Source of the DNA: Lysobacter enzymogenes
Lineage (GTDB): Bacteria; Pseudomonadota; Gammaproteobacteria; Xanthomonadales; Xanthomonadaceae
Assembly (NCBI RefSeq): GCF_017355525.1
Contig: NZ_CP067395.1
Span: forward strand, 930,001-994,000
Reading direction: 5' to 3'
Length of the DNA stretch: 64,000 bases
A model generated the notes under the pieces. It was given only the letters and a program-made list of their open reading frames with translations. It searched no databases and was not told the origin of the DNA. Of this stretch, positions 1-64,000 are shown in pieces. Each line of letters opens with the position of its first letter. Within the stretch, counting starts at the first letter, position 1. A program made the position numbers and the translations under genes.

Positions 1-86
1 TCGAACAGCACCACTTCGTGCTCGCGGTGCAGCAGCCAGGCGCTGGCCAGGCCGGCGATGCCGGAACCTACGACGGCGATGCGCAT
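1..86 (-). CDS. FAD-dependent amine-oxidase-like oxidoreductase, N-terminus only
   Basis: Only the first 28 codons are present; the gene runs off the left edge. The protein begins MRIAVVGSGIAGLASAWLL, a Rossmann dinucleotide-binding motif (GxGxxG at residues 7-12) followed by an acidic end of the second strand, as in FAD-dependent amine oxidases. The start lies 2 bases after the desaturase stop, so the two are probably co-transcribed. In proteobacterial ECF-sigma stress loci an oxidoreductase of this kind often precedes DUF1365 and cyclopropane-fatty-acid synthase genes; those would lie outside the window. Confidence 0.75.
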   Translation of the reverse strand, partial: MRIAVVGSGIAGLASAWLLHREHEVVLF

Positions 87-88
87 GC

Positions 89-1081
89 TCAGTCCCTCGC
101 TCGTTCGAGCACCCACGCGGGCACGGGTTTGAGATCGCGCACCAATCCCACTGCGGCGAGCAGGCGCAAGCCGTAGTAGGTCAGGTCGATCTCCCACCAG
201 CGGAATCCCTGACGGGCGCTGCCGGGGAAGAAGTGATGGTTGTTGTGCCAGCCCTCGCCGAAGGTCAGCAGCGCCAGCCACAGGTTGTTGCGGCTGTTGT
301 CGCCGGTAGCGAAACGGCGGCGGCCGTAGCGGTGGGCGAGCGAATTGATCGTGACCGTCGCGTGGAACAACACCGTGGTCGATACGAAGAATCCCCACAC
401 CAGCATTTGCCAGGCGCCGGTGCCGAGCTGCGGCGCGACGGCCTGCAATGCGGCGCCCAGTGCGAACAGGCCGAGCGCGAGCAGCGCCGGCACCAGCGTG
501 TCGTAGCGGTCGAGCCAGCGCAGTTCCGGGAACGCGGCCAGGTCGGGCACGCGGGACAGGTCCGTCCGGAACGCTTGCGGCGTCAGAAACCACAGCATAT
601 GGCTGCGCCAGAACCCTCGTTGGACCGGCGAATGCGGGTCTTGCGCGGTGTCGGTATGGCGATGGTGGTGGCGGTGATGCGCCGCCCACCACAGCGGGCC
701 GCGCTGCACGCTCGACGCGCCGATCACCGCGAAGGCGAACTGCACCGGCCGCGAGGCGCGGAACGTTCGATGGGAGAAATAGCGATGGTAGAAACCGGTC
801 AGCGCGAACATGCGCACGACGTACAGCGCGGCGGCGACCGCCAGCGCGATCGGCGAAACGCCGGTCCACCATGCGCCCAGGCAGCCCAGATGCATCGCCA
901 CGAACGGCGCGGCGCGCAGCCAGTCGACCCGCTCGTCGCGCTCGCCGCCGGCCGCGGCGCCGGGGGCTTCGCTTTCGGTATCGACCCAGCGCCGCGCCGT
1001 GCGCAGCGCGCCGTCGAGCGCGCCGCGTCGGGACGCGATCGGTGCCGGGGAGCCGGGTGGAAGCGGAGAACGCGTTCGCAT
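89..1081 (-). CDS. Acyl-CoA/fatty acid delta-9 desaturase
   Basis: Integral-membrane di-iron desaturase of 330 residues that introduces a cis double bond into acyl chains. The three histidine clusters are visible: HRYFSH (residues 99-104), HRHHH (136-140) and NNHHFFP near residue 280. Hydrophobic stretches at about 60-95, 115-128 and 195-245 fit the usual four-helix membrane topology. The first roughly 50 residues are rich in Ala, Arg and Pro and may be an extension or a start called too early. It lies downstream of the sigma/anti-sigma pair on the same strand, separated by a hairpin, so it may be a target of that sigma factor rather than strictly in its operon. Confidence 0.93.
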   Translation of the reverse strand: MRTRSPLPPGSPAPIASRRGALDGALRTARRWVDTESEAPGAAAGGERDERVDWLRAAPFVAMHLGCLGAWWTGVSPIALAVAAALYVVRMFALTGFYHRYFSHRTFRASRPVQFAFAVIGASSVQRGPLWWAAHHRHHHRHTDTAQDPHSPVQRGFWRSHMLWFLTPQAFRTDLSRVPDLAAFPELRWLDRYDTLVPALLALGLFALGAALQAVAPQLGTGAWQMLVWGFFVSTTVLFHATVTINSLAHRYGRRRFATGDNSRNNLWLALLTFGEGWHNNHHFFPGSARQGFRWWEIDLTYYGLRLLAAVGLVRDLKPVPAWVLERARD

Positions 1082-1194
1082 GGCGCGGTCCAGACGGGAT
1101 CTGACCGGACCTACGAGCCCGCATCGCGGGCGGATGCACTCGGTTGCGGCGGATGTCGCGATGCGCGACCGCGACGCCCGTCACCCTCGCGCGC

Positions 1195-1228
1195 GCAGTC
1201 GCGGGCCCGTGCAACGGGCCGCGACTGC
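1195..1228 (-). terminator. Strong hairpin after the sigma/anti-sigma operon
   Basis: A 15-bp stem with one bulged base (GCAGTCGCGG... pairing with ...CGCGACTGC) and a tiny loop, lying between the anti-sigma stop and the desaturase start. There is no clear U-run on the minus strand, so it could act as an attenuator or mRNA 3' end rather than a classic intrinsic terminator. Confidence 0.5.
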
Positions 1229-1241
1229 GTTTGCCGGGCGA

Positions 1242-1991
1242 TCAGATCGCGCCGATAGCGCCCTTGGCCACGATCGGGCCGGTAGGCGCGGCATGCGGGA
1301 TGCCTTGCGCAGGTTCCAGCGTCACCGCCAGCGTGCTGCCCGGCGTCAGCTTGTCGAGCAGGGCGGCCGGCACCGCGACCGAATGCGCTTTCTCGTTCGA
1401 GACGAAGCCCAGCGAGCGCGGCGCCTCGCCCTTGGCGATGACCCACAACTCGCCGACCCGGCCCTGCGCATCGGCGGGCGAGGGGATCGGCACCATCAGC
1501 ACTTTGCCGGCGCGCTTGTCGACCGAGGCCAACCAACCGGGCTGGCCGTCGTCGCGGGTCAGCGGCGTCACCGGACGCGCGACGTCTTCTTCCTGCGCGA
1601 CCGGCGGTGCCGGCGGCGGCGGCACCGGCGCCGGCGGCGCGCGCCCGACCACGAACAAGGCCACCGCTGCGACCGCGGCCACGCCGGTCAGGCCGCGCCA
1701 CAACGCCAGGCTGTTCCAGCCGCTCGAGCGCGGTTCGTCCGCGTCCCACCCCAGGCGCGCGCGCACGCCGCGCCACAGCCGCGGCGGCGCGTCGGCAGCG
1801 GGCAACTCCTGCGCCAGCAGATTCAGGCGCTGCTCCCATTGCGCCACCAGCCGCGCGAACGCGGGCTCGCTGCGGATGCGTTGCCGGGTCTGCGCGCGGG
1901 TGTCCGCGTCGAGCACGCCCAACACGTATTCGCCGGCGCGCACTTCCGCGCTCGGCGGTTCTTGATCGGTTTGATGGTCGCGGATGTTCAT
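1242..1991 (-). CDS. Anti-sigma factor, RskA/ChrR-like
   Basis: Membrane anti-sigma factor of 249 residues, inferred to hold the adjacent ECF sigma factor inactive until stress. The N-terminal cytoplasmic part (1-95) has the RAGEYVLGVLDADTR motif typical of the RskA/anti-sigma-K family. It is followed by one membrane helix (about 98-116), a proline-rich linker (118-132) and an extracytoplasmic RskA C-terminal domain that contains MVPIPSPADAQGRVGELWVI. The start is placed at 1991 because its ATG overlaps the sigma factor stop as ATGA, which implies translational coupling; 15 in-frame residues upstream are then non-coding. No zinc-binding HxxxCxxC motif is seen. Confidence 0.88.
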   Translation of the reverse strand: MNIRDHQTDQEPPSAEVRAGEYVLGVLDADTRAQTRQRIRSEPAFARLVAQWEQRLNLLAQELPAADAPPRLWRGVRARLGWDADEPRSSGWNSLALWRGLTGVAAVAAVALFVVGRAPPAPVPPPPAPPVAQEEDVARPVTPLTRDDGQPGWLASVDKRAGKVLMVPIPSPADAQGRVGELWVIAKGEAPRSLGFVSNEKAHSVAVPAALLDKLTPGSTLAVTLEPAQGIPHAAPTGPIVAKGAIGAI

Positions 1992-2563
1992 TGTTCCAGG
2001 CACGCCCGAAGCTGCAACAGGCCACGACGGATCCAACTCTTGACGCTGCCGACCGGCGAACCGGTGCGCTGAGCCAGTTCTTCGTAAGTGGTGCCTTCAT
2101 AGAAGGCGGTGCGGATCAGCTGGCGCCGCCGCGGTTCCAGCGCCTGCATGCAGGTTTGCAGCAGTTCGGCCTCGCTGACCGCCTCGGCGCGCGCCGCCGG
2201 CGTCGGCTCGCCGTCGTCGAGCTCCTCCGGCAGTTCGATGCTGGCGCGCTTGAACGCGTAGCCGCCGCTGCGCATGCGGTCGATCGCCTTGTTGCGCACG
2301 ATCGCGATCAGCCAGGTCATCGCCGAGGCCTTCTGCGGATCGTACTGATCGGCCTTGTGCCAGATCGCAACGAACGCGTCCTGCAGCACGTCTTCGGCTT
2401 CGGCGCGGTCGGGCATCAGCCGCAGGCACACGGCCAGCAGCGCGCTCGAGGTGCTGCGGTACAGGGCTTCGAACGCGGCGCGATCGCCGAGCGCCGCGCG
2501 CAGCAATCGCGCCTGCGCTTCGGAAGCCGTTCGTGCCGCGGAGTCTTCGGGAGGCGAAGTCAT
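1988..2563 (-). CDS. ECF-type RNA polymerase sigma factor
   Basis: Sigma-70 family factor of 191 residues. Region 2 is clear (LYRSTSSALLAVCLRLMPDRAEAEDVLQDAFVAIWHKADQYDP in two blocks, then the MTWLIAIVRNKAIDRMR -10 recognition segment), and region 4 holds a helix-turn-helix (TYEELAQRTGSPVGSVKSWI). The start is the only ATG in frame before region 2. It is coupled to the downstream anti-sigma gene. In Lysobacter-like genomes such pairs control membrane-lipid or oxidative-stress genes; that role is inferred from the neighbouring desaturase. Confidence 0.92.
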   Translation of the reverse strand: MTSPPEDSAARTASEAQARLLRAALGDRAAFEALYRSTSSALLAVCLRLMPDRAEAEDVLQDAFVAIWHKADQYDPQKASAMTWLIAIVRNKAIDRMRSGGYAFKRASIELPEELDDGEPTPAARAEAVSEAELLQTCMQALEPRRRQLIRTAFYEGTTYEELAQRTGSPVGSVKSWIRRGLLQLRACLEQ

Positions 2564-2712
2564 CGATGGACGCACCGGAGGGGCCGCGTTGGCGGCGAGC
2601 GACAAGTACACTACGGGAACGCCACCGATCCGGCAAAGCGGCCACGTCCGCACGACCGTGCCGGGCGACGGCCGAGACCGCGGCAGCAACGACGCCGACC
2701 GCAGCGCCGGGC

Positions 2713-3474
2713 TCATGCGCCGCACCGTTGCGTCAGCGGCGCCGTGGCGGCGGCCTGCGCGTCCATGTCGGGCGCGGCCGCGTCGGGCGGGAACCGCACC
2801 AGGACCTTGCGATAACGTCCGGCGTCGTCGCGGATCGTGCTCAAGCCCGAAAACGACTTCAGCCGGCGGCTGGCGGCGTCGTAGACCAGCTCGATCTCCG
2901 GCGCCGCGAACGCATACCAGGCGTCCATGCGCAGACGCACGCGCAGTTCTGCGCGCGCGCCCGGGCGCGGCGCCTCGGGCTCTGCGCGGAAGCGGTAGAA
3001 CGCCAGCCTGGACGGAATCAGAAACGGCACCGAGACGGTTTTTCCCGCCGCCAGCTGCGGCCAGATTTCGCCGATCCGAGCGTCGAATCCGGCGTCGGCG
3101 ACCGCGCCTTGCGGCACCTGGATCGTCGCGCTGCGTTCGCTTTCGCGCGGCGGGCGCGAGTACACGATGCGCTGCCCCGCGCGGCTGCGCAGGCCTTCTC
3201 GATAACCGTCGCGCGCGTCCTCGAAAGCGAAATCCGGCGCCGCCGCGCCGCGGCCCTCGTCGAGGATGCGGCGCGCGAACGCGCGGCCGTCGGGGCAACG
3301 GAACAGGGCGATCTTCTCGACCGACCCGCCTGCGCGGCGCGTCCAGTGGCTTTCGCGATACAGCAGGCGGCCGTCCTGCGGCGAGAACGCCAGGCCTTCG
3401 TAGTACGAGGGCGCGCCGCGCGCCTGCGCCAAGGGCAGGGCGGCGAGCGCGCACAGCGCGGCGACCTTGAACAT
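2713..3474 (-). CDS. Exported protein of unknown function upstream of the ECF sigma gene
   Basis: 253 residues with a convincing Sec signal peptide (MFKVAALCALAALPLAQARGA, cleaved after about residue 21). The mature part has a YYEGLAFSPQDGRLLYRESHW start and a single CPDG motif, and reads as a soluble beta-rich periplasmic protein; I do not recognise a named domain. The start at 3474 is preferred over an upstream one at 3519 because it begins the signal peptide directly. It is oriented with the sigma operon and sits 150 bp upstream, so it may belong to the same stress module. Confidence 0.75.
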   Translation of the reverse strand: MFKVAALCALAALPLAQARGAPSYYEGLAFSPQDGRLLYRESHWTRRAGGSVEKIALFRCPDGRAFARRILDEGRGAAAPDFAFEDARDGYREGLRSRAGQRIVYSRPPRESERSATIQVPQGAVADAGFDARIGEIWPQLAAGKTVSVPFLIPSRLAFYRFRAEPEAPRPGARAELRVRLRMDAWYAFAAPEIELVYDAASRRLKSFSGLSTIRDDAGRYRKVLVRFPPDAAAPDMDAQAAATAPLTQRCGA

Positions 3475-3659
3475 GCGCACTCTCGGAACGTGATGGTGCT
3501 CGTACATACGCGGCGGCATCGCCTCGAGATGCAGCGCGCCTGTCTTAACTCACTGAACGGCATCGGCGGCCGCGCGCGCATCCATGCGCATCCGCGCATC
3601 GCCGCGCTGCGTAGCGAACCAGGCTAGCCCGATTCAGCCCCCTGTCCAGGAGCATGTCC

Positions 3660-4502
3660 ATGAACTCTCGCAGCGCATCCGTACTCGCCACCGCCGTTCT
3701 CCTTCTGTCGACGACCGCGGCCGCCCACGCGCAGGACGAGGGGGCCTGGTCGGGCTTCTATCTGGGCGGAAACCTCGGCGGGGCGGACCCCGACAGCAGC
3801 GGCAGCAGCCGCCTGCGTTTCGATACCAATCTCGACGGCGGCTTCGGCGACACGGTCCGCACCGCCGCCGGCGCGGACGCGTTCTCGCCGGGATTCTGCG
3901 GCGGCGCCGCGGGCGGGCGCACGCCGGCCTCGGGTTGCCGCGGCGACAAGGGCGGCGCCGAATATGGGGTGCGCGGAGGCTACGACTGGCAGCGCGGCCG
4001 CTGGGTGTTCGGCGTCGTCGCCGAATACACCAAGAACGATGCGCGCGACAGCGTCAGCGCCTTCAGCACCACGCCGGCGTTCTACACCATGACCCGCGAC
4101 CTGGATACGACCCTGGCGCTGCGCGGCCGGGTCGGCTGGAGCCTCGGCGCGCGCGGCGACTATCTGCTGTACGCGACCGCCGGCGCGGTGCGCGCCAATG
4201 TCGACCACAGCTTCGTCACCAGCAACACCGCCAACGCGTTCGGCCCGACCGGCGACGACCGCGCCTACGGCTGGCAGGCCGGCATCGGCCTGGAACGCAA
4301 GGTCCTGGACCACTTCACGGTCGGGCTGGAATACCTGTACACCCGCCTCAGCGACGACGACTACCGGGTGCGGGTCGGCCGCGGCACCGCGCCGGCGACC
4401 AATCCGTTCCTGCTGGTCAACCCGTCGGGCACCGATCTGCGCCGCGCCGACGAAGACTTCCAGATCGGCGCGTTGCGGCTGACCGCGACCTATCGCTTCT
4501 GA
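3660..4502 (+). CDS. Outer-membrane beta-barrel protein (OmpA-like/Omp25-type porin family)
   Basis: 280 residues with a signal peptide ending AAAHAQ, then GAWSGFYLGGNLGGA, the characteristic first strand of small outer-membrane beta-barrel proteins. Alternating aromatic strands follow (YGVRGGYDWQRGRWVFGVVAEY, TVGLEYLYTRL), and the chain ends with the aromatic C-terminus TYRF used by the BAM machinery. An ATG at 3654 is also in frame, but the AGGAG ribosome site at 3648-3652 is correctly spaced (7 bases) only for 3660. Function beyond being a surface barrel is unknown. Transcription probably ends at the hairpins just downstream. Confidence 0.88.
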   Translation: MNSRSASVLATAVLLLSTTAAAHAQDEGAWSGFYLGGNLGGADPDSSGSSRLRFDTNLDGGFGDTVRTAAGADAFSPGFCGGAAGGRTPASGCRGDKGGAEYGVRGGYDWQRGRWVFGVVAEYTKNDARDSVSAFSTTPAFYTMTRDLDTTLALRGRVGWSLGARGDYLLYATAGAVRANVDHSFVTSNTANAFGPTGDDRAYGWQAGIGLERKVLDHFTVGLEYLYTRLSDDDYRVRVGRGTAPATNPFLLVNPSGTDLRRADEDFQIGALRLTATYRF

Positions 4503-4530
4503 GCCGCACGTTGCGCGAACGCAGGATGCA

Positions 4531-4598
4531 GGACGGCGCGCGCAACCGCGTGCGCGCCGTCCGCGCGTGCGCGCCGCCCGCATCGCACGGATGCGGGC
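4531..4598. terminator. Two tandem hairpins between convergent genes
   Basis: Hairpin 1 (4531-4562) has an 11-bp perfect stem GGACGGCGCGC/GCGCGCCGTCC. Hairpin 2 (4576-4598) has a 9-bp stem GCCCGCATC/GATGCGGGC. They fill the gap between the convergent outer-membrane and GEVED genes and probably stop transcription from both sides, although U-runs are absent. Confidence 0.6.
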
Positions 4599-4624
4599 CA
4601 GCCGCTGCGTTCGCCGCACGCGAC

Positions 4625-6691
4625 TCAGTAAGCGCCCGGGTTAGCGTTGAACGTCACCGGCACGGCGACGACGATGCAGCCGCCGGCGGGCAGCGCGCTG
4701 GCGGTGAGGCTGACCGTGTTGCCGCCGACGGCGCCGCCGGCACCGGCCGAACAGGTGCCGCCGCCGCTGCCGGTGCAGGTCCACTGCGCGTTGAGGGTGG
4801 CGCCCGGCGGCAGGGTGTCGCTGATCGCCGCGCCGTTGGCGGCATCGGCGCCGGCGGCGTTGCACGCGGTCAGGGTGTAGGTCGCCGAACCGCCCGGGGT
4901 GTAGGTGCCCGCGCCGTCGCTTTTGACGATCGACAGCCGCGCCGCGTTGGGCCGGTTGGTGAAGGTGCACACGACGGTCTGGGCGCGGCCGTTGGCGGCC
5001 GCGCCGGTCACCGAGACCGGCAGGGTGATGTTGACGCTGGTGCCGGTGCCGGTCGCGACCGCCGCGCCGGCGCCGTTGACGCAGTTGTAGGTCGCGGTGT
5101 ACTGGCCCGTGGTCGCCGCGTTGGGCACTTCGGCGACGGTGGTGGTGATCGCAGTGGTGGCGATGTTCTGGGCGACGGTGAGGTCGGGCGCGCCGGAGGC
5201 GTTGTTGTGGTACAGCGTGCGGAAGCCGGTGGTGCCGTTGTGGCCGGCGTTGACCGCGAACGCGGTGCCGCCGATGCCGAGGTCGAAACGGCCGCTGTCG
5301 CTGGTCGGATTGAGTTGCTTGATGACCTGGATCGCCGGCTTGATCTCGATCATGTAGTCCTCGACCTCGCCGCTGTCGACGCGGCCGGTCGGCGTGGAGG
5401 CGCTGAGCTGGCTGCCCTGGGTCGCGCGCAGGCGCACGTAGCTGCGGCCGGCGGTGGTGGCGATCGGCACGGTCCAGTTCAAAGCGGTCGAGGTGGCGCC
5501 GCTGGCGACGGCGTTGCACACGCCTTCGGCGGTGTCGAACACGCCGTTGCGGTTGAAGTCGATCCAGCCGCAGACGGTGCCGGCGGCGGTGCTGCCGCTG
5601 AGCGACGGGGTCAGCGTATAGGTCTGGCCGATCAGACCGGTGTGCAGGGTCGCCAGCGGCGTGCTGAGGCCGTCTTCGTCGCCGCCGTCGCCGTTGCCGC
5701 CGTTGTTGTCGCCGCCCGCGGCGACCGCGTTCGGGCTCGGCGTCACCGCCGGGGTGGTGTTGAAGACGTTGACGTTGTCGGCGTCGACCGTCGCGCCGAG
5801 GCGGATGCCGTCGACGATGTGGCTGGCGGCTTCGGTCGCGTCGTAGCTGGCCGGGGCGTCGCCGAAGTCCTCGTCGACGGTCGCGGTGACCATGTAGCCG
5901 TCGTCGCCGAGCGCGTTGCCGATGGTCGTGTTGAAGACGTTGCGCGCGCCGGACATGCCGACGGTGAAGGTCACCGAGGTCACGGTGCCGTTGACGCGCA
6001 CGCTGCCGCAGCCGGCGAACTGGGTCGCCGGCGCGGTGATGGTCGTGCAGTTGGTGCCGTTGTAGGTGGCGTTGTTGACGTCGACCGCGGTGCCGACGCC
6101 GCCGCCGGCGAGCGGCCGCAGATTGACCGCGCCGGCCAGCGTGGTCAGGGTCGCGCCGGCGGGCAGCGACGAGGCCAGGGTGTGGGTGACCCGGCCGGCG
6201 GTGATGGTGACGGTGTCGCCGGTGATGCTGCGCACGCTGCCGAGGCCGAGGAAATGCAGGGTCGGGTTGGTCACCGGCCGGCTGAAGCTGACGGTCAGGG
6301 TGGTGCCGATGTCGGGGCAGGCGACGGTGGTGGCCGCGTTGCTGGCGAAGTTGCAGGACGCGCCGATGGTTTGCAGCTGGATGCCGGTGGTCGTGGTCGG
6401 CACGTTCGGCGTGAACATCGTCGCCGCCGCGCCGCCGAGCGTGGTGATCGGGACGTTGTTGGCGACGATCTGCACGTTGGTGCCGCCGGACAGGGTGTAG
6501 GTCGCGGTCAGCGTCGAGGGATACGGCTTGGTCGAAGCGCCGGCGGTGCCGGTGGTGCCGGTCGCGGTCGCGTTGTTGAGCTGCGCGGCGCCGGCCGGCA
6601 GGCCCGATGCGATCGCCAGCAAGCTCGCCAGCGCCGTCGCCAGCACGATCCGCGTGCGGCGCTGCGGCGCCGGCCCATGAACATTCCCCAT
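4625..6691 (-). CDS. Secreted surface protein with GEVED and DUF11 domains
   Basis: 688 residues, Thr/Ala/Gly/Asn-rich, with a signal peptide (RRTRIVLATALASLLAIASGLPAGAA). The N-terminal half is a beta-sandwich-like region, followed by DFGDAPASYD at about residue 280 and ending in the hallmark GEVEDYMIEI motif of the GEVED domain, with an Asp-rich likely calcium site (GWIDFNRNGVFD). A DUF11-type repeat lies near the C-terminus (SIVKSDGAGTYTPGGSATYTLTACN... SDTLPPGATL). It ends abruptly without a membrane anchor or LPxTG. The start at 6691 follows an AGGAGA ribosome site. These families occur in secreted adhesin-like proteins; the ligand is unknown. Confidence 0.85.
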   Translation of the reverse strand: MGNVHGPAPQRRTRIVLATALASLLAIASGLPAGAAQLNNATATGTTGTAGASTKPYPSTLTATYTLSGGTNVQIVANNVPITTLGGAAATMFTPNVPTTTTGIQLQTIGASCNFASNAATTVACPDIGTTLTVSFSRPVTNPTLHFLGLGSVRSITGDTVTITAGRVTHTLASSLPAGATLTTLAGAVNLRPLAGGGVGTAVDVNNATYNGTNCTTITAPATQFAGCGSVRVNGTVTSVTFTVGMSGARNVFNTTIGNALGDDGYMVTATVDEDFGDAPASYDATEAASHIVDGIRLGATVDADNVNVFNTTPAVTPSPNAVAAGGDNNGGNGDGGDEDGLSTPLATLHTGLIGQTYTLTPSLSGSTAAGTVCGWIDFNRNGVFDTAEGVCNAVASGATSTALNWTVPIATTAGRSYVRLRATQGSQLSASTPTGRVDSGEVEDYMIEIKPAIQVIKQLNPTSDSGRFDLGIGGTAFAVNAGHNGTTGFRTLYHNNASGAPDLTVAQNIATTAITTTVAEVPNAATTGQYTATYNCVNGAGAAVATGTGTSVNITLPVSVTGAAANGRAQTVVCTFTNRPNAARLSIVKSDGAGTYTPGGSATYTLTACNAAGADAANGAAISDTLPPGATLNAQWTCTGSGGGTCSAGAGGAVGGNTVSLTASALPAGGCIVVAVPVTFNANPGAY

Positions 6692-6859
6692 TCTCGATCT
6701 CCTGAGCATTCCAATGCGGTGCGGTCGCCCGCCGCCTGCCGGGTCCCCGTCGCTGCAGCCGCGGTGTGGCGTCGTCCGCTGCGAAGACCCACGTCGCGAG
6801 TACCGGCGCGCGCGCCGGTCCCCGACCGTTCGCGCGGGCGGCGCGCTCGTCGCGGCCGC

Positions 6860-7612
6860 TCAGACGCGCGAGCGTCGTCTGGCCGAAACCTCGGCGCCGG
6901 CAAGGTCGGCGACATGTCCCCTGAAGCAGGCCTTCAGATTAGAGCCTTCCGGCGTGAAGAAGAAAGCGAAGTTGCCATGCGAATCGGCGCACACTTTTAT
7001 CGGCTTCGCGTCGCGGAAATACCGCGCCGCGTCGGCATCGCCCGCGCCGGGAACGAGCGCGGCCATCGCCGCGGCGCGTTCGCGGACCAGGCGCTGCACC
7101 GCCTGCGGTTGCGACCAGGCCTGCTTCAAGGTCTTCAGCGCCGGAGTCGGATTGAGGGTGGCGTCGGTCAAGGCGATCACCTCGGTGGAGTGCCCCTGCC
7201 ACTGCGCCGCGCCGCGGCAGCGACCGTGCGCGCGGTCGCAATCGAGCAGGCCGAAGGTTTCGTCGATGATCGAAATCGACGAGGGCGCGAGCGGCAGCAA
7301 GCGCAGAAGCTCCGCATCGTTGGCCGCCTGCAGCGGCGACAGCGGTTCGCCCATGCCCTGACTCGGGTCGTAGCGGACTTGCGCGCTGACCACCTTGAGG
7401 TCGCGCAACTTCTTCACCAGCGCGTCCAGGGCGCGGTAATGCGCGCGCAGGCACAGGCGCAGCGGTTGCGGCTGCGGCTCGCCTCCATGCAGGCGCCACG
7501 GATCCAGTTCGACGATCGCGCCGGCCATGCCGCGCGACAGCTTGATCCGTTGCAGACCCTCCAGTTTGAGCACACCCCTGACATCCCGCACCCAGGCCGG
7601 ATCTCGCCCCAT
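6860..7612 (-). CDS. Protein of unknown function, possibly frameshifted at its 5' end
   Basis: 250 residues from the ATG at 7612 (MGRDPAWVRDVRGVLKLEGLQRIKL). Moderately charged and soluble, with Cys at LDCDRAHGRC and a C-terminal CADSHGNFAFFFTPEGSNLKACF block; I do not recognise a family. The frame stays open upstream to 7816, but that extension looks like non-coding Arg-rich sequence. A coherent stretch (STALREQIKK) lies in a different frame just upstream, joined at a run of six A, which suggests a frameshift or a sequencing error. Divergent from the LysR gene. Confidence 0.5.
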   Translation of the reverse strand: MGRDPAWVRDVRGVLKLEGLQRIKLSRGMAGAIVELDPWRLHGGEPQPQPLRLCLRAHYRALDALVKKLRDLKVVSAQVRYDPSQGMGEPLSPLQAANDAELLRLLPLAPSSISIIDETFGLLDCDRAHGRCRGAAQWQGHSTEVIALTDATLNPTPALKTLKQAWSQPQAVQRLVRERAAAMAALVPGAGDADAARYFRDAKPIKVCADSHGNFAFFFTPEGSNLKACFRGHVADLAGAEVSARRRSRV

Positions 7613-7837
7613 CGCCGCACCCCAACTGCTTTTTTGATCTGCTCGCGCAGCGCCGTCGAACCCGGCCGCCCGCGCCCGAACCGGAACGCGTCGAACGACG
7701 CGCCGGCGGCGGCGGGTGGGCGATCGGCACGACTTCCCGCCACATTCGGTACAGCTCGCATACTGACTCACGGCATGCGCTGCAACCATCGATCGCTCTG
7801 AAATTCTTTGATCCATTACTGGAGCAATGTTCCCCGC

Positions 7838-8749
7838 ATGCAGCTACTCAACGACATGGAACTGTTTATGGAAGTAGGCAAGGCGATGAGTTTTCGCGGC
7901 GCGTCCGCGGCGATCGGCGTGCCGATCGCGACCTTGTCGCGGCGAATTTCCCGATTGGAAAAACACATCGGCCTGCGCTTGTTCAACCGCACCACCCGCA
8001 AAGTCGAACTGACCGAAGCCGGGCAGGCCTATTTCGAGCGCTGCAAACGCATCGTCGAAGACGCGCGGCTGGCGCACGAGCAGTTGGGCGAAATGCTCGC
8101 CCGCCCGAACGGGGTGCTGCGCGCGTCGCTGCCGGTGGACCTGGCGGTCGACTTCCTGGCGCCGCTGATCAGCCAGTTCGCGCGCGACTATCCCGAGATC
8201 CGGTTCGAACTGGACTTGACGCCGCGCCGCGTCGATCTGGCCAGCGATCCGGTCGACGTCGCGATCCGGATGGGGCCGCAGCCGGATTCGAACCTGATCG
8301 CGCGCCAGATCGCCAGCCTGCCTTGCGGCCTCTACGCTTCGCCGCGCTATCTGGAGCGCAACGGCGTGCCGGCGCATCCGGACGAACTGGCCGTGCACGA
8401 ATGCCTGCGCATGAGCGCGGCCAGCAACGGCGGGGCCTGGGCGCTCAGGCGCGGCGACGCGGTCGCGACGATGGCGGTGTCGGGACGGTTCTCGCTCAAC
8501 AGCGTCGGCATGATCCGCCGTCTCGCCGGCCTGGGAATGGGCATCGCGCGGCTGCCGTCCTTGTTGGTCGCGGCCGATCTGGCCAACGGCACGCTGCAGC
8601 GCGTCCTGCCCGAGTGGACGGCGTCGGCGGTGCCGGCCTACGCGTTGACCCAGACCCGTCTGTTGCCGGCGAAGACGCAGCGATTCATCGACTTTCTGCA
8701 AGAACACGCGCAGCGCGCCGTCGACGACGGCGAATGGCCGCCACGGTGA
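7838..8749 (+). CDS. LysR-family transcriptional regulator
   Basis: 303 residues. The N-terminal winged helix-turn-helix (ELFMEVGKAMSFRGASAAIGVPIATLSRRISRLEKHIGLRLFNRTTRKVELTEAG, broken here across helices) is typical of the LysR group that has LPVDLAVDFLAPL and RRVDLASDPVDVAIRMG in the substrate-binding domain. The ATG at 7838 is chosen because earlier in-frame codons are non-ATG. The target is unknown; the divergent unknown gene at 6860-7612 is the obvious candidate. Confidence 0.9.
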   Translation: MQLLNDMELFMEVGKAMSFRGASAAIGVPIATLSRRISRLEKHIGLRLFNRTTRKVELTEAGQAYFERCKRIVEDARLAHEQLGEMLARPNGVLRASLPVDLAVDFLAPLISQFARDYPEIRFELDLTPRRVDLASDPVDVAIRMGPQPDSNLIARQIASLPCGLYASPRYLERNGVPAHPDELAVHECLRMSAASNGGAWALRRGDAVATMAVSGRFSLNSVGMIRRLAGLGMGIARLPSLLVAADLANGTLQRVLPEWTASAVPAYALTQTRLLPAKTQRFIDFLQEHAQRAVDDGEWPPR

Positions 8750-8836
8750 GCGGCGGCGCGCCGGCAGCGCATCGATGCCGCGGCCGGCGCAGGCGGCCCG
8801 GCGCGGCGGCGAAAGCGCCGCCGCGCGCAAGCGGCT

Positions 8837-11521
8837 TCAGTAATCGAAACGCAGGCGCAAGCCCACCGTGCGCGGATCGTTCCAGTAAGCGCGGATGAAG
8901 CCGCCGGCGTCGTCGGCCCAGTTCTTGCTCATCTTGTCGGTGGCGTTGAGCACGTAAAGCTCGGCGCGCCAGATCGACGGCGACTTCAGGCTCAGGCTGG
9001 CGTCGACCGTGGTGTAGGCCTCCTGCGCGTCGGACACGTGCGCGTTGTCGAGGTTGCGCAAGGTGAAGTACATCTTGTCCTGCCACTTCACGCTGACCCA
9101 CGGCACCAGTTCATAGCCGTTTGCGAACTTGAAGGTGTGCGAGGCGTTGACCCCGGCGGTGAACTTCGGCGTCATCGGCAGGTGGTGGCCGGTGATGTCG
9201 TAGATCTGGCGGCCGGCCAGCTCCGGATTCGGACCGGAATACGGCGCGGGGCAGGGCGGGGCGCCGAATTCTTCGCGCACGCCGCAGTTCCATTCGTCGC
9301 TGAAGGTCGGGTAGTCCTTGATCTTGCTGTTGATGTACGAGAAGAAGCCGCCGATGCGGGTGTTCGGCGTGGGCAGGTAATCGAACTCGACCTCCACGCC
9401 GGGGATGTTGACGACGCCGACGTTGACGGTCTGCCACTTCTTGATGATGTCGCAGGTCGGGTTGAAGTCCGGGCACGGTTCTTCGACATGGACCTTGGCC
9501 GCGTAGAAGTCGCCGGTCACCTGCATGTCCTTGTAGCGGCTGTAGAACGCGGTGACCGACAGGCTCAGGCGCTGGTCCAGCAGCAGGCCCTTGTAGCCGA
9601 TCTCGAAGTTGGTGACGGTTTCGGGCTTGTACGGGAAGAAGGTGTACTGCGGGCCGGCCGGACCGTCGATGCAGGTCTTGCCGCCGCACTTGTCGTCCTT
9701 GTCGCCGAAGCCGCCGGCCTTGTAGCCGGTCGACAGCGAGGCGAACAGGATTTCGTCGTCGGACAGGTTCTTGGTCAGGCCGAGCCGCCAGGTGACCTTA
9801 CGCCAGGATTCGGAGTGCTCGTTCTCCGCCGGCGGCCCCCACAACTTGTAGGCGCCGATGCCGCCGAACGGGCCCATGCGCTCGGTCAGCTCGCGGCCGT
9901 TGTGCGCGCGAAAGCCCGGCTGGCCCGGCGTGCCCGGGTTGTACAGGCCGTTGTAGTACGCGGTCGATTCGGTGTCCCAGCCGCCGTAGACCTGGCCGCC
10001 GCGGTCGGTCTTTTCGTCGCGGCTGTAGCGCGCGCCGAAGGTCGCGGTCCAGCTCGGGGCGAAGCGCCAGTCGGCCTGCGAGAAGATCGCCTTGGCGTCG
10101 ACCTGGCGATTGGGCTGGTGGTAGAACTGGCTGACCGGATAGCCGAACGGCGCGTTGACCAGTTGTTCCTGGGCGTAGTCGATCTGGTTCTTCTCGCGCA
10201 TCCAGAACAGGCCCGAGACCAGGCTCAGGCGTTCGCCCTGGTGCTTGAACTGCAGTTCGTGCACGAACGACTTGTACTTGGAATCCAGGGTGATCGAGGT
10301 GTTGTCGCGCACCGGCCACACGCCCCAGTCGCCTTCGGCCGGCACCGGCAGGGTCGCGGTGACCTGCGAGGGAATCTCGTGGTAGCCGCCGTCGTCGTCG
10401 GCGATCTGGAAGCGCTTCTGCACCGCGAACGCCACGTTGTATTCGAGGCTGTTGGCGTCGTCGATGAACCAGTTGAGGTTCGAACGCACCGTGTCGATCG
10501 ACATGTCGGTGCGGCCGGGCACGTTGATGTTGACGTCCCACTTGCCGCCGGTGCAGGCGAAGCGGGTGCCGGCGGCCTGGCCGCAGTCCTTCATCGCGAC
10601 CTGGCCGGCGCCGTCGTTCTGAAACTTCTCGTACGCGACCAGCCATTCGACCTTGTCGCTGAACGCGTAGCGCGCGGCCAGGCGCAGCGCCCATTCGTCG
10701 CGGTTGTAGTAGTACTTGTCGCGCCCGACCTTGACGTTGCGGCGCTGGTCCACGTCGGGGATGCCGTCGGCGATGAAGCCGCGCTCGGGGATGTTGACGT
10801 CGGTGAAGTCCTGCTTCTGGTCGATCCAGCCGTCGCGCTCGACCTTGGTCGCGGAGAAGCGCAGGGCGAAGCGGTCGTTGACCGCGATGTTCTGGATCAG
10901 GTTGAGCTGGCGCAGGTTGTAGCTGCCGATGTCGAGCTCGGCGCTGCCGAAGGTGGAATCGAAGCGCGGCTTGGCCGGGATGATGTTGATGCTGCCGCCG
11001 GTGGAGTTGCGGCCGAACAAGGTGCCTTGCGGGCCGCGCAGCACTTCGACCTGATCGACGTCGAACATCAGCGCCAGCGCGCCCTGCGGCCGCGGCGAGT
11101 ACAGGCCGGCGACGTGCAGGCCCACGGCCGGGTCGCCGATCTCGGTGAAGTTGTTGGCGCCGATGCCGCGGATGCTGACCTGCACGCCCGAGTCCGGGCC
11201 GGATGCGATCTGCACGTTCGGCATCTTGCCGGACAGGCCGCGCACGTCGCGCACGCCTTCGCGGGTCAGCGCCTCCTGGGTCACCGCCGTTACGGTCACC
11301 GGCGTCTTCAGCAGATCCGATTCCAGGCGCGTGGCCGACACGCGCACCGTCTCCAGCGTGGCCTTGGCTTCGCCGGCGCTGGCCTGCCCGGCGGCGACCG
11401 GCGGCTCGTCTTCGCCGGCGGCGGATTGGGCCATGACCGGCGCGGCGGCGCAGCCGAGCAGTACCGCTGCCACCGCGACGGCGATGCCGCTCGGTCGAAC
11501 ATCGCTGGGACGCTTTTTCAT
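8837..11521 (-). CDS. TonB-dependent outer-membrane receptor, probably for a glycan
   Basis: 894 residues: signal peptide ending APVMAQ at about 32, a plug domain (about 60-175) with VRVSATRLESDLLKTPVTVTAV and the LRGPQGTLFGRNSTGG motif, then a 22-strand barrel ending LRLRFDY. No N-terminal STN signalling domain. It is last in a minus-strand run of kinase, transporter and receptor (77 bp after the transporter), so the likely cargo is the oligosaccharide handled by that locus and by the divergent GH9 enzyme. Substrate not determinable from sequence. Confidence 0.93.
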   Translation of the reverse strand: MKKRPSDVRPSGIAVAVAAVLLGCAAAPVMAQSAAGEDEPPVAAGQASAGEAKATLETVRVSATRLESDLLKTPVTVTAVTQEALTREGVRDVRGLSGKMPNVQIASGPDSGVQVSIRGIGANNFTEIGDPAVGLHVAGLYSPRPQGALALMFDVDQVEVLRGPQGTLFGRNSTGGSINIIPAKPRFDSTFGSAELDIGSYNLRQLNLIQNIAVNDRFALRFSATKVERDGWIDQKQDFTDVNIPERGFIADGIPDVDQRRNVKVGRDKYYYNRDEWALRLAARYAFSDKVEWLVAYEKFQNDGAGQVAMKDCGQAAGTRFACTGGKWDVNINVPGRTDMSIDTVRSNLNWFIDDANSLEYNVAFAVQKRFQIADDDGGYHEIPSQVTATLPVPAEGDWGVWPVRDNTSITLDSKYKSFVHELQFKHQGERLSLVSGLFWMREKNQIDYAQEQLVNAPFGYPVSQFYHQPNRQVDAKAIFSQADWRFAPSWTATFGARYSRDEKTDRGGQVYGGWDTESTAYYNGLYNPGTPGQPGFRAHNGRELTERMGPFGGIGAYKLWGPPAENEHSESWRKVTWRLGLTKNLSDDEILFASLSTGYKAGGFGDKDDKCGGKTCIDGPAGPQYTFFPYKPETVTNFEIGYKGLLLDQRLSLSVTAFYSRYKDMQVTGDFYAAKVHVEEPCPDFNPTCDIIKKWQTVNVGVVNIPGVEVEFDYLPTPNTRIGGFFSYINSKIKDYPTFSDEWNCGVREEFGAPPCPAPYSGPNPELAGRQIYDITGHHLPMTPKFTAGVNASHTFKFANGYELVPWVSVKWQDKMYFTLRNLDNAHVSDAQEAYTTVDASLSLKSPSIWRAELYVLNATDKMSKNWADDAGGFIRAYWNDPRTVGLRLRFDY

Positions 11522-11597
11522 CGTTGGCTCCTGGTGGTGCGGCGTGTGCGGCGACTCGCGCCGACAGGCCCGCGCAGTGGCTGGTGCGGTCGCCCGG

Positions 11598-12815
11598 TCA
11601 GGGCGAGACGGGAGTGTTTTTTGCGGAGTACACGGTCTGGTTGCGTACCAGCGGCCGGGCCCAGACGCCGACGCTGAGGATGTAGAGCAAGGGCGCGAAC
11701 ACCAGCGACAGGCCCGCGCGCAGGCCCCAGTGGTCGGCGATCGCGCCGATCAGCAGCGGCACGACCGCGCCGCCGAGGATGCCGCTGCACAGGATTCCCG
11801 AGAACGCGCCGTGGTGCTGGCTGACCGAGTTCAAGCCCAGCGAGAAGATCACCGAGAACATCACCGACAGGAAAAAGCCCGCGGCCGGGAACGCCAGCAC
11901 GGACACGTCGGCGGAGCCGTACAGCGCCAGCGCCAGGCAGGCGATCGCCAGGATCGAGAAGATCGCCAGCACCCGCTTGGAATCCAGCAGCTTCAGCAGG
12001 CCCAACCCGACCAGGCAGCCCAGCGACATCAGCCCCCAGAAGCGGCTGACCGCGACCGCGCCTTGCTCGGTCGCCGACAGCCCGTGGTAGCTGTGCAAGA
12101 ACTGCGACATCCAGTTGGCGATGGACTGCTCGGTGCCGACATAGGCGACGATGCCGAGGAAGAACAGGCGCACGTCCCAGCGCCGCAGCAGGCTGCGGTA
12201 GGCCTCGCGGTTGCCGGCGCGCTCGTCGTCCTTCAACTCCACCGCCGGCAGCGGCAGCTTGTAGTTCAGCAGCGCCAGCACAGCGAAGGCGGCGCTGAAA
12301 TACCAATAAAAGCTCAGCCACGCCAGCGGCTGCGCCGCCACGTCGGGGCGCTGCATGTACAGCTTGAACGCCAGCGGGCTGAGAAACGACGCCAGCCCGA
12401 ACACCAGCTGCGCCATCACCGAGAAGAACGCGAAGTGCTGTTCGCCGCCGGCGGTGCGCATCAGCGGATTGATGACGACCTGCAGCAGCGCCATGCCCAA
12501 GCCGATCACGAACAGGCCGGCGACCACCGACAGGTAGCCCGGCAGCAGCGCGATCGCCAGCGCGCCGGCGAAGTTCAGCGCGAACGCGGCGAACAAGGTG
12601 GTGCGGGCGCCGCGGGCTTCGATCAGCAGGCCGCCCGGAATCGAGATCAGGCCGTAGGCGAGGAAGAACGAGAACGGCATGAAGCCGGCCATCGTCAGGC
12701 TCAGCTTGAAGTCCTGGATGGCGATCGGCATCAGCGGGCCGATCAGGTTGGTGATGAAGGAGATCGCGAACCAGATCAGGAGGATGTAGCTGATGATGAT
12801 CGGCCGGTGCGTCAT
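11598..12815 (-). CDS. MFS sugar:H+ symporter, FucP-like
   Basis: 405 residues with 12 predicted membrane helices. The segments LLQVVINPLMRTAGGEQHFAF and FSFFLAYGLISIPGGLLIEARG match the fucose/glucose/GlcNAc-type FHS family of the major facilitator superfamily, which carries free sugars through the inner membrane. It follows the PfkB kinase gene by 15 bp and precedes the receptor, giving uptake then phosphorylation in one operon. Confidence 0.9.
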   Translation of the reverse strand: MTHRPIIISYILLIWFAISFITNLIGPLMPIAIQDFKLSLTMAGFMPFSFFLAYGLISIPGGLLIEARGARTTLFAAFALNFAGALAIALLPGYLSVVAGLFVIGLGMALLQVVINPLMRTAGGEQHFAFFSVMAQLVFGLASFLSPLAFKLYMQRPDVAAQPLAWLSFYWYFSAAFAVLALLNYKLPLPAVELKDDERAGNREAYRSLLRRWDVRLFFLGIVAYVGTEQSIANWMSQFLHSYHGLSATEQGAVAVSRFWGLMSLGCLVGLGLLKLLDSKRVLAIFSILAIACLALALYGSADVSVLAFPAAGFFLSVMFSVIFSLGLNSVSQHHGAFSGILCSGILGGAVVPLLIGAIADHWGLRAGLSLVFAPLLYILSVGVWARPLVRNQTVYSAKNTPVSP

Positions 12816-12830
12816 GGTCGCGCCTTCAGG

Positions 12831-13778
12831 TCAGGAGTGCGGCTGCAGACAATGGGAGAGCTCGCCGGCGGCGATGCTCTTGCGCGGGAAGCGGGGCAGG
12901 ATCGCGCCGGCGGTGCGGCAGCCGGCCGCGAGCGCGTCGTCGAGACCGGCGCCGTTCAAGCGCGCGGCCAGATAGCCGGTGTTGAAGCTGTCGCCGGCGC
13001 CGACGGTGTCGAAGATTTCCGCGGCCGCTTCGGTCGCGTAGCGGGTGCTGCGGCCGTCGACGTGCCCCAATGCGCCGGCGGCGCCGAGCTTGACGATCAG
13101 ATGCGCGCCGGGCTTGAGCAGCGCGGCGACGCGCTGCACCGCGAGCTCGAGCTCCTGGGTTTCGGCGATGCTCATCGCCTCCAGCTCGTTGACGAGCAGA
13201 TGGTCGCAATGGGCCAGCCAGCCGGCGACTTCGCGCTGCACTTGCGAGGTCCAGCCTTCCGGCGGCCAGCCGGTGTCGAGCGCGACCTGATAGCCCCGGG
13301 CCGACGCCTGCGCCAGCAGTTCGCCGAAGCCTTCGCGCAGGCCCGACAGCAGGAACGGGGAGGTGAACAGCGCGACGCTGCCGTGCGGTGCCGGCGGCAG
13401 GTGCTTGAGCACGAAGTCCGGGCTCAGGTGTTGCAGATGCCCGCAGCTGGTGAAGAAGGTGCGCTCGCCGTCGGGGTGCATCAGGCCGACCGACATGGTG
13501 GTGTCGCTGCTGCAGGTCTGCAGCTCGATCCGGATGCCGGCGAGCTGCAGCAGCAGCCACTGGGCCAGATCGTCGTCGCCGATCGCGCCGATCAGGTGCG
13601 GGCTGAGGCCGAGGTGGCGGGCGGCAAGGGCGGAGTTGGCGGCCGAACCGCCGGCGCGCAGCTCGCTGCGCGGCAGCAGTCGTTCGGTGCCTATCTTGGG
13701 CCAGCCGTCGAGCGTGCCCAGGACCAGGTCTACGCTGACGTCGCCGACGATGCTGAATTGGGGCTGATCGGACTTCAT
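12831..13778 (-). CDS. PfkB-family carbohydrate kinase
   Basis: 315 residues. It contains the N-terminal PfkB signature region (RAGGSAANSALAARHLG) and the C-terminal signature DTVGAGDSFNTGYLA with the GAGD anion hole and catalytic Asp, so it should phosphorylate a sugar at a primary hydroxyl. The ATG at 13778 (MKSDQPQFSIVGDVSV) is preferred over one at 13814 because PfkB proteins begin just before the IVGDVSVD strand and the upstream region holds a candidate promoter and operator. The FucP-type transporter and ROK regulator suggest a hexose, but the exact sugar is unknown. Confidence 0.9.
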   Translation of the reverse strand: MKSDQPQFSIVGDVSVDLVLGTLDGWPKIGTERLLPRSELRAGGSAANSALAARHLGLSPHLIGAIGDDDLAQWLLLQLAGIRIELQTCSSDTTMSVGLMHPDGERTFFTSCGHLQHLSPDFVLKHLPPAPHGSVALFTSPFLLSGLREGFGELLAQASARGYQVALDTGWPPEGWTSQVQREVAGWLAHCDHLLVNELEAMSIAETQELELAVQRVAALLKPGAHLIVKLGAAGALGHVDGRSTRYATEAAAEIFDTVGAGDSFNTGYLAARLNGAGLDDALAAGCRTAGAILPRFPRKSIAAGELSHCLQPHS

Positions 13779-13809
13779 GGGGCGACTATAGTCACCCCGA
13801 TCCGGTCTC

Positions 13810-13842
13810 GTCAATAAAAATATCCAGTGGAAGTTTAATTAA
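13810..13842. promoter_or_regulatory. Candidate ROK operator upstream of the kinase-transporter-receptor operon
   Basis: A strikingly AT-rich 33-bp block in GC-rich DNA: GTCAATAAA, then TGGA-x-GT, then TAA. It matches 23 of 33 positions with the block at 15138-15170 on the other strand. It lies 30-60 bp upstream of the kinase start and just upstream of a GACTATAGTC palindrome (13784-13793) that supplies a TATAGT -10 element. It overlaps the 3' end of the ROK gene. Confidence 0.5.
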
Positions 13843-15089
13843 ATGCGGCGTCCTCCGGCGGCCGGCCGGTGGCCCAGCAGCTCGGCCGCGTGCAGTTCGC
13901 CGAACTCGTCCTTCTGCAGGCCTTCCAGCCGCGGCGACAGCAGTTCGTGGATCGGCAGCACCGCGGCGCCGAGCAGGGAACAGTCTTCCTCGCGCTGGGA
14001 AATCATCACCCGCGGCAGTTCCGGGGCCGGGCGGCCGCGCACCGAGCGGTGCCAGGGCTGGGCGAGGTCGACCAGGCGCTGGACCAGTTGCTGCGGCGCC
14101 GATCCGCCGATGACGATGGTCTGCGGGTCGAGCAGGTTCTCGATCATGCAGATCGCATCGCGCAGGCGCTGCGCGGCTTGCTCGCACCATTGGCGCAAAG
14201 CCGGGTCGTCGGCGGCGTCGAGCCGTTCGAGCAGGGCCGGCCCGTGCACCTGCGCATCGTCGAGGCCCAGCGCTTCGGCCAGCGAATGCAGCGACAGGTA
14301 ACGCTCCAGGCAGCCGTGGTTGCCGCAGTAGCAGGGCGTACCGCCGGGAACCACCGGCACGTGGCCGATCTCGGTCGCGTTGCCGTCGGCGCCGCGGTAG
14401 TTGTTGCGGCCGACGATCAGCGAGCCGCCCAGGCCCATGCTCAGGTGCAGGTAGAAGAAGTTGTCGAGGTGGCGGGCGACGCCGTACAGGGTCTCGCCGA
14501 GCGCGCCGGCGACGCTGTCGACGCTGTGGAACAGCGGCAGGCCGGTGGCTTCCTGCAACTGGTCGAGGATCGACAGGTCCTTCCAGCCTTCCAGCGCGGT
14601 CGGGCCGACGAAACTCAGCTCGGTGTCGCCGAGGGGGCCGGGCAGGGCCACGCCGATGCCCCACAGCCGCGCATTGGCCTGGCGGCGCAGGCTGGCGACC
14701 AGTTCCAGCAGGCCGGCGAGCAGTTGCGCGCGGTCGCAGCCCTGCAGCTTCACTTCGCAGCGCGCATCGATGCGGCCGACCAGGTTCACCAGCGCGCCCG
14801 AGGCGCGGCCCGGTTCCAGGCTGATGCCGATCGACTGGCCGGCGTCGGGGTTGATCTCGAACGCGATCGGCGGCTGGCCGCGGGTCTTCAGATCCTTTTG
14901 CCGGCGCGAGACGATCAGGCCGATCGACTCGAGTTCGTTGGTGATGTTGGCGACCGTCTGCGGGCTCAGCGAGACCTTTTCCTGGATGTCCTTGCGCGAG
15001 GCCGCGCCGTGCTGGCGGATGAAATCCAGCACGAGGCGGCGGTTGTAGGGGGCGCTGGATTGCTGGGTGGCGCCGCGGCCACTGTTCAT
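13839..15089 (-). CDS. ROK-family transcriptional repressor (NagC/Mlc/XylR type)
   Basis: 416 residues. N-terminal winged helix-turn-helix (residues about 12-70, SRKDIQEKVSLSPQTVANITNELESIG) followed by a ROK sugar-kinase-like fold with the zinc motif EIGHVPV...CYCGNHGCLE (H then CxCGxxGCLE). The ROK domain likely binds the free sugar or its phosphate and relieves repression. It lies between the kinase-transporter-receptor operon and the divergent GH9 gene, both of which carry a similar AT-rich block in front. Confidence 0.92.
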   Translation of the reverse strand: MNSGRGATQQSSAPYNRRLVLDFIRQHGAASRKDIQEKVSLSPQTVANITNELESIGLIVSRRQKDLKTRGQPPIAFEINPDAGQSIGISLEPGRASGALVNLVGRIDARCEVKLQGCDRAQLLAGLLELVASLRRQANARLWGIGVALPGPLGDTELSFVGPTALEGWKDLSILDQLQEATGLPLFHSVDSVAGALGETLYGVARHLDNFFYLHLSMGLGGSLIVGRNNYRGADGNATEIGHVPVVPGGTPCYCGNHGCLERYLSLHSLAEALGLDDAQVHGPALLERLDAADDPALRQWCEQAAQRLRDAICMIENLLDPQTIVIGGSAPQQLVQRLVDLAQPWHRSVRGRPAPELPRVMISQREEDCSLLGAAVLPIHELLSPRLEGLQKDEFGELHAAELLGHRPAAGGRRI

Positions 15090-15137
15090 AGGCGTCGAAA
15101 CCGGTTGAGCGTAGGGGAGGGGAAAAGCACCGTCGTA

Positions 15138-15170
15138 TTATTCATACATCCATGTGAAGTATTTATTGAC
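15138..15170. promoter_or_regulatory. Candidate ROK operator in the ROK/GH9 divergent promoter
   Basis: On the minus strand this 33-bp block begins GTCAATAAA and shares 23 of 33 positions with 13810-13842. It sits between the ROK start (15089) and the GH9 start (15227), suited to control both genes. It contains TTCACATG near its centre and is partly self-complementary. Confidence 0.5.
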
Positions 15171-15226
15171 GATGCGTGTCGACATGGCTAAGTTGCGCTG
15201 TGCCTAGTCTATCCGGAACCGTGTCA

Positions 15227-17101
15227 ATGACCTCTTTGCCGCCTTCCCGCAAGACCGTAGTGCTGGCGTTGGCCGCGTTGGCGATCGCCGTGTCCGGCCT
15301 GTCGCACGTGGCCGCGGCCGCGAGCCCCGAGGGCAAGACCACCGTATCGGTGAGTCTGCCGACCGAGCCGCTGCTGGTGCAGATCAATCAGGTCGCGCTG
15401 GAACGGCGCGGGCCGAAGCTCGCGATCGTCGAATACACGGGCGACGCCGACGCGGGCCGCTACACCGTGTTGCGCGACGGCAAGGCGGTCAAGCAAGGCG
15501 AACTGAAACCGCTGCCGGCGTTCGACGCCTGGGGCGCCGGCAAGCGCTACTACAGCGTCGATTTCTCCGACGCCGAGCAGGCCGGCCGGTATCAAGTGGA
15601 CGTGCGCATCGGCAAGCGCCGCGCGCTGTCGGCGCCGGTGCCGGTGCCGGTGCGCGACAACGCGGTGTTCGCCACCACCGGCGCGCAGCTGCTCGGCTAC
15701 TTCAAGCGCAGCCGCCACACCGACGCGGCCGACCGCGACCTGCCGATCTTCAAGACCGAGCGCCGGGTCGATGCCTGGGGCGGCTGGCAGGACGCCGGCG
15801 GCGACAAGGGCAAGTACCTCTCGCACCTGGGCTACGCGAACTACTTCAATCCGCAGCAGGCCTCGATGGCGGCCTGGGTGCTGGCCTACGGCGCGGACAC
15901 GCGCAAGGCGTTGTTCGCCGCCCACGGCCTGCAGGCGCAGGTCGAGGACGAGGCGTTTTGGGGCGCCGATTACCTGCACCGCATCCTCGATGAAGAAGGC
16001 TATTTCTACACCACGGTGTTCGACCAGTGGGGCACGCCGGGCGCGCAGCGCATGGTCACCGGCTACGAAGGCGCGGCCGGCACCTACACCACCCTGTACC
16101 GTTCGGCGTTCCGCGCCGGCGGCGGCATGGCCATCGCCGCGCTCGCGCGCGCCTCGATGCTGGCCAAAAGCAGCGGGCGCCACGGCGAGTTCGACGGCGC
16201 CCGGTACCTCGCCGACGCCGAGCGCGCCTATGCGCACCTGCGCAAGTTCAACCCGCAGTACTGCGCCGACGGCAAGGAAAACATCATCGACGACTACACC
16301 GCGCTGATGGCGCTGGTGGAACTGCGCAACGCTACCGGCCAGGCGCGCTACCTCGACGACGCGCGCGAGCGCGCCGCGAACCTGATCGCGCGGCAGCAGG
16401 CCGACGGCGGTTTCGTCAGCGACGGCGGCCGCCGGCCGTACTACCACGCGGCCGAAGCGGGCCTGCCGGTGATCAGCCTGTCGGCCTATGCCGACATCGA
16501 ACCCGAGCCGGCGCGGCGGCAACGCGCGCTCGACGCGATCGGCTCGGCGCTCAAGCACGAGCTGGCGATCACCCGCGCGGTCGCCAACCCCTACGGCTAC
16601 GCGCGCCAGCGCTTCCAGCTGACCCGCGACGGCAAGGCCGAAGGCGAGGCGCTGGAAGGCTTCTTCATCCCGCACCGCAACGAAACCGGCTACTGGTGGC
16701 AGGGCGAAAGCGCGCGCCTGGCCTCGCTCAGCGCGGCGATGATCGTCGGCGGCCGCAAGCTCGCGGGCGAGAGCGTCGCCGGATACGGCCTGCCGGCCGA
16801 CCGCGCCGCTTACGCGCAGGACCAGCTCGACTGGACCCTGGGCCGCAATCCCTACGGCATGTCGATGCTGTACGGCTTCGGCCGCAAGAACCCGCCGACC
16901 GTGCTGGAGAGCGCCGGCGAAATGTTCGTCGGCGGCATCTCCAACGGCATCACCGGCGCGGTCGGCAGCGACACCGGCGCCGGCATCGCGTTCGCGCCGG
17001 GCCCGGATTCGGAGCAGTGGCGCTGGGTGGAGCAGTGGATTCCGCACACCACCTGGATGCTGTTCGCGGTCATGGCGATGTCGGGCGAGGAGACCCGCTG
17101 A
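15227..17101 (+). CDS. Secreted glycoside hydrolase family 9 with N-terminal Ig-like domain
   Basis: 624 residues: signal peptide (to about residue 35, ending VAAAAS), a cellulase-type Ig-like domain (about 40-140), then the (alpha/alpha)6 catalytic barrel. GGWQDAGGDKGKYLSHL contains the likely base Asp189 with Asp193; the C-terminal ETGYWWQGE supplies the candidate acid Glu494. GH9 enzymes cut beta-1,4-glucans or act as exo-glucosaminidases, so the substrate is open. The ATG at 15227 is preferred over 15176, which would lie before the hydrophobic core. Divergent from the ROK gene and probably under its control. Confidence 0.88.
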   Translation: MTSLPPSRKTVVLALAALAIAVSGLSHVAAAASPEGKTTVSVSLPTEPLLVQINQVALERRGPKLAIVEYTGDADAGRYTVLRDGKAVKQGELKPLPAFDAWGAGKRYYSVDFSDAEQAGRYQVDVRIGKRRALSAPVPVPVRDNAVFATTGAQLLGYFKRSRHTDAADRDLPIFKTERRVDAWGGWQDAGGDKGKYLSHLGYANYFNPQQASMAAWVLAYGADTRKALFAAHGLQAQVEDEAFWGADYLHRILDEEGYFYTTVFDQWGTPGAQRMVTGYEGAAGTYTTLYRSAFRAGGGMAIAALARASMLAKSSGRHGEFDGARYLADAERAYAHLRKFNPQYCADGKENIIDDYTALMALVELRNATGQARYLDDARERAANLIARQQADGGFVSDGGRRPYYHAAEAGLPVISLSAYADIEPEPARRQRALDAIGSALKHELAITRAVANPYGYARQRFQLTRDGKAEGEALEGFFIPHRNETGYWWQGESARLASLSAAMIVGGRKLAGESVAGYGLPADRAAYAQDQLDWTLGRNPYGMSMLYGFGRKNPPTVLESAGEMFVGGISNGITGAVGSDTGAGIAFAPGPDSEQWRWVEQWIPHTTWMLFAVMAMSGEETR

Positions 17102-17122
17102 GCCGCGGGTCCGCCGTCGCGC

Positions 17123-17659
17123 TCACAGACGCAGATCGCCGGCGACCTCGATCTTGGGAACCCGCAAACCCATCGCGATCCACGCCTGCATCAGCTTCGC
17201 GAAAAACCGCAACGACTGGCGTCTGTGATTGGGTACGTCGTCCGGCAGCGCGGAGGGATCGGCCAGATCGCCGGTCATGGTGCGCATCTCCAGCGGCGGC
17301 AGCGCGCCGTCGCGCCACAGGCCGGCGTACAGGCTCAGCCAGTGTCCGCCCTTGAATTCCAGGAACACCGGCGTGTTGCAGCAGGTGGCCAGCACGCGCC
17401 GGGTGCCTGAGTCGGCGGCGAGGCGGAATTGCTTGAGATGCTCGGCGCCGGCGACGAAGGCGACGCGGTCCTTGCGCTGCATCACGAAGCCGGTGCCGCC
17501 GTGTTCGTTGAGCACGCGCGGGGCGCCCGCCAGCCGCGCCATGCGCGCGCCGGCTTCGCGGCAACTGTCGCAGCAGCATTCCACGCGGGCGATGGGGGCA
17601 CCTTCGACGTCGAGGGCGAACCGGCCGCAAGCGCAGGCCAGATGTTGGATCGGGGACAT
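17123..17659 (-). CDS. GFA/CENP-V-like zinc protein (DUF6151-like)
   Basis: 178 residues with early CACG (residues 9-12), CCCDSC about 16 residues later and ATCCNTPVF in the middle: the cysteine layout of glutathione-dependent formaldehyde-activating enzyme (GFA)-like zinc folds. No evidence for actual formaldehyde activity. The start at 17659 places the first Cys pair close to the N-terminus, as is usual for this fold. Convergent with the GH9 gene, which ends 22 bp away. Confidence 0.75.
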   Translation of the reverse strand: MSPIQHLACACGRFALDVEGAPIARVECCCDSCREAGARMARLAGAPRVLNEHGGTGFVMQRKDRVAFVAGAEHLKQFRLAADSGTRRVLATCCNTPVFLEFKGGHWLSLYAGLWRDGALPPLEMRTMTGDLADPSALPDDVPNHRRQSLRFFAKLMQAWIAMGLRVPKIEVAGDLRL

Positions 17660-17941
17660 GGCGGGCCTTTCGTGAGGGTCTCGACAGGACGACGAACGGG
17701 CCCGGGCCATTTCGACAACTGTGCTTGCGGATCGCCGGCGCGGGCGCTGCCGCGGGCTGAGCCGAGCCCAGGACCGCGCTCGAACGACGGCTTGACCGAT
17801 ACCCGGAGCCCGCACCGAAGGCCACCCGCCGGTATCGCCCGCGGACGGCGCGGCTAGCGTCGTCTTCGCGCCGCTCACGCGCGGCGTTAACGCCGCGGCT
17901 GCCAGGGTCGTGACCACGCCCGGACCATCGAGGAGACCGCA

Positions 17942-18427
17942 ATGAGCGATTCCGAAGCGCTTGCGCGCAAGCTGTGGAAGCACCTGCACCACGACCGCAC
18001 CGTGATGCTCGGCATCGAGGAAGAAGGCGGGCATATGCGGCCGATGACGGCCTTGGCCGAAGGCGACCGCTCGCCGCTGTGGTTCTTCACCGCCCGCGAT
18101 ACCGAGCTGGCGCGCCGCGTGGACGGCCCGCGCGCGGCCACGGTGGCGTTCGCGGCGAAAGACCACGCCTTGTTCGCCAGCATCCGCGGCAGCCTCGTGC
18201 TGGATACCGACCGCGCTGTGGTCGCACGCTTGTGGAACCCGTTCATCGCCGCGTGGTACGAGGGCGGCCAGGACGATCCCAAGCTCGCGCTGCTGCGTTT
18301 CGACGCCGGCAACGCCGAGGTGTGGCTCAACGAGAACAGCCTGCTGGCCGGGGTCAAGCTGTTGCTCGGCGTGGATCCGAAGAAGGATTACGCGGACAAG
18401 GTCGGCGAAGTCGATCTGGGCCGTTGA
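17942..18427 (+). CDS. Pyridoxamine 5'-phosphate oxidase-like flavin-binding protein (general stress protein 26 family)
   Basis: 161 residues, a split-barrel FMN-binding fold: LWKHLHHDRTVMLGIEEEGGHMRPMTALAEGD, then LWFFTARDTELARRV and VAFAAKDHALFASIRGSLVLDTDRA. Small GSP26-like proteins bind FMN/F420-type cofactors; a physiological substrate is not known. A GAGGAGA ribosome site precedes the ATG. The next gene overlaps its stop by 4 bases. Confidence 0.88.
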   Translation: MSDSEALARKLWKHLHHDRTVMLGIEEEGGHMRPMTALAEGDRSPLWFFTARDTELARRVDGPRAATVAFAAKDHALFASIRGSLVLDTDRAVVARLWNPFIAAWYEGGQDDPKLALLRFDAGNAEVWLNENSLLAGVKLLLGVDPKKDYADKVGEVDLGR

Positions 18428-18747
18428 CGCCGCGCGTGCTGACTACCCCGGACGGCCGCTATATCGTCGTGGACGGGCGGTTGTGGCGCGCGGCCGATCC
18501 GCGCCTGTCGGCTGCCGAGAAGGAACAAGCGGTGGCCGAGCTGATGGCGGCGCGGCGCGCAGTGCGCGCGGCCGCCGGCGATGCCGATGCGGTGCGCGAA
18601 GCGCGCGCCCGGGTCGATGCGGCGAAACGCAAGCTCGGGGAACGCGGGCCGGTGTGGTGGAGCGACGGCGCGCCGGATTACAACCGGCGCATGGTCGCGC
18701 GCACGCCGTATGCGCAATGGTTCGAAGCGCAGACCGCAGAGGAGTGA
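18424..18747 (+). CDS. Conserved small protein of unknown function
   Basis: 107 residues starting at a TTG whose last two bases are the first two of the upstream stop codon (TTGA), so it is probably translated by coupling. The N-terminus PRVLTTPDGRYIVVDGRLWRA is a compact beta-sheet, followed by a charged Ala-rich helix (about 30-70) and the conserved-looking RGPVWWSDGAPDYNRRMVARTPYAQWF tail. I recall similar short proteins across proteobacteria but no function. Confidence 0.7.
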   Translation: MTPRVLTTPDGRYIVVDGRLWRAADPRLSAAEKEQAVAELMAARRAVRAAAGDADAVREARARVDAAKRKLGERGPVWWSDGAPDYNRRMVARTPYAQWFEAQTAEE

Positions 18748-18814
18748 AGCGGCGAATGAAGTTCCGGCGTGGCCCGGTGCTCTTGGCGTCTCCCTTGCGC
18801 ACCGCCGGCGACGC

Positions 18815-19573
18815 TTAAGCCTCGTCGCCCTCGGGCGCGGGATACAGCCGCTGGCACACCGGGCAGAAGAACGCACGCCGTTTGAAACGCCCCAGGTGCT
18901 TGCGGAAGCTCAATCGCTCGCCGTCGCGCGGACAGTGGGTTTTCGTGTGCACTTGCAGATGCCGCTTCAGCTCGTAGGCCTTCTTCCAGCGGTAAAAATC
19001 GAAGCTGTAGTCGCGCGCCTGGGCGATCAGTTCGCTGAGCTTGCGCGGCGGCAAGGCGCCGATCAGGCTTTCCGGGTGCACGCGGATGCGGTGCAGGGCT
19101 TCGTTCTTGATGATGTTGCCGACGCCGGAGAACACGTTCTGGTCGAGCAGGGCGTCGGCGGCCAGCGCCTGCGGCATCTGTTTGAGTTTCTTGCGCGCGG
19201 CCCTGGCGTCCCAGTCCGGGTTCATGACGTCGGCCGACCAGTCGTAGACCTCGTCGAGCGGCTGGTCGATGAACTTGATCGAGCATGCATAGAAGTTGAG
19301 CTCGTCGCCGCCGTCGAACTGCAGGCTCAGGCGCGGCGCGGCCTCGCGGCGTTCGTTGATGCGGTAACTGCCGTACAGCATGAAGTGCACGCGCAGGCTG
19401 AAGTCCGAAAACTCCAGCAGGAAATGCTTGCCCCACGAGCGTATCGCGCGGATCTTGCGCCCCTGCATGCGCTGGATGTCCTGACTGCTGTTGCCGGTCA
19501 CCTGCCGCACCGTGCGTCCGGCGAACGATGCGGCTTCTTCCTTGAGTATGACGATCGTCGGGCCTTCGGGCAT
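18815..19573 (-). CDS. Fpg/Nei-family DNA glycosylase/AP lyase
   Basis: 252 residues. The N-terminus is MPEGPT: after Met removal Pro2 is the Schiff-base nucleophile and Glu3 the catalytic acid. It has the helix-two-turn-helix segment (DQNVFSGVGNIIKNEALHRIRVHPES) and a C-terminal zinc finger ending FFCPVCQRLYP. The first half of that finger reads HCPRD rather than CxxC, so one zinc ligand is non-standard. It removes oxidised bases and cuts abasic sites. The frame stays open upstream but the catalytic Pro fixes the start at 19573. Confidence 0.92.
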   Translation of the reverse strand: MPEGPTIVILKEEAASFAGRTVRQVTGNSSQDIQRMQGRKIRAIRSWGKHFLLEFSDFSLRVHFMLYGSYRINERREAAPRLSLQFDGGDELNFYACSIKFIDQPLDEVYDWSADVMNPDWDARAARKKLKQMPQALAADALLDQNVFSGVGNIIKNEALHRIRVHPESLIGALPPRKLSELIAQARDYSFDFYRWKKAYELKRHLQVHTKTHCPRDGERLSFRKHLGRFKRRAFFCPVCQRLYPAPEGDEA

Positions 19574-19745
19574 CGGCGTGAGGACCATGAGGTGGAATCG
19601 TTCGCCGCACGGGCGCGGCATCGGCGGAACGCGGGAAGCGCAGCGTTGCGCCGACAATGTGGCGGCCGCCGTTAAGGACGCGTAGCCGATGCCGCCGGCG
19701 ACGATCACGCTTGTGCAACGGCCGGGGCCGCAGCGAGCGCGACGA

Positions 19746-20573
19746 TCAGCGGGGCCGTGCGCTGCGCGGCGGCGTGGGCGGACTCGCGCACGACTGCTGG
19801 AAGTGCAGCGCATCGGGGACCGCATGACCTGCGGCGGTGTTGTCGAACACGCACCAGGTTTCGGTCCCTGCCACGGCCTCGGCGCGGACCGCGGCGGCCA
19901 TCGCGGCAAGGCGATCTTCGCCGTAAGCGCTGTAATAGATGCGCGGCGAACCATGCCAGCGCCAGTAGCGCAGCGCGCCGTCGGCCGAGGGGATTGTCGC
20001 GGCAGGCAGCGGAACCGCGGGATCCACGCCGGCGCGCTGCACGCGATGACGCTGCAATAAGTCCTGCGCCTGCTCGCCGAACCACGAGCGATGGCGCGGC
20101 TCGCAGACCACCGCCGCTGCGCTGCGGCGGCCAAGCATGGCGAAAAACCGCGCCGCGACCGCAGCGTCGAATCGCAGCGACGGCGGCAGCTGCACCAGCA
20201 ACGCGCCGAGCCGGTCGCCGAGGCCCTCGACCTGGCCGACGAACTCGTCGAGCAAAGGTCCGACCGCTTGCAGCCGGGCTTCATGGGTGATGGCGCGCGG
20301 CAGCTTGGCGCTGAAGCGGAACCCGGGCGGCACGCTGTCGGCCCAGCGCTGCCAGGTCGAGCGCCGGTGCGGCCGATAGAACGAGGAATTGACTTCGACC
20401 GCATCGAAGCGCGTCGCGTACGCGGCCAGCACGCTGGCGCCGCCGCCGAAACGCGCGCGTTCGGCGGCGGGCAGAGACCAGCCGGCGCAGCCCACGCGCA
20501 CGCGCGTCGGCTGCGGGCGGTTCGAGGCGGTCAAGGTCGGGTCGATCGGTGCGGGCGTCGACGCGGTTCGCAT
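19746..20573 (-). CDS. DUF72 (YecE-like) family protein
   Basis: 275 residues of a TIM-barrel-like fold: VGCAGWSLP, then FDAVEVNSSFYRPHRRSTWQRWADSVPPGFRFSAKLPRAITH (in two conserved blocks), VQLPPSLRFD and CEPRHRSWF, all hallmarks of DUF72. The biochemical role of DUF72 is not established. The C-terminus (after about 255) is Pro/Arg rich and unlike the usual family end. Confidence 0.88.
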   Translation of the reverse strand: MRTASTPAPIDPTLTASNRPQPTRVRVGCAGWSLPAAERARFGGGASVLAAYATRFDAVEVNSSFYRPHRRSTWQRWADSVPPGFRFSAKLPRAITHEARLQAVGPLLDEFVGQVEGLGDRLGALLVQLPPSLRFDAAVAARFFAMLGRRSAAAVVCEPRHRSWFGEQAQDLLQRHRVQRAGVDPAVPLPAATIPSADGALRYWRWHGSPRIYYSAYGEDRLAAMAAAVRAEAVAGTETWCVFDNTAAGHAVPDALHFQQSCASPPTPPRSARPR

Positions 20574-20647
20574 GCGTCCGATGCTGCCGCCGGTTTCGTA
20601 GCACGGGCGTGAACGCGGCGCGGCGTGCGCGGCGCAACGGCCGCCTG

Positions 20648-21184
20648 TCACTCGGCGTCGACGCTCCACTGCGTCAGCCGCCCGAATCCGACCTCGGCGA
20701 CGATGGCATGAAGCCAAGCCGTATACGTTTGCGGCGCGCGCTGCATCGACTCGCGCAGCGACGCCAGCGGCATCCAGACCCACTCCTGCACTTCCTGCGG
20801 ATCCGGCTGCGGCGCCGCGTCGGCGCGGCCGACGAAAAGATGATCGAACTCGTGCTCCGTCAGCCCTTCGGTCACCGCCAGTTCGTAGACGATGCTGCCG
20901 ACGCGGCGCAACGCGCAATCGAAGCCCATTTCTTCGCCCAGGCGGCGGTGGGCCGCGTCCTCGACCGCTTCCCCGGGCCGCGGATGGCCGCAACAGGTGT
21001 TGGTCCACAGTCCGGCGGAGTGATATTTGCCGTCGGCGCGCCGCTGCAGCAGCAAGGCGCCGGCCGCGTCGAACACGAACACCGAGAAGGCGCGGTGCAA
21101 GCGGCCTTGCCGGTGCGCGTCGAGTTTTTCCGCCGAGCCGATTTCGCGATCGCGATCGTCGACCAGGACGAGCATCTCTTTCAT
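20648..21184 (-). CDS. idi: Isopentenyl-diphosphate delta-isomerase, type I
   Basis: 178 residues, a Nudix-fold enzyme interconverting IPP and DMAPP for isoprenoid synthesis. TNTCCGHPRPGE (residues 61-72) holds the catalytic Cys and metal-binding His; the Nudix-like helix EAVEDAAHRRLGEEMGF follows, and TEHEFDHLFVG supplies the catalytic Glu near 112. Length is normal for the bacterial type I enzyme. Adjacent genes are not isoprenoid genes. Confidence 0.95.
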   Translation of the reverse strand: MKEMLVLVDDRDREIGSAEKLDAHRQGRLHRAFSVFVFDAAGALLLQRRADGKYHSAGLWTNTCCGHPRPGEAVEDAAHRRLGEEMGFDCALRRVGSIVYELAVTEGLTEHEFDHLFVGRADAAPQPDPQEVQEWVWMPLASLRESMQRAPQTYTAWLHAIVAEVGFGRLTQWSVDAE

Positions 21185-21392
21185 CGGGGCGGCGCGCTCG
21201 GCTTCGTGGGCGTCAGGAATACCACAGGCACGGGTACGGCGCGTGACCGGGTCGCGGTTGTGAACATCGCATCAAAAGCCTCGCCGCACGCTTTTCTCGA
21301 ATCGCTAACGGACTTCGCGCACAATGCCGATCGCAGCGGCGCAGCCGGATTCGGTTCGCCGCATCGCACCGGCAGTCGCACGAGGAACGGCA

Positions 21393-22313
21393 ATGAACGA
21401 CAGGGGCAGCGAATCGGCTCGGCAACGGGCGCTCGACAAGCTCAAGGCGGTCGATACCGCCGCGAATCCGCTGTACGACGACGTGACCCGGATCGCCGCG
21501 ACCGTGTGCGACGCGCCGATCGCGCTGGTGTCGTTGATCGACCGCGACCGGCAGTGGTTCAAGGCCAAGACCGGCCTGGACCTGGCGCAGACGCCGCGCT
21601 CGATCGCGGTCTGCGATCACGCCATCCGCGAACCGGACGAGGTGTTCGAGGTGTCCGATCTGGCCCAGGACCCGCGCTTCGCCGATTTCCCTTACGTCGC
21701 CGACGGCACCGCGCGCTTCTACGCCGGCATGCCGATGACGACCGCCGACGGCGACGCGGTCGGGACGGTGTGCGTGCTCGATGCGCAGCCGCGTCGGCTC
21801 ACCGACGAGCAGCGCGACGCGCTGGAAGCGCTGTCGCGGGTCACGATGGCCTTGCTCGAAGCGGACTGCCGCCGCCATTACCGCAAGGCGGCCGATGCGG
21901 TCGAACCGGCGGCGCAGGGCGAAGCCGCGCAGTGCGCGGAGCCGTTCCATCTGGCGATCGTGCGCCTGGACCGGCTCGCCGAGGCGGTCGCCGAACGCGG
22001 CGAGCGCGCCACCGAGAAGCTGGTGGCGGCGCTGGTCGCCGAGCTGGAGTCGTGCACCGAGCCCGGGCTCGGCGACTACCTCGACCGCGTCAGCGACAGC
22101 CCGGAGATCGTCGCGGTACTGCGCGGACCGAACGACGAGCCGCGCCTGGATCGCCTGCGCGCCGCGGCCGACCGCTTCGCCTCGCAGCACCGGCTGTCGT
22201 TGCATGTCGGCGTGTCCGAGGCGAACACCGCGGACGAGAATTTGATGGCGGTGTACCTGCGCGCCGACGAGGCCTTGTCGCGGGCGCGCGACGCCGCGGC
22301 CGGCACCGCCTGA
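21393..22313 (+). CDS. GAF-domain sensor with degenerate GGDEF-like C-terminus
   Basis: 306 residues. The GAF domain (about 10-160) contains the PLYDDVTRIAATVCDAPIALVSLIDRDRQWFKA start and the FYAGMPM...GTVCVLD core usual in bacterial GAF proteins that follow this layout. The C-terminal part keeps LHVGVSEANTADENLMAVYLRADEALSRARDAA, resembling the end of a GGDEF domain, but no GG(D/E)EF motif is seen, so diguanylate cyclase activity is unlikely. Start at 21393 follows a GAGGAA ribosome site. Confidence 0.82.
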   Translation: MNDRGSESARQRALDKLKAVDTAANPLYDDVTRIAATVCDAPIALVSLIDRDRQWFKAKTGLDLAQTPRSIAVCDHAIREPDEVFEVSDLAQDPRFADFPYVADGTARFYAGMPMTTADGDAVGTVCVLDAQPRRLTDEQRDALEALSRVTMALLEADCRRHYRKAADAVEPAAQGEAAQCAEPFHLAIVRLDRLAEAVAERGERATEKLVAALVAELESCTEPGLGDYLDRVSDSPEIVAVLRGPNDEPRLDRLRAAADRFASQHRLSLHVGVSEANTADENLMAVYLRADEALSRARDAAAGTA

Positions 22314-22332
22314 GGCTGCGTGCCGGCGCAGC

Positions 22333-23064
22333 TCAGCGCCGGATGAAGAACGCCACCGGCACCATCACCTCGACCGGATCGCCTTCGATCTGCGCCGGCG
22401 GCGCCGGCACCGGCGCGGCCAGGCGCACGGTCTCCAGGGTGCCCGCGTCGAGTGCAGGATAGCCGCTGCTGCGGCCGATGCGGATCTGCGAGACGTCGCC
22501 GTTGCGGGCGACGGCGAAGCGCACGTAGGCGACGCCCTGCTGGTTCAGGCGTTGCGCCTGACGCGGGTAGCGGCGGAATTTCTCCAGGTGGCCGAGCAGC
22601 AGGTTCTGCCAGACCGCGGCCGCGTCGTCGCGCCGGCCGGACACGTCTTGCGGCGCGGCATAGCTCGCCGCGGCCGGCGCCGGCAGATCCGGCGGCGCCA
22701 ACGTCGCGGCGACTTCGGCGGCCTCGGCGGGCGCGGGTGGGGCGGGCGCCGGCGCGGGCGGCGGCAGTTCCGCGTCGGCATCGACGGCGCGCGGCGCTCG
22801 CAATTGCGGTTGCGGGCGCGGCTCGACCGCGGCGCGATGCTGCTCGCGTTGCGCAGGGCCCGGCGGCAATTCCTTGGGCGGCGCCGGCGGCGCTTGCGGC
22901 GTCGGCGCCAGTTCCACCATCACCGCCGCGGCCGGCAGCGCTTGCGCTTGCAGCGGTTCGCGCGAAGACCACCACAACGCGCCCGCCGCGGCCGCGCCGT
23001 GCACGGCCAGCACCGCGCCGAAGCTGCACAGCCAGCGCCAGCGTTCGCGCGCCTGCGGGCTCAC
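22333..23064 (-). CDS. tonB: Energy transducer TonB
   Basis: 243 residues: one N-terminal membrane helix (about 12-31), a long Pro/Ala/Glu periplasmic spacer (45-150) and the C-terminal TonB fold (about 160-243; FRRYPRQAQRLNQQGVAYVRF, GYPALDAGTLETVRLAAPVP). Starts at GTG overlapping the exbD stop as GTGA, so translation is coupled. Last gene of the heme operon, providing a dedicated energiser for its receptor. Confidence 0.92.
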   Translation of the reverse strand: MSPQARERWRWLCSFGAVLAVHGAAAAGALWWSSREPLQAQALPAAAVMVELAPTPQAPPAPPKELPPGPAQREQHRAAVEPRPQPQLRAPRAVDADAELPPPAPAPAPPAPAEAAEVAATLAPPDLPAPAAASYAAPQDVSGRRDDAAAVWQNLLLGHLEKFRRYPRQAQRLNQQGVAYVRFAVARNGDVSQIRIGRSSGYPALDAGTLETVRLAAPVPAPPAQIEGDPVEVMVPVAFFIRR

Positions 23065-23486
23065 GGCGCCGCCTGTTCCATGCCGACGAGCGCGATCTTG
23101 AGATAGCCGGCGGCCTGCAAGGCGTTCATCGTCTGCATCAGCTCGCCGTAGGCCACGCGCTTGTCCGCGCGCAGATAGATGCGCCGTTCGCGGTCGCCGC
23201 CGCTGGCGCGTTGCAACGCAGTTGCCAGTTCTTCGCGCGTCACCGCCGCTTCGCCGAGGCGCAACGACAGATCGGCCTGGACGCTCAGGAACAGCGGTTC
23301 GGCGTCGCGCGGCTGCGGTTTCGCGGCGCTCGCCGGCAACTCCACCGGCGTGTCCACGGTCGCCAGCGGCGCGGCCACCATGAACACGATCAGCAGCACC
23401 AGCATCACGTCGATGAACGGCGTGACGTTGATTTCGTGATGTTCTTCGAGCGCGTCCTCGTCGTGGCGCGCGGTGCGGATCGCCAT
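23061..23486 (-). CDS. exbD: Biopolymer transport protein ExbD
   Basis: 141 residues. One membrane helix (about 22-44) with the essential Asp26 in TPFIDVMLVLLIVFM, then a periplasmic domain with VQADLSLRLG and IYLRADKRVAYGELMQTMNAL. Part of the ExbB-ExbD-TonB proton-driven motor. 10 bp after exbB. Confidence 0.94.
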   Translation of the reverse strand: MAIRTARHDEDALEEHHEINVTPFIDVMLVLLIVFMVAAPLATVDTPVELPASAAKPQPRDAEPLFLSVQADLSLRLGEAAVTREELATALQRASGGDRERRIYLRADKRVAYGELMQTMNALQAAGYLKIALVGMEQAAP

Positions 23487-23496
23487 CGCCGCGCCC

Positions 23497-24219
23497 TCAG
23501 TGCGCCGCCGCCACGGCCTGCACCGGCTGGCGTCCGCCGGGCCGGTCGAGGTCGCGCGAGACCAGTTGCTGCACGCTCGCCGACACGTCGCCGAGCGCCG
23601 CGCGCAGGCTGGCGAGCGCGCGGGTGAAGTGGTTGTAGATCGCCACCGCCGGGATCGCCGCGACCAACCCCAGCGCCGTCGCCAACAACGCTTCGGCGAT
23701 GCCCGGCGCGACCACCGCCAGGCTCGTCGCGTTGGCCTGGGCGATGCCGACGAAGCTGTTCATGATCCCCCACACCGTACCGAACAGGCCCACGAACGGC
23801 GCGATCGCGCCGATGCTGGCGAGCAGACCGACGCCCTTGCGCCATTGCCGCGCATGCGCCAGCTCGATCCGCTCCAGGCGCGAGCCGATGCGCTCCTTGA
23901 TGCCGGCCGGATCGAAACCGCCGGCCGACAGCCGCAGTTCGCTGCGCGCGGCTTCGATCAGCTGCAGCGCGGCGCCGTCGCCGAGCGCGGCATCGGCCTG
24001 CGGCAGCGGCAGTCCCGGCGCGTCCAGCAGCAGCGAACGCGTCAGCCCCAGCCGGCGGCGCAGGCGCGAGAGCTCCCAGCTCTTGGCCACCAGCACGGTC
24101 CAACTGGCGACCGACGCCAGCGCCAGCGCGATCATCACCGCCTTCACCACGAAGTCGGCGGCCAGATACATCTGCCACGGGGTCAGCGCGGCGGCGGATA
24201 CGTCGGTAGGCAAGCTCAT
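23497..24219 (-). CDS. exbB: ExbB/TolQ proton channel protein
   Basis: 240 residues with three membrane helices (about 20-42, 125-147, 165-188). The MotA/TolQ/ExbB signature is clear: LLASIGAIAPFVGLFGTVWGIMNSF and GIAEALLATALGLVAAIPAV. The start at 24219 (MSLPTDVSAAALTP) is supported by its position before the first helix; 43 more in-frame residues upstream are Arg/Cys-rich and unlikely to be translated. Confidence 0.93.
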   Translation of the reverse strand: MSLPTDVSAAALTPWQMYLAADFVVKAVMIALALASVASWTVLVAKSWELSRLRRRLGLTRSLLLDAPGLPLPQADAALGDGAALQLIEAARSELRLSAGGFDPAGIKERIGSRLERIELAHARQWRKGVGLLASIGAIAPFVGLFGTVWGIMNSFVGIAQANATSLAVVAPGIAEALLATALGLVAAIPAVAIYNHFTRALASLRAALGDVSASVQQLVSRDLDRPGGRQPVQAVAAAH

Positions 24220-24292
24220 GATCGGTTCGCAGAAAAAGCGAGCGGCCGCGTGCGGCGGCGCTCGAAGTGAAAGAAGGACGATGCGGCGCGGC

Positions 24293-24679
24293 TCAGCATC
24301 GCGGCGGATCGGGCAGGGTGGGGCGCGGCGCCGGCCGCGACAGCACATAGGCCGCGCTGGCGGCGAAGCCCAGGCCGACGCCGAGCGCGAGCTTCCACGA
24401 CGGATGCGCGCCCCACCAGAACGCGGCGAAGCCGAGCGCCATGCCGAAACCGGCGAACAACTTGCCCTTGCGCGAGATCGCCCCTTGCTCGCGCCACAAA
24501 CGCAGCGCCGGGCCGTAACGCGGGTGCTCGAGCAGGCGCCGCTCGAACTTCGGCGAGCTGCGCGCGAAACAGCCGACCGCGAGGATCAGGAAGATCGTCG
24601 CCGGCATGACCGGCAGCAACGCGCCGACGACGCCGAGCGCGACCATCAGCCAGCCCAATCCGAACCAGAGCCAACGCAT
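24293..24679 (-). CDS. DUF454 (YbaN-like) inner-membrane protein
   Basis: 128 residues, three to four hydrophobic segments. Matches the YbaN/DUF454 pattern: LGWLMVALGVVGALLPVMPATIFLILAVGCFARSSPKFERRLLEHPRYGP split over helix and loop, which places it in a family often linked to iron or heme loci. Function unknown. The ATG at 24679 is preferred over a TTG two codons earlier. Between heme oxygenase and exbB in the operon. Confidence 0.85.
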   Translation of the reverse strand: MRWLWFGLGWLMVALGVVGALLPVMPATIFLILAVGCFARSSPKFERRLLEHPRYGPALRLWREQGAISRKGKLFAGFGMALGFAAFWWGAHPSWKLALGVGLGFAASAAYVLSRPAPRPTLPDPPRC

Positions 24680-24733
24680 CGTCAAAGCCGGCGCATCAGC
24701 GCGGCTCCGTGGATTCGGCCGGCGCGCGGCGCT

Positions 24734-25327
24734 TCACGCGAACTCGTCCTCGACATGAGCGCGCACGCGCTGGAACGCCGCTTCGGCGCCGGCGATCACT
24801 TCGCCCTCCTCGGCGAGACTCAGCGCGACCGAGTCGAGCGCGCCGGTGAACCCGCGCCAATGCCGGGCCACGCCGTCGGGATGCGCGGCCAGATGGCGCG
24901 CGCCGAACCCGCTGTCGAGGCCGAGCTTCGCGGCCAGCTTGTACAGCACGCTGCCGCCGAGGTTGGAGCCTTCGGCCACGTACAGCCAGCCCAGCGCCGC
25001 GGCCAGTGGCAGGTCGGCGCGCACTGCCGCGACCGCGAACGGCGGCAAAGGCTGGCCGAGGTCGCGCAGGTCGGCGGCGATCTGCGGCAGGCGCCGGCGG
25101 CCGGACAGGTCCGGTACCAGCGCGGCCAGCGCGTCGTTCGCGTACAACCCGTCGATATCGCAATGGAAGCGGTACTGCACGCGCAGGAAGCGGGCGAAGC
25201 GGTCGCGGCTGGCGAAGATGCCGCCGGCCATGATGCGCTGGTCGAGGCGGTCGTGGGTGGCGTGGGTCGCGGCCTTGAGCCGCTGGCTGCGGCTGGCTTC
25301 GACGCGGTCGGTCGCGGTGTTGGGCAT
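24734..25327 (-). CDS. Biliverdin-producing heme oxygenase
   Basis: 197 residues, all-helical heme oxygenase of the bacterial HemO/PigA/BphO type. RLKAATHATHDRLDQRIM carries the proximal heme ligand (His25 likely) and LGWLYVAEGSNLGGSVL the distal-helix glycine motif. It would open imported heme to biliverdin, CO and Fe2+. It starts 11 bp after the receptor stop, tying heme uptake to breakdown. Confidence 0.93.
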   Translation of the reverse strand: MPNTATDRVEASRSQRLKAATHATHDRLDQRIMAGGIFASRDRFARFLRVQYRFHCDIDGLYANDALAALVPDLSGRRRLPQIAADLRDLGQPLPPFAVAAVRADLPLAAALGWLYVAEGSNLGGSVLYKLAAKLGLDSGFGARHLAAHPDGVARHWRGFTGALDSVALSLAEEGEVIAGAEAAFQRVRAHVEDEFA

Positions 25328-25338
25328 GTAATCGGCCG

Positions 25339-28263
25339 TCAGTAGCGGTAAGTGAAAGCCAGGCGCGCGGTGCGCCCCGGCGCCGGCAGCACGCCGAGCG
25401 CGAGCGGGTCGAGGTAGTAGCGGTCGCCGGCGTTGTCGAGGTTGAAGTCGACCGCGAACTGCTCGCTGACCTGCCAGCTGGCGAACACGTCGACGATGGT
25501 CGCGGCCCGGTACAGCTGCTGGATCGCCGACAGGCCGACGTTCCATTCCTTGTCGAGCTTGCTGATCGGCCCGGCGTTGTGCACGGCGCGCAGGCCGACG
25601 GTGAAGCGCTCGTCGTACGGGCGCAGGCCCACGGTCAGGTTGACGTTGTAGCGCGGCGGGTTCTGGGTGTTGGTGTAGGAACCTTCGAAGCCGCCGTCGA
25701 CGCAGTCGGGCGTGCCGATCAGCTCGGCGATCTTGCGCTGGCGGCCGTACGCGCGGCGCTCGGCGGCGATGTCCGGCGCGCAGGTCTTGGCCTGGAAGTA
25801 GTAGTGCGCCGACAGGTCGGCGAACACCAGGCCGCTGTCGTAGCTGGACTGGAACTCGACGCCGGAGACCTTGAAGCGGTCGACGTTGCGGATCAGCCCG
25901 GCCGACAGCGTGCGGTAGTCGCGGGTGATCAGATCGTCGATGCGGGTGTCGAAGTAGGCCAGCTTGAACGCGGCGCGGTCGCCGTCGGCGAACAGGCCGT
26001 GGCGGATCGTGCTGGCGCCGATTTCCAGGGTCTTGGCGCGTTCGGGCTTGAGTTCGCCGACCGGCTTGGCCGCGGTGAACAGGCCCAGCGTGGTCTCGAA
26101 CAGGCTCGGCAGCTTCACGCCCTCGGCGTACTTGGCGTAGACCATGCTGTCGTCGTCGAAGCGGTAGGCGACGCTGGCGGTCGGGGTGAAAGCGCTGTCG
26201 CGGCGGCGGATCGGCTGCGACCAGTTCCATTTGACCGGAACGATCAGGTCCTGCGCCGGGTCGGCGTCGAAGAAGTTCCAGCCGCCGATGTCGGCGACGG
26301 TGCCGTGCTTGTACGGCGAGGCCAGCAGCGAGGCCTGGGTGAACTGGCCGTTGGCGTCGGGGTACCAGTTCAGCAGGGCGACGCGCTTGGCCCGCCACGC
26401 CGGCAGGTTCGGATTGCCGTTGAGCAGCTCGGTGTAGCGGAACCGGCCGATGCTCGCGCTTTCCGCGACCGTGGCCAGGCGGTTGCGGTCGTGCACGCTG
26501 ACCCGGCTGTAGCGGCCGCCGGCGAGCAGTTCCCAGTGTTCGTCGGGCTGCCACTTGGCCGAGAACACCGCGCTGTATTCCTTGCGCTGCGCGTTGCGCA
26601 GGAAGCGGTTGTTGATGAGGTCGTCGTGCAGGATCGGCGAGTCCTTGCCGGGGCGGATGTCCTCGTCGCTGTACGACAGGCCGTAGTCGAGGATCAGCTT
26701 GCCGGCGCCGACGCTGAGCTTGCTGGTGTTGCTCGCGTCCAGGCCGAAACGCTGCTGGCGCAGGTTGTTGCGGTACGCCTCCTTGTAGCCCGGATCGGTG
26801 TTGAAGGTCGGGCCGTCGTACCATTCGGTACGGCGCTCGAAGTACCACGGAGTGATGCCGGTCAAGCCGTTGTACATGCGGCTGTCGGCGTCGGTGTACC
26901 AGGCGTTGACGCGCAGGTCGACCAGGTCGCTGTCGGGATCGAAGCGGTAGCGCAGGCTGTAGGCGTCCATGCCGATGCGGCCGGGATCCCACTGCGGCAC
27001 GATGTCGCGATTCACCCGGATGATCTGCGAGGCCATGATCTCGCCCTGTTCGCCGTCGAAGCGGCGGTAGCCGGCTTCCAGGGTCTGCGCGTCGTCGATG
27101 CGCCAGGTGCCCTTGAGCAGTACCGACTCGGACTTGGCCGAGGTGTTGAACACTTCGGTGCGCGGCGGATTCAGCGGCGCCAGGGTGCGCCGGGTCTGCG
27201 GGAAATCGTCGTAGCCGTGGCGGCCGGAGTAGTAGTTGCCGGTGTCGCGCCAGGCGTACGCGGCGACCAGATCGAAACGGTCCCAGCGCGCCGCCGCGGC
27301 GATGTTGCCGAAGCCGCCGCCGAGCGCGTTGCGGTCGTGGCGCGGCACGTCGCCGTACGCGGGCAGGTCGCGCGCGCTGGCGTTGGAGACGCCGCCGCGC
27401 ACGCGCAGACCCCACTCGCGGCCTTCGCGCAGCACGTCGTCGGCCTTCAGCGTTTCCATCTCGACCACGCCGCCGATGCCGCCGGACGCGTTGGCCTGCA
27501 GGCTCGGCCCCTTGGTGACGGTGAGGCTGGAAATCAGGTCCGGGTCGAGGTAGGTGCGCTGCGATTGGCCGGCGTAACCGCGATAGGTGTCCATCGTCGA
27601 CTGGCCGCCGTCGATGATGACCGGCACCCGGCTCTGGCCCTGGATGCCGCGGATGTTGACGTCCAGCGCATTCGCCGTGCGCGGGTCCCCGGCGGTGACG
27701 CCGGCGATGCCCTTGACGATGTCGGCGGTGGACGCGCCGCGGAAACGTTCGATGGTTTCGCGGGCGACGTAGGTGCTCGAACCCGGATTGCGATAGGTGT
27801 TGAGCAGGCGCGCTTCGTTGCTGGCGGCGCCGGCGCCGCCGGCGAGGTCGCGCTCGCCACCGACGCGCAAGGTGTCGGTGACGATCACATCTGCAGCGAC
27901 CGCGGCGGTCTTCTCCAGCGCGACCGCGTCCGCGCCGACCCGGCGCACGCTCAGCCCGGTGCCGCGCAGCAACTGCGCCAGGGCCGCGTCGGAATCGAGT
28001 TCGCCGGCGACGGCGGTAGAGCGCGCGCCTTCGGCCAACGCCGCGGCATAGGCGACCTGCACGCCGGACTGGCGCATGTAGGCGCGCAACGCCGAAGCCA
28101 AGGATTGCGCGGGAATGTCGAAGCGCCGCACCGCCGCGGACGTCGCGGCCGAATCGGCCTGGGCCGCGGCGGGCAAGGCGCTCGCGGCGATGACGGCGGC
28201 GAGCAGGGCGGTGCAGAGGCGGGACGGGCGCGGCAGCGCGCCCGCGCGGGTGTAGGTGGGCAT
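25339..28263 (-). CDS. TonB-dependent heme/hemophore-type receptor with STN signalling domain
   Basis: 974 residues: signal peptide (to about residue 35, LPAAAQA), an STN domain (about 46-115; FDIPAQSLASALRAYMRQSGVQVAY, LLRGTGLSVRRVGADAVAL), a plug (GGIGGVVEMETL motif) and a long barrel ending LAFTYRY. The STN domain is how FecA-like receptors signal to a FecR anti-sigma factor, and fecI and fecR genes lie immediately upstream. The heme assignment rests on the adjoining heme oxygenase; the canonical FRAP motif is not clearly seen, though NPNL is. Confidence 0.9.
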   Translation of the reverse strand: MPTYTRAGALPRPSRLCTALLAAVIAASALPAAAQADSAATSAAVRRFDIPAQSLASALRAYMRQSGVQVAYAAALAEGARSTAVAGELDSDAALAQLLRGTGLSVRRVGADAVALEKTAAVAADVIVTDTLRVGGERDLAGGAGAASNEARLLNTYRNPGSSTYVARETIERFRGASTADIVKGIAGVTAGDPRTANALDVNIRGIQGQSRVPVIIDGGQSTMDTYRGYAGQSQRTYLDPDLISSLTVTKGPSLQANASGGIGGVVEMETLKADDVLREGREWGLRVRGGVSNASARDLPAYGDVPRHDRNALGGGFGNIAAAARWDRFDLVAAYAWRDTGNYYSGRHGYDDFPQTRRTLAPLNPPRTEVFNTSAKSESVLLKGTWRIDDAQTLEAGYRRFDGEQGEIMASQIIRVNRDIVPQWDPGRIGMDAYSLRYRFDPDSDLVDLRVNAWYTDADSRMYNGLTGITPWYFERRTEWYDGPTFNTDPGYKEAYRNNLRQQRFGLDASNTSKLSVGAGKLILDYGLSYSDEDIRPGKDSPILHDDLINNRFLRNAQRKEYSAVFSAKWQPDEHWELLAGGRYSRVSVHDRNRLATVAESASIGRFRYTELLNGNPNLPAWRAKRVALLNWYPDANGQFTQASLLASPYKHGTVADIGGWNFFDADPAQDLIVPVKWNWSQPIRRRDSAFTPTASVAYRFDDDSMVYAKYAEGVKLPSLFETTLGLFTAAKPVGELKPERAKTLEIGASTIRHGLFADGDRAAFKLAYFDTRIDDLITRDYRTLSAGLIRNVDRFKVSGVEFQSSYDSGLVFADLSAHYYFQAKTCAPDIAAERRAYGRQRKIAELIGTPDCVDGGFEGSYTNTQNPPRYNVNLTVGLRPYDERFTVGLRAVHNAGPISKLDKEWNVGLSAIQQLYRAATIVDVFASWQVSEQFAVDFNLDNAGDRYYLDPLALGVLPAPGRTARLAFTYRY

Positions 28264-28360
28264 GAAGAAACCTGTCGGAAAGTCGGCGCCGCGGTCGCGG
28301 CTCGCCCGCACGGGAGGCGGGCACGGCGGCGTACGTGGCGGCGGCGAAGTACGTTCGCTG

Positions 28361-28370
28361 GATAAGACGG
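28361..28370 (-). promoter_or_regulatory. Candidate FecI-type promoter element
   Basis: CCGTCTTATC on the minus strand, about 100 bp upstream of the receptor start in a 203-bp gap after fecR. CGTCTTA-like -10 boxes are found before several FecI-regulated receptor genes as far as I recall; I cannot see a confident -35 partner. Confidence 0.3.
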
Positions 28371-28466
28371 ATCGCGCCGCCACAACCCCAAGACGAATTT
28401 CATCGCCGGACGCAGCGGGCGACGAACCGGCATCGCGCCGGCTGCGTCGCTTTGCCGAGTCGGCGC

Positions 28467-29444
28467 TCAGCGCGGCGCGGCCGGCTGCACGATCGCCACG
28501 CCGAACGGGAGCCGGGTCACCGACAGGCCGGCGCTCGCGGCCAACGCATCGAGCGCCTGCTCGGGCCGGGCGATGCGCAAGGCCGCGCTGACCTTGGGCA
28601 AGGCGGCCAGATCGCCGCGGATCAGGATCGGACCGGCGCGATAGCGCGCGAGCTGGCGCACGGCGGCATCGACCGATGCCTGGTCGAGCAGCAATTCGCC
28701 CTGGCGCCAGGCACCGACGCCATCGGCCGGCGCGTCGTCCAATCGGGCCACGCTGCGGCCCGGGCCATACGCGGCGCGCTGGCCGGCGTCGAGGTAGGTC
28801 CAGCCGCCTTCCGCCGTCGCCGCCACGCGCACGCGGCCCTGGCTCACCGCGGTTTCGATGCGGCCATCCACGTCGGCGACCGCGAATGCGGTGGAAATGT
28901 CTTCGACCAAGCCATCGCCGGCGGCGACCGCGAAGCGCCGGGCCGGATCGGCGGCGACCTCGAACCAGACCCGCCCGCGCAGCAATTCGACCCGGCGTTG
29001 GCCGCGGTCGTAATGGACCGCGATCGCGCTGTCGGCATCGAGCACCGCGCGGCTGCCGTCGGGCAGGGCGACGGTTTCGGCGCCGTGCGCGCTGCGGTGG
29101 TCGGCGCGCAGCCGCAGCCAGGCTTCGGGCGAGGCCAGCGCCAACACCAGCACGGCCGCCGCGGCCAGCGCGGGGCGCCAGCGGCTGCGCGTTCGCTGCC
29201 GGCGCGGCTGCGGCAACGCCGCGCTGCGTTCGGGCTCGTGTCCGGGCCGCGGTCCGAGGCTGCGCCACAGCTGACGTTCGCGCTCGAACGCGCGGCGGTG
29301 GCCGGGGCCGTCCAGCCAGCGCTCGAAGTCGCCCAGGCCGGCCTCGTCGGCCGCGCCGGAGGCCAGCCATGCGATCCAGCCGCGCGCTTGCGCGTGCAGG
29401 TCGTCGGTGTCGTCGATAGCGGCGGAACTTTGCGGCTGGCTCAT
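28467..29444 (-). CDS. fecR: FecR-family anti-sigma factor/signal transducer
   Basis: 325 residues. N-terminal cytoplasmic DUF4880-like part (ARGWIAWLASGAADEAGLGDFERWL), a membrane helix at about 92-108 (ALAAAAVLVLALASPEAW), then the FecR domain (ETVALPDGSRAVLDADSAIAVHYD, RRVELLRGRVWFEV) and a C-terminal STN-contacting domain (LLDQASVDAAVRQLARYRAGPILI). It relays receptor occupancy to FecI. 95 bp after fecI. Confidence 0.93.
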   Translation of the reverse strand: MSQPQSSAAIDDTDDLHAQARGWIAWLASGAADEAGLGDFERWLDGPGHRRAFERERQLWRSLGPRPGHEPERSAALPQPRRQRTRSRWRPALAAAAVLVLALASPEAWLRLRADHRSAHGAETVALPDGSRAVLDADSAIAVHYDRGQRRVELLRGRVWFEVAADPARRFAVAAGDGLVEDISTAFAVADVDGRIETAVSQGRVRVAATAEGGWTYLDAGQRAAYGPGRSVARLDDAPADGVGAWRQGELLLDQASVDAAVRQLARYRAGPILIRGDLAALPKVSAALRIARPEQALDALAASAGLSVTRLPFGVAIVQPAAPR

Positions 29445-29539
29445 GGCGGGCGAGGGCGATGCGGAGGCGGCAAGGGCGGTACCCAGATCAAGACGTGCGG
29501 GCGAGGGCTTTACCCAAGGCCGATTGCGGCGGCCATGCG

Positions 29540-30070
29540 TCATCGCCCGATGCGCGCGTTGGCCAGCCGCTGCAAGGCCGCGCGCACGTGGTTCTCCACG
29601 GTCGTCACCGACACGCTCAAGCGTCGCGCGATCTCGGCCTGAGTCAGTCCTTGCAAGCGGTTGAGCCGGAAGATCGTGCGGGTCGGTTCGGGCAGCCGTT
29701 CGGCCGCGGCCAGCACGCGTTGCAGTTCGTCCTGCGCCATCGCCTGTTCCTCGGCCGACAGCGCTTCGTCCGGGCCCCACAGGTAGTGCTCGGCCAATAG
29801 CTGGTTGCGGCGCGTGCGTTCGCGGCCCCAATCGGTCGCCAGGTTGGCGGCGAGCTTGAACAGATAGGCGCGCGGATTGTCGATCGCCGACGCGTCGCCG
29901 ACGCTGCGCAGCTTCAGCCAGACCGCCTGGACCACGTCCTCGGCGCCGTGATCGTTGCCGAGGATGCGCTGGGCCAGCCGCAACAGCGCGGGGCGCTCGC
30001 GGATCAGCAATTCGGCGAGGCCGGGCGGGGCGTCGCGCTCGTCGCAGCCGTGCGGGCTCGCGCTCGCCAT
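29540..30070 (-). CDS. fecI: FecI-type ECF sigma factor
   Basis: 176 residues. Region 2 (LIRERPALLRLAQRILGNDHGAEDVVQAVWLKL, NPRAYLFKLAANLATDWGRERTRR) and region 4 (LQGLTQAEIARRLSVSVTTVENHVRAALQRL) are intact. The start at 30070 leaves a normal FecI length; a much longer in-frame extension is rejected. It should direct transcription of the receptor operon when the receptor signals through FecR. No clear Fur box is seen upstream. Confidence 0.92.
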   Translation of the reverse strand: MASASPHGCDERDAPPGLAELLIRERPALLRLAQRILGNDHGAEDVVQAVWLKLRSVGDASAIDNPRAYLFKLAANLATDWGRERTRRNQLLAEHYLWGPDEALSAEEQAMAQDELQRVLAAAERLPEPTRTIFRLNRLQGLTQAEIARRLSVSVTTVENHVRAALQRLANARIGR

Positions 30071-30376
30071 CACTCGCCCGCCAGCGGCTGGAGCGCGTGG
30101 GAACGGACGATCGCGTGCGCGGCGGCGCGGCGGAAAAGGCGTTGGAATCGCATGACGGCGGCAGGGTTCGTAGAGCGCCGTCTGCCGTCTGGACCGGAAA
30201 GGTCGCGGGCACGTGTGCGATGAGCGGAGCTGCGCGCGAAGGCGCAGTGCGCGAATCTTAAGAGCAATTCGTGACGTGCCGCAAGTTTCGCGGCCTGATC
30301 GCAGGCGGCCGACGGCTCCGCGAGCGCCGTCGCCAGCGACGCGCTCGCGACCGGCTCGCAACGCCGCGACGTCGGT
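30071..30376. other. Intergenic region upstream of fecI
   Basis: About 300 bp, without a gene I can support. Near 30258 the minus strand has an AT-richer patch (GAATTGCTCTTAAGATTC) that is only weakly Fur-box-like and could hold the fecI promoter. Confidence 0.4.
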
Positions 30377-32206
30377 TCAACCGCGCGTCGCGCGCCGCGC
30401 CGGCGTGCGGCTCACCCGCTGCAAGCAGTACCGGTTGCGCTCGCGCTTGGCCGCGTACAACGCCGCGTCGGCCGTGGCCATGAGTGCGTCGCCGGTCAGC
30501 GACGGGTCGTCGGCGTAAGCGACGCCGATGCTGGCGGTGACCAGCAGCGCATCGCGGCCGACCGGGATCGGGCGGCGCATGCGCTCGATCAGCTTGCGCG
30601 CCACCGCCTCCGCGGCCGCCGGCGCGTGCAGGTCCTCGATCAGGACCACGAACTCGTCGCCGCCCAGGCGCGCGGCGAGGTCGCCCGCGCGCAGGCAGCC
30701 GGTCAGGCGGCGGGCGAACGTGCGCAGCACTTCGTCGCCGGCGGCGTGGCCGTGGCCATCGTTGATTTGCTTGAAGCGGTCGACATCCAGATACAGCAGC
30801 GATACCGCGCTGCCGCGCTCCACGCTGTGCACCGCCAGCGCCAGCCGCTCCTCGAACTGGCGACGATTGGCCAGGCCGGTCAGGGCGTCGAAGCGCGCCA
30901 GCCGCTCCAGTTCCCGCCGGCTGCGTTCCAGCGCCGCCTCGGCCTCGACCCGGCGGCTGACGTCGCGGCCGGCATAGATCACCTCGATGCCGTCGCCGCG
31001 CTCCGACGGCACAGGACGCAGCACCGATTCGATCCAGACATAACGGCCGTCGCTGTGGCGCACGCGGTAGATCGCCGTGCGCGGCTGGCCATCGGCGATC
31101 GCCTCGGCCAACAGCTGCCGCTGGCTGGCCAGATCGTCGGGATGGACCAGCGGGTCGCGCGAACCGAGCATTTGCGCCGGCTCCCAACCCAGGATGTCGC
31201 GCGCCGAAGGCGACACGTACACGCGCTCGCCGTCCGCGCGCATGCGCACGACGACATCGTGGGAATAATCGGCAAGCATGCGGTAACGGCGCTCGCTGTC
31301 GCGCAGGCCGGCCGCCAGGCGCTTGCGCTCGGCCATCGCCAGCGCGACCGGAATCGTCAGCAGGCAGCCGCCGGCGATGTACAGCTGCAACAAGGCGATG
31401 CGGCCGGAGGTGCCGACCTCGGCCAGCCACAGCGGCCCGCGGCCCAGCGCGGTGGCGACGCTGCCGATCAACGCCAGCAGGACGATGCCGACCGCGACGC
31501 CGGCGAAGCGATGGCGCACCGCGCCCAGCAGCAGCGCGGGGTAGGCCAGGAACAGCACGGGGTAAGGGCTCAGGAACACCACGCCCGCGGTCGCCGCGAC
31601 GCAGCCCATGGTCAGCACGAACGACAGGCGCCGGCCGGGCGCGGTGAACATCGCCCGGCCTTCGCGGTGCGCGACCAGCGTCGTGGTGCCGAACATCACC
31701 TGGCCGACGACGTGGGCGGAGAACCACATCAGAAAGCCGGGCCAGAACGCCGCGTCGTGGAACAGGCGCATGGCGCCGGCGCCGATCAAGCCCGAAACGG
31801 TGCAGGCGAACAAGGTGCTGGCGGTGGCGATGCCGCCGAGACTGATCCAGCGTTTCGGGTCGCCCACGTCCGGTATCGACCGGCGCACCAGCACGGCGAG
31901 CAAGGCCGCTTCCAGCGCATTCGCAGCGGCCAGCACCGCGCCGCTGTCGAGCGGATCGTCGGCGAGCCAGCGCACCGCCAGTTCGACGGCGAACGCGGCG
32001 GACAAGTACAACGGCCACAACCGCGTCCGGCGCGACAGCAGCCAGCCGGCGAGGATGCCGTTGCCGATCCACACCGCCGACAACTCGCCGGGCCCGCGCG
32101 CCAGTGTCACCGACGACCACGCCGACAGGCCGGTCAGCGCGGCCAGGGTCGTGAGGTCTATGAAAATCCGTCGGGCTCTGGATGAGGGCATGCTGGATGA
32201 CGGCAT
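30377..32206 (-). CDS. MASE1-PAS-GGDEF diguanylate cyclase
   Basis: 609 residues. An N-terminal seven- to eight-helix MASE1-type membrane sensor (about 12-290) is followed by a PAS domain (about 305-425; RYRMLADYSHDVVVRMRADGERVYVSPS, IEVIYAGRDVSRR) and a GGDEF domain (about 440-600). The active motif LGGDEFV is intact, and RAGD lies five residues before it, matching the RxxD inhibitory site. It should make cyclic di-GMP with product feedback. The input ligand is unknown. An in-frame ATG at 32191 is an alternative start. Confidence 0.92.
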   Translation of the reverse strand: MPSSSMPSSRARRIFIDLTTLAALTGLSAWSSVTLARGPGELSAVWIGNGILAGWLLSRRTRLWPLYLSAAFAVELAVRWLADDPLDSGAVLAAANALEAALLAVLVRRSIPDVGDPKRWISLGGIATASTLFACTVSGLIGAGAMRLFHDAAFWPGFLMWFSAHVVGQVMFGTTTLVAHREGRAMFTAPGRRLSFVLTMGCVAATAGVVFLSPYPVLFLAYPALLLGAVRHRFAGVAVGIVLLALIGSVATALGRGPLWLAEVGTSGRIALLQLYIAGGCLLTIPVALAMAERKRLAAGLRDSERRYRMLADYSHDVVVRMRADGERVYVSPSARDILGWEPAQMLGSRDPLVHPDDLASQRQLLAEAIADGQPRTAIYRVRHSDGRYVWIESVLRPVPSERGDGIEVIYAGRDVSRRVEAEAALERSRRELERLARFDALTGLANRRQFEERLALAVHSVERGSAVSLLYLDVDRFKQINDGHGHAAGDEVLRTFARRLTGCLRAGDLAARLGGDEFVVLIEDLHAPAAAEAVARKLIERMRRPIPVGRDALLVTASIGVAYADDPSLTGDALMATADAALYAAKRERNRYCLQRVSRTPARRATRG

Positions 32207-32437
32207 GAGCGCTTGCGCTGACAGCGCTGACCACCGCGGTCTGCACCGGTGAGCGGATCCTGGCCGAGCATGGCGGCGCTGGCGTTACTCTCGGGTCAAC
32301 GCGCGCGGCTCGTGCATTCACGCGCATGCCACGTCGCGAACGCCCGCGCGACGCTGTGCGATCGCGTTTGCGCGCTCGCGGTGAGGCAAGGTGAGACGGC
32401 GGCGGGCCGTCGCGCATCGGCTTTTTGCGACTGTCCG

Positions 32438-32866
32438 TCAGAAGACGATCTCGACCGACCCCGCGCTGCGTTCGGCCTGCCCGTGATGCACCGCTTCGAT
32501 GTTGTTGCCGTCCGGGTCGAGTACGAACGCGGCGTAGTAGCCCGGATGGTACGGCCGCTCGCCCGGCGCGCCGTGGTCGCGCCCGCCGTTGGCCAGCGCG
32601 GCGCGGTGGAATGCATCGACCATCGCGCGGTCGCGCGCCTGGAAGGCGAAGTGCTGGCGGCCGGTGAGCTCGCCCTGCGCCGCGCGGCTGTCGGCGGTGG
32701 AGACGAACAGTTCGTCGGCCCAGAAATAGTCCTCGCCGGCGCCGCCAACCGGAATCTCCAACGCCTGAAATACCGCCCCGTAGAAGCGGCGGCTGGCGGG
32801 AAGGTCGTTCACCACCAACTGCAGATGATCGATCAGGCGGCCGCGGTGCAGGGTTTGCTTCGCCAT
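32438..32866 (-). CDS. VOC-superfamily (glyoxalase/dioxygenase fold) protein
   Basis: 142 residues, two beta-alpha-beta-beta-beta modules: LIDHLQLVVNDLPASRRFYGAVFQALEI and HFAFQARDRAMVDAFHRAALANGG, ending YAAFVLDPDGNNIEAVHH. Metal-ligand His and Glu are in usual places (H of DHLQL, E of NIEAV). Substrate unknown. Confidence 0.88.
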   Translation of the reverse strand: MAKQTLHRGRLIDHLQLVVNDLPASRRFYGAVFQALEIPVGGAGEDYFWADELFVSTADSRAAQGELTGRQHFAFQARDRAMVDAFHRAALANGGRDHGAPGERPYHPGYYAAFVLDPDGNNIEAVHHGQAERSAGSVEIVF

Positions 32867-32987
32867 GACGGGCTCCGGCTCGGGTTCGAGCGCGCAGCTT
32901 AGCGTCGCGCCGCGCAACGGCGGCGTCGGCGCCGGGTGAAGAATCCGTGGCTGCAGCGCTGCGCGCAATGCGCCGGATCCCGAACGG

Positions 32988-33182
32988 TCAATGGCAGGCG
33001 AGGGCGCGGCGCACGCGGCGGTCGATTTCCATCGTCTCGCCGTCCTCCCGCGCCAGTTCGTACAGATCGCGCCGGCAGGCGTGCACTTCGCATTGGAAAT
33101 TCGGCGGCGACAGGGTTTTGCGCAGGAACGGGATGGCGACTTCCAGGGCGGCGAGTTCGGCGACGAGCTTGGCGTTGCGCAT
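32988..33182 (-). CDS. Small unknown protein, 64 residues
   Basis: MRNAKLVAELAALEVAIPFL start, mixed composition with two Cys and a charged C-terminal helix (LYELAREDGETMEIDRRVRRAL). Amino acid composition looks protein-like rather than GC noise, but I do not recognise it. Isolated in a roughly 600-bp gap between two minus-strand genes. Confidence 0.45.
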   Translation of the reverse strand: MRNAKLVAELAALEVAIPFLRKTLSPPNFQCEVHACRRDLYELAREDGETMEIDRRVRRALACH

Positions 33183-33461
33183 GGGCGTTTCCAGGTCGGG
33201 TCGTTGCGCCGGATGCTCGCCCCCGGCGCGCTAAAAACCGATCAACGCCGAGTCAATCCGGCGCGCGAACCGCTTAACCGATCGCGCGCCGAGCGGATCC
33301 CGCGTTCGTAACGGCGCAGCGGCTTGTGCAGGCGATGCGCGATTTCCTCGACGCCCGTCGCGGTATGGCGATGATGCGGTTCCGCGACGGGCGTCGGAAA
33401 ACGGGTGTCGGATACGGGCCGTCGATCGCCAGCGGGTTGGCGTTCGCGCAACCGCGCGATT

Positions 33462-34685
33462 TCAGGCGCGCGCTTCCGCTTCGGCGCGCGCAGCGACCGA
33501 CGCGTGATCGGACAGCAGCCGCCATGCCACCGCCATCGCCAGCGCGACGGCGACCGCGCCGGCCAGGTACACCGAGGCGATTCCCTGCGCATGCGCCAGC
33601 GCGCCGGCCAGTGGGCTGGTGACGCCGAGCGCGATGTCCAGGAACGCGACGTAAGCGCCCATCGCCAGGCTGCGCGTCTGCGGCGGAGCGCGCCGCACGG
33701 CTTCCACGCCGAAGCCGGGAAACGCCAGCGAGTAACCGAAGCCGGTCAGCGCCGCGCCCAGATACGCCAGCGAGCGCTCGTGCGCGCCCCAGATCAGCAA
33801 CTGGCCGGCCGCCTCGATCGCCACGCTGACCAGCGCCACCTTGGCCCCGCCGAGCTTGTCCGGCAGGTGGCCGAAGCACATCCGCGCGGCGATGAAGGCC
33901 AGCCCGAACGCGGTGAACGCCAGCGCCGAATCGCCCCAGTGCTTCGCCGCGAACAGCAAGGCGATGAACGCGGTGATCAGGCCGAAGCCGACGCTGGACA
34001 GCGCCAGGCCCAGACCCGGCCACAGCACCGCGCCGAGCACGGTGTAGAACGGCGTGCGCCGGGTCGCCGGCGGCGCGACGGCGCGCACGCGCGCGATCAC
34101 GGCCAGCGCCGGCAGAGGCAGCAGCGCCACCAGCGCGGCGATGCCGGAAAAGCCCCAGGCCGCGTTCGCGGCGACGCCGAGCGGCGCGCCGAGCGCGTAC
34201 GCGCCGTAGATGGCGATGCCGATCCAGACGATGACCTTGCCCGCGTGGTGCGGACCGACCAGGCCGAGCGCCCAGCCCAGCGCGCCGGTGGCGATGAGGC
34301 TTTCGCCGAGCGCCAGCAGCACCCGCCCGAGCGCGATCACGCCGACCGCCACGGCGGGATTGGCCACGAACAGCAGCGAAGCCAGATACGTCAGGCCCGC
34401 CGCGGACGCGAACAGGCAACCGGCCACGACCGCGCGCTTGGCCCCGCGCAGGTCGGCGAGGTTGCCGGCCCACGGACGCGACAGCAGAGCGACGACGAAC
34501 TGCAGGCCCACGACCGCGCCGATCGCCAGCGTGTCCAGGCCGAGCGCGTCGTGCAGGTGCAACGGCAGCACCGGCATCTGCGCGCCGAGGGTCAGGAAGG
34601 CGAAGAAAACCGCGAGGGTGATCGGCAGCAGGCGCAGGAACACGCGCTCGCCTGCGGGCGCGGCGGTGTGAGCTTGTGAGGACAT
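33462..34685 (-). CDS. MFS efflux transporter (YhhS/arabinose-efflux-like)
   Basis: 407 residues, 12 helices. LPITLAVFFAFLTLGAQMPVLPLHLHDALGLDTLAIGAVVGLQFVVALLSRPWAGNLAD (spanning helices 1-2) is typical of the YhhS/YfcJ drug-efflux group; the A motif is GNLADLRGAKR. Follows the methyltransferase gene by 137 bp on the same strand. Substrate unknown; the divergent TetR may control it. Confidence 0.88.
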   Translation of the reverse strand: MSSQAHTAAPAGERVFLRLLPITLAVFFAFLTLGAQMPVLPLHLHDALGLDTLAIGAVVGLQFVVALLSRPWAGNLADLRGAKRAVVAGCLFASAAGLTYLASLLFVANPAVAVGVIALGRVLLALGESLIATGALGWALGLVGPHHAGKVIVWIGIAIYGAYALGAPLGVAANAAWGFSGIAALVALLPLPALAVIARVRAVAPPATRRTPFYTVLGAVLWPGLGLALSSVGFGLITAFIALLFAAKHWGDSALAFTAFGLAFIAARMCFGHLPDKLGGAKVALVSVAIEAAGQLLIWGAHERSLAYLGAALTGFGYSLAFPGFGVEAVRRAPPQTRSLAMGAYVAFLDIALGVTSPLAGALAHAQGIASVYLAGAVAVALAMAVAWRLLSDHASVAARAEAEARA

Positions 34686-34822
34686 GGCAATACTCGAAGG
34701 TTCGCGTGGCGGATCGGGCCGGGCCGCGCAGCGGCAGGCCCGGCCGGCCGGACCAGGCCCGTGACCTGGCGGCCGGCGGCTGCGGCGGACGGACGCGTGC
34801 GCGACGCCGCGCGGACGCGGGG

Positions 34823-35482
34823 TCAGCCCAGGCGGATCGACAGTTCGACGTCGTCGCCGAACGGCACCGACAGGTAGCCGCTGTCGGCCGAGCGCACGCG
34901 CGCCAGATACTCCGGGCTGTAGTCGGCGTTGTCGGCGACGATCAGCGCGCCGGGCCGCAGCCGGCTTTCGACCCGGTCGAGCACTTCGCAGTAGATCGAC
35001 TTGGCGCCGTCGAGCAGCAACAGGTCGATGGCGTCGGGCAGGTCGTTGGCGAGGGTTTGCAGCGCGTCGCCTTCGCGGATCTCGACCAGATCGTCGACGC
35101 CGCCTTCGATCAGGTGCCGGCGCGCCTGGGCGACCTTGGACGGTTCGAACTCGCTGCTGATCACGCGGCCGCCGCCGTTGTCGCGCAGCGCCGCGGCCAG
35201 GTACAGGGTCGACAGCCCGAACGAGGTGCCGAACTCGACGATGGTGCGCGCGCGGGTACTGCGCGCCAGTTGGTACAGCAGCACGCCGGTTTCGCGCGAG
35301 ACCGGCAGCCACAGGTCCTTGGCGCGGCGGTAGAACTCCAGGTAGTCGGTCTTGCTGAGCATCAGCCGCTCGCGTTCTTCGCGCGAGAGTTCGGACATCG
35401 CCGGGCTTGTGGCCTGGCTGGCCTCGGCGAACAGGCGGTCGAGCAGGGGCGCGATGGGCGCGCGGGTCAGGATCGTGGTCAT
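34823..35482 (-). CDS. SAM-dependent O-methyltransferase
   Basis: 219 residues, Rossmann-fold methyltransferase. SAM-binding VEFGTSFGLSTLYLAAALRDNGGGRVISSEFEP and later DLLLLDGAKSIYCEVLDRVESRLRPGALIVADNAD match class I O-methyltransferase families. The start at 35482 has GGAG upstream. Divergent from a TetR gene and next to an efflux pump, suggesting a resistance or detoxification pair; the acceptor is unknown. Confidence 0.85.
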   Translation of the reverse strand: MTTILTRAPIAPLLDRLFAEASQATSPAMSELSREERERLMLSKTDYLEFYRRAKDLWLPVSRETGVLLYQLARSTRARTIVEFGTSFGLSTLYLAAALRDNGGGRVISSEFEPSKVAQARRHLIEGGVDDLVEIREGDALQTLANDLPDAIDLLLLDGAKSIYCEVLDRVESRLRPGALIVADNADYSPEYLARVRSADSGYLSVPFGDDVELSIRLG

Positions 35483-35552
35483 GGGGGCTCCGGTGGGCAG
35501 GTGATCGCGGCTCGTTGGCAACGCGAACGATTGATCGCGTTTCGAAAATAAT

Positions 35553-35570
35553 ATGACGGACTAGTCGCAT
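35553..35570. promoter_or_regulatory. Candidate TetR operator
   Basis: AT-rich patch with GACTAGTC (35559-35566, perfect palindrome) flanked by ATG...CAT. It is 70 bp upstream of the methyltransferase and about 310 bp upstream of the TetR gene, in a 400-bp divergent gap that otherwise holds nothing I can assign. Confidence 0.4.
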
Positions 35571-35881
35571 TGAAAATTCGCATTGGGGTTCGCGTTTCGG
35601 CGATGACCGCCGGCATCGCGCGAAGCGGCGAATTCGCAGCGGACGGGCGCCCTGGGCGGTTGGCTTTGGCGCCGATGGCCGGAAAAAGCTCAGGTTTTCA
35701 TTCGCGACTCGCCGCTGTTTCGCGGTGCGGCGGTGGCCGCAACCGCCGCGCGTGCGCAGCGGCGGCCGGGCGCGGCCGAGGCTTGAGGCCGCAGGCGGGC
35801 GCGGCTAATATGCGAACAATCCATCGCATCCGCCGATGCCTTCGTTCCGCCGCAGCGCCGGCGCCTGGACCGCATGCCGCC

Positions 35882-36514
35882 ATGACCCAACGCCGCCGCC
35901 CCCAGATCGCTTCGCGCAAGCAGCCGCAACAGGCGCGTTCGACCGAACTCGTCGCCGCCATCCTGCAAGCCGCCGTGCAGGTGTTGAGCGAGGAGGGCGC
36001 GGCCCGCTTCACCACCGCGCGCGTCGCGGAGAAGGCCGGGGTCAGCGTCGGCTCGATCTACCAGTACTTCCCGAACAAGGCCTCGATCCTGTTCCGCCTG
36101 CAAGTCGACGAATGGGAGCAGACCCAGAAGATGCTGCGCGGCCTGCTCGAAGACGCCGCCACGCCGCACCTGGAGCGCCTGCGCGCGCTGGTCCACGCGT
36201 TCCTGCGTTCGGAATGCGAGGAAGCCGAAATCCGCGTCGCGCTCAACGACGCCGCGCCGCTCTACCGCGACAGCCCGGAAGCGCGCAGGGCGCGCGCCGA
36301 AGGCGACCGCATGGTCGATGCGTTCATGCTCGAAGTCCTGCCCAAGGCGTCGGCGGCCTCGCGCGATCTCGCCGGCGAGATCGTCTTCACCACGCTGGCC
36401 ACCGTCGGCAGCAGCTTTTCCCGCACCCGCCGGACCAAGGCGGAAATCAAGGCGCAGGCCGACGGCATGGCCGACATGTTCTGCGCTTACTTGCGCGGCT
36501 TGCAGGACGCTTGA
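35882..36514 (+). CDS. TetR/AcrR-family transcriptional regulator
   Basis: 210 residues. N-terminal HTH (AILQAAVQVLSEEGAARFTTARVAEKAGVSVGSIYQYFPNKASIL, across three helices) and an all-alpha ligand domain. The chosen ATG follows the more upstream noise. Probable repressor of the divergent methyltransferase-efflux genes. Confidence 0.92.
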   Translation: MTQRRRPQIASRKQPQQARSTELVAAILQAAVQVLSEEGAARFTTARVAEKAGVSVGSIYQYFPNKASILFRLQVDEWEQTQKMLRGLLEDAATPHLERLRALVHAFLRSECEEAEIRVALNDAAPLYRDSPEARRARAEGDRMVDAFMLEVLPKASAASRDLAGEIVFTTLATVGSSFSRTRRTKAEIKAQADGMADMFCAYLRGLQDA

Positions 36515-36535
36515 CCCTGGCGCCCGCACGAAGAC

Positions 36536-36574
36536 GCCGCTCGCGCGTACCGTTTGACGGCGCGCGCGAGCGGC
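36536..36574 (+). terminator. Hairpin after the TetR gene
   Basis: 12-bp perfect stem GCCGCTCGCGCG/CGCGCGAGCGGC around a 15-base loop, 22 bp after the TetR stop. No U-run. The rest of the gap to the next gene at 36828 shows no assignable feature. Confidence 0.6.
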
Positions 36575-36827
36575 ACTAGAGTCCCGCCCGCAGCCGGCGT
36601 CACGGCTGCCGCAGGCGTTATCGTCATCCAACGCGCCCAACACCGAGAGGGCCTCAGCAGAGGGAACTCGGAGCACAAGCGCTGCGGTAACGCTTCACCA
36701 GCCCGTGTCCGGCTGCCTTCGCGAATTCGCTCGCGGCCCTGCCAAGGGCCGGGCGACGCGATGGCGCTAGCCGGCCGTCGCCGGGCGACCGCGGCCTTTT
36801 CCTCGACACTTTCGGAAAGGCACCGTC

Positions 36828-37583
36828 ATGAAAACCACTGGCAACACCCTGCTCATCACCGGCGGCAGCAGCGGCATCGGCCGCGCGCTCGCCGAAGCGT
36901 TCCACGACCGCGGCAACCGCGTCATCGTCACCGGCCGCCGCCAGGATCTGCTCGACGAGATCGCGGCGCGCCGTCCCGGCATCGTCGGCCTGCCGCTGGA
37001 ACTGGGCGACCCGGCATCGGTGGCGCGGGTCGCGGCCGAAGTCCGCGAGCGATTCCCCGAGCTCAACGCGCTGATCGCCAACGCCGGCATTTCGCGCCCG
37101 GAGGACCTCGCCGGCGACCGCTGGGACGGGCTCGATGCCGAAGCCATCGTCGCGACCAACGTCATCGGCGTGGTCCGCGCGACCGCCGCCTTCCTGCCGC
37201 TGCTCAAGGGCAAGCCGGACGCCACGATCCTGGCGACCGGCTCGGCGCTGGCGTTCGTGCCGCTGGCGAGTTTCCCGGCGTACTGCGCCAGCAAAGCCTT
37301 CCTGCATTCGTGGCTGGTGTCGCTGCGCCATCAACTGCGCAAGCTGCCGGTGGAAGTGCTGGAGCTGTCGCCGCCGTACGTGCGCACGGCGCTGACCGGC
37401 GCGCAGCAGGCCGCCGACGCCCGCGCGATGCCGCTCGACGAGTACGTCGCCCAGGTGATGCAGAAGCTCGAGCGCGGCGACCATCCGCGCGGCGAGCTGT
37501 TGCTCGACCGCGACCAGGCCCGGCGCTGGGCCGAGCGCGACGGCACCTACGACGCGCTGTTCGCAGCGATGAATCCGGGGTAA
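36828..37583 (+). CDS. Short-chain dehydrogenase/reductase (DltE-like)
   Basis: 251 residues. TGGSSGIG cofactor motif (residues 11-18), NAGIS, and YCASK with catalytic Tyr/Lys (SFPAYCASKAFLHS). It matches the DltE-like group of SDR proteins, whose substrates are mostly unknown. Ribosome site GGAAAGG precedes the ATG. Confidence 0.9.
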   Translation: MKTTGNTLLITGGSSGIGRALAEAFHDRGNRVIVTGRRQDLLDEIAARRPGIVGLPLELGDPASVARVAAEVRERFPELNALIANAGISRPEDLAGDRWDGLDAEAIVATNVIGVVRATAAFLPLLKGKPDATILATGSALAFVPLASFPAYCASKAFLHSWLVSLRHQLRKLPVEVLELSPPYVRTALTGAQQAADARAMPLDEYVAQVMQKLERGDHPRGELLLDRDQARRWAERDGTYDALFAAMNPG

Positions 37584-37778
37584 GGCGGGCGCCTGCATGG
37601 CGGCGCAGACGACCGGCCGCACGATCGCATCGGCGCGAACTGCGACGCGTGCCGCGCGTCGTGACCCGGACGCAACGATCGCTCGCGTACGCTCGCATTC
37701 GTATCGCGCGCACCGCGCTGACAACCAGATGGGGAGTCCCACCGTCCATGCGCATCGTCTCCGAACCCCGCACCGTCC

Positions 37779-39071
37779 ATGCCGTCGGTCTCTAAGGGCT
37801 CCATCGCCATCGCGGCGTTCTCCACGGTGGTGGAGTGGTACGACTTCACCTTGTACCTGTACTTCGCCACCACCTTGTCGCGGGTATTCTTCGGTTCGGC
37901 CGAGACCTCGCTGCTGGCGACGCTGGGCGCGTTCGCGATGGCGTATCTGATGCGGCCGCTCGGCGCCGTCGTGTTCGGCCGCTACGGCGACCGCCACGGC
38001 CGCCGGCGGATGATGCTGTGGTCGGTGGGCCTGATGACCGCGGCGATGCTGGCGACCGCGCTGCTGCCCACGCGCGAGGACGCGGCCTGGTCCGGCGCCG
38101 CGCTGATCGCGCTGCGCTGCGCGATGGGATTCGCCGTCGGCGGCGAATACACCGGCGTGGTCGCCTATCTGATGGAAGGCGCGCCCGCCGACCGGCGCGG
38201 GCTGGTGACGGCGCTGGCCGCCGCGGCCAGCGAAGTCGGGGCCTTGCTCGCGGTGGCGGCCGCGGCGCTGACGGTGAACCTGTTGCCGGCGCCGGAACTG
38301 GATCGCTGGGGCTGGCGCCTGCCGTTCCTGCTCGGCGCCGCCCTGGCCGCGGTGGTGTGGGTCTTGCGCAGCGCGATGGAGGAATCGCCGGAGTTCCTTC
38401 GCCAGCAGCGCCGCCACAGCGTGCCGCGGGCGCCGCTGTCGCTGGTGCTGAAACAAAACTTCGCCGGCATCGCGCGCGGTTTCGCCATCTCCGCGTTGGG
38501 CTCGGTGACTTATTACGTCGGTATCGCCTATGTGCCGTCGTTCCTGGTCGCGGTCGGCGCATCGGCCGAGGCGGCGGCGCTGAACCTGGCGGTGTGGGCG
38601 GCGCTGGCGGTGATCCTGGTGACGCCGCTGGCCGGCGTCGCCTCGGACCGTTATGGCCGCCGCCGTTCGCTGATCGCGCTGTGCCTGGGCAGCGCCTGCC
38701 TGCCGATGCTGATGTTCGGCTGGATGACCGGCGGATCGGCCGCCCACGCCTGGCTCGGCGCGGTGGCGCTGGCGGGCCTGGCCGGCGGCGTCAGCGCGGT
38801 CGGCGCGGTGACGACCGCGGAGCAGTTCGCCGGCGAAGGGCGCCTCAGCGGCCTGGCCTTGGGCGCGACCACCGCGACCGCGGTGTTCGGCGGTCTGGCG
38901 CCGGTGGCGGCGCAGTACTGGGTCGGCGCGAGCGGTTGGCCGCAAGCGCCGGGCCTGATGATCAGCCTCGTCGCACTGGCCGTGCTGCCGGTGCTGCTGC
39001 GCCTGCCGGAAACCGCGCCGCGGGTGCTCGCGCGCCTGGACGCGCTGCGTCCTCCCAGCCGTTCGCCCTGA
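37779..39071 (+). CDS. MFS transporter of the metabolite:H+ symporter (MHS) family
   Basis: 430 residues, 12 helices. FSTVVEWYDFTLYLYFATTLSRVFF and MRPLGAVVFGRYGDRHGRRRMML are signatures of the MHS group (citrate, alpha-ketoglutarate, proline/betaine carriers); GFAVGGEYTGVVAYLMEGAPADRRG adds support. Substrate not predictable. Confidence 0.9.
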   Translation: MPSVSKGSIAIAAFSTVVEWYDFTLYLYFATTLSRVFFGSAETSLLATLGAFAMAYLMRPLGAVVFGRYGDRHGRRRMMLWSVGLMTAAMLATALLPTREDAAWSGAALIALRCAMGFAVGGEYTGVVAYLMEGAPADRRGLVTALAAAASEVGALLAVAAAALTVNLLPAPELDRWGWRLPFLLGAALAAVVWVLRSAMEESPEFLRQQRRHSVPRAPLSLVLKQNFAGIARGFAISALGSVTYYVGIAYVPSFLVAVGASAEAAALNLAVWAALAVILVTPLAGVASDRYGRRRSLIALCLGSACLPMLMFGWMTGGSAAHAWLGAVALAGLAGGVSAVGAVTTAEQFAGEGRLSGLALGATTATAVFGGLAPVAAQYWVGASGWPQAPGLMISLVALAVLPVLLRLPETAPRVLARLDALRPPSRSP

Positions 39072-39137
39072 AGGCCCGCCGCAACTCGCGCGCCGCCCCT
39101 TGCCGGGCCAGCGCATCCAGCCGCCAGGCACGGGCGA

Positions 39138-39854
39138 TCACCAGGGCACGCTGCGCCCGTTGCGGTCGAGATACTCCAGCCCGGGCTTGCCGCGCTTGGA
39201 CAGCAGCGTGTCGACGATCGCCGGCACCGTTTCCTCCAGGCCGAACGGCGCGTCGGCGCCGCCGAGCGCGGTGCGGATCCAGCCGGGAGCCAACAGCAGC
39301 AACGCGCGGCCGTCGCCGCGATGGCGCGCGGCATAGCTGCGCATGTACTGGTTCAGGGCCGACTTGCTGCCGCGATAGACCTCGTGGCCGCCTTGCTCGT
39401 TGTTGCCGATGCTGCCTTGCCCGGACGACATGATGCCGATCAGGCCGTTGCCCGCGACCAAGGTCTGCAAGGCCTCGATCGTGCGCATCGGGCCGAGCGC
39501 GTTGGTGACCATGACGCTTACGAATTCGTCGGTCGACACCTCGGCGATGGTCTGGTCCTGATCGCGGTTGGCGGTTCCGGCGTTGACGAACAGGATATCG
39601 AAACGTTGCCCGGACAGGCGCTGTGCGAGCGCCGCGATCTGTTGCGGCTCGGCGATGTCCAGCCGCTCGATGTCGACGCGCCCGGGGTACCGGTCCGCGA
39701 GCTCGTGCAGCCCGGTAGCGGCGCCGTCGCGGACCGTGCCGACGACGTCCCAGCCGCGGCCCAGAAGTTCCGCGGCCATCGCATGTCCCAGCCCTCGCGA
39801 TGCGCCGACGAGCAGGATGCGGGGACGCGTTTCGCGGACGTCTGTGGAAGTCAT
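39138..39854 (-). CDS. Short-chain dehydrogenase/reductase
   Basis: 238 residues. VGASRGLGHAMAAELL cofactor loop, DILFVNAGTANRD, and YRGSKSALNQYMRSY as the Tyr-x3-Lys catalytic pair (GHEVYRGSK). Divergent from a LysR gene with inverted repeats between them, so likely its target. Substrate unknown. Confidence 0.9.
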   Translation of the reverse strand: MTSTDVRETRPRILLVGASRGLGHAMAAELLGRGWDVVGTVRDGAATGLHELADRYPGRVDIERLDIAEPQQIAALAQRLSGQRFDILFVNAGTANRDQDQTIAEVSTDEFVSVMVTNALGPMRTIEALQTLVAGNGLIGIMSSGQGSIGNNEQGGHEVYRGSKSALNQYMRSYAARHRGDGRALLLLAPGWIRTALGGADAPFGLEETVPAIVDTLLSKRGKPGLEYLDRNGRSVPW

Positions 39855-39907
39855 GGCGGGAGCCCTCGGTGCGATCGGATGGATCCATCCTAGGCAGCGG
39901 AAGATGG

Positions 39908-39942
39908 TTGCACCAGACGCGCCGGGTGCAATAATCGATTGC
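39908..39942. promoter_or_regulatory. Overlapping inverted repeats in the SDR/LysR divergent promoter
   Basis: TTGCACC (39908-39914) and GGTGCAA (39925-39931) form a 7-bp dyad with a 10-base spacer; GCAAT (39928-39932) and ATTGC (39938-39942) form a second dyad with 5-base spacer. The two share bases, as expected for LysR recognition and activation sites. Confidence 0.45.
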
Positions 39943-39972
39943 GTTCCATGCACAACTGACCGGAGCCCGCGC

Positions 39973-40887
39973 ATGCAGCACATCGATTTGAACCTGCTGA
40001 CGGCGCTCGACGCATTGCTCGACGAGCGCAGCGTGACCGCGGCCGCGCGCAGGCTCGGCCTGAGTCCGTCCGCGATGAGCCGCACGCTCTCGCGTCTGCG
40101 CGCGGCCACCGGCGATGCGCTGCTGGTCCAGGCCGGAAGGGCGCTGGTGCCGACGCCGTACGCGCAGGCGCTCGCCGAACGCGTGCACCGAGTCGCGAGC
40201 GACGCGCGCGATGTGCTGCAACCGGGCGGCCAGGCGCTCGACCTCAGCACGCTGGAGCGGACCTTCGCGATCCGCGCCAACGACGCCTTGGTCGACCGGA
40301 TCGGTCCCTCGTTGGTCGCCGCGATCGTTCGCGCCGCGCCGCGGGTGCGCATCCGCTTCGTTCCCAAGCTGACGAAGGACGCGGAGCCGCTGCGCGAAGG
40401 GACGATCGACCTGGAAGTCGGCGTGCTGGGCACCCAGGCGCCGGAAATGAAGACGCGGCTTGCGTTCAAGGACCGCTTCGTCGGCATTTGCCGGGCCGGG
40501 CATCCGCTGGCGCCCAAACGTTCGGCGACTGCGAAACGTTACGTCGCTTACCCGCACGTGGTGGTGTCGCGCCACCCGCCGTATACCGGGCCGGTCGACG
40601 CCGCGCTGGAAAAGCTCGGCCTGCGTCGGAGCATCCTGATGGCGGTGCCGACGTATGCCAACGCGATGCGCATCGTCGCGCACTCGGATCTGATTGGGCT
40701 GGTTCCGCATTCGAGCCTGCGCGGCGCGGCGGGGCAGGGGCTGCAAAGTTTCGAACTGCCGGTCGCCACGCGCGAGATCCAGGTGTCGCTGATCTGGCAT
40801 CCGCGCTTCCAGGCGGACGCGGCGCATCGCTGGCTGCGCGATACGGTCTGGGGCTTGTGCCAACAACTGTCGCCGACCGCTCGATGA
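39973..40887 (+). CDS. LysR-family transcriptional regulator (NodD/SyrM-like subgroup)
   Basis: 304 residues. HTH (DLNLLTALDALLDERSVTAAARRLGLSPSAMSRTLSRLRAATGD in consecutive helices) and the ligand domain with TIDLEVGVLG and SLIWHPRFQADAAHRWLRD, a pattern of the PnbR/NodD-like group. Divergently transcribed from the SDR gene it probably regulates. Confidence 0.9.
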   Translation: MQHIDLNLLTALDALLDERSVTAAARRLGLSPSAMSRTLSRLRAATGDALLVQAGRALVPTPYAQALAERVHRVASDARDVLQPGGQALDLSTLERTFAIRANDALVDRIGPSLVAAIVRAAPRVRIRFVPKLTKDAEPLREGTIDLEVGVLGTQAPEMKTRLAFKDRFVGICRAGHPLAPKRSATAKRYVAYPHVVVSRHPPYTGPVDAALEKLGLRRSILMAVPTYANAMRIVAHSDLIGLVPHSSLRGAAGQGLQSFELPVATREIQVSLIWHPRFQADAAHRWLRDTVWGLCQQLSPTAR

Positions 40888-40908
40888 CGAAATGCGCGCA
40901 CGGGCCGA

Positions 40909-41802
40909 TCACGAGCGCCGCGCGTACTCCGAAAAAGCCTCGACCAGATGATCGAACACCGCCCGGACCCGCGGCACGTCGCGCAAGTCCTCGTGCATGA
41001 CGATCCAGGTGTCGATCGGCGGGAACGGCAGCGCCGGCAGCACCTGCACCAGTTCCGGATCCTCCCGGCCCTTCGCGCAGTGAATCGCGGCGATGCCCGC
41101 GCCCGCGCGCAGCAGGGCGACCTGGGTGGGGTGATGGTCGGTGCGCAGGACGAAGCGTTCGCGGGTCAGCGCGGGGTCCAGGGCCAGCGCCGTGCGCAGG
41201 TCGTTGCCGTCGCGGTCCGGGCCGATGATGTCGTGCCCGATCAGCTCGGCCAGGGTCGTCGGCGTGCCGCGCCGCGCCAGATAATCGCGATGGGCGAAAA
41301 ATCCCAGGCCGATCGCGCCGACCTTGCGGCTGACCAGCGCGCCCTGCCTGGGCGCGTGCATGCGCACCGCGATGTCGACTTCCTGTTCGAGCAGATCCGC
41401 GCTGGCGTTGCTCGGCGCCACTTCCACGCCGACGCGCGGATGCGCGACGCGCAGGGCCGCGAGCATCGGCGGCAGCACTTCGACCGCGACCATTTCGGAC
41501 ACGCCGATGCGCACCGTGCCCGCGGCCTCGCCCGGCGGGGTCGAGGCGGCGCGGACGAAGGCCTGCGAGGCCCGCGCCATCGCCCGGGCCGGCACTGCGA
41601 GCTCGCGCGCCTGCTCGGTCGGCGCCATGCCGTTGACCGAGCGGATGAACAGCACGATGCCGAGCGCGTGTTCCAGCGACTCCAGGCGGGCGCGGACGGT
41701 CGGCTGGGCGACTTCGAGCCGCCGCGCAGCGGCGGACAGGCTGCCTTCTTCGAACACCGCCAGGAACGCGCGCTGGTTTTCCCAATCGATCTCGTAGCTC
41801 AT
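40909..41802 (-). CDS. LysR-family transcriptional regulator
   Basis: 297 residues. The HTH (NQRAFLAVFEEGSLSAAARRLEVAQPTVRARLESLEHALG) and ligand-binding domain (GTVRIGVSEMVAVEVLPPML, DIAVRMHAPRQGALVSRKVG) are intact. Divergent from the epimerase-like gene at 41896; TGAGC-T-GCTCA (41813-41823) lies in the AT-rich gap between them and could be its site. Confidence 0.9.
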   Translation of the reverse strand: MSYEIDWENQRAFLAVFEEGSLSAAARRLEVAQPTVRARLESLEHALGIVLFIRSVNGMAPTEQARELAVPARAMARASQAFVRAASTPPGEAAGTVRIGVSEMVAVEVLPPMLAALRVAHPRVGVEVAPSNASADLLEQEVDIAVRMHAPRQGALVSRKVGAIGLGFFAHRDYLARRGTPTTLAELIGHDIIGPDRDGNDLRTALALDPALTRERFVLRTDHHPTQVALLRAGAGIAAIHCAKGREDPELVQVLPALPFPPIDTWIVMHEDLRDVPRVRAVFDHLVEAFSEYARRS

Positions 41803-41895
41803 AAAAAATGTTTGAGCTGCTCACGTGTTTTAGTCAATTCCAATATAACAGCCGCGGTCGCAACCTGGACTCCCCCAGACGACAGGCGAGCTTCT

Positions 41896-42885
41896 ATGAA
41901 CAGCGAAAAGACGGCTTTGGTACTCGGCGCCAGCGGCGGTGTCGGCGGCGCGATCGCCGCGGCGCTGATCCGCGCCGGGTGGTCGGTCAAGGCCCTGGCG
42001 CGCGACCCGCGCAAGGCCGGCGACGGCTGGGCGTACGCCGCGCCGGCGCCGCAGTGGGTCCAGGGCGACGCGATGAACGCAGCGCAGGTGCGCGACGCGG
42101 CGTCCGGCGCGCAGCTGATCGTGCACGCGGTCAACCCGCCGCGTTACCTCCACTGGGAAACCACGGTGCTGCCGATGATGGCCAACACCATCGCCGCGGC
42201 CCGCGCCGCCGGCGGCGCCCGGGTGGTGCTGCCGGGCACGATCTACAACTACGACCCGACCCGGGTGTCGCTGGCCGCGCCCGACACGCCGCAGCGTCCG
42301 ACTTCGCGCAAGGGCAAGATCCGGGTCGAACTCGAGCGGATGCTGGAACGCGCCGCCGCCGAGGTGCCGAGCCTGATCGTCCGCGCCGGCGACTTTTACG
42401 GACCGGGCGCGCACACCAGTTGGTTCACCCAGGCCCTGGTGCGGCCGGGGCGGCCGGTGCGCTACCTGCTCGATCCGGCCACGGGCCCCGGCCACAGCTG
42501 GGCGTACCTGCCGGACCTGGCCGAGGCCATCGTCCGCCTCGTCGAAGCGGAGGATGCGCTGCAGCCGTTCGAGCGCGTGCACTTCGAGGGGTACTACGAC
42601 CGCGACGGACGCGGCATGGTCGATGCGCTGGGCACGGTGCTCGGACGCAGGCCGCCGCGCTGGCGCTTCCCGTGGTGGCTGATGCGCGCGCTGTCGCCGC
42701 TGGGCGGGTTCCCGCGCGAGGCGGCGGAGATCGGGCCCTACTGGCGGCATCCGATGCGGCTGGACAATCGCCGCCTGCTCGAATTGCTCGGAGCGGAACC
42801 GCGCACACCGCTGCAGGCGAGCGTAGGCGAGACTCTGTCGGCGTTGGGATGCCTGGATGCGTCGTCGCGCTGGCACGCTGCATGA
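41896..42885 (+). CDS. NAD(P)-dependent epimerase/dehydratase-like (atypical SDR) protein
   Basis: 329 residues. Begins TALVLGASGGVGGAIAAALI, an extended-SDR nucleotide motif, with VVLPGTIYNYDP and LIVRAGDFYGPGAH further in. The classic YxxxK is not clear, so it may be a non-catalytic or NmrA-like member. The divergent LysR likely controls it. Confidence 0.85.
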   Translation: MNSEKTALVLGASGGVGGAIAAALIRAGWSVKALARDPRKAGDGWAYAAPAPQWVQGDAMNAAQVRDAASGAQLIVHAVNPPRYLHWETTVLPMMANTIAAARAAGGARVVLPGTIYNYDPTRVSLAAPDTPQRPTSRKGKIRVELERMLERAAAEVPSLIVRAGDFYGPGAHTSWFTQALVRPGRPVRYLLDPATGPGHSWAYLPDLAEAIVRLVEAEDALQPFERVHFEGYYDRDGRGMVDALGTVLGRRPPRWRFPWWLMRALSPLGGFPREAAEIGPYWRHPMRLDNRRLLELLGAEPRTPLQASVGETLSALGCLDASSRWHAA

Positions 42886-43053
42886 AGCAACGCGCCGGCG
42901 CGATCATGCACATGGCCGTCGGTGCATAAACGTCTATTGGAAAACCATCGAACGTTTGCGACGCGCGGGCAGAAATCTTCCGCCCGCGCCGTTGTGCCTT
43001 GCAGCATAAAACTTCGCATCGCAGGACTTGCCACCAGGCTTCTTTCGTTTTCG

Positions 43054-43067
43054 CGCAATCGATTGCA
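43054..43067. promoter_or_regulatory. LacI-type operator upstream of the glycoside dehydrogenase operon
   Basis: CGCAATCGATTGCA: 13 of 14 bases identical to the perfect palindrome at 51914-51927, with a perfect 12-bp core GCAATCGATTGC. It sits 115 bp upstream of the first gene of the plus-strand operon, a good position for repression by the LacI protein encoded 9 kb away. Confidence 0.7.
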
Positions 43068-43181
43068 TCCAGGCGAATTTTGCGGTTTCATGCGGATAGC
43101 GAGGTTCGCGGCGGAATCGATGTCCGCTGGTTCGAAGACTCGTTCGAGCAACCTAACGGCTATCGGCTTCAGGAAGCGAAA

Positions 43182-44072
43182 ATGAGCTTTACGAACCCCA
43201 AGATCACGCGCAGGAACGCGATCCGCACCGCGGCGCTGGCCGGCCTCGGACTCGCCGCGACCGCGGTCGCTCCCGGCATGGCGATCGCCGCTGCGCCCGA
43301 CGGCAAGCTCAAGGGACGGCTGAAGCAATCGGTCTGCCGCTGGACGCTGCCGAAGCAGTCGCTCGCCGAACTCTGCCAGACGGTCAAGAGCATCGGTTTT
43401 TCCGCGATCGACCTGGTCGGCCCGGACGACTGGCCGACCTTGAAGGCGCACGGCGTATTCAGTTCGATGTGCAACGGCGCCGAGCTGGGCCTGAAGAAAG
43501 GCTTCGCCGCGACCGAGTTCCACGACCAATTGGTGGAACGCTACACCCGCCATATCGATCTGGTCGCCGATGCCGGTTACCGCAACCTCATCTGCTTTTC
43601 CGGCAACCGCAACGGCATGGACCCGCGCGAGGGACTGGCCAACGCCGAGGCCGGGATCAAGCGCATCCTCGGCCACGCCGAAAAGCGCGGCGTCGTGCTG
43701 GTGATGGAACTGCTCAATTCCCGGGTCGACCACCCCGACTACCTGTGCGACCGCTCCGCGTGGGGCGTCGAATTGTGCGAACGCATCGGGTCGGACCACT
43801 TCGGGCTGCTGTTCGACATCTACCACATGCAGATCATGGAAGGCGACATCATCGCCAGCATCCGCAAGCACCATGGGTTCTTCAAGCATTACCACACCGC
43901 GGGCGTGCCGGGCCGCAACGAGATCGGCGCGGACCAGGAACTCAACTATCCCGCGATCTGCCGCGCGATCCGCGATACCGGTTTCGACGGCTACCTGGCG
44001 CAGGAGTTCACCGCGCTGGCGCCCGATCCGGTCGCCTCGCTGCGCGAGGCGATACGCCTGTGCGACGTCTGA
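43182..44072 (+). CDS. Exported TIM-barrel sugar isomerase/epimerase (hydroxypyruvate-isomerase-like)
   Basis: 296 residues. The N-terminus carries a twin-arginine-type signal (TRRNAIRTAALAGLGLAATAVAPGMAIA), so the enzyme acts in the periplasm. The rest is an AP-endonuclease-2/xylose-isomerase-like TIM barrel (VMELLNSRVDHPDYL, LLFDIYHMQIMEGD, YHTAGVPGRNEIG, with Glu, Asp and His metal ligands). AGGA ribosome site; first gene of the dehydrogenase operon. Members of this fold in similar loci process 3-keto sugars, which is inferred here. Confidence 0.88.
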   Translation: MSFTNPKITRRNAIRTAALAGLGLAATAVAPGMAIAAAPDGKLKGRLKQSVCRWTLPKQSLAELCQTVKSIGFSAIDLVGPDDWPTLKAHGVFSSMCNGAELGLKKGFAATEFHDQLVERYTRHIDLVADAGYRNLICFSGNRNGMDPREGLANAEAGIKRILGHAEKRGVVLVMELLNSRVDHPDYLCDRSAWGVELCERIGSDHFGLLFDIYHMQIMEGDIIASIRKHHGFFKHYHTAGVPGRNEIGADQELNYPAICRAIRDTGFDGYLAQEFTALAPDPVASLREAIRLCDV

Positions 44073-44099
44073 AACCGATATCCACCTGAGGAAGTTCTC

Positions 44100-45785
44100 A
44101 TGGCAGACAATCATTACGACGCGATCGTCGTCGGGTCGGGCATCAGCGGCGGCTGGGCGGCCAAGGAGCTGACCGAAAAGGGGCTCAAGGTCCTGATGCT
44201 GGAGCGCGGCCGCAACATCGAGCACGTCAAGGGCTACGTCAACGCGATGAAAGAAGCGTGGGACTATCCGCACCGCACCTGGGCGACCCAGGAGATGAAG
44301 GCCGCGTTTCCGGTGCTCAAGCGCGACTACCCGCTGGCCGAAGACACGGCCGGGATGTGGGCCGACGAAAAGGATTGCCCTTACACCGAAACCAAGCGCT
44401 TCGACTGGTTCCGCGGTTACCACGTCGGCGGCCGTTCGCTGATGTGGGGCCGTCAGAGCTATCGCCTGTCGGACCTGGATTTCGAGGCCAACCTCAAGGA
44501 AGGCATCGCCACCGACTGGCCGATCCGCTACGCCGACATCGCGCCGTGGTACGACCACGTCGAGAAATTCGCCGGCATCGCCGGCACCGCCGAAGGGCTG
44601 GATGTGTTGCCCGACGGCCAGTTCCTGCCGCCGATCCCGTTGAACGTCGTCGAGAAAGACGTGGCGGCGCGGATCAAAAAAGCGTTCGGCGGCAGCCGCC
44701 GCCTGATCCACTCGCGCACCGCGAACATCACCCAGCCCAAGCCGGAGCAGGGCCGGGTCAATTGCCAGTACCGCAACAAGTGCATCCTCGGCTGCCCGTT
44801 CGGCGCCTATTTCTCGACCCAGTCGGCGACGCTGCCGGCGGCGATGAAGACCGGCAACCTGACCCTGCGCCCGTTCTCGATCGTCAAGCAAGTGATTTAC
44901 GACAAGGACCGCAAGCGCGCGAGCGGGGTCGAGATCATCGACGCCGAGAACGGCCAGACCTATCGCTACACCGCCAAGCTCGTCTTCATCAACGCCTCGG
45001 CCTTCAATTCGACCTGGCTGCTGATGAACTCGGCCACCGACGTCTGGGACGGCGGGCTGGGCTCGGCGTCGGGCGAGCTCGGCCACAACGTCATGGACCA
45101 TCATTTCCGCGTCGGCGCGTCCGGCACGGTCGAAGGCTTCGACGACAAGTACTACTTCGGCCGCCGTCCGTGCGGTTTCTACATTCCGCGTTTCCGCAAC
45201 CTCGGCAAGGACAAGCGCGACTATGTCCGCGGCTTCGGCTACCAGGGCTCGGCCAGCCGCAGCGGCTGGTCGCGCGACATCGCCGAGCTCAGCATCGGCG
45301 CCGAGTTCAAGGACGCGTTGAGCGTTCCCGGAGGCTGGTCGATCGGCATGACCGGGTTCGGCGAGATGTTGCCGTACCACGACAACACGATCCGCCTGGA
45401 TCCGCAGCGCAAGGACAAGTGGGGGCTGCCGGTGCTGGCGATGGACGTGAGCCTGCGCAAGAACGAACGCGCGATGCGCAAGGACATGGGCGCGGACGCC
45501 GCCGAAATGCTGGAGGCGGCCGGGGTCAAGAACGTCAAGGTGCACGAGAACGACTACGCTCCCGGCATGGCCATCCACGAAATGGGTACCGCGCGGATGG
45601 GGCGCGACCGCAAGAACTCGGTGCTGAACATGCACAACCAGGTCTGGGACGCGCCGAACGTCTACGTCACCGACGGCGCCTGCATGACCTCCAGCGCCTG
45701 CGTGAATCCGTCGCTGACCTACATGGCGCTGACCGCGCGCGCGGCGGATCATGCGGTGCGCGAACTCAAGGCGGGGAACCTGTGA
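44100..45785 (+). CDS. GMC-family FAD oxidoreductase, glycoside 3-dehydrogenase large-subunit type
   Basis: 561 residues. FAD-binding VVGSGISGGWAAKEL at 9-23; substrate-side MAIHEMGTARMGRD with candidate catalytic His493; and CVNPSLTYMALTARAADHAVREL with Asn536. This resembles gluconate 2-/glucoside 3-dehydrogenase large subunits such as LacA of Caulobacter. No own signal peptide; export probably depends on the Tat-bearing small subunit encoded next, whose ATG shares one base with this stop. Electrons would pass to the cytochrome c at 47182. Confidence 0.9.
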   Translation: MADNHYDAIVVGSGISGGWAAKELTEKGLKVLMLERGRNIEHVKGYVNAMKEAWDYPHRTWATQEMKAAFPVLKRDYPLAEDTAGMWADEKDCPYTETKRFDWFRGYHVGGRSLMWGRQSYRLSDLDFEANLKEGIATDWPIRYADIAPWYDHVEKFAGIAGTAEGLDVLPDGQFLPPIPLNVVEKDVAARIKKAFGGSRRLIHSRTANITQPKPEQGRVNCQYRNKCILGCPFGAYFSTQSATLPAAMKTGNLTLRPFSIVKQVIYDKDRKRASGVEIIDAENGQTYRYTAKLVFINASAFNSTWLLMNSATDVWDGGLGSASGELGHNVMDHHFRVGASGTVEGFDDKYYFGRRPCGFYIPRFRNLGKDKRDYVRGFGYQGSASRSGWSRDIAELSIGAEFKDALSVPGGWSIGMTGFGEMLPYHDNTIRLDPQRKDKWGLPVLAMDVSLRKNERAMRKDMGADAAEMLEAAGVKNVKVHENDYAPGMAIHEMGTARMGRDRKNSVLNMHNQVWDAPNVYVTDGACMTSSACVNPSLTYMALTARAADHAVRELKAGNL

Positions 45786-46363
45786 TGGAACGTCGCGAAC
45801 TGCTGAAGATGATCGCCGCCGCGACGGGCGCAGCCATGATCGGCCTGCCGGCGCTCGTGTATGGACAGGCGCCGGCGCCGGACGGGAAGCGCGCCTTCTC
45901 CGCGGACGAAGTGGCCCTGCTCGACGAGATCGCGGACACCATCCTGCCGCGGACCAAGACGCCGGGCGCGAAAGACGCGGGCACGGGCCAGTTCATGGCG
46001 ACTTTCGTCAGCGATTGCTACACCCCCGAATACCAGACGATCTTCCATGCGGGCCTGGCCGATATCGACAAGCGCGCGGGAGGCCGGTTCGTCTCGTTGT
46101 CCCCACAGGCGCGCACCGAATTGCTGCGCGCCCTGGACGCCGAAGCCGGACGGCGGGTCAACTCGATGGCGATGGCCACCGGCGACGCCAATCCCAATGC
46201 GGTGAAGCCGCATTACTTCACCATGATCAAGCAGCTCGCGCTGTTCGGCTTCTTCACCTCCAAGGCCGGCGCGACCGAAGCGCTGCGCTACGTCGCGGTG
46301 CCGGGCCGTTACGACGGCGACGCGGCCTACGTGCCGGGCACGCCCGCATGGGCGACCAACTGA
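45785..46363 (+). CDS. Gluconate 2-dehydrogenase subunit 3-family protein
   Basis: 192 residues with a twin-arginine signal (ERRELLKMIAAATGAAMIGLPALVYG). The mature part matches subunit 3 proteins: FSADEVALLDEIADTILPRTKTPGAKDAG, ending with LFGFFTSKAGATEALRYVAVPGRYDGD. It chaperones and co-exports the GMC subunit. Start overlaps the GMC stop as TGATG. Confidence 0.92.
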   Translation: MERRELLKMIAAATGAAMIGLPALVYGQAPAPDGKRAFSADEVALLDEIADTILPRTKTPGAKDAGTGQFMATFVSDCYTPEYQTIFHAGLADIDKRAGGRFVSLSPQARTELLRALDAEAGRRVNSMAMATGDANPNAVKPHYFTMIKQLALFGFFTSKAGATEALRYVAVPGRYDGDAAYVPGTPAWATN

Positions 46364-46404
46364 TGCTGCGGCGGCGCGCTCGCGCCGCTGCTGCCGGAGC
46401 AACG

Positions 46405-47151
46405 ATGGCTACACCGATCCAGTCGATGGCGTTCGCCATCCTCGCCGCAGCGCCCGCGTTCGCGCAGGCCCAGGACGCGCCGCAGCGCGATCCCGCCAGC
46501 ACCGAAGTCTGGAAGCCGGTTCCCGCGGCCGTGGCCACGCCGAAGGACGCCGCGCCGTCCGATGCGGTGGTGCTGTTCGACGGCAAGCAGCTCTCGGAAT
46601 GGGAGGCGGAGCAGGGCGGCAAGGCGCCGTGGGCCGTCGCCGACGGCGCTGTCACCGTGGTGCCCGGCAGCAAGGGCATCCGCACCAAGCGGCGCTTCTG
46701 CGACATCCAGCTGCATATCGAATGGCGCACCCCGGTCAAGACCCAGGGATTCGACGGCCAGCACCGCGGCAACAGCGGGATTTTCCTGCAGGAGCTCTAC
46801 GAACTGCAGGTGCTCGACAGCTACCGCAACCCGACTTATGCCAACGGCCAGGCGGCTTCGATCTACAAGCAGTCGATCCCGCTGGTCAACGCCTCGCGCG
46901 CGCCGGGCCAGTGGCAGGCGTACGACGTGATCTGGAAGGCCCCGCGTTTCTCGCAAGGCGGCGGCCTGGTCTCGCCGGCGCGCATCACCGTGCTGCACAA
47001 CGGCGTGCTGGTGCAGAACGACACCGTCGTGTCCGGCAAGACCGAGTACATCGGCGCGCCGTCCTATTCGCCGCACGGCTGCGCGCCGATCTATCTGCAG
47101 GATCACGATTCCAAGATCAGCTACCGCAACATCTGGGTGCGGGAGCTGTAG
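46405..47151 (+). CDS. Exported DUF1080 protein (3-keto-disaccharide hydrolase domain)
   Basis: 248 residues: signal peptide (ending PAFAQAQ) then the DUF1080 jelly-roll fold, starting DAVVLFDGKQLSEWEAEQGGKAPWAV and containing GNSGIFLQELYELQVLDSY and GQWQAYDVIWKAPRF. The family name in Pfam is 3-keto-disaccharide hydrolase. The ATG at 46405 has GGAG at proper spacing; an ATG at 46363 overlapping the previous stop (TGATG) is a real alternative adding 14 residues. Probably cleaves the 3-keto product of the dehydrogenase. Confidence 0.88.
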   Translation: MATPIQSMAFAILAAAPAFAQAQDAPQRDPASTEVWKPVPAAVATPKDAAPSDAVVLFDGKQLSEWEAEQGGKAPWAVADGAVTVVPGSKGIRTKRRFCDIQLHIEWRTPVKTQGFDGQHRGNSGIFLQELYELQVLDSYRNPTYANGQAASIYKQSIPLVNASRAPGQWQAYDVIWKAPRFSQGGGLVSPARITVLHNGVLVQNDTVVSGKTEYIGAPSYSPHGCAPIYLQDHDSKISYRNIWVREL

Positions 47152-47181
47152 CGGCGCGCAGCGGAACGCCGGGCCGGCGTC

Positions 47182-47481
47182 CTACTGTTTGAGGAAGACC
47201 GCGAGGTCTTCGAGATCCTTCTCCGTCAGCTGGCCGAACGGCGGCATCAGTCCGCCTCCGGTCTTGATCCGCTCCTTGATCTTCTTCGCGTCGAGCCGTT
47301 TGCCGACATCGGTCAGGGCCGGAAACATCTCGCCCATGCCGGCGCGGTTGGGGCCGTGGCAGGACGCGCAATTGGCGGCATAGAGCTTGGCGCCCGCCGC
47401 GGAATCCTGCGCGGCGGCGGGCGCGGCGGCCAGCGCCGCGGCGAGGACGGGCACGGCTGCGATCAGAACGTAGTTCGACAT
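47182..47481 (-). CDS. Periplasmic c-type cytochrome
   Basis: 99 residues: signal peptide ending AAAQD, one heme site CASCH (about 38-42) and an axial Met in GGGLMPPFGQLTE. Class I mono-heme cytochrome, a probable electron acceptor for the glycoside dehydrogenase, as LacB is in Caulobacter. Last gene of the minus operon, convergent with the DUF1080 gene. Confidence 0.92.
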   Translation of the reverse strand: MSNYVLIAAVPVLAAALAAAPAAAQDSAAGAKLYAANCASCHGPNRAGMGEMFPALTDVGKRLDAKKIKERIKTGGGLMPPFGQLTEKDLEDLAVFLKQ

Positions 47482-47496
47482 GGGAGTTCTCCGCGC

Positions 47497-48354
47497 TCAG
47501 CGGTCCGCGCCTGCGGGCAGGTGCTGGTTGAGGTAGGCCGCGCCGGTCTTGACGACCGCAGCGGGGTCGAGCGGATGATCGTGCTCGATGATGTACCACT
47601 TCACGCCCGCGCGCGCGGCGGCGGGAAGGATCGTATTCCAGTCCAGCACGCCCTTGCCCAGGGCGGCGAAACCGTCCTCGTCCTTGGCCTGGCCCGGCGG
47701 AGCGTTGTCCTTGGCGTGCACCGCGAACACGCGCCCGCGGAACTTGCCGAGCAAGTCCGCCGGGTCGCGGCCGGCGCGCGCGATCCAGGCCAGGTCGAGC
47801 TCGGCCTGAAGCTGCGGGCCTGCGCCTTCGAACAGGAGTTCCAGGCCGGTCTTGCCGTCGAAATCGACGAGCTCGAAGTCGTGGTTGTGATAGGCCAGGG
47901 TCATGCCCTTGGCCCGGACTTTATTCGCTATCGCGCCCAGTTCCTTGCCCAACGCGATCCAGCCGGCTGCGTCGGTCGGACGTTCTTCCTTTTTCAGGTA
48001 GGGCACCACAAGCGTCGTGTTGCCGATCGCCTTGTTGAACGCCACCACGCCGTCGAGGTCGCTGCGCAGGTCGGCGAGCTGCGCATGGGTCGAGATCGCC
48101 TTGATCGAGTACTTGCCGAGCAGTTGCTTGAGCGTCTTGGCCGAAACGTCCTGGGTGCCGACCGTCTCGACGGCGCGGACGCCGGCGTCGTGGACGATCT
48201 TCAGGCGTTCGTCGAGCGAGGCGATGCTGCGCAAGGTGTACATCTGCACGGCGATGGGCTTGGCCTGGGTCGCGGCGTGTTGCGCCAAGGCGGGTAGGGC
48301 GGTCAGGAACAAAAGTGCGGCGGCCGCGAGGGTGCGCGGTGTAGCGATCGTCAT
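47497..48354 (-). CDS. Exported TIM-barrel sugar isomerase/epimerase
   Basis: 285 residues with a Sec signal (LAAAALLFLTALPALAQ). The barrel has the AP-endonuclease-2 pattern: MYTLRSIASLDERLKIVHDAGVRAVETVG, LAYHNHDFELVDFDGKTGLELL, ELDLAWIARAGRDPADLL, VFAVHAKDN, WYIIEHDHPLD. Metal ligands Glu, Asp, His are in place. Second isomerase of the locus and also periplasmic; may act on a keto-sugar intermediate. Confidence 0.88.
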   Translation of the reverse strand: MTIATPRTLAAAALLFLTALPALAQHAATQAKPIAVQMYTLRSIASLDERLKIVHDAGVRAVETVGTQDVSAKTLKQLLGKYSIKAISTHAQLADLRSDLDGVVAFNKAIGNTTLVVPYLKKEERPTDAAGWIALGKELGAIANKVRAKGMTLAYHNHDFELVDFDGKTGLELLFEGAGPQLQAELDLAWIARAGRDPADLLGKFRGRVFAVHAKDNAPPGQAKDEDGFAALGKGVLDWNTILPAAARAGVKWYIIEHDHPLDPAAVVKTGAAYLNQHLPAGADR

Positions 48355-48434
48355 GGTGTCCTCCCGGAAGGGTGATGGCTGCGGACGAGGTCGGAACGCG
48401 GAAGGCGAGCGGCTCGTCGTGGCGGATACGCGAG

Positions 48435-49589
48435 TCAGTCGGGCCCTCGCTCTGCGTCGTGAGCCCGGCCGATCGCGGTCCAGGCGCGCGTGCGCGACGA
48501 TGCGACGACGCGGTCGACGATCAGCGCCGAACGCAGCCCGTCGTCGAAGGTCGGCAGCCCGTCCGGCGCTTCGGCGGCGATGGCGCGATAGCTGTCCGCG
48601 ACGAAGGCCTCGAAGCAATAAGCGTAGCCCTGCGCGTGGCCGACCGGCAGCGCCGACAGCCGGCGTTGCTCCGCGCTGCCCGCCGCCGGGCCGCGCACGA
48701 AGATTTCTTCGCGCTGGTCGGGCCGGCCGATCCACAGCCGTTCGCTGTCTTCCTGGTCGAACGCGACGCTGGCGTGGGCGCCGTCGATTTCGAACCAGAG
48801 GCGATTGCGGCGCCCGGCCGAGACCTGGCTGACCGTCAACGCGGCCAGGATGCCGCTGCCGGTCTTGAACATCGCCGCGGCGACGTCTTCGCTTGAGACG
48901 GCCTGCATCGCCCCGCCGGCGGCCGGGCCGGCATAGCTCTGGCCGGTGGCGGCGCTGCGTTGCGCGATCACGGTTGCGAACGCGGCGCTGACCTCGACGA
49001 AGCGTTCGCCGGCGACCCATTCCACCAGATCGCACCAGTGCGAGCCGATGTCGGCGAACACGCGCGAGACGCCGCCGAGCGCCGGATCCACGCGCCAATT
49101 GTTGCTGGCCGGATCCAGCAGCCAGTCCTGCAGGTAGCTGCCGTGGATCAGCCGCAGCGGCCCGAGTTCGCCCTGGGCGATGCGCGCGCGCGCTTCGCGC
49201 ACGACCGGGTGATAGCGGTAGACGAACGGCACCGTCGCCACGAGCCCGCTGGCGGCGGCCAACGCCGCGAGCGCTTCGGCATCTTCCAGCGTCGTGGCCA
49301 GGGGCTTTTCGCAGATCACGTGCTTGCCGGCTTCCAGCGCGGCCTGCGCCATCGCCCGATGCAGGTGGTTGGGCGTGCAGACGTGCACGACCTGCACCTG
49401 CGGATCGGCGAGCGCTTCGTCGATGTCGCGATAGGCGCGCGCGACGTTCCAGGCGGACGCTACGTCCGCGGCGCGTTGCGGCGACGACGCGCTCACGCCG
49501 ACGACCCGGGCGCCGGCCAGGATCGCCGCGCGCCGATGCACGTTGCCGATCATGCCGGTGCCTACGACGGCGACTCCAAGCGGGCTCAT
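48435..49589 (-). CDS. Gfo/Idh/MocA-family sugar oxidoreductase
   Basis: 384 residues. N-terminal Rossmann fold (VAVVGTGMIGNVHRRAAI), the family motif EKPLATT (ICEKPLATTLEDAEAL) with its catalytic Lys, and the C-terminal domain with DIGSHWCDLVEW. No signal, so cytoplasmic; probably reduces or oxidises an imported keto-sugar. 8 bp after the transporter gene. Confidence 0.93.
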   Translation of the reverse strand: MSPLGVAVVGTGMIGNVHRRAAILAGARVVGVSASSPQRAADVASAWNVARAYRDIDEALADPQVQVVHVCTPNHLHRAMAQAALEAGKHVICEKPLATTLEDAEALAALAAASGLVATVPFVYRYHPVVREARARIAQGELGPLRLIHGSYLQDWLLDPASNNWRVDPALGGVSRVFADIGSHWCDLVEWVAGERFVEVSAAFATVIAQRSAATGQSYAGPAAGGAMQAVSSEDVAAAMFKTGSGILAALTVSQVSAGRRNRLWFEIDGAHASVAFDQEDSERLWIGRPDQREEIFVRGPAAGSAEQRRLSALPVGHAQGYAYCFEAFVADSYRAIAAEAPDGLPTFDDGLRSALIVDRVVASSRTRAWTAIGRAHDAERGPD

Positions 49590-49597
49590 CGATTTCC

Positions 49598-50818
49598 TCA
49601 CGGTGCGGACGGCGCGGCGGAAGCGGCGGCCGGCCGCTCGCGGAACAGGAACGCGAACGCCACCAGCACGATCAAGGCGACGCCGGCCGGGAACAGCCAA
49701 ATCTGCTGCCAGTCGCGGCCCGCCGCGGTGGTGTAGTGCTCCACGACCGCGCCGGACAGGAAGCTGCCGATCAACATGCCGACGCCGTAGGTCGCCAAGG
49801 TGATGAAGCCTTGCGCGCTGCTGCGGAACGCGGGGCCGGCATGGGCATCGGTGTAGATCTGGCCGGTGACGAAGAAGAAGTCGTAGCAGATGCCGTGCAG
49901 GACGATGCCGGCGACGAGCAACGCGAACCCGCTGCCGGCGTCGCCGTAGGCGAACAGGACGTAGCGCAGCACCCACGCCGCCATGCCGAGCGCCAGCATG
50001 GTCTTCACCCCGAGCCGCGCGAACAGGAACGGCATCGCCAGCATCAGCAGCACCTCGGACACCTGCCCGAGCGACTGTAATCCGGCCGCGCCGCGCACGC
50101 CCAGGTCGTTGAGATACGGGTTGGTGAAGTTGTAGTAGAACGACAGCGGGACGCAGATCGCGATCGAGGCCAGGAAGAACACCAGGTAGGAACGCGACTT
50201 CAGCAGGCGCAGCGCGTCCAGCCCGAGAATCCGGCCGAGCGTGGCGTTGCGTTGCCGCTCCAGCGGCGGCGTGTCGGGCAGGGTCAGCGCGTACAGGCCG
50301 AGCAGCAGCGAGGCGGCCGCCGCCATCTTGAAGGTGAGGTCGAGCCGGTGCGCCTGTTCCCAGCCGAGCCAGCCGATCAGCGCGCCGGCGACGATCCAGC
50401 CGATGCTGCCGGCGACGCGGACCGGCGGGAACTGCTTTTCCGGCGCCTGCATGTGCCGCATCGCGATGCTGTTGGCCAGCGCCAGGGTCGGCATGAACAG
50501 CAGCATGTAGGCCATGACGCAGGCCGAGAACGTAGCGAAGCTGGTGGCCGCGGACGCGCCCCACATCAGCGCCGCGCCGGCCAGATGCAGCAGCGCCAGG
50601 ATGCGCTGCGCGGCGAAATAGCGGTCGGCGATCAGTCCGACCAGGAACGGCGCGACGATGGCGCCGATGGATTGGCTCAGGAACGCCGTCGCGACCTGGC
50701 TCGCGCTAGCCTGCAAGGGGCCCTGCACGAGGTAGGTGCCCAGGGTGACGAACCACGCCCCCCAGATGAAGAATTGCAGAAACATCATCGCGCTCAGGCG
50801 CGGCATGGTGAATCTCAT
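49598..50818 (-). CDS. MFS transporter of the nucleoside:H+ symporter (NupG/XapB-like) family
   Basis: 406 residues, 12 helices. The N-terminus RLSAMMFLQFFIWGAWFVTLGTYL and the FPPVRVAGSIGWIVAGALIGWL block match the NHS family. In sugar loci such as this one, NHS relatives import sugars rather than nucleosides; the cargo here is inferred to be the free sugar or keto-sugar. Confidence 0.9.
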   Translation of the reverse strand: MRFTMPRLSAMMFLQFFIWGAWFVTLGTYLVQGPLQASASQVATAFLSQSIGAIVAPFLVGLIADRYFAAQRILALLHLAGAALMWGASAATSFATFSACVMAYMLLFMPTLALANSIAMRHMQAPEKQFPPVRVAGSIGWIVAGALIGWLGWEQAHRLDLTFKMAAAASLLLGLYALTLPDTPPLERQRNATLGRILGLDALRLLKSRSYLVFFLASIAICVPLSFYYNFTNPYLNDLGVRGAAGLQSLGQVSEVLLMLAMPFLFARLGVKTMLALGMAAWVLRYVLFAYGDAGSGFALLVAGIVLHGICYDFFFVTGQIYTDAHAGPAFRSSAQGFITLATYGVGMLIGSFLSGAVVEHYTTAAGRDWQQIWLFPAGVALIVLVAFAFLFRERPAAASAAPSAP

Positions 50819-50846
50819 GGCTTCCCCTTTTGCGGACGGCGTCGGA

Positions 50847-51899
50847 TCAAATCCCCAACAAACTGCGCACCGTTTGCGGACTCGCGCCGCTGTCGGCGAA
50901 GTCGTCGAACGCGCGCTCGGTGACGCGGATGAGGTGGTCGCGGATGAAGGCGGCCCCCTCGTGCGCGCCGTCTTCCGGATGCTTCAGGCAGCACTCCCAT
51001 TCCAGTACCGCCCAGCCCGGGAAGTCGTACTGGGCGAGCTTGGAGAAGATCGCCTTGAAATCGATCTGGCCGTCGCCGAGCGAACGGAACCGGCCGGCGC
51101 GGTCGATCCAGTCCTGGTAGCCGCCGTACGCGCCGCTGCGCGCATCGGCGCGGTACTCGGCGTCCTTGACGTGGAAGATGCCGATGCGCTCGTGATAGCG
51201 GTCGATGAAGCCCAGGTAATCCATCTGCTGCAACAGCAGGTGGCTGGGGTCGTACAGGATCTTCGCGCGCGGATGGTGGTCGACGGTGTCGAGGAAGCGC
51301 TCGAAGGTCGCGCCGTCGTGCAGGTCTTCGCCGGGATGGATTTCGTAGCACACATCGACCCCGCAGGCGTCGAACGCGTCCAGGATCGGGCGCCAGCGGC
51401 GGCCGAGTTCGGCGAAGGCGGCTTCGACCAGGCCCGGCGGCCGTTGCGGCCAGGGGTAGAAATAAGGCCAGGCCAGCGCGCCGGAAAATGTCGCATGCGC
51501 GCTCAACCCCAGGCGCTGGCTGGCCTGCGCTGCGAGCATCAGCTGCTCGACGGCCCAGGCTTGGCGGGCAGGGGGATCGCCGCGTTTTTCCGGTGGGGCG
51601 AAACCGTCGAACAAGATGTCGTAGGCTGGATGCACGGCGACCAGCTGGCCCTGCAGATGCGTGGACAGCTCGGTGATGCGGACGCCGTGCCGGTCCAGGG
51701 ACGCGGCGACGTCGTCGCAATAGGCCTGGCTGCGCGCCGCCTGCGCGAGGTCGAAAAGGTGCGGCGCGTTGGTCGGTACTTGTACGCCACAATAACCCAG
51801 GCCGGCGGCCCACTCGGCCAGCGTGTCCAACCGATCGAACGGAGGCTTGTCACCGATGAACTGGGCGAGGAACAGCGCTGGACCCTTGAGCGTTTTCAT
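50847..51899 (-). CDS. Cytoplasmic TIM-barrel sugar isomerase/epimerase
   Basis: 350 residues, no signal peptide. Conserved ligands: YEIHPGEDLHDG (Glu, His), LYDPSHLLLQQMDYL (Asp, His), FHVKDAEY (His) and LEWECCLKHPEDG (Glu). First gene of the minus operon; the LacI operator ends only 15 bp before its start. Third isomerase-fold protein of the regulon and the only cytoplasmic one. Confidence 0.9.
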   Translation of the reverse strand: MKTLKGPALFLAQFIGDKPPFDRLDTLAEWAAGLGYCGVQVPTNAPHLFDLAQAARSQAYCDDVAASLDRHGVRITELSTHLQGQLVAVHPAYDILFDGFAPPEKRGDPPARQAWAVEQLMLAAQASQRLGLSAHATFSGALAWPYFYPWPQRPPGLVEAAFAELGRRWRPILDAFDACGVDVCYEIHPGEDLHDGATFERFLDTVDHHPRAKILYDPSHLLLQQMDYLGFIDRYHERIGIFHVKDAEYRADARSGAYGGYQDWIDRAGRFRSLGDGQIDFKAIFSKLAQYDFPGWAVLEWECCLKHPEDGAHEGAAFIRDHLIRVTERAFDDFADSGASPQTVRSLLGI

Positions 51900-51913
51900 G
51901 GAAATCCGCCTGA

Positions 51914-51927
51914 TGCAATCGATTGCA
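51914..51927. promoter_or_regulatory. LacI-type operator in the isomerase/LacI divergent promoter
   Basis: TGCAATCGATTGCA, a perfect 14-bp palindrome with a central CG, typical of LacI/GalR operators. It lies 15 bp from the isomerase start and 64 bp from the lacI-type gene, so it could control both, including autoregulation. Nearly the same site occurs at 43054-43067. Confidence 0.75.
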
Positions 51928-51990
51928 ATCCTAGCATGGGGTTGTCAGGATGCATGTTGTGCAGCGCAGCGAGGGCGATCGGGCTGAAGC

Positions 51991-52995
51991 ATGGCGACCA
52001 TTTACGACATCGCCAAACGCGCCGGCGTTTCGGCCGGCACCGTGTCGCGCGCGTTGTCGCGGCCGGAGAAGGTGTTGCCGGCCACGCGCCAGCGCATCGA
52101 GGAGGTCGCCGCCGCGCTGGGCTACGTGCCCAACACCGTGGCGCGCACGCTCAAGACCCAGCGCAGCGGCAAGATCCTGGTCACGGTGCCGGACATCGCC
52201 AATCCGTTCTTCGCGCAGATCCTGCAGGGCGCCGAAGAAGCCGCGCAGGCGGCCGACTACGCCGTGCTGCTCGGCGATACCCAGAACCGGCCGGATCGGG
52301 AAGAACGCTACGCGCAGATGCTTCCACGCAACGAGGCCGACGGCCTGATCGTGCTCGGGCACCGGCTGCCGCCGACCGCGCAGGAGATCGTCAAGCGGCT
52401 CGGCACTGCGGCGCCGGTGGTCAACGGTTGCGAGTTCGATCCGGCGCTCGGCATTCCCAGCGTGCACATCGACAACGCCGCGGCCTCGCGCACGGCGATG
52501 GAGCATCTGTACGGCCTGGGGCACGAACGGATCGCCGTGGTAGGCGGACCGGCCGATAACCCCTTGCATCGACAACGGCTCGAAGGCGTCGAAGCCGCCG
52601 CCAAGGCGCGAGGCCGCCGGCGCCTGCTGCAGATCGTTCCGGGCGATTTTTCGATCGAGTCCGGCTATGCCGCGGTGAAGGCTCTGCTGGGGAAGCCGTC
52701 CGCCCCGACCGCCGCGTTCTGCTTTAGCGACCAGATGGCGCTCGGGGTTCTGGCCGCGTGCCGGGATCTTGGAATCCGCGTGCCGCAAGACTTTTCGATC
52801 GTCGGTTTCGACGATCTGGCCTCGTCGCGCTATCTCACTCCGCCGCTGACGACGATCAGCCAGCCGATGCGCGAGATCGGCGTGCGCGCCGTCAACCTGC
52901 TGCTCGCGATCATCGAGGCGGAGCAAGTGCAGCATCAGCAGACGCTCGACTTCAGCTTCATGCTGCGTGGGTCGACCGCGACGGTCGCGTCGTAG
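51991..52995 (+). CDS. LacI-family transcriptional repressor
   Basis: 334 residues. N-terminal HTH plus hinge (IYDIAKRAGVSAGTVSRALSRPEKVLPATRQRIEEVAAALGYVPN over residues 4-50) and a periplasmic-binding-protein-like effector domain (VTVPDIANPFFAQILQGAEEAA, SIVGFDDLASSRYLTPPLTTI). Encoded at the edge of the sugar regulon; the palindromes at 43054 and 51914 are its likely sites. Confidence 0.94.
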   Translation: MATIYDIAKRAGVSAGTVSRALSRPEKVLPATRQRIEEVAAALGYVPNTVARTLKTQRSGKILVTVPDIANPFFAQILQGAEEAAQAADYAVLLGDTQNRPDREERYAQMLPRNEADGLIVLGHRLPPTAQEIVKRLGTAAPVVNGCEFDPALGIPSVHIDNAAASRTAMEHLYGLGHERIAVVGGPADNPLHRQRLEGVEAAAKARGRRRLLQIVPGDFSIESGYAAVKALLGKPSAPTAAFCFSDQMALGVLAACRDLGIRVPQDFSIVGFDDLASSRYLTPPLTTISQPMREIGVRAVNLLLAIIEAEQVQHQQTLDFSFMLRGSTATVAS

Positions 52996-53216
52996 CGCGT
53001 GTTGCGCGGGCCGTCCTGGTTCTACGGAGTTATCGGAGGCCGCCTTGCGCAATAACCTAGAAGGAGGGGAGGGCCGCGATCGAGACGCCCTGAAGCCGCG
53101 CGACGCAGGCGATCGAGCCGGGGCATGATGCGGGTCGGGCCGCCGCGCTGTGGCGGCCAGCGCACGCGGCAGTTCGTCCTCGGACATCGGCCGTTCGCCG
53201 ACTCCGTCACTGAGGC

Positions 53217-53750
53217 CTATCGCTGCAACGAAGATTTATCGCCGTCGTAGTCCGCCGCCACCAGATCGAGCGTGGCGCTCATGCTCTGGGCCAGTGCTTG
53301 CTCCCGTACTTCCACGATGCGGATCGCTTGGCTGTTTCCTTCTCCAGGCCGAAGCATGTCGACGGTCAGGTACAGCCGGCCCTGAGTGGGAATCAGAAAG
53401 CCCAGCACGTGCAGCACGGTGTCGCCGAAATCGAGAAAGGTCCACAAGTCCGACACTTCGTCGCCGCCGGCGAACTCCTCGGCCTCATCGGCAAGCAAGC
53501 GGTGTATCGCTTCCGGCCCGCGTTCGCCGAAGATGTCCGGCCGCGGCCGAAAGCGGGTCTGCTCGCGAAAGCTACGCAAGGTGCGGTCCAGCCGGAACAG
53601 CAAGCTCGGCACGTAAGCGCTGTTGTCCCGCGCGGTCAGGTGCGCACCGGCTGCGTGGATGTCCACGCTCCGCATCGAGAAGCTCGCAGGGTCTTTGGGA
53701 GCGATCTCGAAGCGCAAGCTGCTCGTATCGCCGAAAACGGGATTGGGCAT
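53217..53750 (-). CDS. Unknown protein, immunity-protein-like in size
   Basis: 177 residues, acidic, soluble, no signal. MPNPVFGDTSSLRFEIAPKD start, FRLDRTLRSFREQTRF and FLIPTQGRLYLTVDML blocks. I do not recognise the family; size and start are vaguely like Imm42-type immunity proteins. No toxin partner is visible. Next to the dif-like island. Confidence 0.6.
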   Translation of the reverse strand: MPNPVFGDTSSLRFEIAPKDPASFSMRSVDIHAAGAHLTARDNSAYVPSLLFRLDRTLRSFREQTRFRPRPDIFGERGPEAIHRLLADEAEEFAGGDEVSDLWTFLDFGDTVLHVLGFLIPTQGRLYLTVDMLRPGEGNSQAIRIVEVREQALAQSMSATLDLVAADYDGDKSSLQR

Positions 53751-53879
53751 GATCCGATGATTCTAGATGTAGATGCAGCCGAGATCAGCTTCGATCTATG
53801 CCCAGCGGAGTGCTGTGCGCTGGCGCGTCATCAATCGCACCGCAGGTTGTCTTCCGCAGCAGCAGCCTGGGCATAAGCC

Positions 53880-53907
53880 GGAGGGGGTTTATGGAGCTAC
53901 CCCCTCC
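53880..53907. other. Stem-loop beside the dif-like site
   Basis: 8-bp stem GGAGGGGG/CCCCCTCC with a 12-base loop, ending 5 bases before the dif-like site. A further pair GCTACC (53896-53901)/GGTAGC (53947-53952) flanks the site itself. Confidence 0.45.
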
Positions 53908-53912
53908 CCATA

Positions 53913-53940
53913 ATTTCGCATAATGTGTATTATGTTATAG
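53913..53940 (+). other. dif-like XerC/XerD recombination site
   Basis: 28 bp: ATTTCGCATAA (XerC-type arm), TGTGTA (central 6 bp), TTATGTTATAG (XerD-type arm). Compared with E. coli dif (arms GGTGCGCATAA and TTATGTTAAAT, centre TGTATA) the inner halves match. TTCGCATAATGTGTA differs by one base from the 15-bp att core I recall for Xanthomonas filamentous phages. It may be the chromosomal dif or a phage att site. Confidence 0.8.
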
Positions 53941-54021
53941 CCATAAGGTAGCCCCCCAAGCAGGCCATTACAGGCTTTGAGCGCTCGACCGCTCTCTCAA
54001 CCACCTTACGGAATCCTTCCC

Positions 54022-54318
54022 ATGACTCCACCCCACATCGACCTGACCCATGAGTGGTCCGACTGGCGCCAGCGCGGCCGCTATCTGGTTTCGGACGACG
54101 GCCAGCGCATGCCCGTCGAACGGCTACGCGGTCTGCTTTGGCGCGATCACAACGAGCTCTACCTCAAGGGCCTGCGATCGCGTCGCCAGTTCGAGGAACG
54201 CCGCCGGGCCGCCTTGAAATCCGAGGGTCTCGACCGCCATCGACCGCTCAGATTTCAAGCTGGCGGCCGCTGCAACCGCCGCTCCTGCGCTGCAACGGCC
54301 GCACCGATGCAACCGTAA
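54022..54318 (+). CDS. DUF3653-type phage protein
   Basis: 98 residues. IDLTHEWSDWRQRGRYLVSDDGQRMPVERLRGLLWRDHNEL closely follows the pattern of DUF3653 proteins carried by filamentous phages and prophages of Xanthomonas and relatives (WxxWRxxGxYLVSxDGxR...RLxGLLWR). Function unknown. The C-terminal third (from about residue 70, RRSCAATAAP) is low quality and may be a decayed or fused end. It lies 82 bp after the dif-like site. Confidence 0.65.
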   Translation: MTPPHIDLTHEWSDWRQRGRYLVSDDGQRMPVERLRGLLWRDHNELYLKGLRSRRQFEERRRAALKSEGLDRHRPLRFQAGGRCNRRSCAATAAPMQP

Positions 54319-54441
54319 GGTTCCCGAAAGGTACGAACGGCGCGACCGGCGCAGGCTGCACTCAACCGCCGGCCAGGACGACACCGGCGAGCGGCCCGCC
54401 GGAATGCGGGCGAGCGTCGTCTGCTCATCGAGGATTTCATC

Positions 54442-54666
54442 ATGGCTACCATCAACTTCGCCGGCTATGGCGTGTGGAACAACACCAACGACGTCACCAG
54501 CAAGGTCCGTCAGCAATACAACGCCGGGCAGCGCACTTTCATCGCCAACAACGGCGATTACGGCGATCCGTCGCCGGGCGACCGCAAGTACCTGTACATC
54601 ATCTGGAACAGCTCCGACAGCGGCGTGGTCGGCGAAGACGACAGCCGCGGCATCACCGTGCCCTGA
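54442..54666 (+). CDS. Small beta-rich protein, DUF3395/DnaJ-C-like
   Basis: 74 residues, complete, with GAGGA ribosome site. NNTNDVTSKVRQQYNAGQRTF then NNGDYGDPSPGDRKYLYIIW resembles the short beta-sandwich modules (V-x-NN-x-GDP-x-G-x-K-x-L-x-I) found alone and in DUF3395-type proteins. No signal peptide. Composition (Asn, Ser, Asp, Tyr rich) differs from the Ala/Arg-rich neighbours, which hints at transfer. Confidence 0.7.
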   Translation: MATINFAGYGVWNNTNDVTSKVRQQYNAGQRTFIANNGDYGDPSPGDRKYLYIIWNSSDSGVVGEDDSRGITVP

Positions 54667-54690
54667 ACCACGGAGATTGGCCGCTTTCGT

Positions 54691-54700
54691 TTTCGCATAA
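54691..54700 (+). repeat. Partial repeat of the dif-like XerC arm
   Basis: TTTCGCATAA, identical to 53914-53923 in the same orientation 777 bp away. The following CGTTAC and GCGACAG do not match a XerD arm. With the complete site it brackets the two small genes. Confidence 0.5.
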
Positions 54701-54820
54701 CGTTACGCGACAGCAACGCACAGACGCCGGCTTACTCAGCCGGCGTCTTCGTGTGCAACGAAGGTAAATCTCCGTGCTGCGGTTGCATGTACGAAACATG
54801 CAGCGCGGCGCCGCCGCGAC

Positions 54821-55621
54821 TCAAGCGTCCAACGTCGCGCCGCCGTCGACGCGCAGATCGTGCAGCGTGATGTGCCGCGCCCGCTCCGACAACAGGAAGC
54901 AGATCGTCTCCGCCACGTCTTCGGGATCGGCGATGCGGCCCAGCGGAATGCCGAGGCGGAAGCGCTCGCCGTCGCCGCGCAGGATCCGTTGCCGCGCCGC
55001 CTCGTCGTCGGCGAACGCGCGTTGCATCGCGGTGTCGGTGGATCCCGGCGACACGATATTGCAACGCACGCCGAACGGCGCCAGTTCCAGTGCCAGGCAG
55101 CGCAGGTACTGGGTCGCCGCGGCCTTCGACGCGGCGTACGCGGCCATACCGGTGCGCGGCGCCGAGGCGGCGTTGGAACCGACCGCGACGATGCTGCCGC
55201 GGCCGCGTTCGCGCATGCGCGCGGCGACCGTGCCGGCGACGGCGAACGCGCCGCGCGCATTGACCGCCATGCACGCGTCCCAGTCGTCGGGATCGGGTCC
55301 GACCGCTGCGCCGACGCGCAGGATGCCGGCGACGTGGGCCAGATGCGCAATCTCCCCGAGTTCGCGCTCGATCCGCTCCACCATCGCCGCGACCTGGGCG
55401 AGATCGGCGACGTCGCAGACGAATTCCGCGACCTGCGCGCCCTCCCCGCGCAAGCGCCGCGCGCATTCGCGCAACTGCGCTTCGTCGCGGTCGCACAGCG
55501 CCAGCCGCGCCCCCTGCTGCGCGAGCCGCGACGCGGTCGCCGCGCCGATCCCCTGCGCCGCGCCGGTCACCAGCGCCAGGCGCCCGTCGAACTCCCCCGC
55601 TCCGCCGCCCTGCCCGTTCAT
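54821..55621 (-). CDS. entA: 2,3-dihydro-2,3-dihydroxybenzoate dehydrogenase
   Basis: 266 residues, SDR fold with VTGAAQGIGAATASRLA and YAASKAAATQYL. It converts the EntB product to 2,3-dihydroxybenzoate. Identification rests on its fusion-tight location after entC-entE-entB and the PxRTGMAAYAASKAA context typical of EntA/DhbA. Start overlaps the upstream gene stop as ATGA. Last gene of the siderophore operon. Confidence 0.9.
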   Translation of the reverse strand: MNGQGGGAGEFDGRLALVTGAAQGIGAATASRLAQQGARLALCDRDEAQLRECARRLRGEGAQVAEFVCDVADLAQVAAMVERIERELGEIAHLAHVAGILRVGAAVGPDPDDWDACMAVNARGAFAVAGTVAARMRERGRGSIVAVGSNAASAPRTGMAAYAASKAAATQYLRCLALELAPFGVRCNIVSPGSTDTAMQRAFADDEAARQRILRGDGERFRLGIPLGRIADPEDVAETICFLLSERARHITLHDLRVDGGATLDA

Positions 55622-56460
55622 GCCTCGGCCCCCTGCTCCGCCTCGGCCTCGAACGCGTCCATGATCCGATGGCGCTCGTCGTGATAGCGCTCCTCGTCCC
55701 AGCGGTCCTTCCAGTACGGCACCGCGTACATCATCGAACGCGGCACGCCGCGCTCGCGCGCGAGCAGGTCGCGGATCGCGACCACTTGCGCGCTTTCGCC
55801 GGCCAAGGTCACCGACACCGCTTCGCCGCGCGGCCACGGCATCGCGCGCACCGCGTCGAGCAGGCGGCGGCTCGCGCCCGCGGGCTCGCCGTCGCGCGAA
55901 AACCAGCGCGCCTGCAAACCCGGATGCTGCGGCAACGGCTGGATTTCGCCGGCATCGGGCGCTTCCAGCAGCGCATCGATGCGCGCCTGCGCCGGCAGAC
56001 GCGCGATCACCGCGCAAATCAGCGCATAGCTGCTGGGATCGCCGATCAGCAGATGGCGCGGCGCATCGGCGCGGAACAGTTCCGGCCCGCCGGGGCCGCC
56101 CACGCCGAGCGGATCGCCGACGCGCGCGTTCGCCGCCCAACGCGAGGCCGGACCGTCGTCGCCGTGCAGGACGATATCGATCTCCAGCTCGCCCGCATCC
56201 GCATCGAAGCGCGCCACCGTGTAGGTGCGGACGACCGGCCGCGCCGCGCCTTCGGGCCACACCGGGCCGTGCTCGCCGAACTGCGGCAGCGCCGGTGCGT
56301 CGCGCGAGTCGGGCGCGAACAGCAGTTTGATGTGTGCGCCTTCGCAACCGGCCGGGAATCCGGCCAGGTCCTCGCCGCGCAGCGCGATCCTGCGCATCTG
56401 CGGTGTGCGTTGATCGATCCGCGCGACCTGCAGCAGTCGCGCGCGCGGCCGCGCGCTCAT
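55618..56460 (-). CDS. Siderophore-interacting FAD ferric reductase (ViuB/YqjH type)
   Basis: 280 residues. FAD-binding RxYT motif (VVRTYTVARFD), then HGDDGPASRWAANARVGDPLGVGGPGG typical of the SIP family, and a C-terminal YWKDRWDEERYHDERHRIMDAF helix. It would release iron from the imported catecholate by NAD(P)H reduction. Overlaps neighbours on both sides. Confidence 0.92.
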   Translation of the reverse strand: MSARPRARLLQVARIDQRTPQMRRIALRGEDLAGFPAGCEGAHIKLLFAPDSRDAPALPQFGEHGPVWPEGAARPVVRTYTVARFDADAGELEIDIVLHGDDGPASRWAANARVGDPLGVGGPGGPELFRADAPRHLLIGDPSSYALICAVIARLPAQARIDALLEAPDAGEIQPLPQHPGLQARWFSRDGEPAGASRRLLDAVRAMPWPRGEAVSVTLAGESAQVVAIRDLLARERGVPRSMMYAVPYWKDRWDEERYHDERHRIMDAFEAEAEQGAEA

Positions 56461-57764
56461 GCCGCCTCGCGCGCGGGCGCGCCGGCCAGTGCGTCCAGGC
56501 GCTGCGACGGATCGGCCAGCGCCGCATCCATCAACGCCAGCAAGGCGCGATGGTGCGTCTGCAACGTCGCCGCGTCGTAAGCCTGCGGATTGGCTTCGAT
56601 GTCGAAGCGCACGCTGTCGGCCAGCGGCGATACGGTCAGGTCGAGATCTTCGACCGAACCGACCGACACCGGATGCGCGCGGCTGCTCAGGCCGTCGAAC
56701 ACGAAGCCGCGGTCGAACGGCATCAGGTTCAGCACCGGGCCGTACAGCTGGGCGTAGCTGTCGCCCAGGCCGAGATCCTGACGCAGCCATTCGTAGTTGT
56801 AGCGCTGGTGCGGACGCAGTTCGCGCAGTTCCGCCGCGACCGCGCGCGCCAGTTCGGCGAAGCTCCACTGCGCCTGCAGGCGCAGCCGCAGCGGCACCAC
56901 GTTCATGCCCATGCACGGCACGCTCAGCGCCGCCGAACCGAGCCGGTTCATCACCAGCAGACCGAGGCTGATTTCGTCCGCGCCGCTGCGTCCGCGCATC
57001 CACGCGAACACCGCCGCGATCAGCCACGCCGACCAGTCCACGCCGAGCGCGCGCGCCGCGTTGTGCCAACGAAGGTGCTCGCCCGCGGGCAGGCTCAGGT
57101 GCGAGGAGCGCGCGCTGTCGTCGGGCGCGCACTTCGGCCCCAAGGTCACCGGTTCGGGCGCGCCGGCGCAGCGTTGCAGCCAGAACTCGCGGCTGCGCGC
57201 GAACCCGTCGGAAGCGCGGTACTGCGCTTCCTCGGCGACCACCGGCGCCAGCGACCAGTCGCGCGCGGGCGCGGCGGCGCGGCCGCCGGTGGCGGCCGAG
57301 TACAGTTCGGCCACGCGATGGATCAGCAGCAGATAGGCGAAACCGTCCAGCGCGATGTGATGCGCGCGCAGGTACCAAAGATGGCGCTGCGCGCCCAGGC
57401 GAACCAGCGCGGTGGCGAACAACGGCCGCCGCGCCAGATCGGCCGGGCGCAGCAAGTCGTCGCGCATCCAGCGCCAGGCGCTGTCCCAGGGCGCGTCGCA
57501 ACCGATGAAGTCCTCGCGGCCGATCACCACGCTGCGCGGCTCGCGCAGGCACTGCGCGACTTCGCCGTCGTGCGCCCGATAGCGCATGTGCAGCGCGTCG
57601 CAGGCCGTCAGCGCCTCGCGGATCGCCGCTTCCAGCGCCGCTTCGTCGAGCGGGCCGTTCAACTCCACCGCTTCGGCGGTCCACAACGACGGACTGTCCG
57701 GATCGATCTGCTGCGCCGCCCACATGCCCAGTTGCGGGCCGGTCAGCGGCAAGCCGGCGGCCAT
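56457..57764 (-). CDS. Free-standing NRPS condensation protein (VibH-like)
   Basis: 435 residues, a single condensation domain with HHIALDG (135-141), the HHxxxDG active site, plus SLLVMNR-type and LPCMGMNVVPLRL core motifs (GLLVMNRLGSAALSVPCMGMNVVPLRL). No adenylation or carrier domains. In vibriobactin assembly VibH joins DHB from EntB-type carrier to a soluble polyamine; the same chemistry is inferred here. Start shares one base with the entB stop. Confidence 0.88.
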   Translation of the reverse strand: MAAGLPLTGPQLGMWAAQQIDPDSPSLWTAEAVELNGPLDEAALEAAIREALTACDALHMRYRAHDGEVAQCLREPRSVVIGREDFIGCDAPWDSAWRWMRDDLLRPADLARRPLFATALVRLGAQRHLWYLRAHHIALDGFAYLLLIHRVAELYSAATGGRAAAPARDWSLAPVVAEEAQYRASDGFARSREFWLQRCAGAPEPVTLGPKCAPDDSARSSHLSLPAGEHLRWHNAARALGVDWSAWLIAAVFAWMRGRSGADEISLGLLVMNRLGSAALSVPCMGMNVVPLRLRLQAQWSFAELARAVAAELRELRPHQRYNYEWLRQDLGLGDSYAQLYGPVLNLMPFDRGFVFDGLSSRAHPVSVGSVEDLDLTVSPLADSVRFDIEANPQAYDAATLQTHHRALLALMDAALADPSQRLDALAGAPAREAA

Positions 57765-58642
57765 CACGCCGCCCGCCGCTGCTGGATCAGTTCCCACCAC
57801 TGCGCGACGCTGCCGCGCTCGGCGAGTTCGACCAGACCGATCCGCTCGCCGCGCGCCGACCAGCGCTCCAGCAGCGTCATCAACCGGATCGAGTCGAGAC
57901 CGGCTTCGAACGGATTGTCTTCGGCGCCGACTTCTTCGAGCGGCCGTTCCATGATCAACGCCAGCTCGGTGCGCAGCGCGGTCAGGCTGACCGGCAGCCC
58001 GGCACCGTCGGCCAGGGCCTGCGCGCAGTCGGCGCGGCCGATCACCACGCCGCAGCGGCGCGACACGTAGTCCAGCGCCATCTGGTGTTCGTCGGCGGAG
58101 AAGTCGGCGACCGCGTCGGCGACCAGGAACGGCTGGATGTCGTGCATGAACGCGTCGGCCGCGGTCATCATGCAGCCGATATGCGCGTAGATGCCGCAGA
58201 CGATCAGCTGGTCGCGGCCCTGCGCGCGCATGCGCTCGCGCAGGTCGCTGGAGACGAAGGCGCTGTAGCGCCACTTGGTCAGCACGGTGTCGTGCGGGCG
58301 CGGCGCGATCGGCGCGGCCACCGGCGCCAGCTGCGGCTGCGCGGTGATGCCCGGGCCCCACCACGGCTGCAGCAGGCCGCGCTGCTGCGCGCTCTGCACC
58401 GGCGGCTGGGCGGTGTAGACCACCGGTACGCCGGCGTCGTCGCAAGCGTCGCGCAAGGCGCGCACGTTCTCCAGCAACTGCGGCACCGGCGCCTGGGCCT
58501 GGTCGTAGAACGCCAGGAAGTATTCCTGCAAGTCGTGGATCAGCAACACCGCGCGCGACGGTTCGGGGCGCCATTCCACCCGGTTCGGCGGCCAGCGGTG
58601 TTCGGCGGGCATGGGATAGGTCGCGATCTTGGGGATGGTCAT
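57764..58642 (-). CDS. entB: Isochorismatase/aryl carrier protein
   Basis: 292 residues. Isochorismatase domain (1-205) with Asp37 (HDLQEYF), Lys123 (LTKWRYSAF) and the [17 protein letters not shown] strand; then an aryl carrier domain (about 215-290) with Ser251 in EAGLDSIRL, the phosphopantetheine site. It makes 2,3-dihydro-DHB and carries activated DHB. Confidence 0.95.
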
Positions 58643-60321
58643 GGCGTGGCCTGGGCGAAAGAAGTAGAGACAACAGAAGGAGCAGCCACGCCGCCGGCGG
58701 GCGCCGCGGACGGCGCGTCGAAGCGCGCGCGCAAGGCTTTCTTGTCGATCTTGCCGACCGCGGTGCGCGGCAACGCGGCGAGGAATTCGATCCGGTCGGG
58801 CACCTTGTACGCGGCGATGCCGCGTTCGCGCAGGAACTGGGCCAGCTCGCGCGGGCTCGCCTGCGCGGGCTCGCGCAACACCACGAACGCGCACGACTTC
58901 TCGCCGAGCCAGCGGTCGGGCATCGCCACCAGCGCGGCGTCGAACACCGCCGGATGCGCGAGCAGATAGCCTTCGACCTCCTCGGCCGCGATCTTCTCGC
59001 CGCCGCGGTTGACCAGATCCTTGGCCCGCCCCTCGACGATCAAATGCCCGCTCGGCAAGCGGCGCACGCGGTCGCCGGTGCGGTAGAAGCCGTCGCCGGT
59101 GAACGCGCGCGCGTTGTAGGATTCGGCGCGGTAGTAGCCGCGGATCGTGTACGGCCCGCGGGTCAGCAGATGCCCGACTGCGCCGGGCGCGACCTCGGCG
59201 TCCTCGTCGTCGACGATGCGGATCTCGTCGTCGGCGCTGATCGGCAGGCCTTGCGTGCCGAGCGTCAGTTCGTCGCTGTCGCCGGCGCGGGTGTAGTTGA
59301 CCAGGCCTTCGGCCATGCCGAACACCTGCTGCAGACGGCAGCCGAACGCGTCCGGCACGCGCCGGGCGACGTCGCCGGCGAGGTGCGCGCCGCCGATCTG
59401 CACGCAGTCCAGGCTGCGCAGGTCGTAACGCGAACGCACCCGCGATTCCAGCCACGCCAGCGCCAGCGCCGGCACCAGCGCGGTCAGGGTGACGCGTTCG
59501 CGCTGGATCAGCGCGAAACAGGATTCGGGATCGCTCTGCCGCGCCAGCACCACGCAGCCGCCGGCAAGGAACACGCCGAGCGCGCCGGGCGAACTCATCG
59601 GGAAGTTGTGCGCGGCCGGCAACGCGCACAGATACACCGTGCCGCCGTCCAGGCCGCAGATGCGCGCGCTTTCGCGCACGCTGTAGAGATAATCGTCGTG
59701 GGTGCGCGGAATCAGCTTGGGCACGCCGGTGCTGCCGCCGGACAATTGCAGGAACGCGACTTCGCCCGCATCGGGGCCGTCGCCCTGCAAGGGTTCGTCG
59801 AGCAGGTCGTCGAAGCTGCGGAACTCCTCGGCTTCTCCGACCACGATCACGTCGCTCAGGCAGGCCTGTTCGGCGCGCACTTCGCGGATCATCGCGCGGT
59901 AGTCGAAGCCGCCCTCGCGGTCGGCGATCACGCAGGCGCGCGCCTGGGTGTGGCCGACGAAGTAGCCGATCTCGGCGCGGCGGTGCGCCGGCAGCGCGAA
60001 CACCGGCAAGGCGCCGAGCAGGAACAACGCGTGGCAGGCGATGTAGTGCTCGCCGATGTTGGGCAGTTGCAGCAGCACCCGGTCGCGCGGGCCGATGCCG
60101 ATGCGGCGCAGGCCTGCGGCAAAGCGGCGCGCGCGCCGGTCGAACTCGGCATAGCTCCAGCGCCGCTGCGCGCAGACGATGGCGATGCGCTCGGGATGCG
60201 CGTGCGCGCCGCGGGTGAGGCTGCTGTAAAGATTCTCGCCGTTCCAGTAGCCGCGCTCGCGGTAGCGCGCGGCGAACTCCGGCGGCCACGGCACGAAGCC
60301 GTCCAGCGGCGTCGCGCTCAT
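58639..60321 (-). CDS. entE: 2,3-dihydroxybenzoate-AMP ligase
   Basis: 560 residues. Adenylation motifs [18 protein letters not shown] (P-loop), [22 protein letters not shown] and [20 protein letters not shown], with C-terminal [14 protein letters not shown]. The [14 protein letters not shown] segment is typical of aryl-acid-activating enzymes. Loads DHB onto EntB. Start overlaps the entC stop as ATGA; C-terminal 25 residues are an Ala/Pro extension. Confidence 0.95.
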
Positions 60322-61565
60322 GCCCTGCCCTCGCTTTCGGCCACGTGCGACAGCCCCATCGCGCCGAGCATGGTGCGCAGCTTGGCGGTGGTTTCGGCCA
60401 GTTCGGCTTCGGGCTGCGAACCGGCGACGATGCCGGCGCCGGCGAACACCGTCGCGCAGTCTTCCTCGACCAGGGCGCAGCGGATCGTCACCGCCCATTC
60501 GCCGTCGCCCTCGCTGTCGCACCAGCCGACCAGGCCGGTGAACAGGCCGCGGTCGTAGCCTTCCAGTTCGCGGATCGCCTGCCGCGCCGGTTCGGTCGGA
60601 TAGCCGCAGACCGCGGGCGTAGGATGCAGCGCCAGCGCCAGCCGCAGCGAGCTGGTCGCCGGATCGCGCAACACCCCGTCCACGCGCGTGGACAGGTGCC
60701 ACATCGTCGGCGTGGCCAGCAGCGACGGCGCCGCCGGCACGTGCAGTTCGCGGCAGAACGGGCGCAGCGCCGCGGCCACGTCGTCGATCACCAGCGCGTG
60801 TTCGTGCAGGTCCTTGGCCGAACGCAGCAGATCTTCGGCGCGACGGCGGTCTTCGGCCGGATCGGCGCTGCGCGGGATCGAGCCGGCCAAGGGGTTCGAC
60901 ACGATGCGTGCGCCGCGCTTGGACAGCAGCAGCTCGGGACTGGAACCGATCAGGCAGGCCGCGGACCCGCCGGCGCCGGCGAGGTCCATCGCGAAGGTGT
61001 AGGCCGAAGGCGCGCGCGCCAGCAATTGTCCGAGCAATTGCGGCACGTCGACCTTCGCGGCGATGCGCAGGCTGCGCGACATCACCACCTTGCGCAGGCC
61101 GCCGTCGTGGATGCGGTCGAGCGAACGCTCGACGTTGCGCTTGAACTGCGCCGGCGCCGGCACCGGCTCGACCTGCGGCGCGCTGCGCGCATCGCCGGGC
61201 AGCAGCTGCGCCGCGCCGCCGTGGCGCGCGCGTCCGGCCGCGAACGCGGCCTGCGCCGGCACCCACAGCCGCGCCGGCTGGCCGCCTTCGAACGGCACCG
61301 CGCCGAGCAAAGGCAGACGCCCGTTTTCGGCCGCGACCTGCGCCAGCAGGCGCTCGCTGGCGCCGGCCAGATCGTCGTCGCTGGCGCGCGCCAGGGCGTG
61401 CAGCACGCCGCGCGCATGCCATTGGGTCTGGACCGAGGAGAACAACGAATCGTGCGGCCGATAGCTCGACAGCAAGGCCGGCAATGCGGTTTCGACGGCC
61501 GCGGCATCCAACGAGGCGGCCGGCTCGAGCGGCGCGACGAGCGTCAGTTTCGCTTCGCCCATCAT
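60318..61565 (-). CDS. entC: Isochorismate synthase
   Basis: 415 residues. Chorismate-binding fold: [65 protein letters not shown] and [20 protein letters not shown]. Commits chorismate to DHB. Of three nearby ATGs (61571, 61565, 61562) 61565 is best spaced from GGGAG. First gene of the operon, so the promoter is upstream; I saw no clear Fur box. Confidence 0.94.
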
Positions 61566-61571
61566 CGCCAT

Positions 61572-62208
61572 GCTCCCGCAACGGCGTTGCGGCCGCCGGC
61601 CAGGGCATCGATTCGGAAAGAAGAAGACAACAGCGCGCGGACCGCGCGTGGCAGTGCGTTCAAGGGATCACCTGCAGGCTCTGAGGGTCGAGCTTGCGGG
61701 CGGGAACGCCGGCTGGCAGGAATGGACGAGCCGTGATTACGTCGTCCGTGGAGCGCCGATTATGCCACTTGCGAACGCATCGGCAAGCGCTTGCCGCGAC
61801 GAGGCCGGATGAACGATGGCGCGCGTACGGTCGTGCGCGCGATTACGCCCGCAGCAGGATTCGCTTCAATCGTCGTTGCTGCGATCCGCATCACAAGCGC
61901 GCGTATCGGCTTGCGACGAGCGTCATGCGGTTACACACGATCAAGATCGTCGCACGACCGGTTCGGCACGGACGGACGCTGCACGACCGCACTGCCCGCG
62001 CGATGTTTCGGGTTCCCTTGACGCCATCGCAGCGCGACGACGGCATTCGATCCGCAGCGATCCGGAGCGCGTGCGCGGCAGCGCGCCGATCGCCGCGCTG
62101 AACGCCGCCGGCAACCTTCCTACACCGGAAGGTTGCACGGCCGTCGCAGATTGAGGGCACAATGGCGCCCGTTCCGGTGTCCGCCACCGCCTCGCCGCCG
62201 TTTTGCGC
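61572..62208. other. Large intergenic region with a 16-bp perfect palindrome
   Basis: About 640 bp between entC and copL without a gene I can support. CGGCAAGCGCTTGCCG (61781-61796) is a perfect palindrome with the GCAA-x-CG-x-TTGC layout of LacI/PurR-type operators, about 215 bp upstream of entC. The promoters of entC and copL must lie here. Confidence 0.55.
62111..62136. promoter_or_regulatory. Perfect inverted repeat before copL, CueR/MerR-operator-like
   Basis: GCAACCTTCC-TACACC-GGAAGGTTGC: 10-bp arms, 6-base spacer. The ACCTTCC...GGAAGGT core is the same as in CueR operators before copA genes (usual spacer 7). It is about 72 bp upstream of copL. As RNA it would also form a strong hairpin, so leader attenuation is another possibility. 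Confidence 0.65.
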
Positions 62209-62661
62209 ATGCCCTTTCTTTCGCTGCTGTTGCGTCTGTCGCTGATCGTCGCGTTGAGCCTCAACGGCTACGCGTCGGCGGCGATGATCGCCAGCGGCGG
62301 GCACGCGATGGGTCCGCGCGTGGCCGCGGCGACCGTGCCGGCGAAGGCCGAGATGGCCGACTGCCACGAAGGCATGGACATGGCCGCGATGGCGCAGGCC
62401 GACACCGCCGCCGCGCACCCGAGCGCGCCGGCTCAAGCCGGCAAACACCCCGCCGGGCATTCCGGCGACCCCGCCGCGCCGCACGACGGCGATTGCTGCG
62501 GCAAGTTCGCCTGCCAGTGCGATTGCCTGCAGGCGGCCAGCATCGCCCACGCGATCGTGCCGCTGCCGCCGGGCCTGGACTCGGTCGCGCCGGCCCTGCC
62601 CACGCCGCAGGCCCCGCCGAGCGGCGTGCTGAGCCTGCCGATCCGCCCACCCATCGCCTGA
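62209..62661 (+). CDS. copL: CopL-family metal-binding regulatory protein
   Basis: 150 residues. Signal-like N-terminus MPFLSLLLRLSLIVALSLNGYA, then a His/Met/Cys-rich region (DCHEGMDMAAMAQ, DGDCCGKFACQCDCLQ) suited to copper binding. In Xanthomonas CopL is encoded just upstream of copA and is needed for copper-induced expression. The ATG at 62209 is preferred over a TTG two codons earlier. Confidence 0.9.
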   Translation: MPFLSLLLRLSLIVALSLNGYASAAMIASGGHAMGPRVAAATVPAKAEMADCHEGMDMAAMAQADTAAAHPSAPAQAGKHPAGHSGDPAAPHDGDCCGKFACQCDCLQAASIAHAIVPLPPGLDSVAPALPTPQAPPSGVLSLPIRPPIA

Positions 62662-62827
62662 ACGCGCGCCCGGCCGGCGGATGCCCGGCCCACGGCCCGT
62701 CCGCGCGCGTGCAACGCGCGCGGCATCGCGGCCGTCCGCCCGCAGCGACGCGGCGGCGCCCCTGGCGCTTGCCCCGCGCGCGTCCCACCGCGAGACTGAT
62801 CGCGGATCTTCCCAACGGAAGGCTTCC

Positions 62828-64000
62828 ATGAAATTGCCCGTATTCCCGTTCGGCGCCCCCGCAGTCGCGGCGTCGGCGCTCGACAGTCCCGGCCGCCGCC
62901 GTTTCGTCGCCGGCCTCGCCGCCGGCGGCGCCATCGCCGGCAGCGGCCTGTGGCGCGGCGCGTCCGCCGCGCCGATGGCGCATACCCCGCGCGTGCTCAG
63001 CGGCACCGAATTCGATCTCGACATCGGCGCCACCCAGGTCAACTTCACCGGCCGCGTGCGTCCGGCCGTCACCGTCAACGGCAGCCTGCCCGCGCCGATC
63101 CTGCGCTGGCGCGAAGGCGACACCGTGACCCTGCGCGTGGCCAACCGCGTGCGCGAAGGCATGACCTCGATCCATTGGCACGGCCTGATCCTGCCGGCCA
63201 ACATGGACGGCGTGCCCGGCCTGAGCTTCGACGGCATCCGCCCCGGCGAAAGCTACGTCTACCGCTTCCGCGTCGGCCAGTCCGGCACCTACTGGTACCA
63301 CAGCCATTCGCTGTTCCAGGAACAGGCCGGCCTGTACGGCGCGATCGTGATCGATCCGCGCGAACCGCATCCCTACCGCTACGACCGCGAGCACGTGCTG
63401 CTGCTGTCGGACTGGACCGACCTGGAACCGGCCGCGCTGTTCCACCGGCTCAAGCAGATGTCCAGCTACGACAACTACTACAAGCGCACCGTCGGCGACG
63501 CGCTGCGCGACGTGCGTGACAAGGGCCTGGCCGCGACCCTGCGCGACCGCGGCGAATGGGGCCGCATGCGCATGACCCCGACCGACCTGTCCGACGTCAA
63601 CGGCCATACGTACACCTATCTGCTCAACGGCGCGACGCCCGCCGGCAACTGGACCGGCCTGTTCAAGCCCGGCGAGAAGGTGCTGCTGCGCTTCGTCAAC
63701 GGCTCGGCGATGACCTACTTCGACGTGCGCATCCCCGGCCTGAAGATGACCGTGGTCGCCGCCGACGGCCAACCAGTGCATCCGGTCAGCGTCGACGAGT
63801 TCCGCATCGCGGTCGCCGAAACCTACGACGTGCTGGTCGAACCTTCGGGCCAGGACGCCTACACCATCTTCTGCCAGGACAACGCCCGCACCGGCTATGT
63901 GCGCGGCACCCTGGCCGTGCGCGAAGGCCTGGAAGCGGAGGTGCCGCGCACCGATCCGCGACCGCTGCTGACGATGGACGACATGGGCCACGGCGGCATG
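62828..64000 (+). CDS. copA: Copper resistance multicopper oxidase CopA, cut by the window end
   Basis: 391 codons seen; the rest lies beyond the window. Twin-arginine signal (SPGRRRFVAGLAAGGAIAGSGL), then cupredoxin domains with copper ligands HWHG (SIHWHGLILP) and WYHSHS, and a start of the Met-rich region (MDDMGHGGM) at the window edge. Periplasmic Cu(I) oxidase of the copLAB system; copB is expected next. GGAAGG ribosome site before the ATG. Confidence 0.95.
   Translation, partial: MKLPVFPFGAPAVAASALDSPGRRRFVAGLAAGGAIAGSGLWRGASAAPMAHTPRVLSGTEFDLDIGATQVNFTGRVRPAVTVNGSLPAPILRWREGDTVTLRVANRVREGMTSIHWHGLILPANMDGVPGLSFDGIRPGESYVYRFRVGQSGTYWYHSHSLFQEQAGLYGAIVIDPREPHPYRYDREHVLLLSDWTDLEPAALFHRLKQMSSYDNYYKRTVGDALRDVRDKGLAATLRDRGEWGRMRMTPTDLSDVNGHTYTYLLNGATPAGNWTGLFKPGEKVLLRFVNGSAMTYFDVRIPGLKMTVVAADGQPVHPVSVDEFRIAVAETYDVLVEPSGQDAYTIFCQDNARTGYVRGTLAVREGLEAEVPRTDPRPLLTMDDMGHGGM

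What the first reader, a model, noticed from the sequence alone, without database searches (positions are those of the whole stretch)
43054..52995. Two convergent operons under one LacI palindrome: a candidate periplasmic 3-keto-glycoside pathway
Seen: TGCAATCGATTGCA upstream of the minus operon and of lacI, and a 13/14 copy upstream of the plus operon. Enzymes together: GMC dehydrogenase plus subunit 3 plus cytochrome c (as in Caulobacter LacABC), DUF1080 (3-keto-disaccharide hydrolase family), three isomerase-fold proteins (two exported), Gfo/Idh/MocA oxidoreductase and an MFS importer. Inferred: oxidise a glycoside at C3 in the periplasm, cleave it without a classical glycosidase, import and rescue the keto-sugar. 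Splitting the dehydrogenase and its cytochrome over two operons is unusual.
Basis: partly seen in the sequence, partly recalled or inferred. Interest (0 to 1): 0.75.

Follow-up and report, generated by a model that had tools for sequence, protein, structure and literature searches.

The report
LacI-controlled glycoside-cleaving gene cluster
A Lysobacter-type bacterium carries a ten-gene set, apparently switched by one repressor, that probably breaks glycosides by oxidising the sugar instead of hydrolysing it; the chemistry is known from Agrobacterium and others, so this is a well-supported new example rather than a new kind of system.

Summary
Two convergent operons (43182-47151 plus; 51899-47182 minus) and a divergent lacI carry one exact TGCAATCGATTGCA (51914-51927, a single site shared by the minus operon and lacI) and a 13/14 copy (43054-43067). 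These are the only two hits with at most one mismatch in the 5.95-Mb genome. Eight of 20 same-genus genomes have the cluster and exactly two sites; the 12 without the GMC orthologue have none. All 31 retrieved Xanthomonadaceae loci keep both sites, and a repressor-helix residue changes together with the operator. The pathway reading is right in outline and can be sharpened: 'isomerase' 47497-48354 matches the solved beta-eliminase AtOGE (8BVK), and 50847-51899 a solved 2-hydroxy-3-keto-glucal hydratase (8RO4). Likely scheme: C3 oxidation and elimination in the periplasm, import, then hydration and reduction in the cytoplasm, a published four-step pathway. Not found in print here: the one-repressor regulon, both lyase families together, a different reductase subfamily, and an exported isomerase-fold protein (43182-44072) of unknown role. 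No binding or activity was tested; the substrate is unknown. Ordinary in kind, with one open question.

The parts
43054..43067 (.). operator copy CGCAATCGATTGCA, 114 bases before the first plus-operon ATG
   Evidence: aligned with relatives; a copy in this place in 31 of 31 retrieved Xanthomonadaceae loci
43182..44072 (+). sisA: exported (twin-arginine type leader) xylose-isomerase-like TIM barrel, 296 aa; E176, D212, H238, E275 invariant in 50 aligned sequences; reaction unknown
   Evidence: PF01261 90 bits; alignment A1; nearest solved sequences 3ngf, psicose/tagatose 3-epimerases, YgbM, lower 3-keto-D-glucoside 4-epimerase 6wn6
44100..45785 (+). GMC flavoprotein, predicted glycoside 3-dehydrogenase, 561 aa, no leader seen
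   Evidence: PF00732/PF05199; fructose dehydrogenase large subunit E 1.7e-31; 75% to Agrobacterium locus proteins L130, L134
45785..46363 (+). small subunit (Gluconate_2-dh3) with twin-arginine leader; the only PF13618 hit in the genome
   Evidence: 113.8 bits
46363..47151 (+). DUF1080 / 3-keto-disaccharide hydrolase family protein, exported; the only PF06439 hit in the genome (start may be 46405)
   Evidence: 141.2 bits; 4qhz E 6.4e-72
47182..47481 (-). small cytochrome c, 99 aa, exported; electron acceptor of the dehydrogenase (inferred)
   Evidence: PF13442/PF00034
47497..48354 (-). sisB: exported, predicted 3-keto-O-glycoside beta-eliminase like AtOGE
   Evidence: 8bvk E 1.2e-97, metal and catalytic residues kept; 60% to Agrobacterium loci
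48435..49589 (-). Gfo/Idh/MocA oxidoreductase without leader, predicted 3-keto-glucose reductase; nearest NCBIfam model levoglucosan dehydrogenase (below its cut-off)
49598..50818 (-). MFS transporter of the nucleoside:H+ symporter family, predicted importer of the sugar product
   Evidence: PF03825 398.2 bits
50847..51899 (-). sisC: predicted 2-hydroxy-3-keto-glucal hydratase without leader; the only homologue found in the genome
   Evidence: 8ro4 E 5.7e-176 over the full length
51914..51927 (.). operator TGCAATCGATTGCA shared by the minus operon and lacI
51991..52995 (+). LacI-family regulator, 334 aa
   Evidence: PF00356, PF13377; helix residue co-varies with the operator

Best explanation
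The ten genes are a self-contained glycoside utilisation locus run by one local LacI repressor. Without inducer LacI sits on both operators and blocks the two operons and its own gene (inferred). When induced, the GMC flavoprotein, exported with its twin-arginine small subunit, oxidises the sugar C3-OH of a glycoside or disaccharide in the periplasm and passes electrons on, probably to the cytochrome c. The 3-keto group acidifies C2-H, so the AtOGE-like metalloenzyme (sisB), and for other linkages the DUF1080 protein, expel the aglycone by beta-elimination. This releases 2-hydroxy-3-keto-glucal, or 3-keto-glucose if DUF1080 also adds water. The MFS protein imports the product; the cytoplasmic hydratase (sisC) adds water to give 3-keto-glucose, and the Gfo/Idh/MocA enzyme reduces it to glucose. 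Shown by sequence: gene identities, leaders (by eye), conserved catalytic residues, shared operator, conserved linkage. Inferred: every reaction in this organism, the electron path, the transported species, repression, the inducer, and the role of sisA.
For: sisB matches AtOGE (8BVK) at E 1.2e-97 over residues 31-281, keeping YHNHDFE, ELDLAW, VHAKD and IEHDHP, which hold the AtOGE ligands H132, D163, H189, E233 and catalytic H134. sisC matches 8RO4, deposited as 2-hydroxy-3-keto-glucal hydratase, end to end, E 5.7e-176. The GMC is 75%, sisB 60% and sisC 71-72% identical to the Agrobacterium loci L130 and L134; the four-enzyme pathway was shown in A. tumefaciens (PMC10628242, section 7). The genome has one hydratase, one DUF1080 and one small-subunit hit, all here. 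All ten genes are linked in the window and in L062-L070 and in 27 of 31 retrieved Xanthomonadaceae loci, the other 4 lacking only a cytochrome hit. Operators. Co-variation: of 41 rows, the 6 with helix TAGTVSRAL have a TTCAAT-type half-site and the 35 with SAGTVSRAL do not. Relatives with a 37-42% identical LacI carry TGTAACCGGTTACA-like sites before both transcription units in 7 Halomonas-type and 5 Rhodobacterales loci.
Against: No binding, expression or enzyme data. The Gfo enzyme is only 29-31% identical to those in the Agrobacterium loci L130 and L134, so the reductase step rests on family membership. The operator 14-mer also occurs by background: 22 of 40 genomes outside the genus have 1-6 hits at <=1 mismatch, nearly all away from this cluster. 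The 6-against-35 co-variation may be a single event in one clade, and at least two genomes appear twice among the 41 rows. 23 of 49 loci outside Xanthomonadaceae show no TGNAANCGNTTNCA site, and the reversed pattern gives 7 hits against 45. The site lies only 14 bases before the sisC start codon, closer than the 30-140 in which most LacI-family sites lie (PMC4052901). 4 of 31 Xanthomonadaceae loci give no cytochrome hit, so it may not be the obligatory acceptor. sisA has no assigned reaction. The named loci were picked by GMC similarity and capped at the best 80 of 593, which favours intact clusters.
Confidence: 0.82

Rival explanations
1. The locus is mainly a lactose/galactoside route of the Caulobacter LacABC kind: the GMC complex makes 3'-ketolactose, DUF1080 cuts it, and the other enzymes deal with 3-ketogalactose; elimination by sisB is secondary.
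For: [quoted passage not shown] the BH1 locus L119 has the window's gene families except for a cytochrome hit. sisA and DUF1080 occur together in 53 of 67 full-length loci and are both missing in 7.
Against: The window also holds an AtOGE-like lyase and a glucal hydratase, which that proposal does not name. No substrate evidence here; orthology to the Caulobacter proteins was not tested.
Confidence: 0.25
2. A levoglucosan (anhydrosugar) pathway: the Gfo enzyme is the 3-dehydrogenase and the TIM barrels do elimination and hydration.
For: The Gfo protein's best NCBIfam model is levoglucosan dehydrogenase, 181 bits; 6a3f (levoglucosan dehydrogenase by recall, 'putative dehydrogenase' in the listing) is its second-best solved relative; the published pathway has the same four steps (PMC7676230, abstract).
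Against: 181 bits against a cut-off of 650; a periplasmic GMC complex and exported lyases are present, which the abstract of the published pathway does not list.
Confidence: 0.04
3. The GMC complex oxidises a non-sugar alcohol, or free fructose or glucose like its solved relatives, and the cluster is not a glycoside pathway.
For: Best solved relatives of the GMC are fructose and glucose dehydrogenase large subunits.
Against: A keto-glucoside lyase-like and a glucal hydratase-like protein sit in the same regulon, and GMC relatives at 75% identity lie in Agrobacterium pathway loci.
Confidence: 0.03
4. LacI controls only itself and the minus operon; the copy at 43054 is incidental.
For: The copy in the window is 13/14, not exact, and single hits to this 14-mer turn up by background in many genomes.
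Against: A site before sisA is kept in all 31 retrieved Xanthomonadaceae loci, is exact in most, and changes together with the other site and the repressor helix.
Confidence: 0.04

Closest known systems
Agrobacterium tumefaciens four-enzyme O-glucoside pathway (GlycDH, AtOGE, AtHYD, Gfo; PMC10628242)
   Same: GMC dehydrogenase, twin-arginine small subunit, exported beta-eliminase, leaderless hydratase, a Gfo reductase, an adjacent LacI gene
   Different: Window adds DUF1080, sisA, a cytochrome c and an MFS importer, and has two convergent operons; the Agrobacterium-type loci give no sisA or DUF1080 hit. In L134 a sugar ABC transporter with tandem LacI-type sites lies upstream of lacI. The Gfo enzymes are only 29-31% identical.
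Caulobacter crescentus LacABC / DUF1080 lactose cluster (PMC9007349)
   Same: [quoted passage not shown] that the components are a GMC protein, a small subunit and a cytochrome c is recalled
   Different: An AtOGE-type lyase is not mentioned in section 10; dehydrogenase and cytochrome are split over two operons here; substrate not known here; orthology not tested
Bacteroides thetaiotaomicron BT2157-2159 disaccharide 3-keto pathway
   Same: DUF1080 (BT2157) plus Gfo/Idh/MocA enzymes (NCBIfam BT_2158 and BT_2159 models)
   Different: The window's Gfo protein scores 50 of 650 and 42.1 of 750 bits on the BT_2159 and BT_2158 models; here the oxidase is a periplasmic GMC complex
Bacillus smithii levoglucosan pathway LgdA/B1/B2/C (PMC7676230, abstract)
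   Same: Oxidation, elimination, hydration, reduction
   Different: LgdA, the levoglucosan dehydrogenase, starts the pathway there; here a GMC complex is the likely oxidase

Membership tests
A. tumefaciens-type non-hydrolytic glucoside pathway | GMC glycoside 3-dehydrogenase with twin-arginine small subunit | tested here: met
   75% identity to the GMC of Agrobacterium loci L130, L134; adjacent PF13618 protein with RRELLK leader
A. tumefaciens-type non-hydrolytic glucoside pathway | O-glycoside beta-eliminase with H132, D163, H189, E233 metal site and H134 | tested here: met
   aligned residues kept in sisB
A. tumefaciens-type non-hydrolytic glucoside pathway | 2-hydroxy-3-keto-glucal hydratase | tested here: met
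   8ro4, full length, E 5.7e-176
A. tumefaciens-type non-hydrolytic glucoside pathway | Gfo/Idh/MocA reductase of 3-keto-glucose | tested here: inconclusive
   Gfo family member present, but only 29-31% identical to those of L130, L134; activity unknown
A. tumefaciens-type non-hydrolytic glucoside pathway | conversion of a glucoside to glucose plus aglycone | not testable with these tools
   needs enzyme assays
Caulobacter LacABC | GMC, small subunit and cytochrome c together | tested here: met
   all three present by Pfam, in two operons; this make-up of LacABC is recalled, and orthology to the Caulobacter proteins was not tested
Caulobacter LacABC | lactose 3-dehydrogenase activity | not testable with these tools
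   needs assay
PF06439 3-keto-disaccharide hydrolase | score above the Pfam gathering score | tested here: met
   141.2 against 26.8 bits
Levoglucosan dehydrogenase NF052479 | score above the curated cut-off | tested here: not met
   181 against 650 bits
BT_2159 / BT_2158 3-dehydrogenases | score above the curated cut-off | tested here: not met
   50 of 650 and 42.1 of 750 bits
Local LacI-family regulator | LacI HTH and sugar-binding domains, even palindrome with central CG, adjacent autoregulatory site | tested here: met
   rule from PMC4052901 (passages)
Local LacI-family regulator | DNA binding relieved by an inducer | not testable with these tools
   needs gel shift and expression data

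The most novel reading that the evidence does not exclude
sisA is a periplasmic metal-dependent 3-keto-glycoside epimerase or isomerase (for example acting at C4), so that galactosides and other non-gluco glycosides are turned into 3-keto-glucosides before cleavage. Two lyase families of complementary anomer or linkage preference then feed one importer, and the species imported is the unsaturated 2-hydroxy-3-keto-glucal itself, hydrated only in the cytoplasm. This would make the regulon a broad-range glycoside funnel and would suggest where 3-ketogalactose goes in lactose-oxidising bacteria.
Probability: 0.2. Interest if true: 0.6.

Novelty: new member of a known kind. Interest (0 to 1): 0.4.

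Why it matters
It shows the oxidise-eliminate-hydrate-reduce gene set as a linked, apparently repressor-controlled unit in 31 retrieved loci of five genera (Lysobacter, Xanthomonas, Stenotrophomonas, Pseudoxanthomonas, Luteimonas), though patchy: 8 of 20 same-genus genomes have it. It suggests functions for two genes of the kind usually annotated 'sugar phosphate isomerase', gives a testable operator and regulon, and isolates one unassigned partner (sisA) that travels with DUF1080. PMC9007349 (section 10) states that the fate of 3-ketogalactose is unknown and that two sugar epimerases matter for lactose growth in Caulobacter; proteins like sisA and the hydratase are candidates for such roles (orthology not tested).

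Tried and rejected
Counting palindromes in the window at up to 3 mismatches did not separate signal from chance and was replaced by the genome-wide and comparative searches. A promoter and terminator scan gave no promoter (0 against 0.9 expected) and no terminator excess (8 against 7.3 expected), so I draw nothing from it. A simple hydrophobicity score could not tell leaders from other N-termini (Gfo and GMC scored high), so leaders are read by eye. I considered that sisA might be a third beta-eliminase of the AtOGE kind: its invariant residues are the E-D-H-E set of isomerases and epimerases (the role of that set is recalled), and by eye a glutamate stands where AtOGE has its H-x-H; sisA does have an H-x-H elsewhere (H236, H238), and I made no alignment of sisA with AtOGE, so this reading is disfavoured, not excluded. 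In three genomes with sisA but no lyase or hydratase hit near the GMC gene (L120, L125, L126), DUF1080 proteins and a hydratase occur elsewhere and no close AtOGE relative was found (28-29% in two, none in one). A first tally of gene content lost genes for which no start codon was found; it was replaced, and counts are given only (hits over at least half the query; identity floors: sisA 45, sisB 50, DUF1080 45, sisC 55, MFS 40, cytochrome 40, LacI 36%). The Caulobacter LacABC paper and two papers looked up by the DOIs I recalled for the 2024 Angewandte and Nature work on these lyases are not held; what I know of them is recalled.


Full report
WHAT IS THERE. The window lies in a single contig of 5,947,018 bases; its nearest named relatives for two of the proteins are Lysobacter, so I take it as a Lysobacter-type genome. 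Open reading frames give a plus operon of four genes (43182-47151) and a minus operon of five (51899-47182), end to end with 30 bases between the stops, and lacI (51991-52995) divergent from the minus operon. Pfam places all ten above their cut-offs: TIM barrel (sisA), GMC oxidoreductase, Gluconate_2-dh3 subunit, DUF1080 (3keto-disac_hyd); then in the minus operon from its promoter TIM barrel (sisC), nucleoside-symporter-type MFS, Gfo/Idh/MocA, TIM barrel (sisB), cytochrome c. By eye sisA and the small subunit have twin-arginine leaders, DUF1080, sisB and the cytochrome have Sec-type leaders, and the GMC, Gfo, sisC and LacI proteins have none. The names sisA, sisB and sisC are mine.

THE OPERATOR. 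TGCAATCGATTGCA occurs exactly at 51914-51927 and with one change at 43054-43067. A whole-genome search at one mismatch finds these two places only, with none for the pattern read backwards. Number alone is weak evidence: the window count at three mismatches is not above chance, about one chance hit at one mismatch is expected by hand arithmetic in such a genome, and 22 of the 40 genomes outside the genus have one to six such hits, only those of G034 (two) and one of G025 lying at this cluster. The case rests on placement and conservation. One search covered 60 genomes, own included; 20 are of the same genus. Of these 20, 8 have the GMC orthologue at 90% identity or more and exactly two sites each; the other 12 have no such orthologue and no site. 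Among the 20 loci fetched and examined, L062-L070 hold all ten genes and two sites (L070 in a variant form, TTCAATCGATTGAA and TGCAATCGATTGAA); the other 11, which carry more distant GMC genes, hold none within two mismatches. In the 80 named loci (the best 80 of 593, chosen by GMC similarity), all 31 from Xanthomonadaceae genera (L082-L111, L146) have a site before sisA and one between sisC and lacI; of the other 49 only L139 and L158 have any site within two mismatches. In ten aligned genomes the 14-mer is far more constant than its surroundings before the plus operon; beside the sisC-lacI site a CCTAGCATGGG-like stretch is also kept, perhaps a promoter element.

LINK TO THE REPRESSOR. In 41 rows (window, L062-L070, L082-L111, L146; at least two genomes occur twice) the repressor helix reads SAGTVSRAL in 35 and TAGTVSRAL in 6 (L070, L087, L089, L090, L097, L107). 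All 6 of the latter, and none of the former, have a TTCAAT-type half-site. The 6 may descend from one change, so this supports but does not prove the pairing. Farther away, LacI proteins 37-42% identical sit beside the same enzymes, and TGTAACCGGTTACA-like sites lie before both transcription units in 7 Halomonas-type and 5 Rhodobacterales loci. Seven Agrobacterium-type loci have two tandem sites near the upstream end of the locus (coordinates against genes checked for L134 only), and 23 of the 49 non-Xanthomonadaceae loci show no such site (45 matches in the 49 loci against 7 for the reversed pattern). The motif has the features that PMC4052901 (passages) reports for LacI-family sites: an even palindrome with a central CG; over three quarters of such sites lie 30-140 bases before a start codon. 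The sites here are 114, 63 and 14 bases before the starts of sisA, lacI and sisC, so the last is unusually close.

WHAT THE ENZYMES ARE. sisB matches 8BVK at E 1.2e-97. PMC10628242 (passages and sections 7 and 14) says that 8BVK is AtOGE, the A. tumefaciens O-glycoside beta-eliminase that turns 3-keto-phlorizin into phloretin and 2-hydroxy-3-keto-glucal, with metal ligands H132, D163, H189 and (weakly) E233 and catalytic H134; the aligned residues are all kept in sisB. sisC matches 8RO4, deposited as 2-hydroxy-3-keto-glucal hydratase, over its whole length at E 5.7e-176. The GMC is 75%, sisB 60% and sisC 71-72% identical to the Agrobacterium loci L130 and L134. The GMC aligns with fructose dehydrogenase large subunit, with three cysteines and the His and Asn of the C-terminal region in register; that these cysteines hold an iron-sulphur cluster is recalled, not tested. 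DUF1080 is closest to 4QHZ, deposited as a putative glycosyl hydrolase. PMC13273386 (section 3, part 1 of 2) uses a Bacteroides lyase that eliminates a 3-keto-alpha-glucoside and whose variant lacking hydration activity was chosen for that work; that this lyase is a DUF1080 protein is recalled. The Gfo enzyme is nearest to the levoglucosan dehydrogenase model but far below its cut-off (181 of 650 bits), and is only 29-31% identical to those of L130 and L134, so the reductase is apparently of another subfamily. The genome holds one hydratase, one DUF1080 and one small-subunit hit, all in this locus.

HOW IT PROBABLY WORKS. Periplasm: the GMC complex oxidises C3 of the glycosyl unit; electrons go to a carrier, probably the cytochrome; sisB, or DUF1080 for other linkages, eliminates the aglycone. 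Inner membrane: the MFS protein imports the glucal or 3-keto-glucose. Cytoplasm: sisC hydrates, the Gfo enzyme reduces, and glucose enters metabolism. The compartment split (exported eliminase, leaderless hydratase) also appears, by eye, in the Agrobacterium (L130, L134) and Halomonas-type (L113) proteins listed, and 'periplasm' does not occur in the main text of PMC10628242, so the imported intermediate is a point worth testing. Everything in this paragraph is inference from family, leader and known chemistry.

THE OPEN PIECE. sisA is exported, has invariant E176, D212, H238 and E275 in 50 aligned sequences (the window, 28 of the 120 homologues listed and 21 of 36 usable loci) and is nearest to 3ngf, ketose 3-epimerases, YgbM and, lower, a 3-keto-D-glucoside 4-epimerase. 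In 67 full-length loci of 80 it occurs with DUF1080 in 53, both are missing in 7 (Agrobacterium type, which have the eliminase only), sisA alone occurs in 6 and DUF1080 alone in 1; these loci are related, so the counts are not independent. It therefore looks like a partner of the DUF1080 branch. PMC9007349 (section 10) reports that in Caulobacter two sugar epimerases, a reductase and a transporter beside the lactose dehydrogenase matter for lactose growth and that the fate of 3-ketogalactose is unknown. A keto-sugar epimerase role for sisA would fit; it is untested.

COMPARISON AND NOVELTY. The pathway is published in kind (A. tumefaciens, PMC10628242, whose discussion calls it widespread in Rhizobium/Agrobacterium and numerous other plant-associated groups; levoglucosan, PMC7676230 abstract; Caulobacter and Halomonas titanicae clusters, PMC9007349). 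The listings of nine literature searches showed no paper on this cluster in Xanthomonadaceae or on its LacI regulon; I opened five papers in all, most subscription papers are not held, and supplements could not be seen. Stenotrophomonas, Xanthomonas, Lysobacter and LacI do not occur in the main text of PMC10628242. I call it a new member of a known kind, with modest new points: one repressor for two convergent operons kept across five genera, eliminase plus DUF1080 together, a different reductase subfamily, and an unassigned exported partner.

VERDICT. Observation confirmed; interpretation right in outline, corrected in detail; interest moderate.

Noticed in passing
L083:13052 onward (+), Pseudoxanthomonas sangjuensis: A protein with a twin-arginine leader that looks like an alpha-galactosidase lies between DUF1080 and sisB, where other loci have the cytochrome (family by eye only).
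   Followed up: no
L110 and L111, between DUF1080 and sisB, Luteimonas: Where other loci have the cytochrome, a second GMC gene (33% identical, both loci) occurs; in L110 a small-subunit-like protein follows it (by eye).
   Followed up: partly
Xanthomonas sacchari plasmid NZ_CP010410.1, 216644-226488: One place on a 508,653-base plasmid covers 82% of the cluster query at 83.5% identity, so the unit can sit on a plasmid.
   Followed up: no
L134:936-971: In this A. tumefaciens locus two LacI-type sites lie just before a sugar ABC transporter (by eye) that precedes lacI and the pathway genes; the transporter type is swapped relative to the window's MFS.
   Followed up: partly
G000-G019 (same genus): 8 of 20 same-genus genomes have the cluster and 12 lack the GMC orthologue; whether the 12 keep any other gene of it, and gain or loss, were not examined.
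   Followed up: no
window 51928-51945: A CCTAGCATGGG-like stretch next to the sisC-lacI operator is kept in ten aligned genomes and may be a promoter element.
   Followed up: no
window 54800-60300, minus strand: ORFs there read like a catecholate siderophore cluster (dihydroxybenzoate dehydrogenase, condensation, isochorismatase and AMP-ligase-like proteins), by eye.
   Followed up: no
window 47166-47180: A GC-rich hairpin lies in the 30-base gap between the two convergent operons; the scan finds no excess of such hairpins.
   Followed up: no
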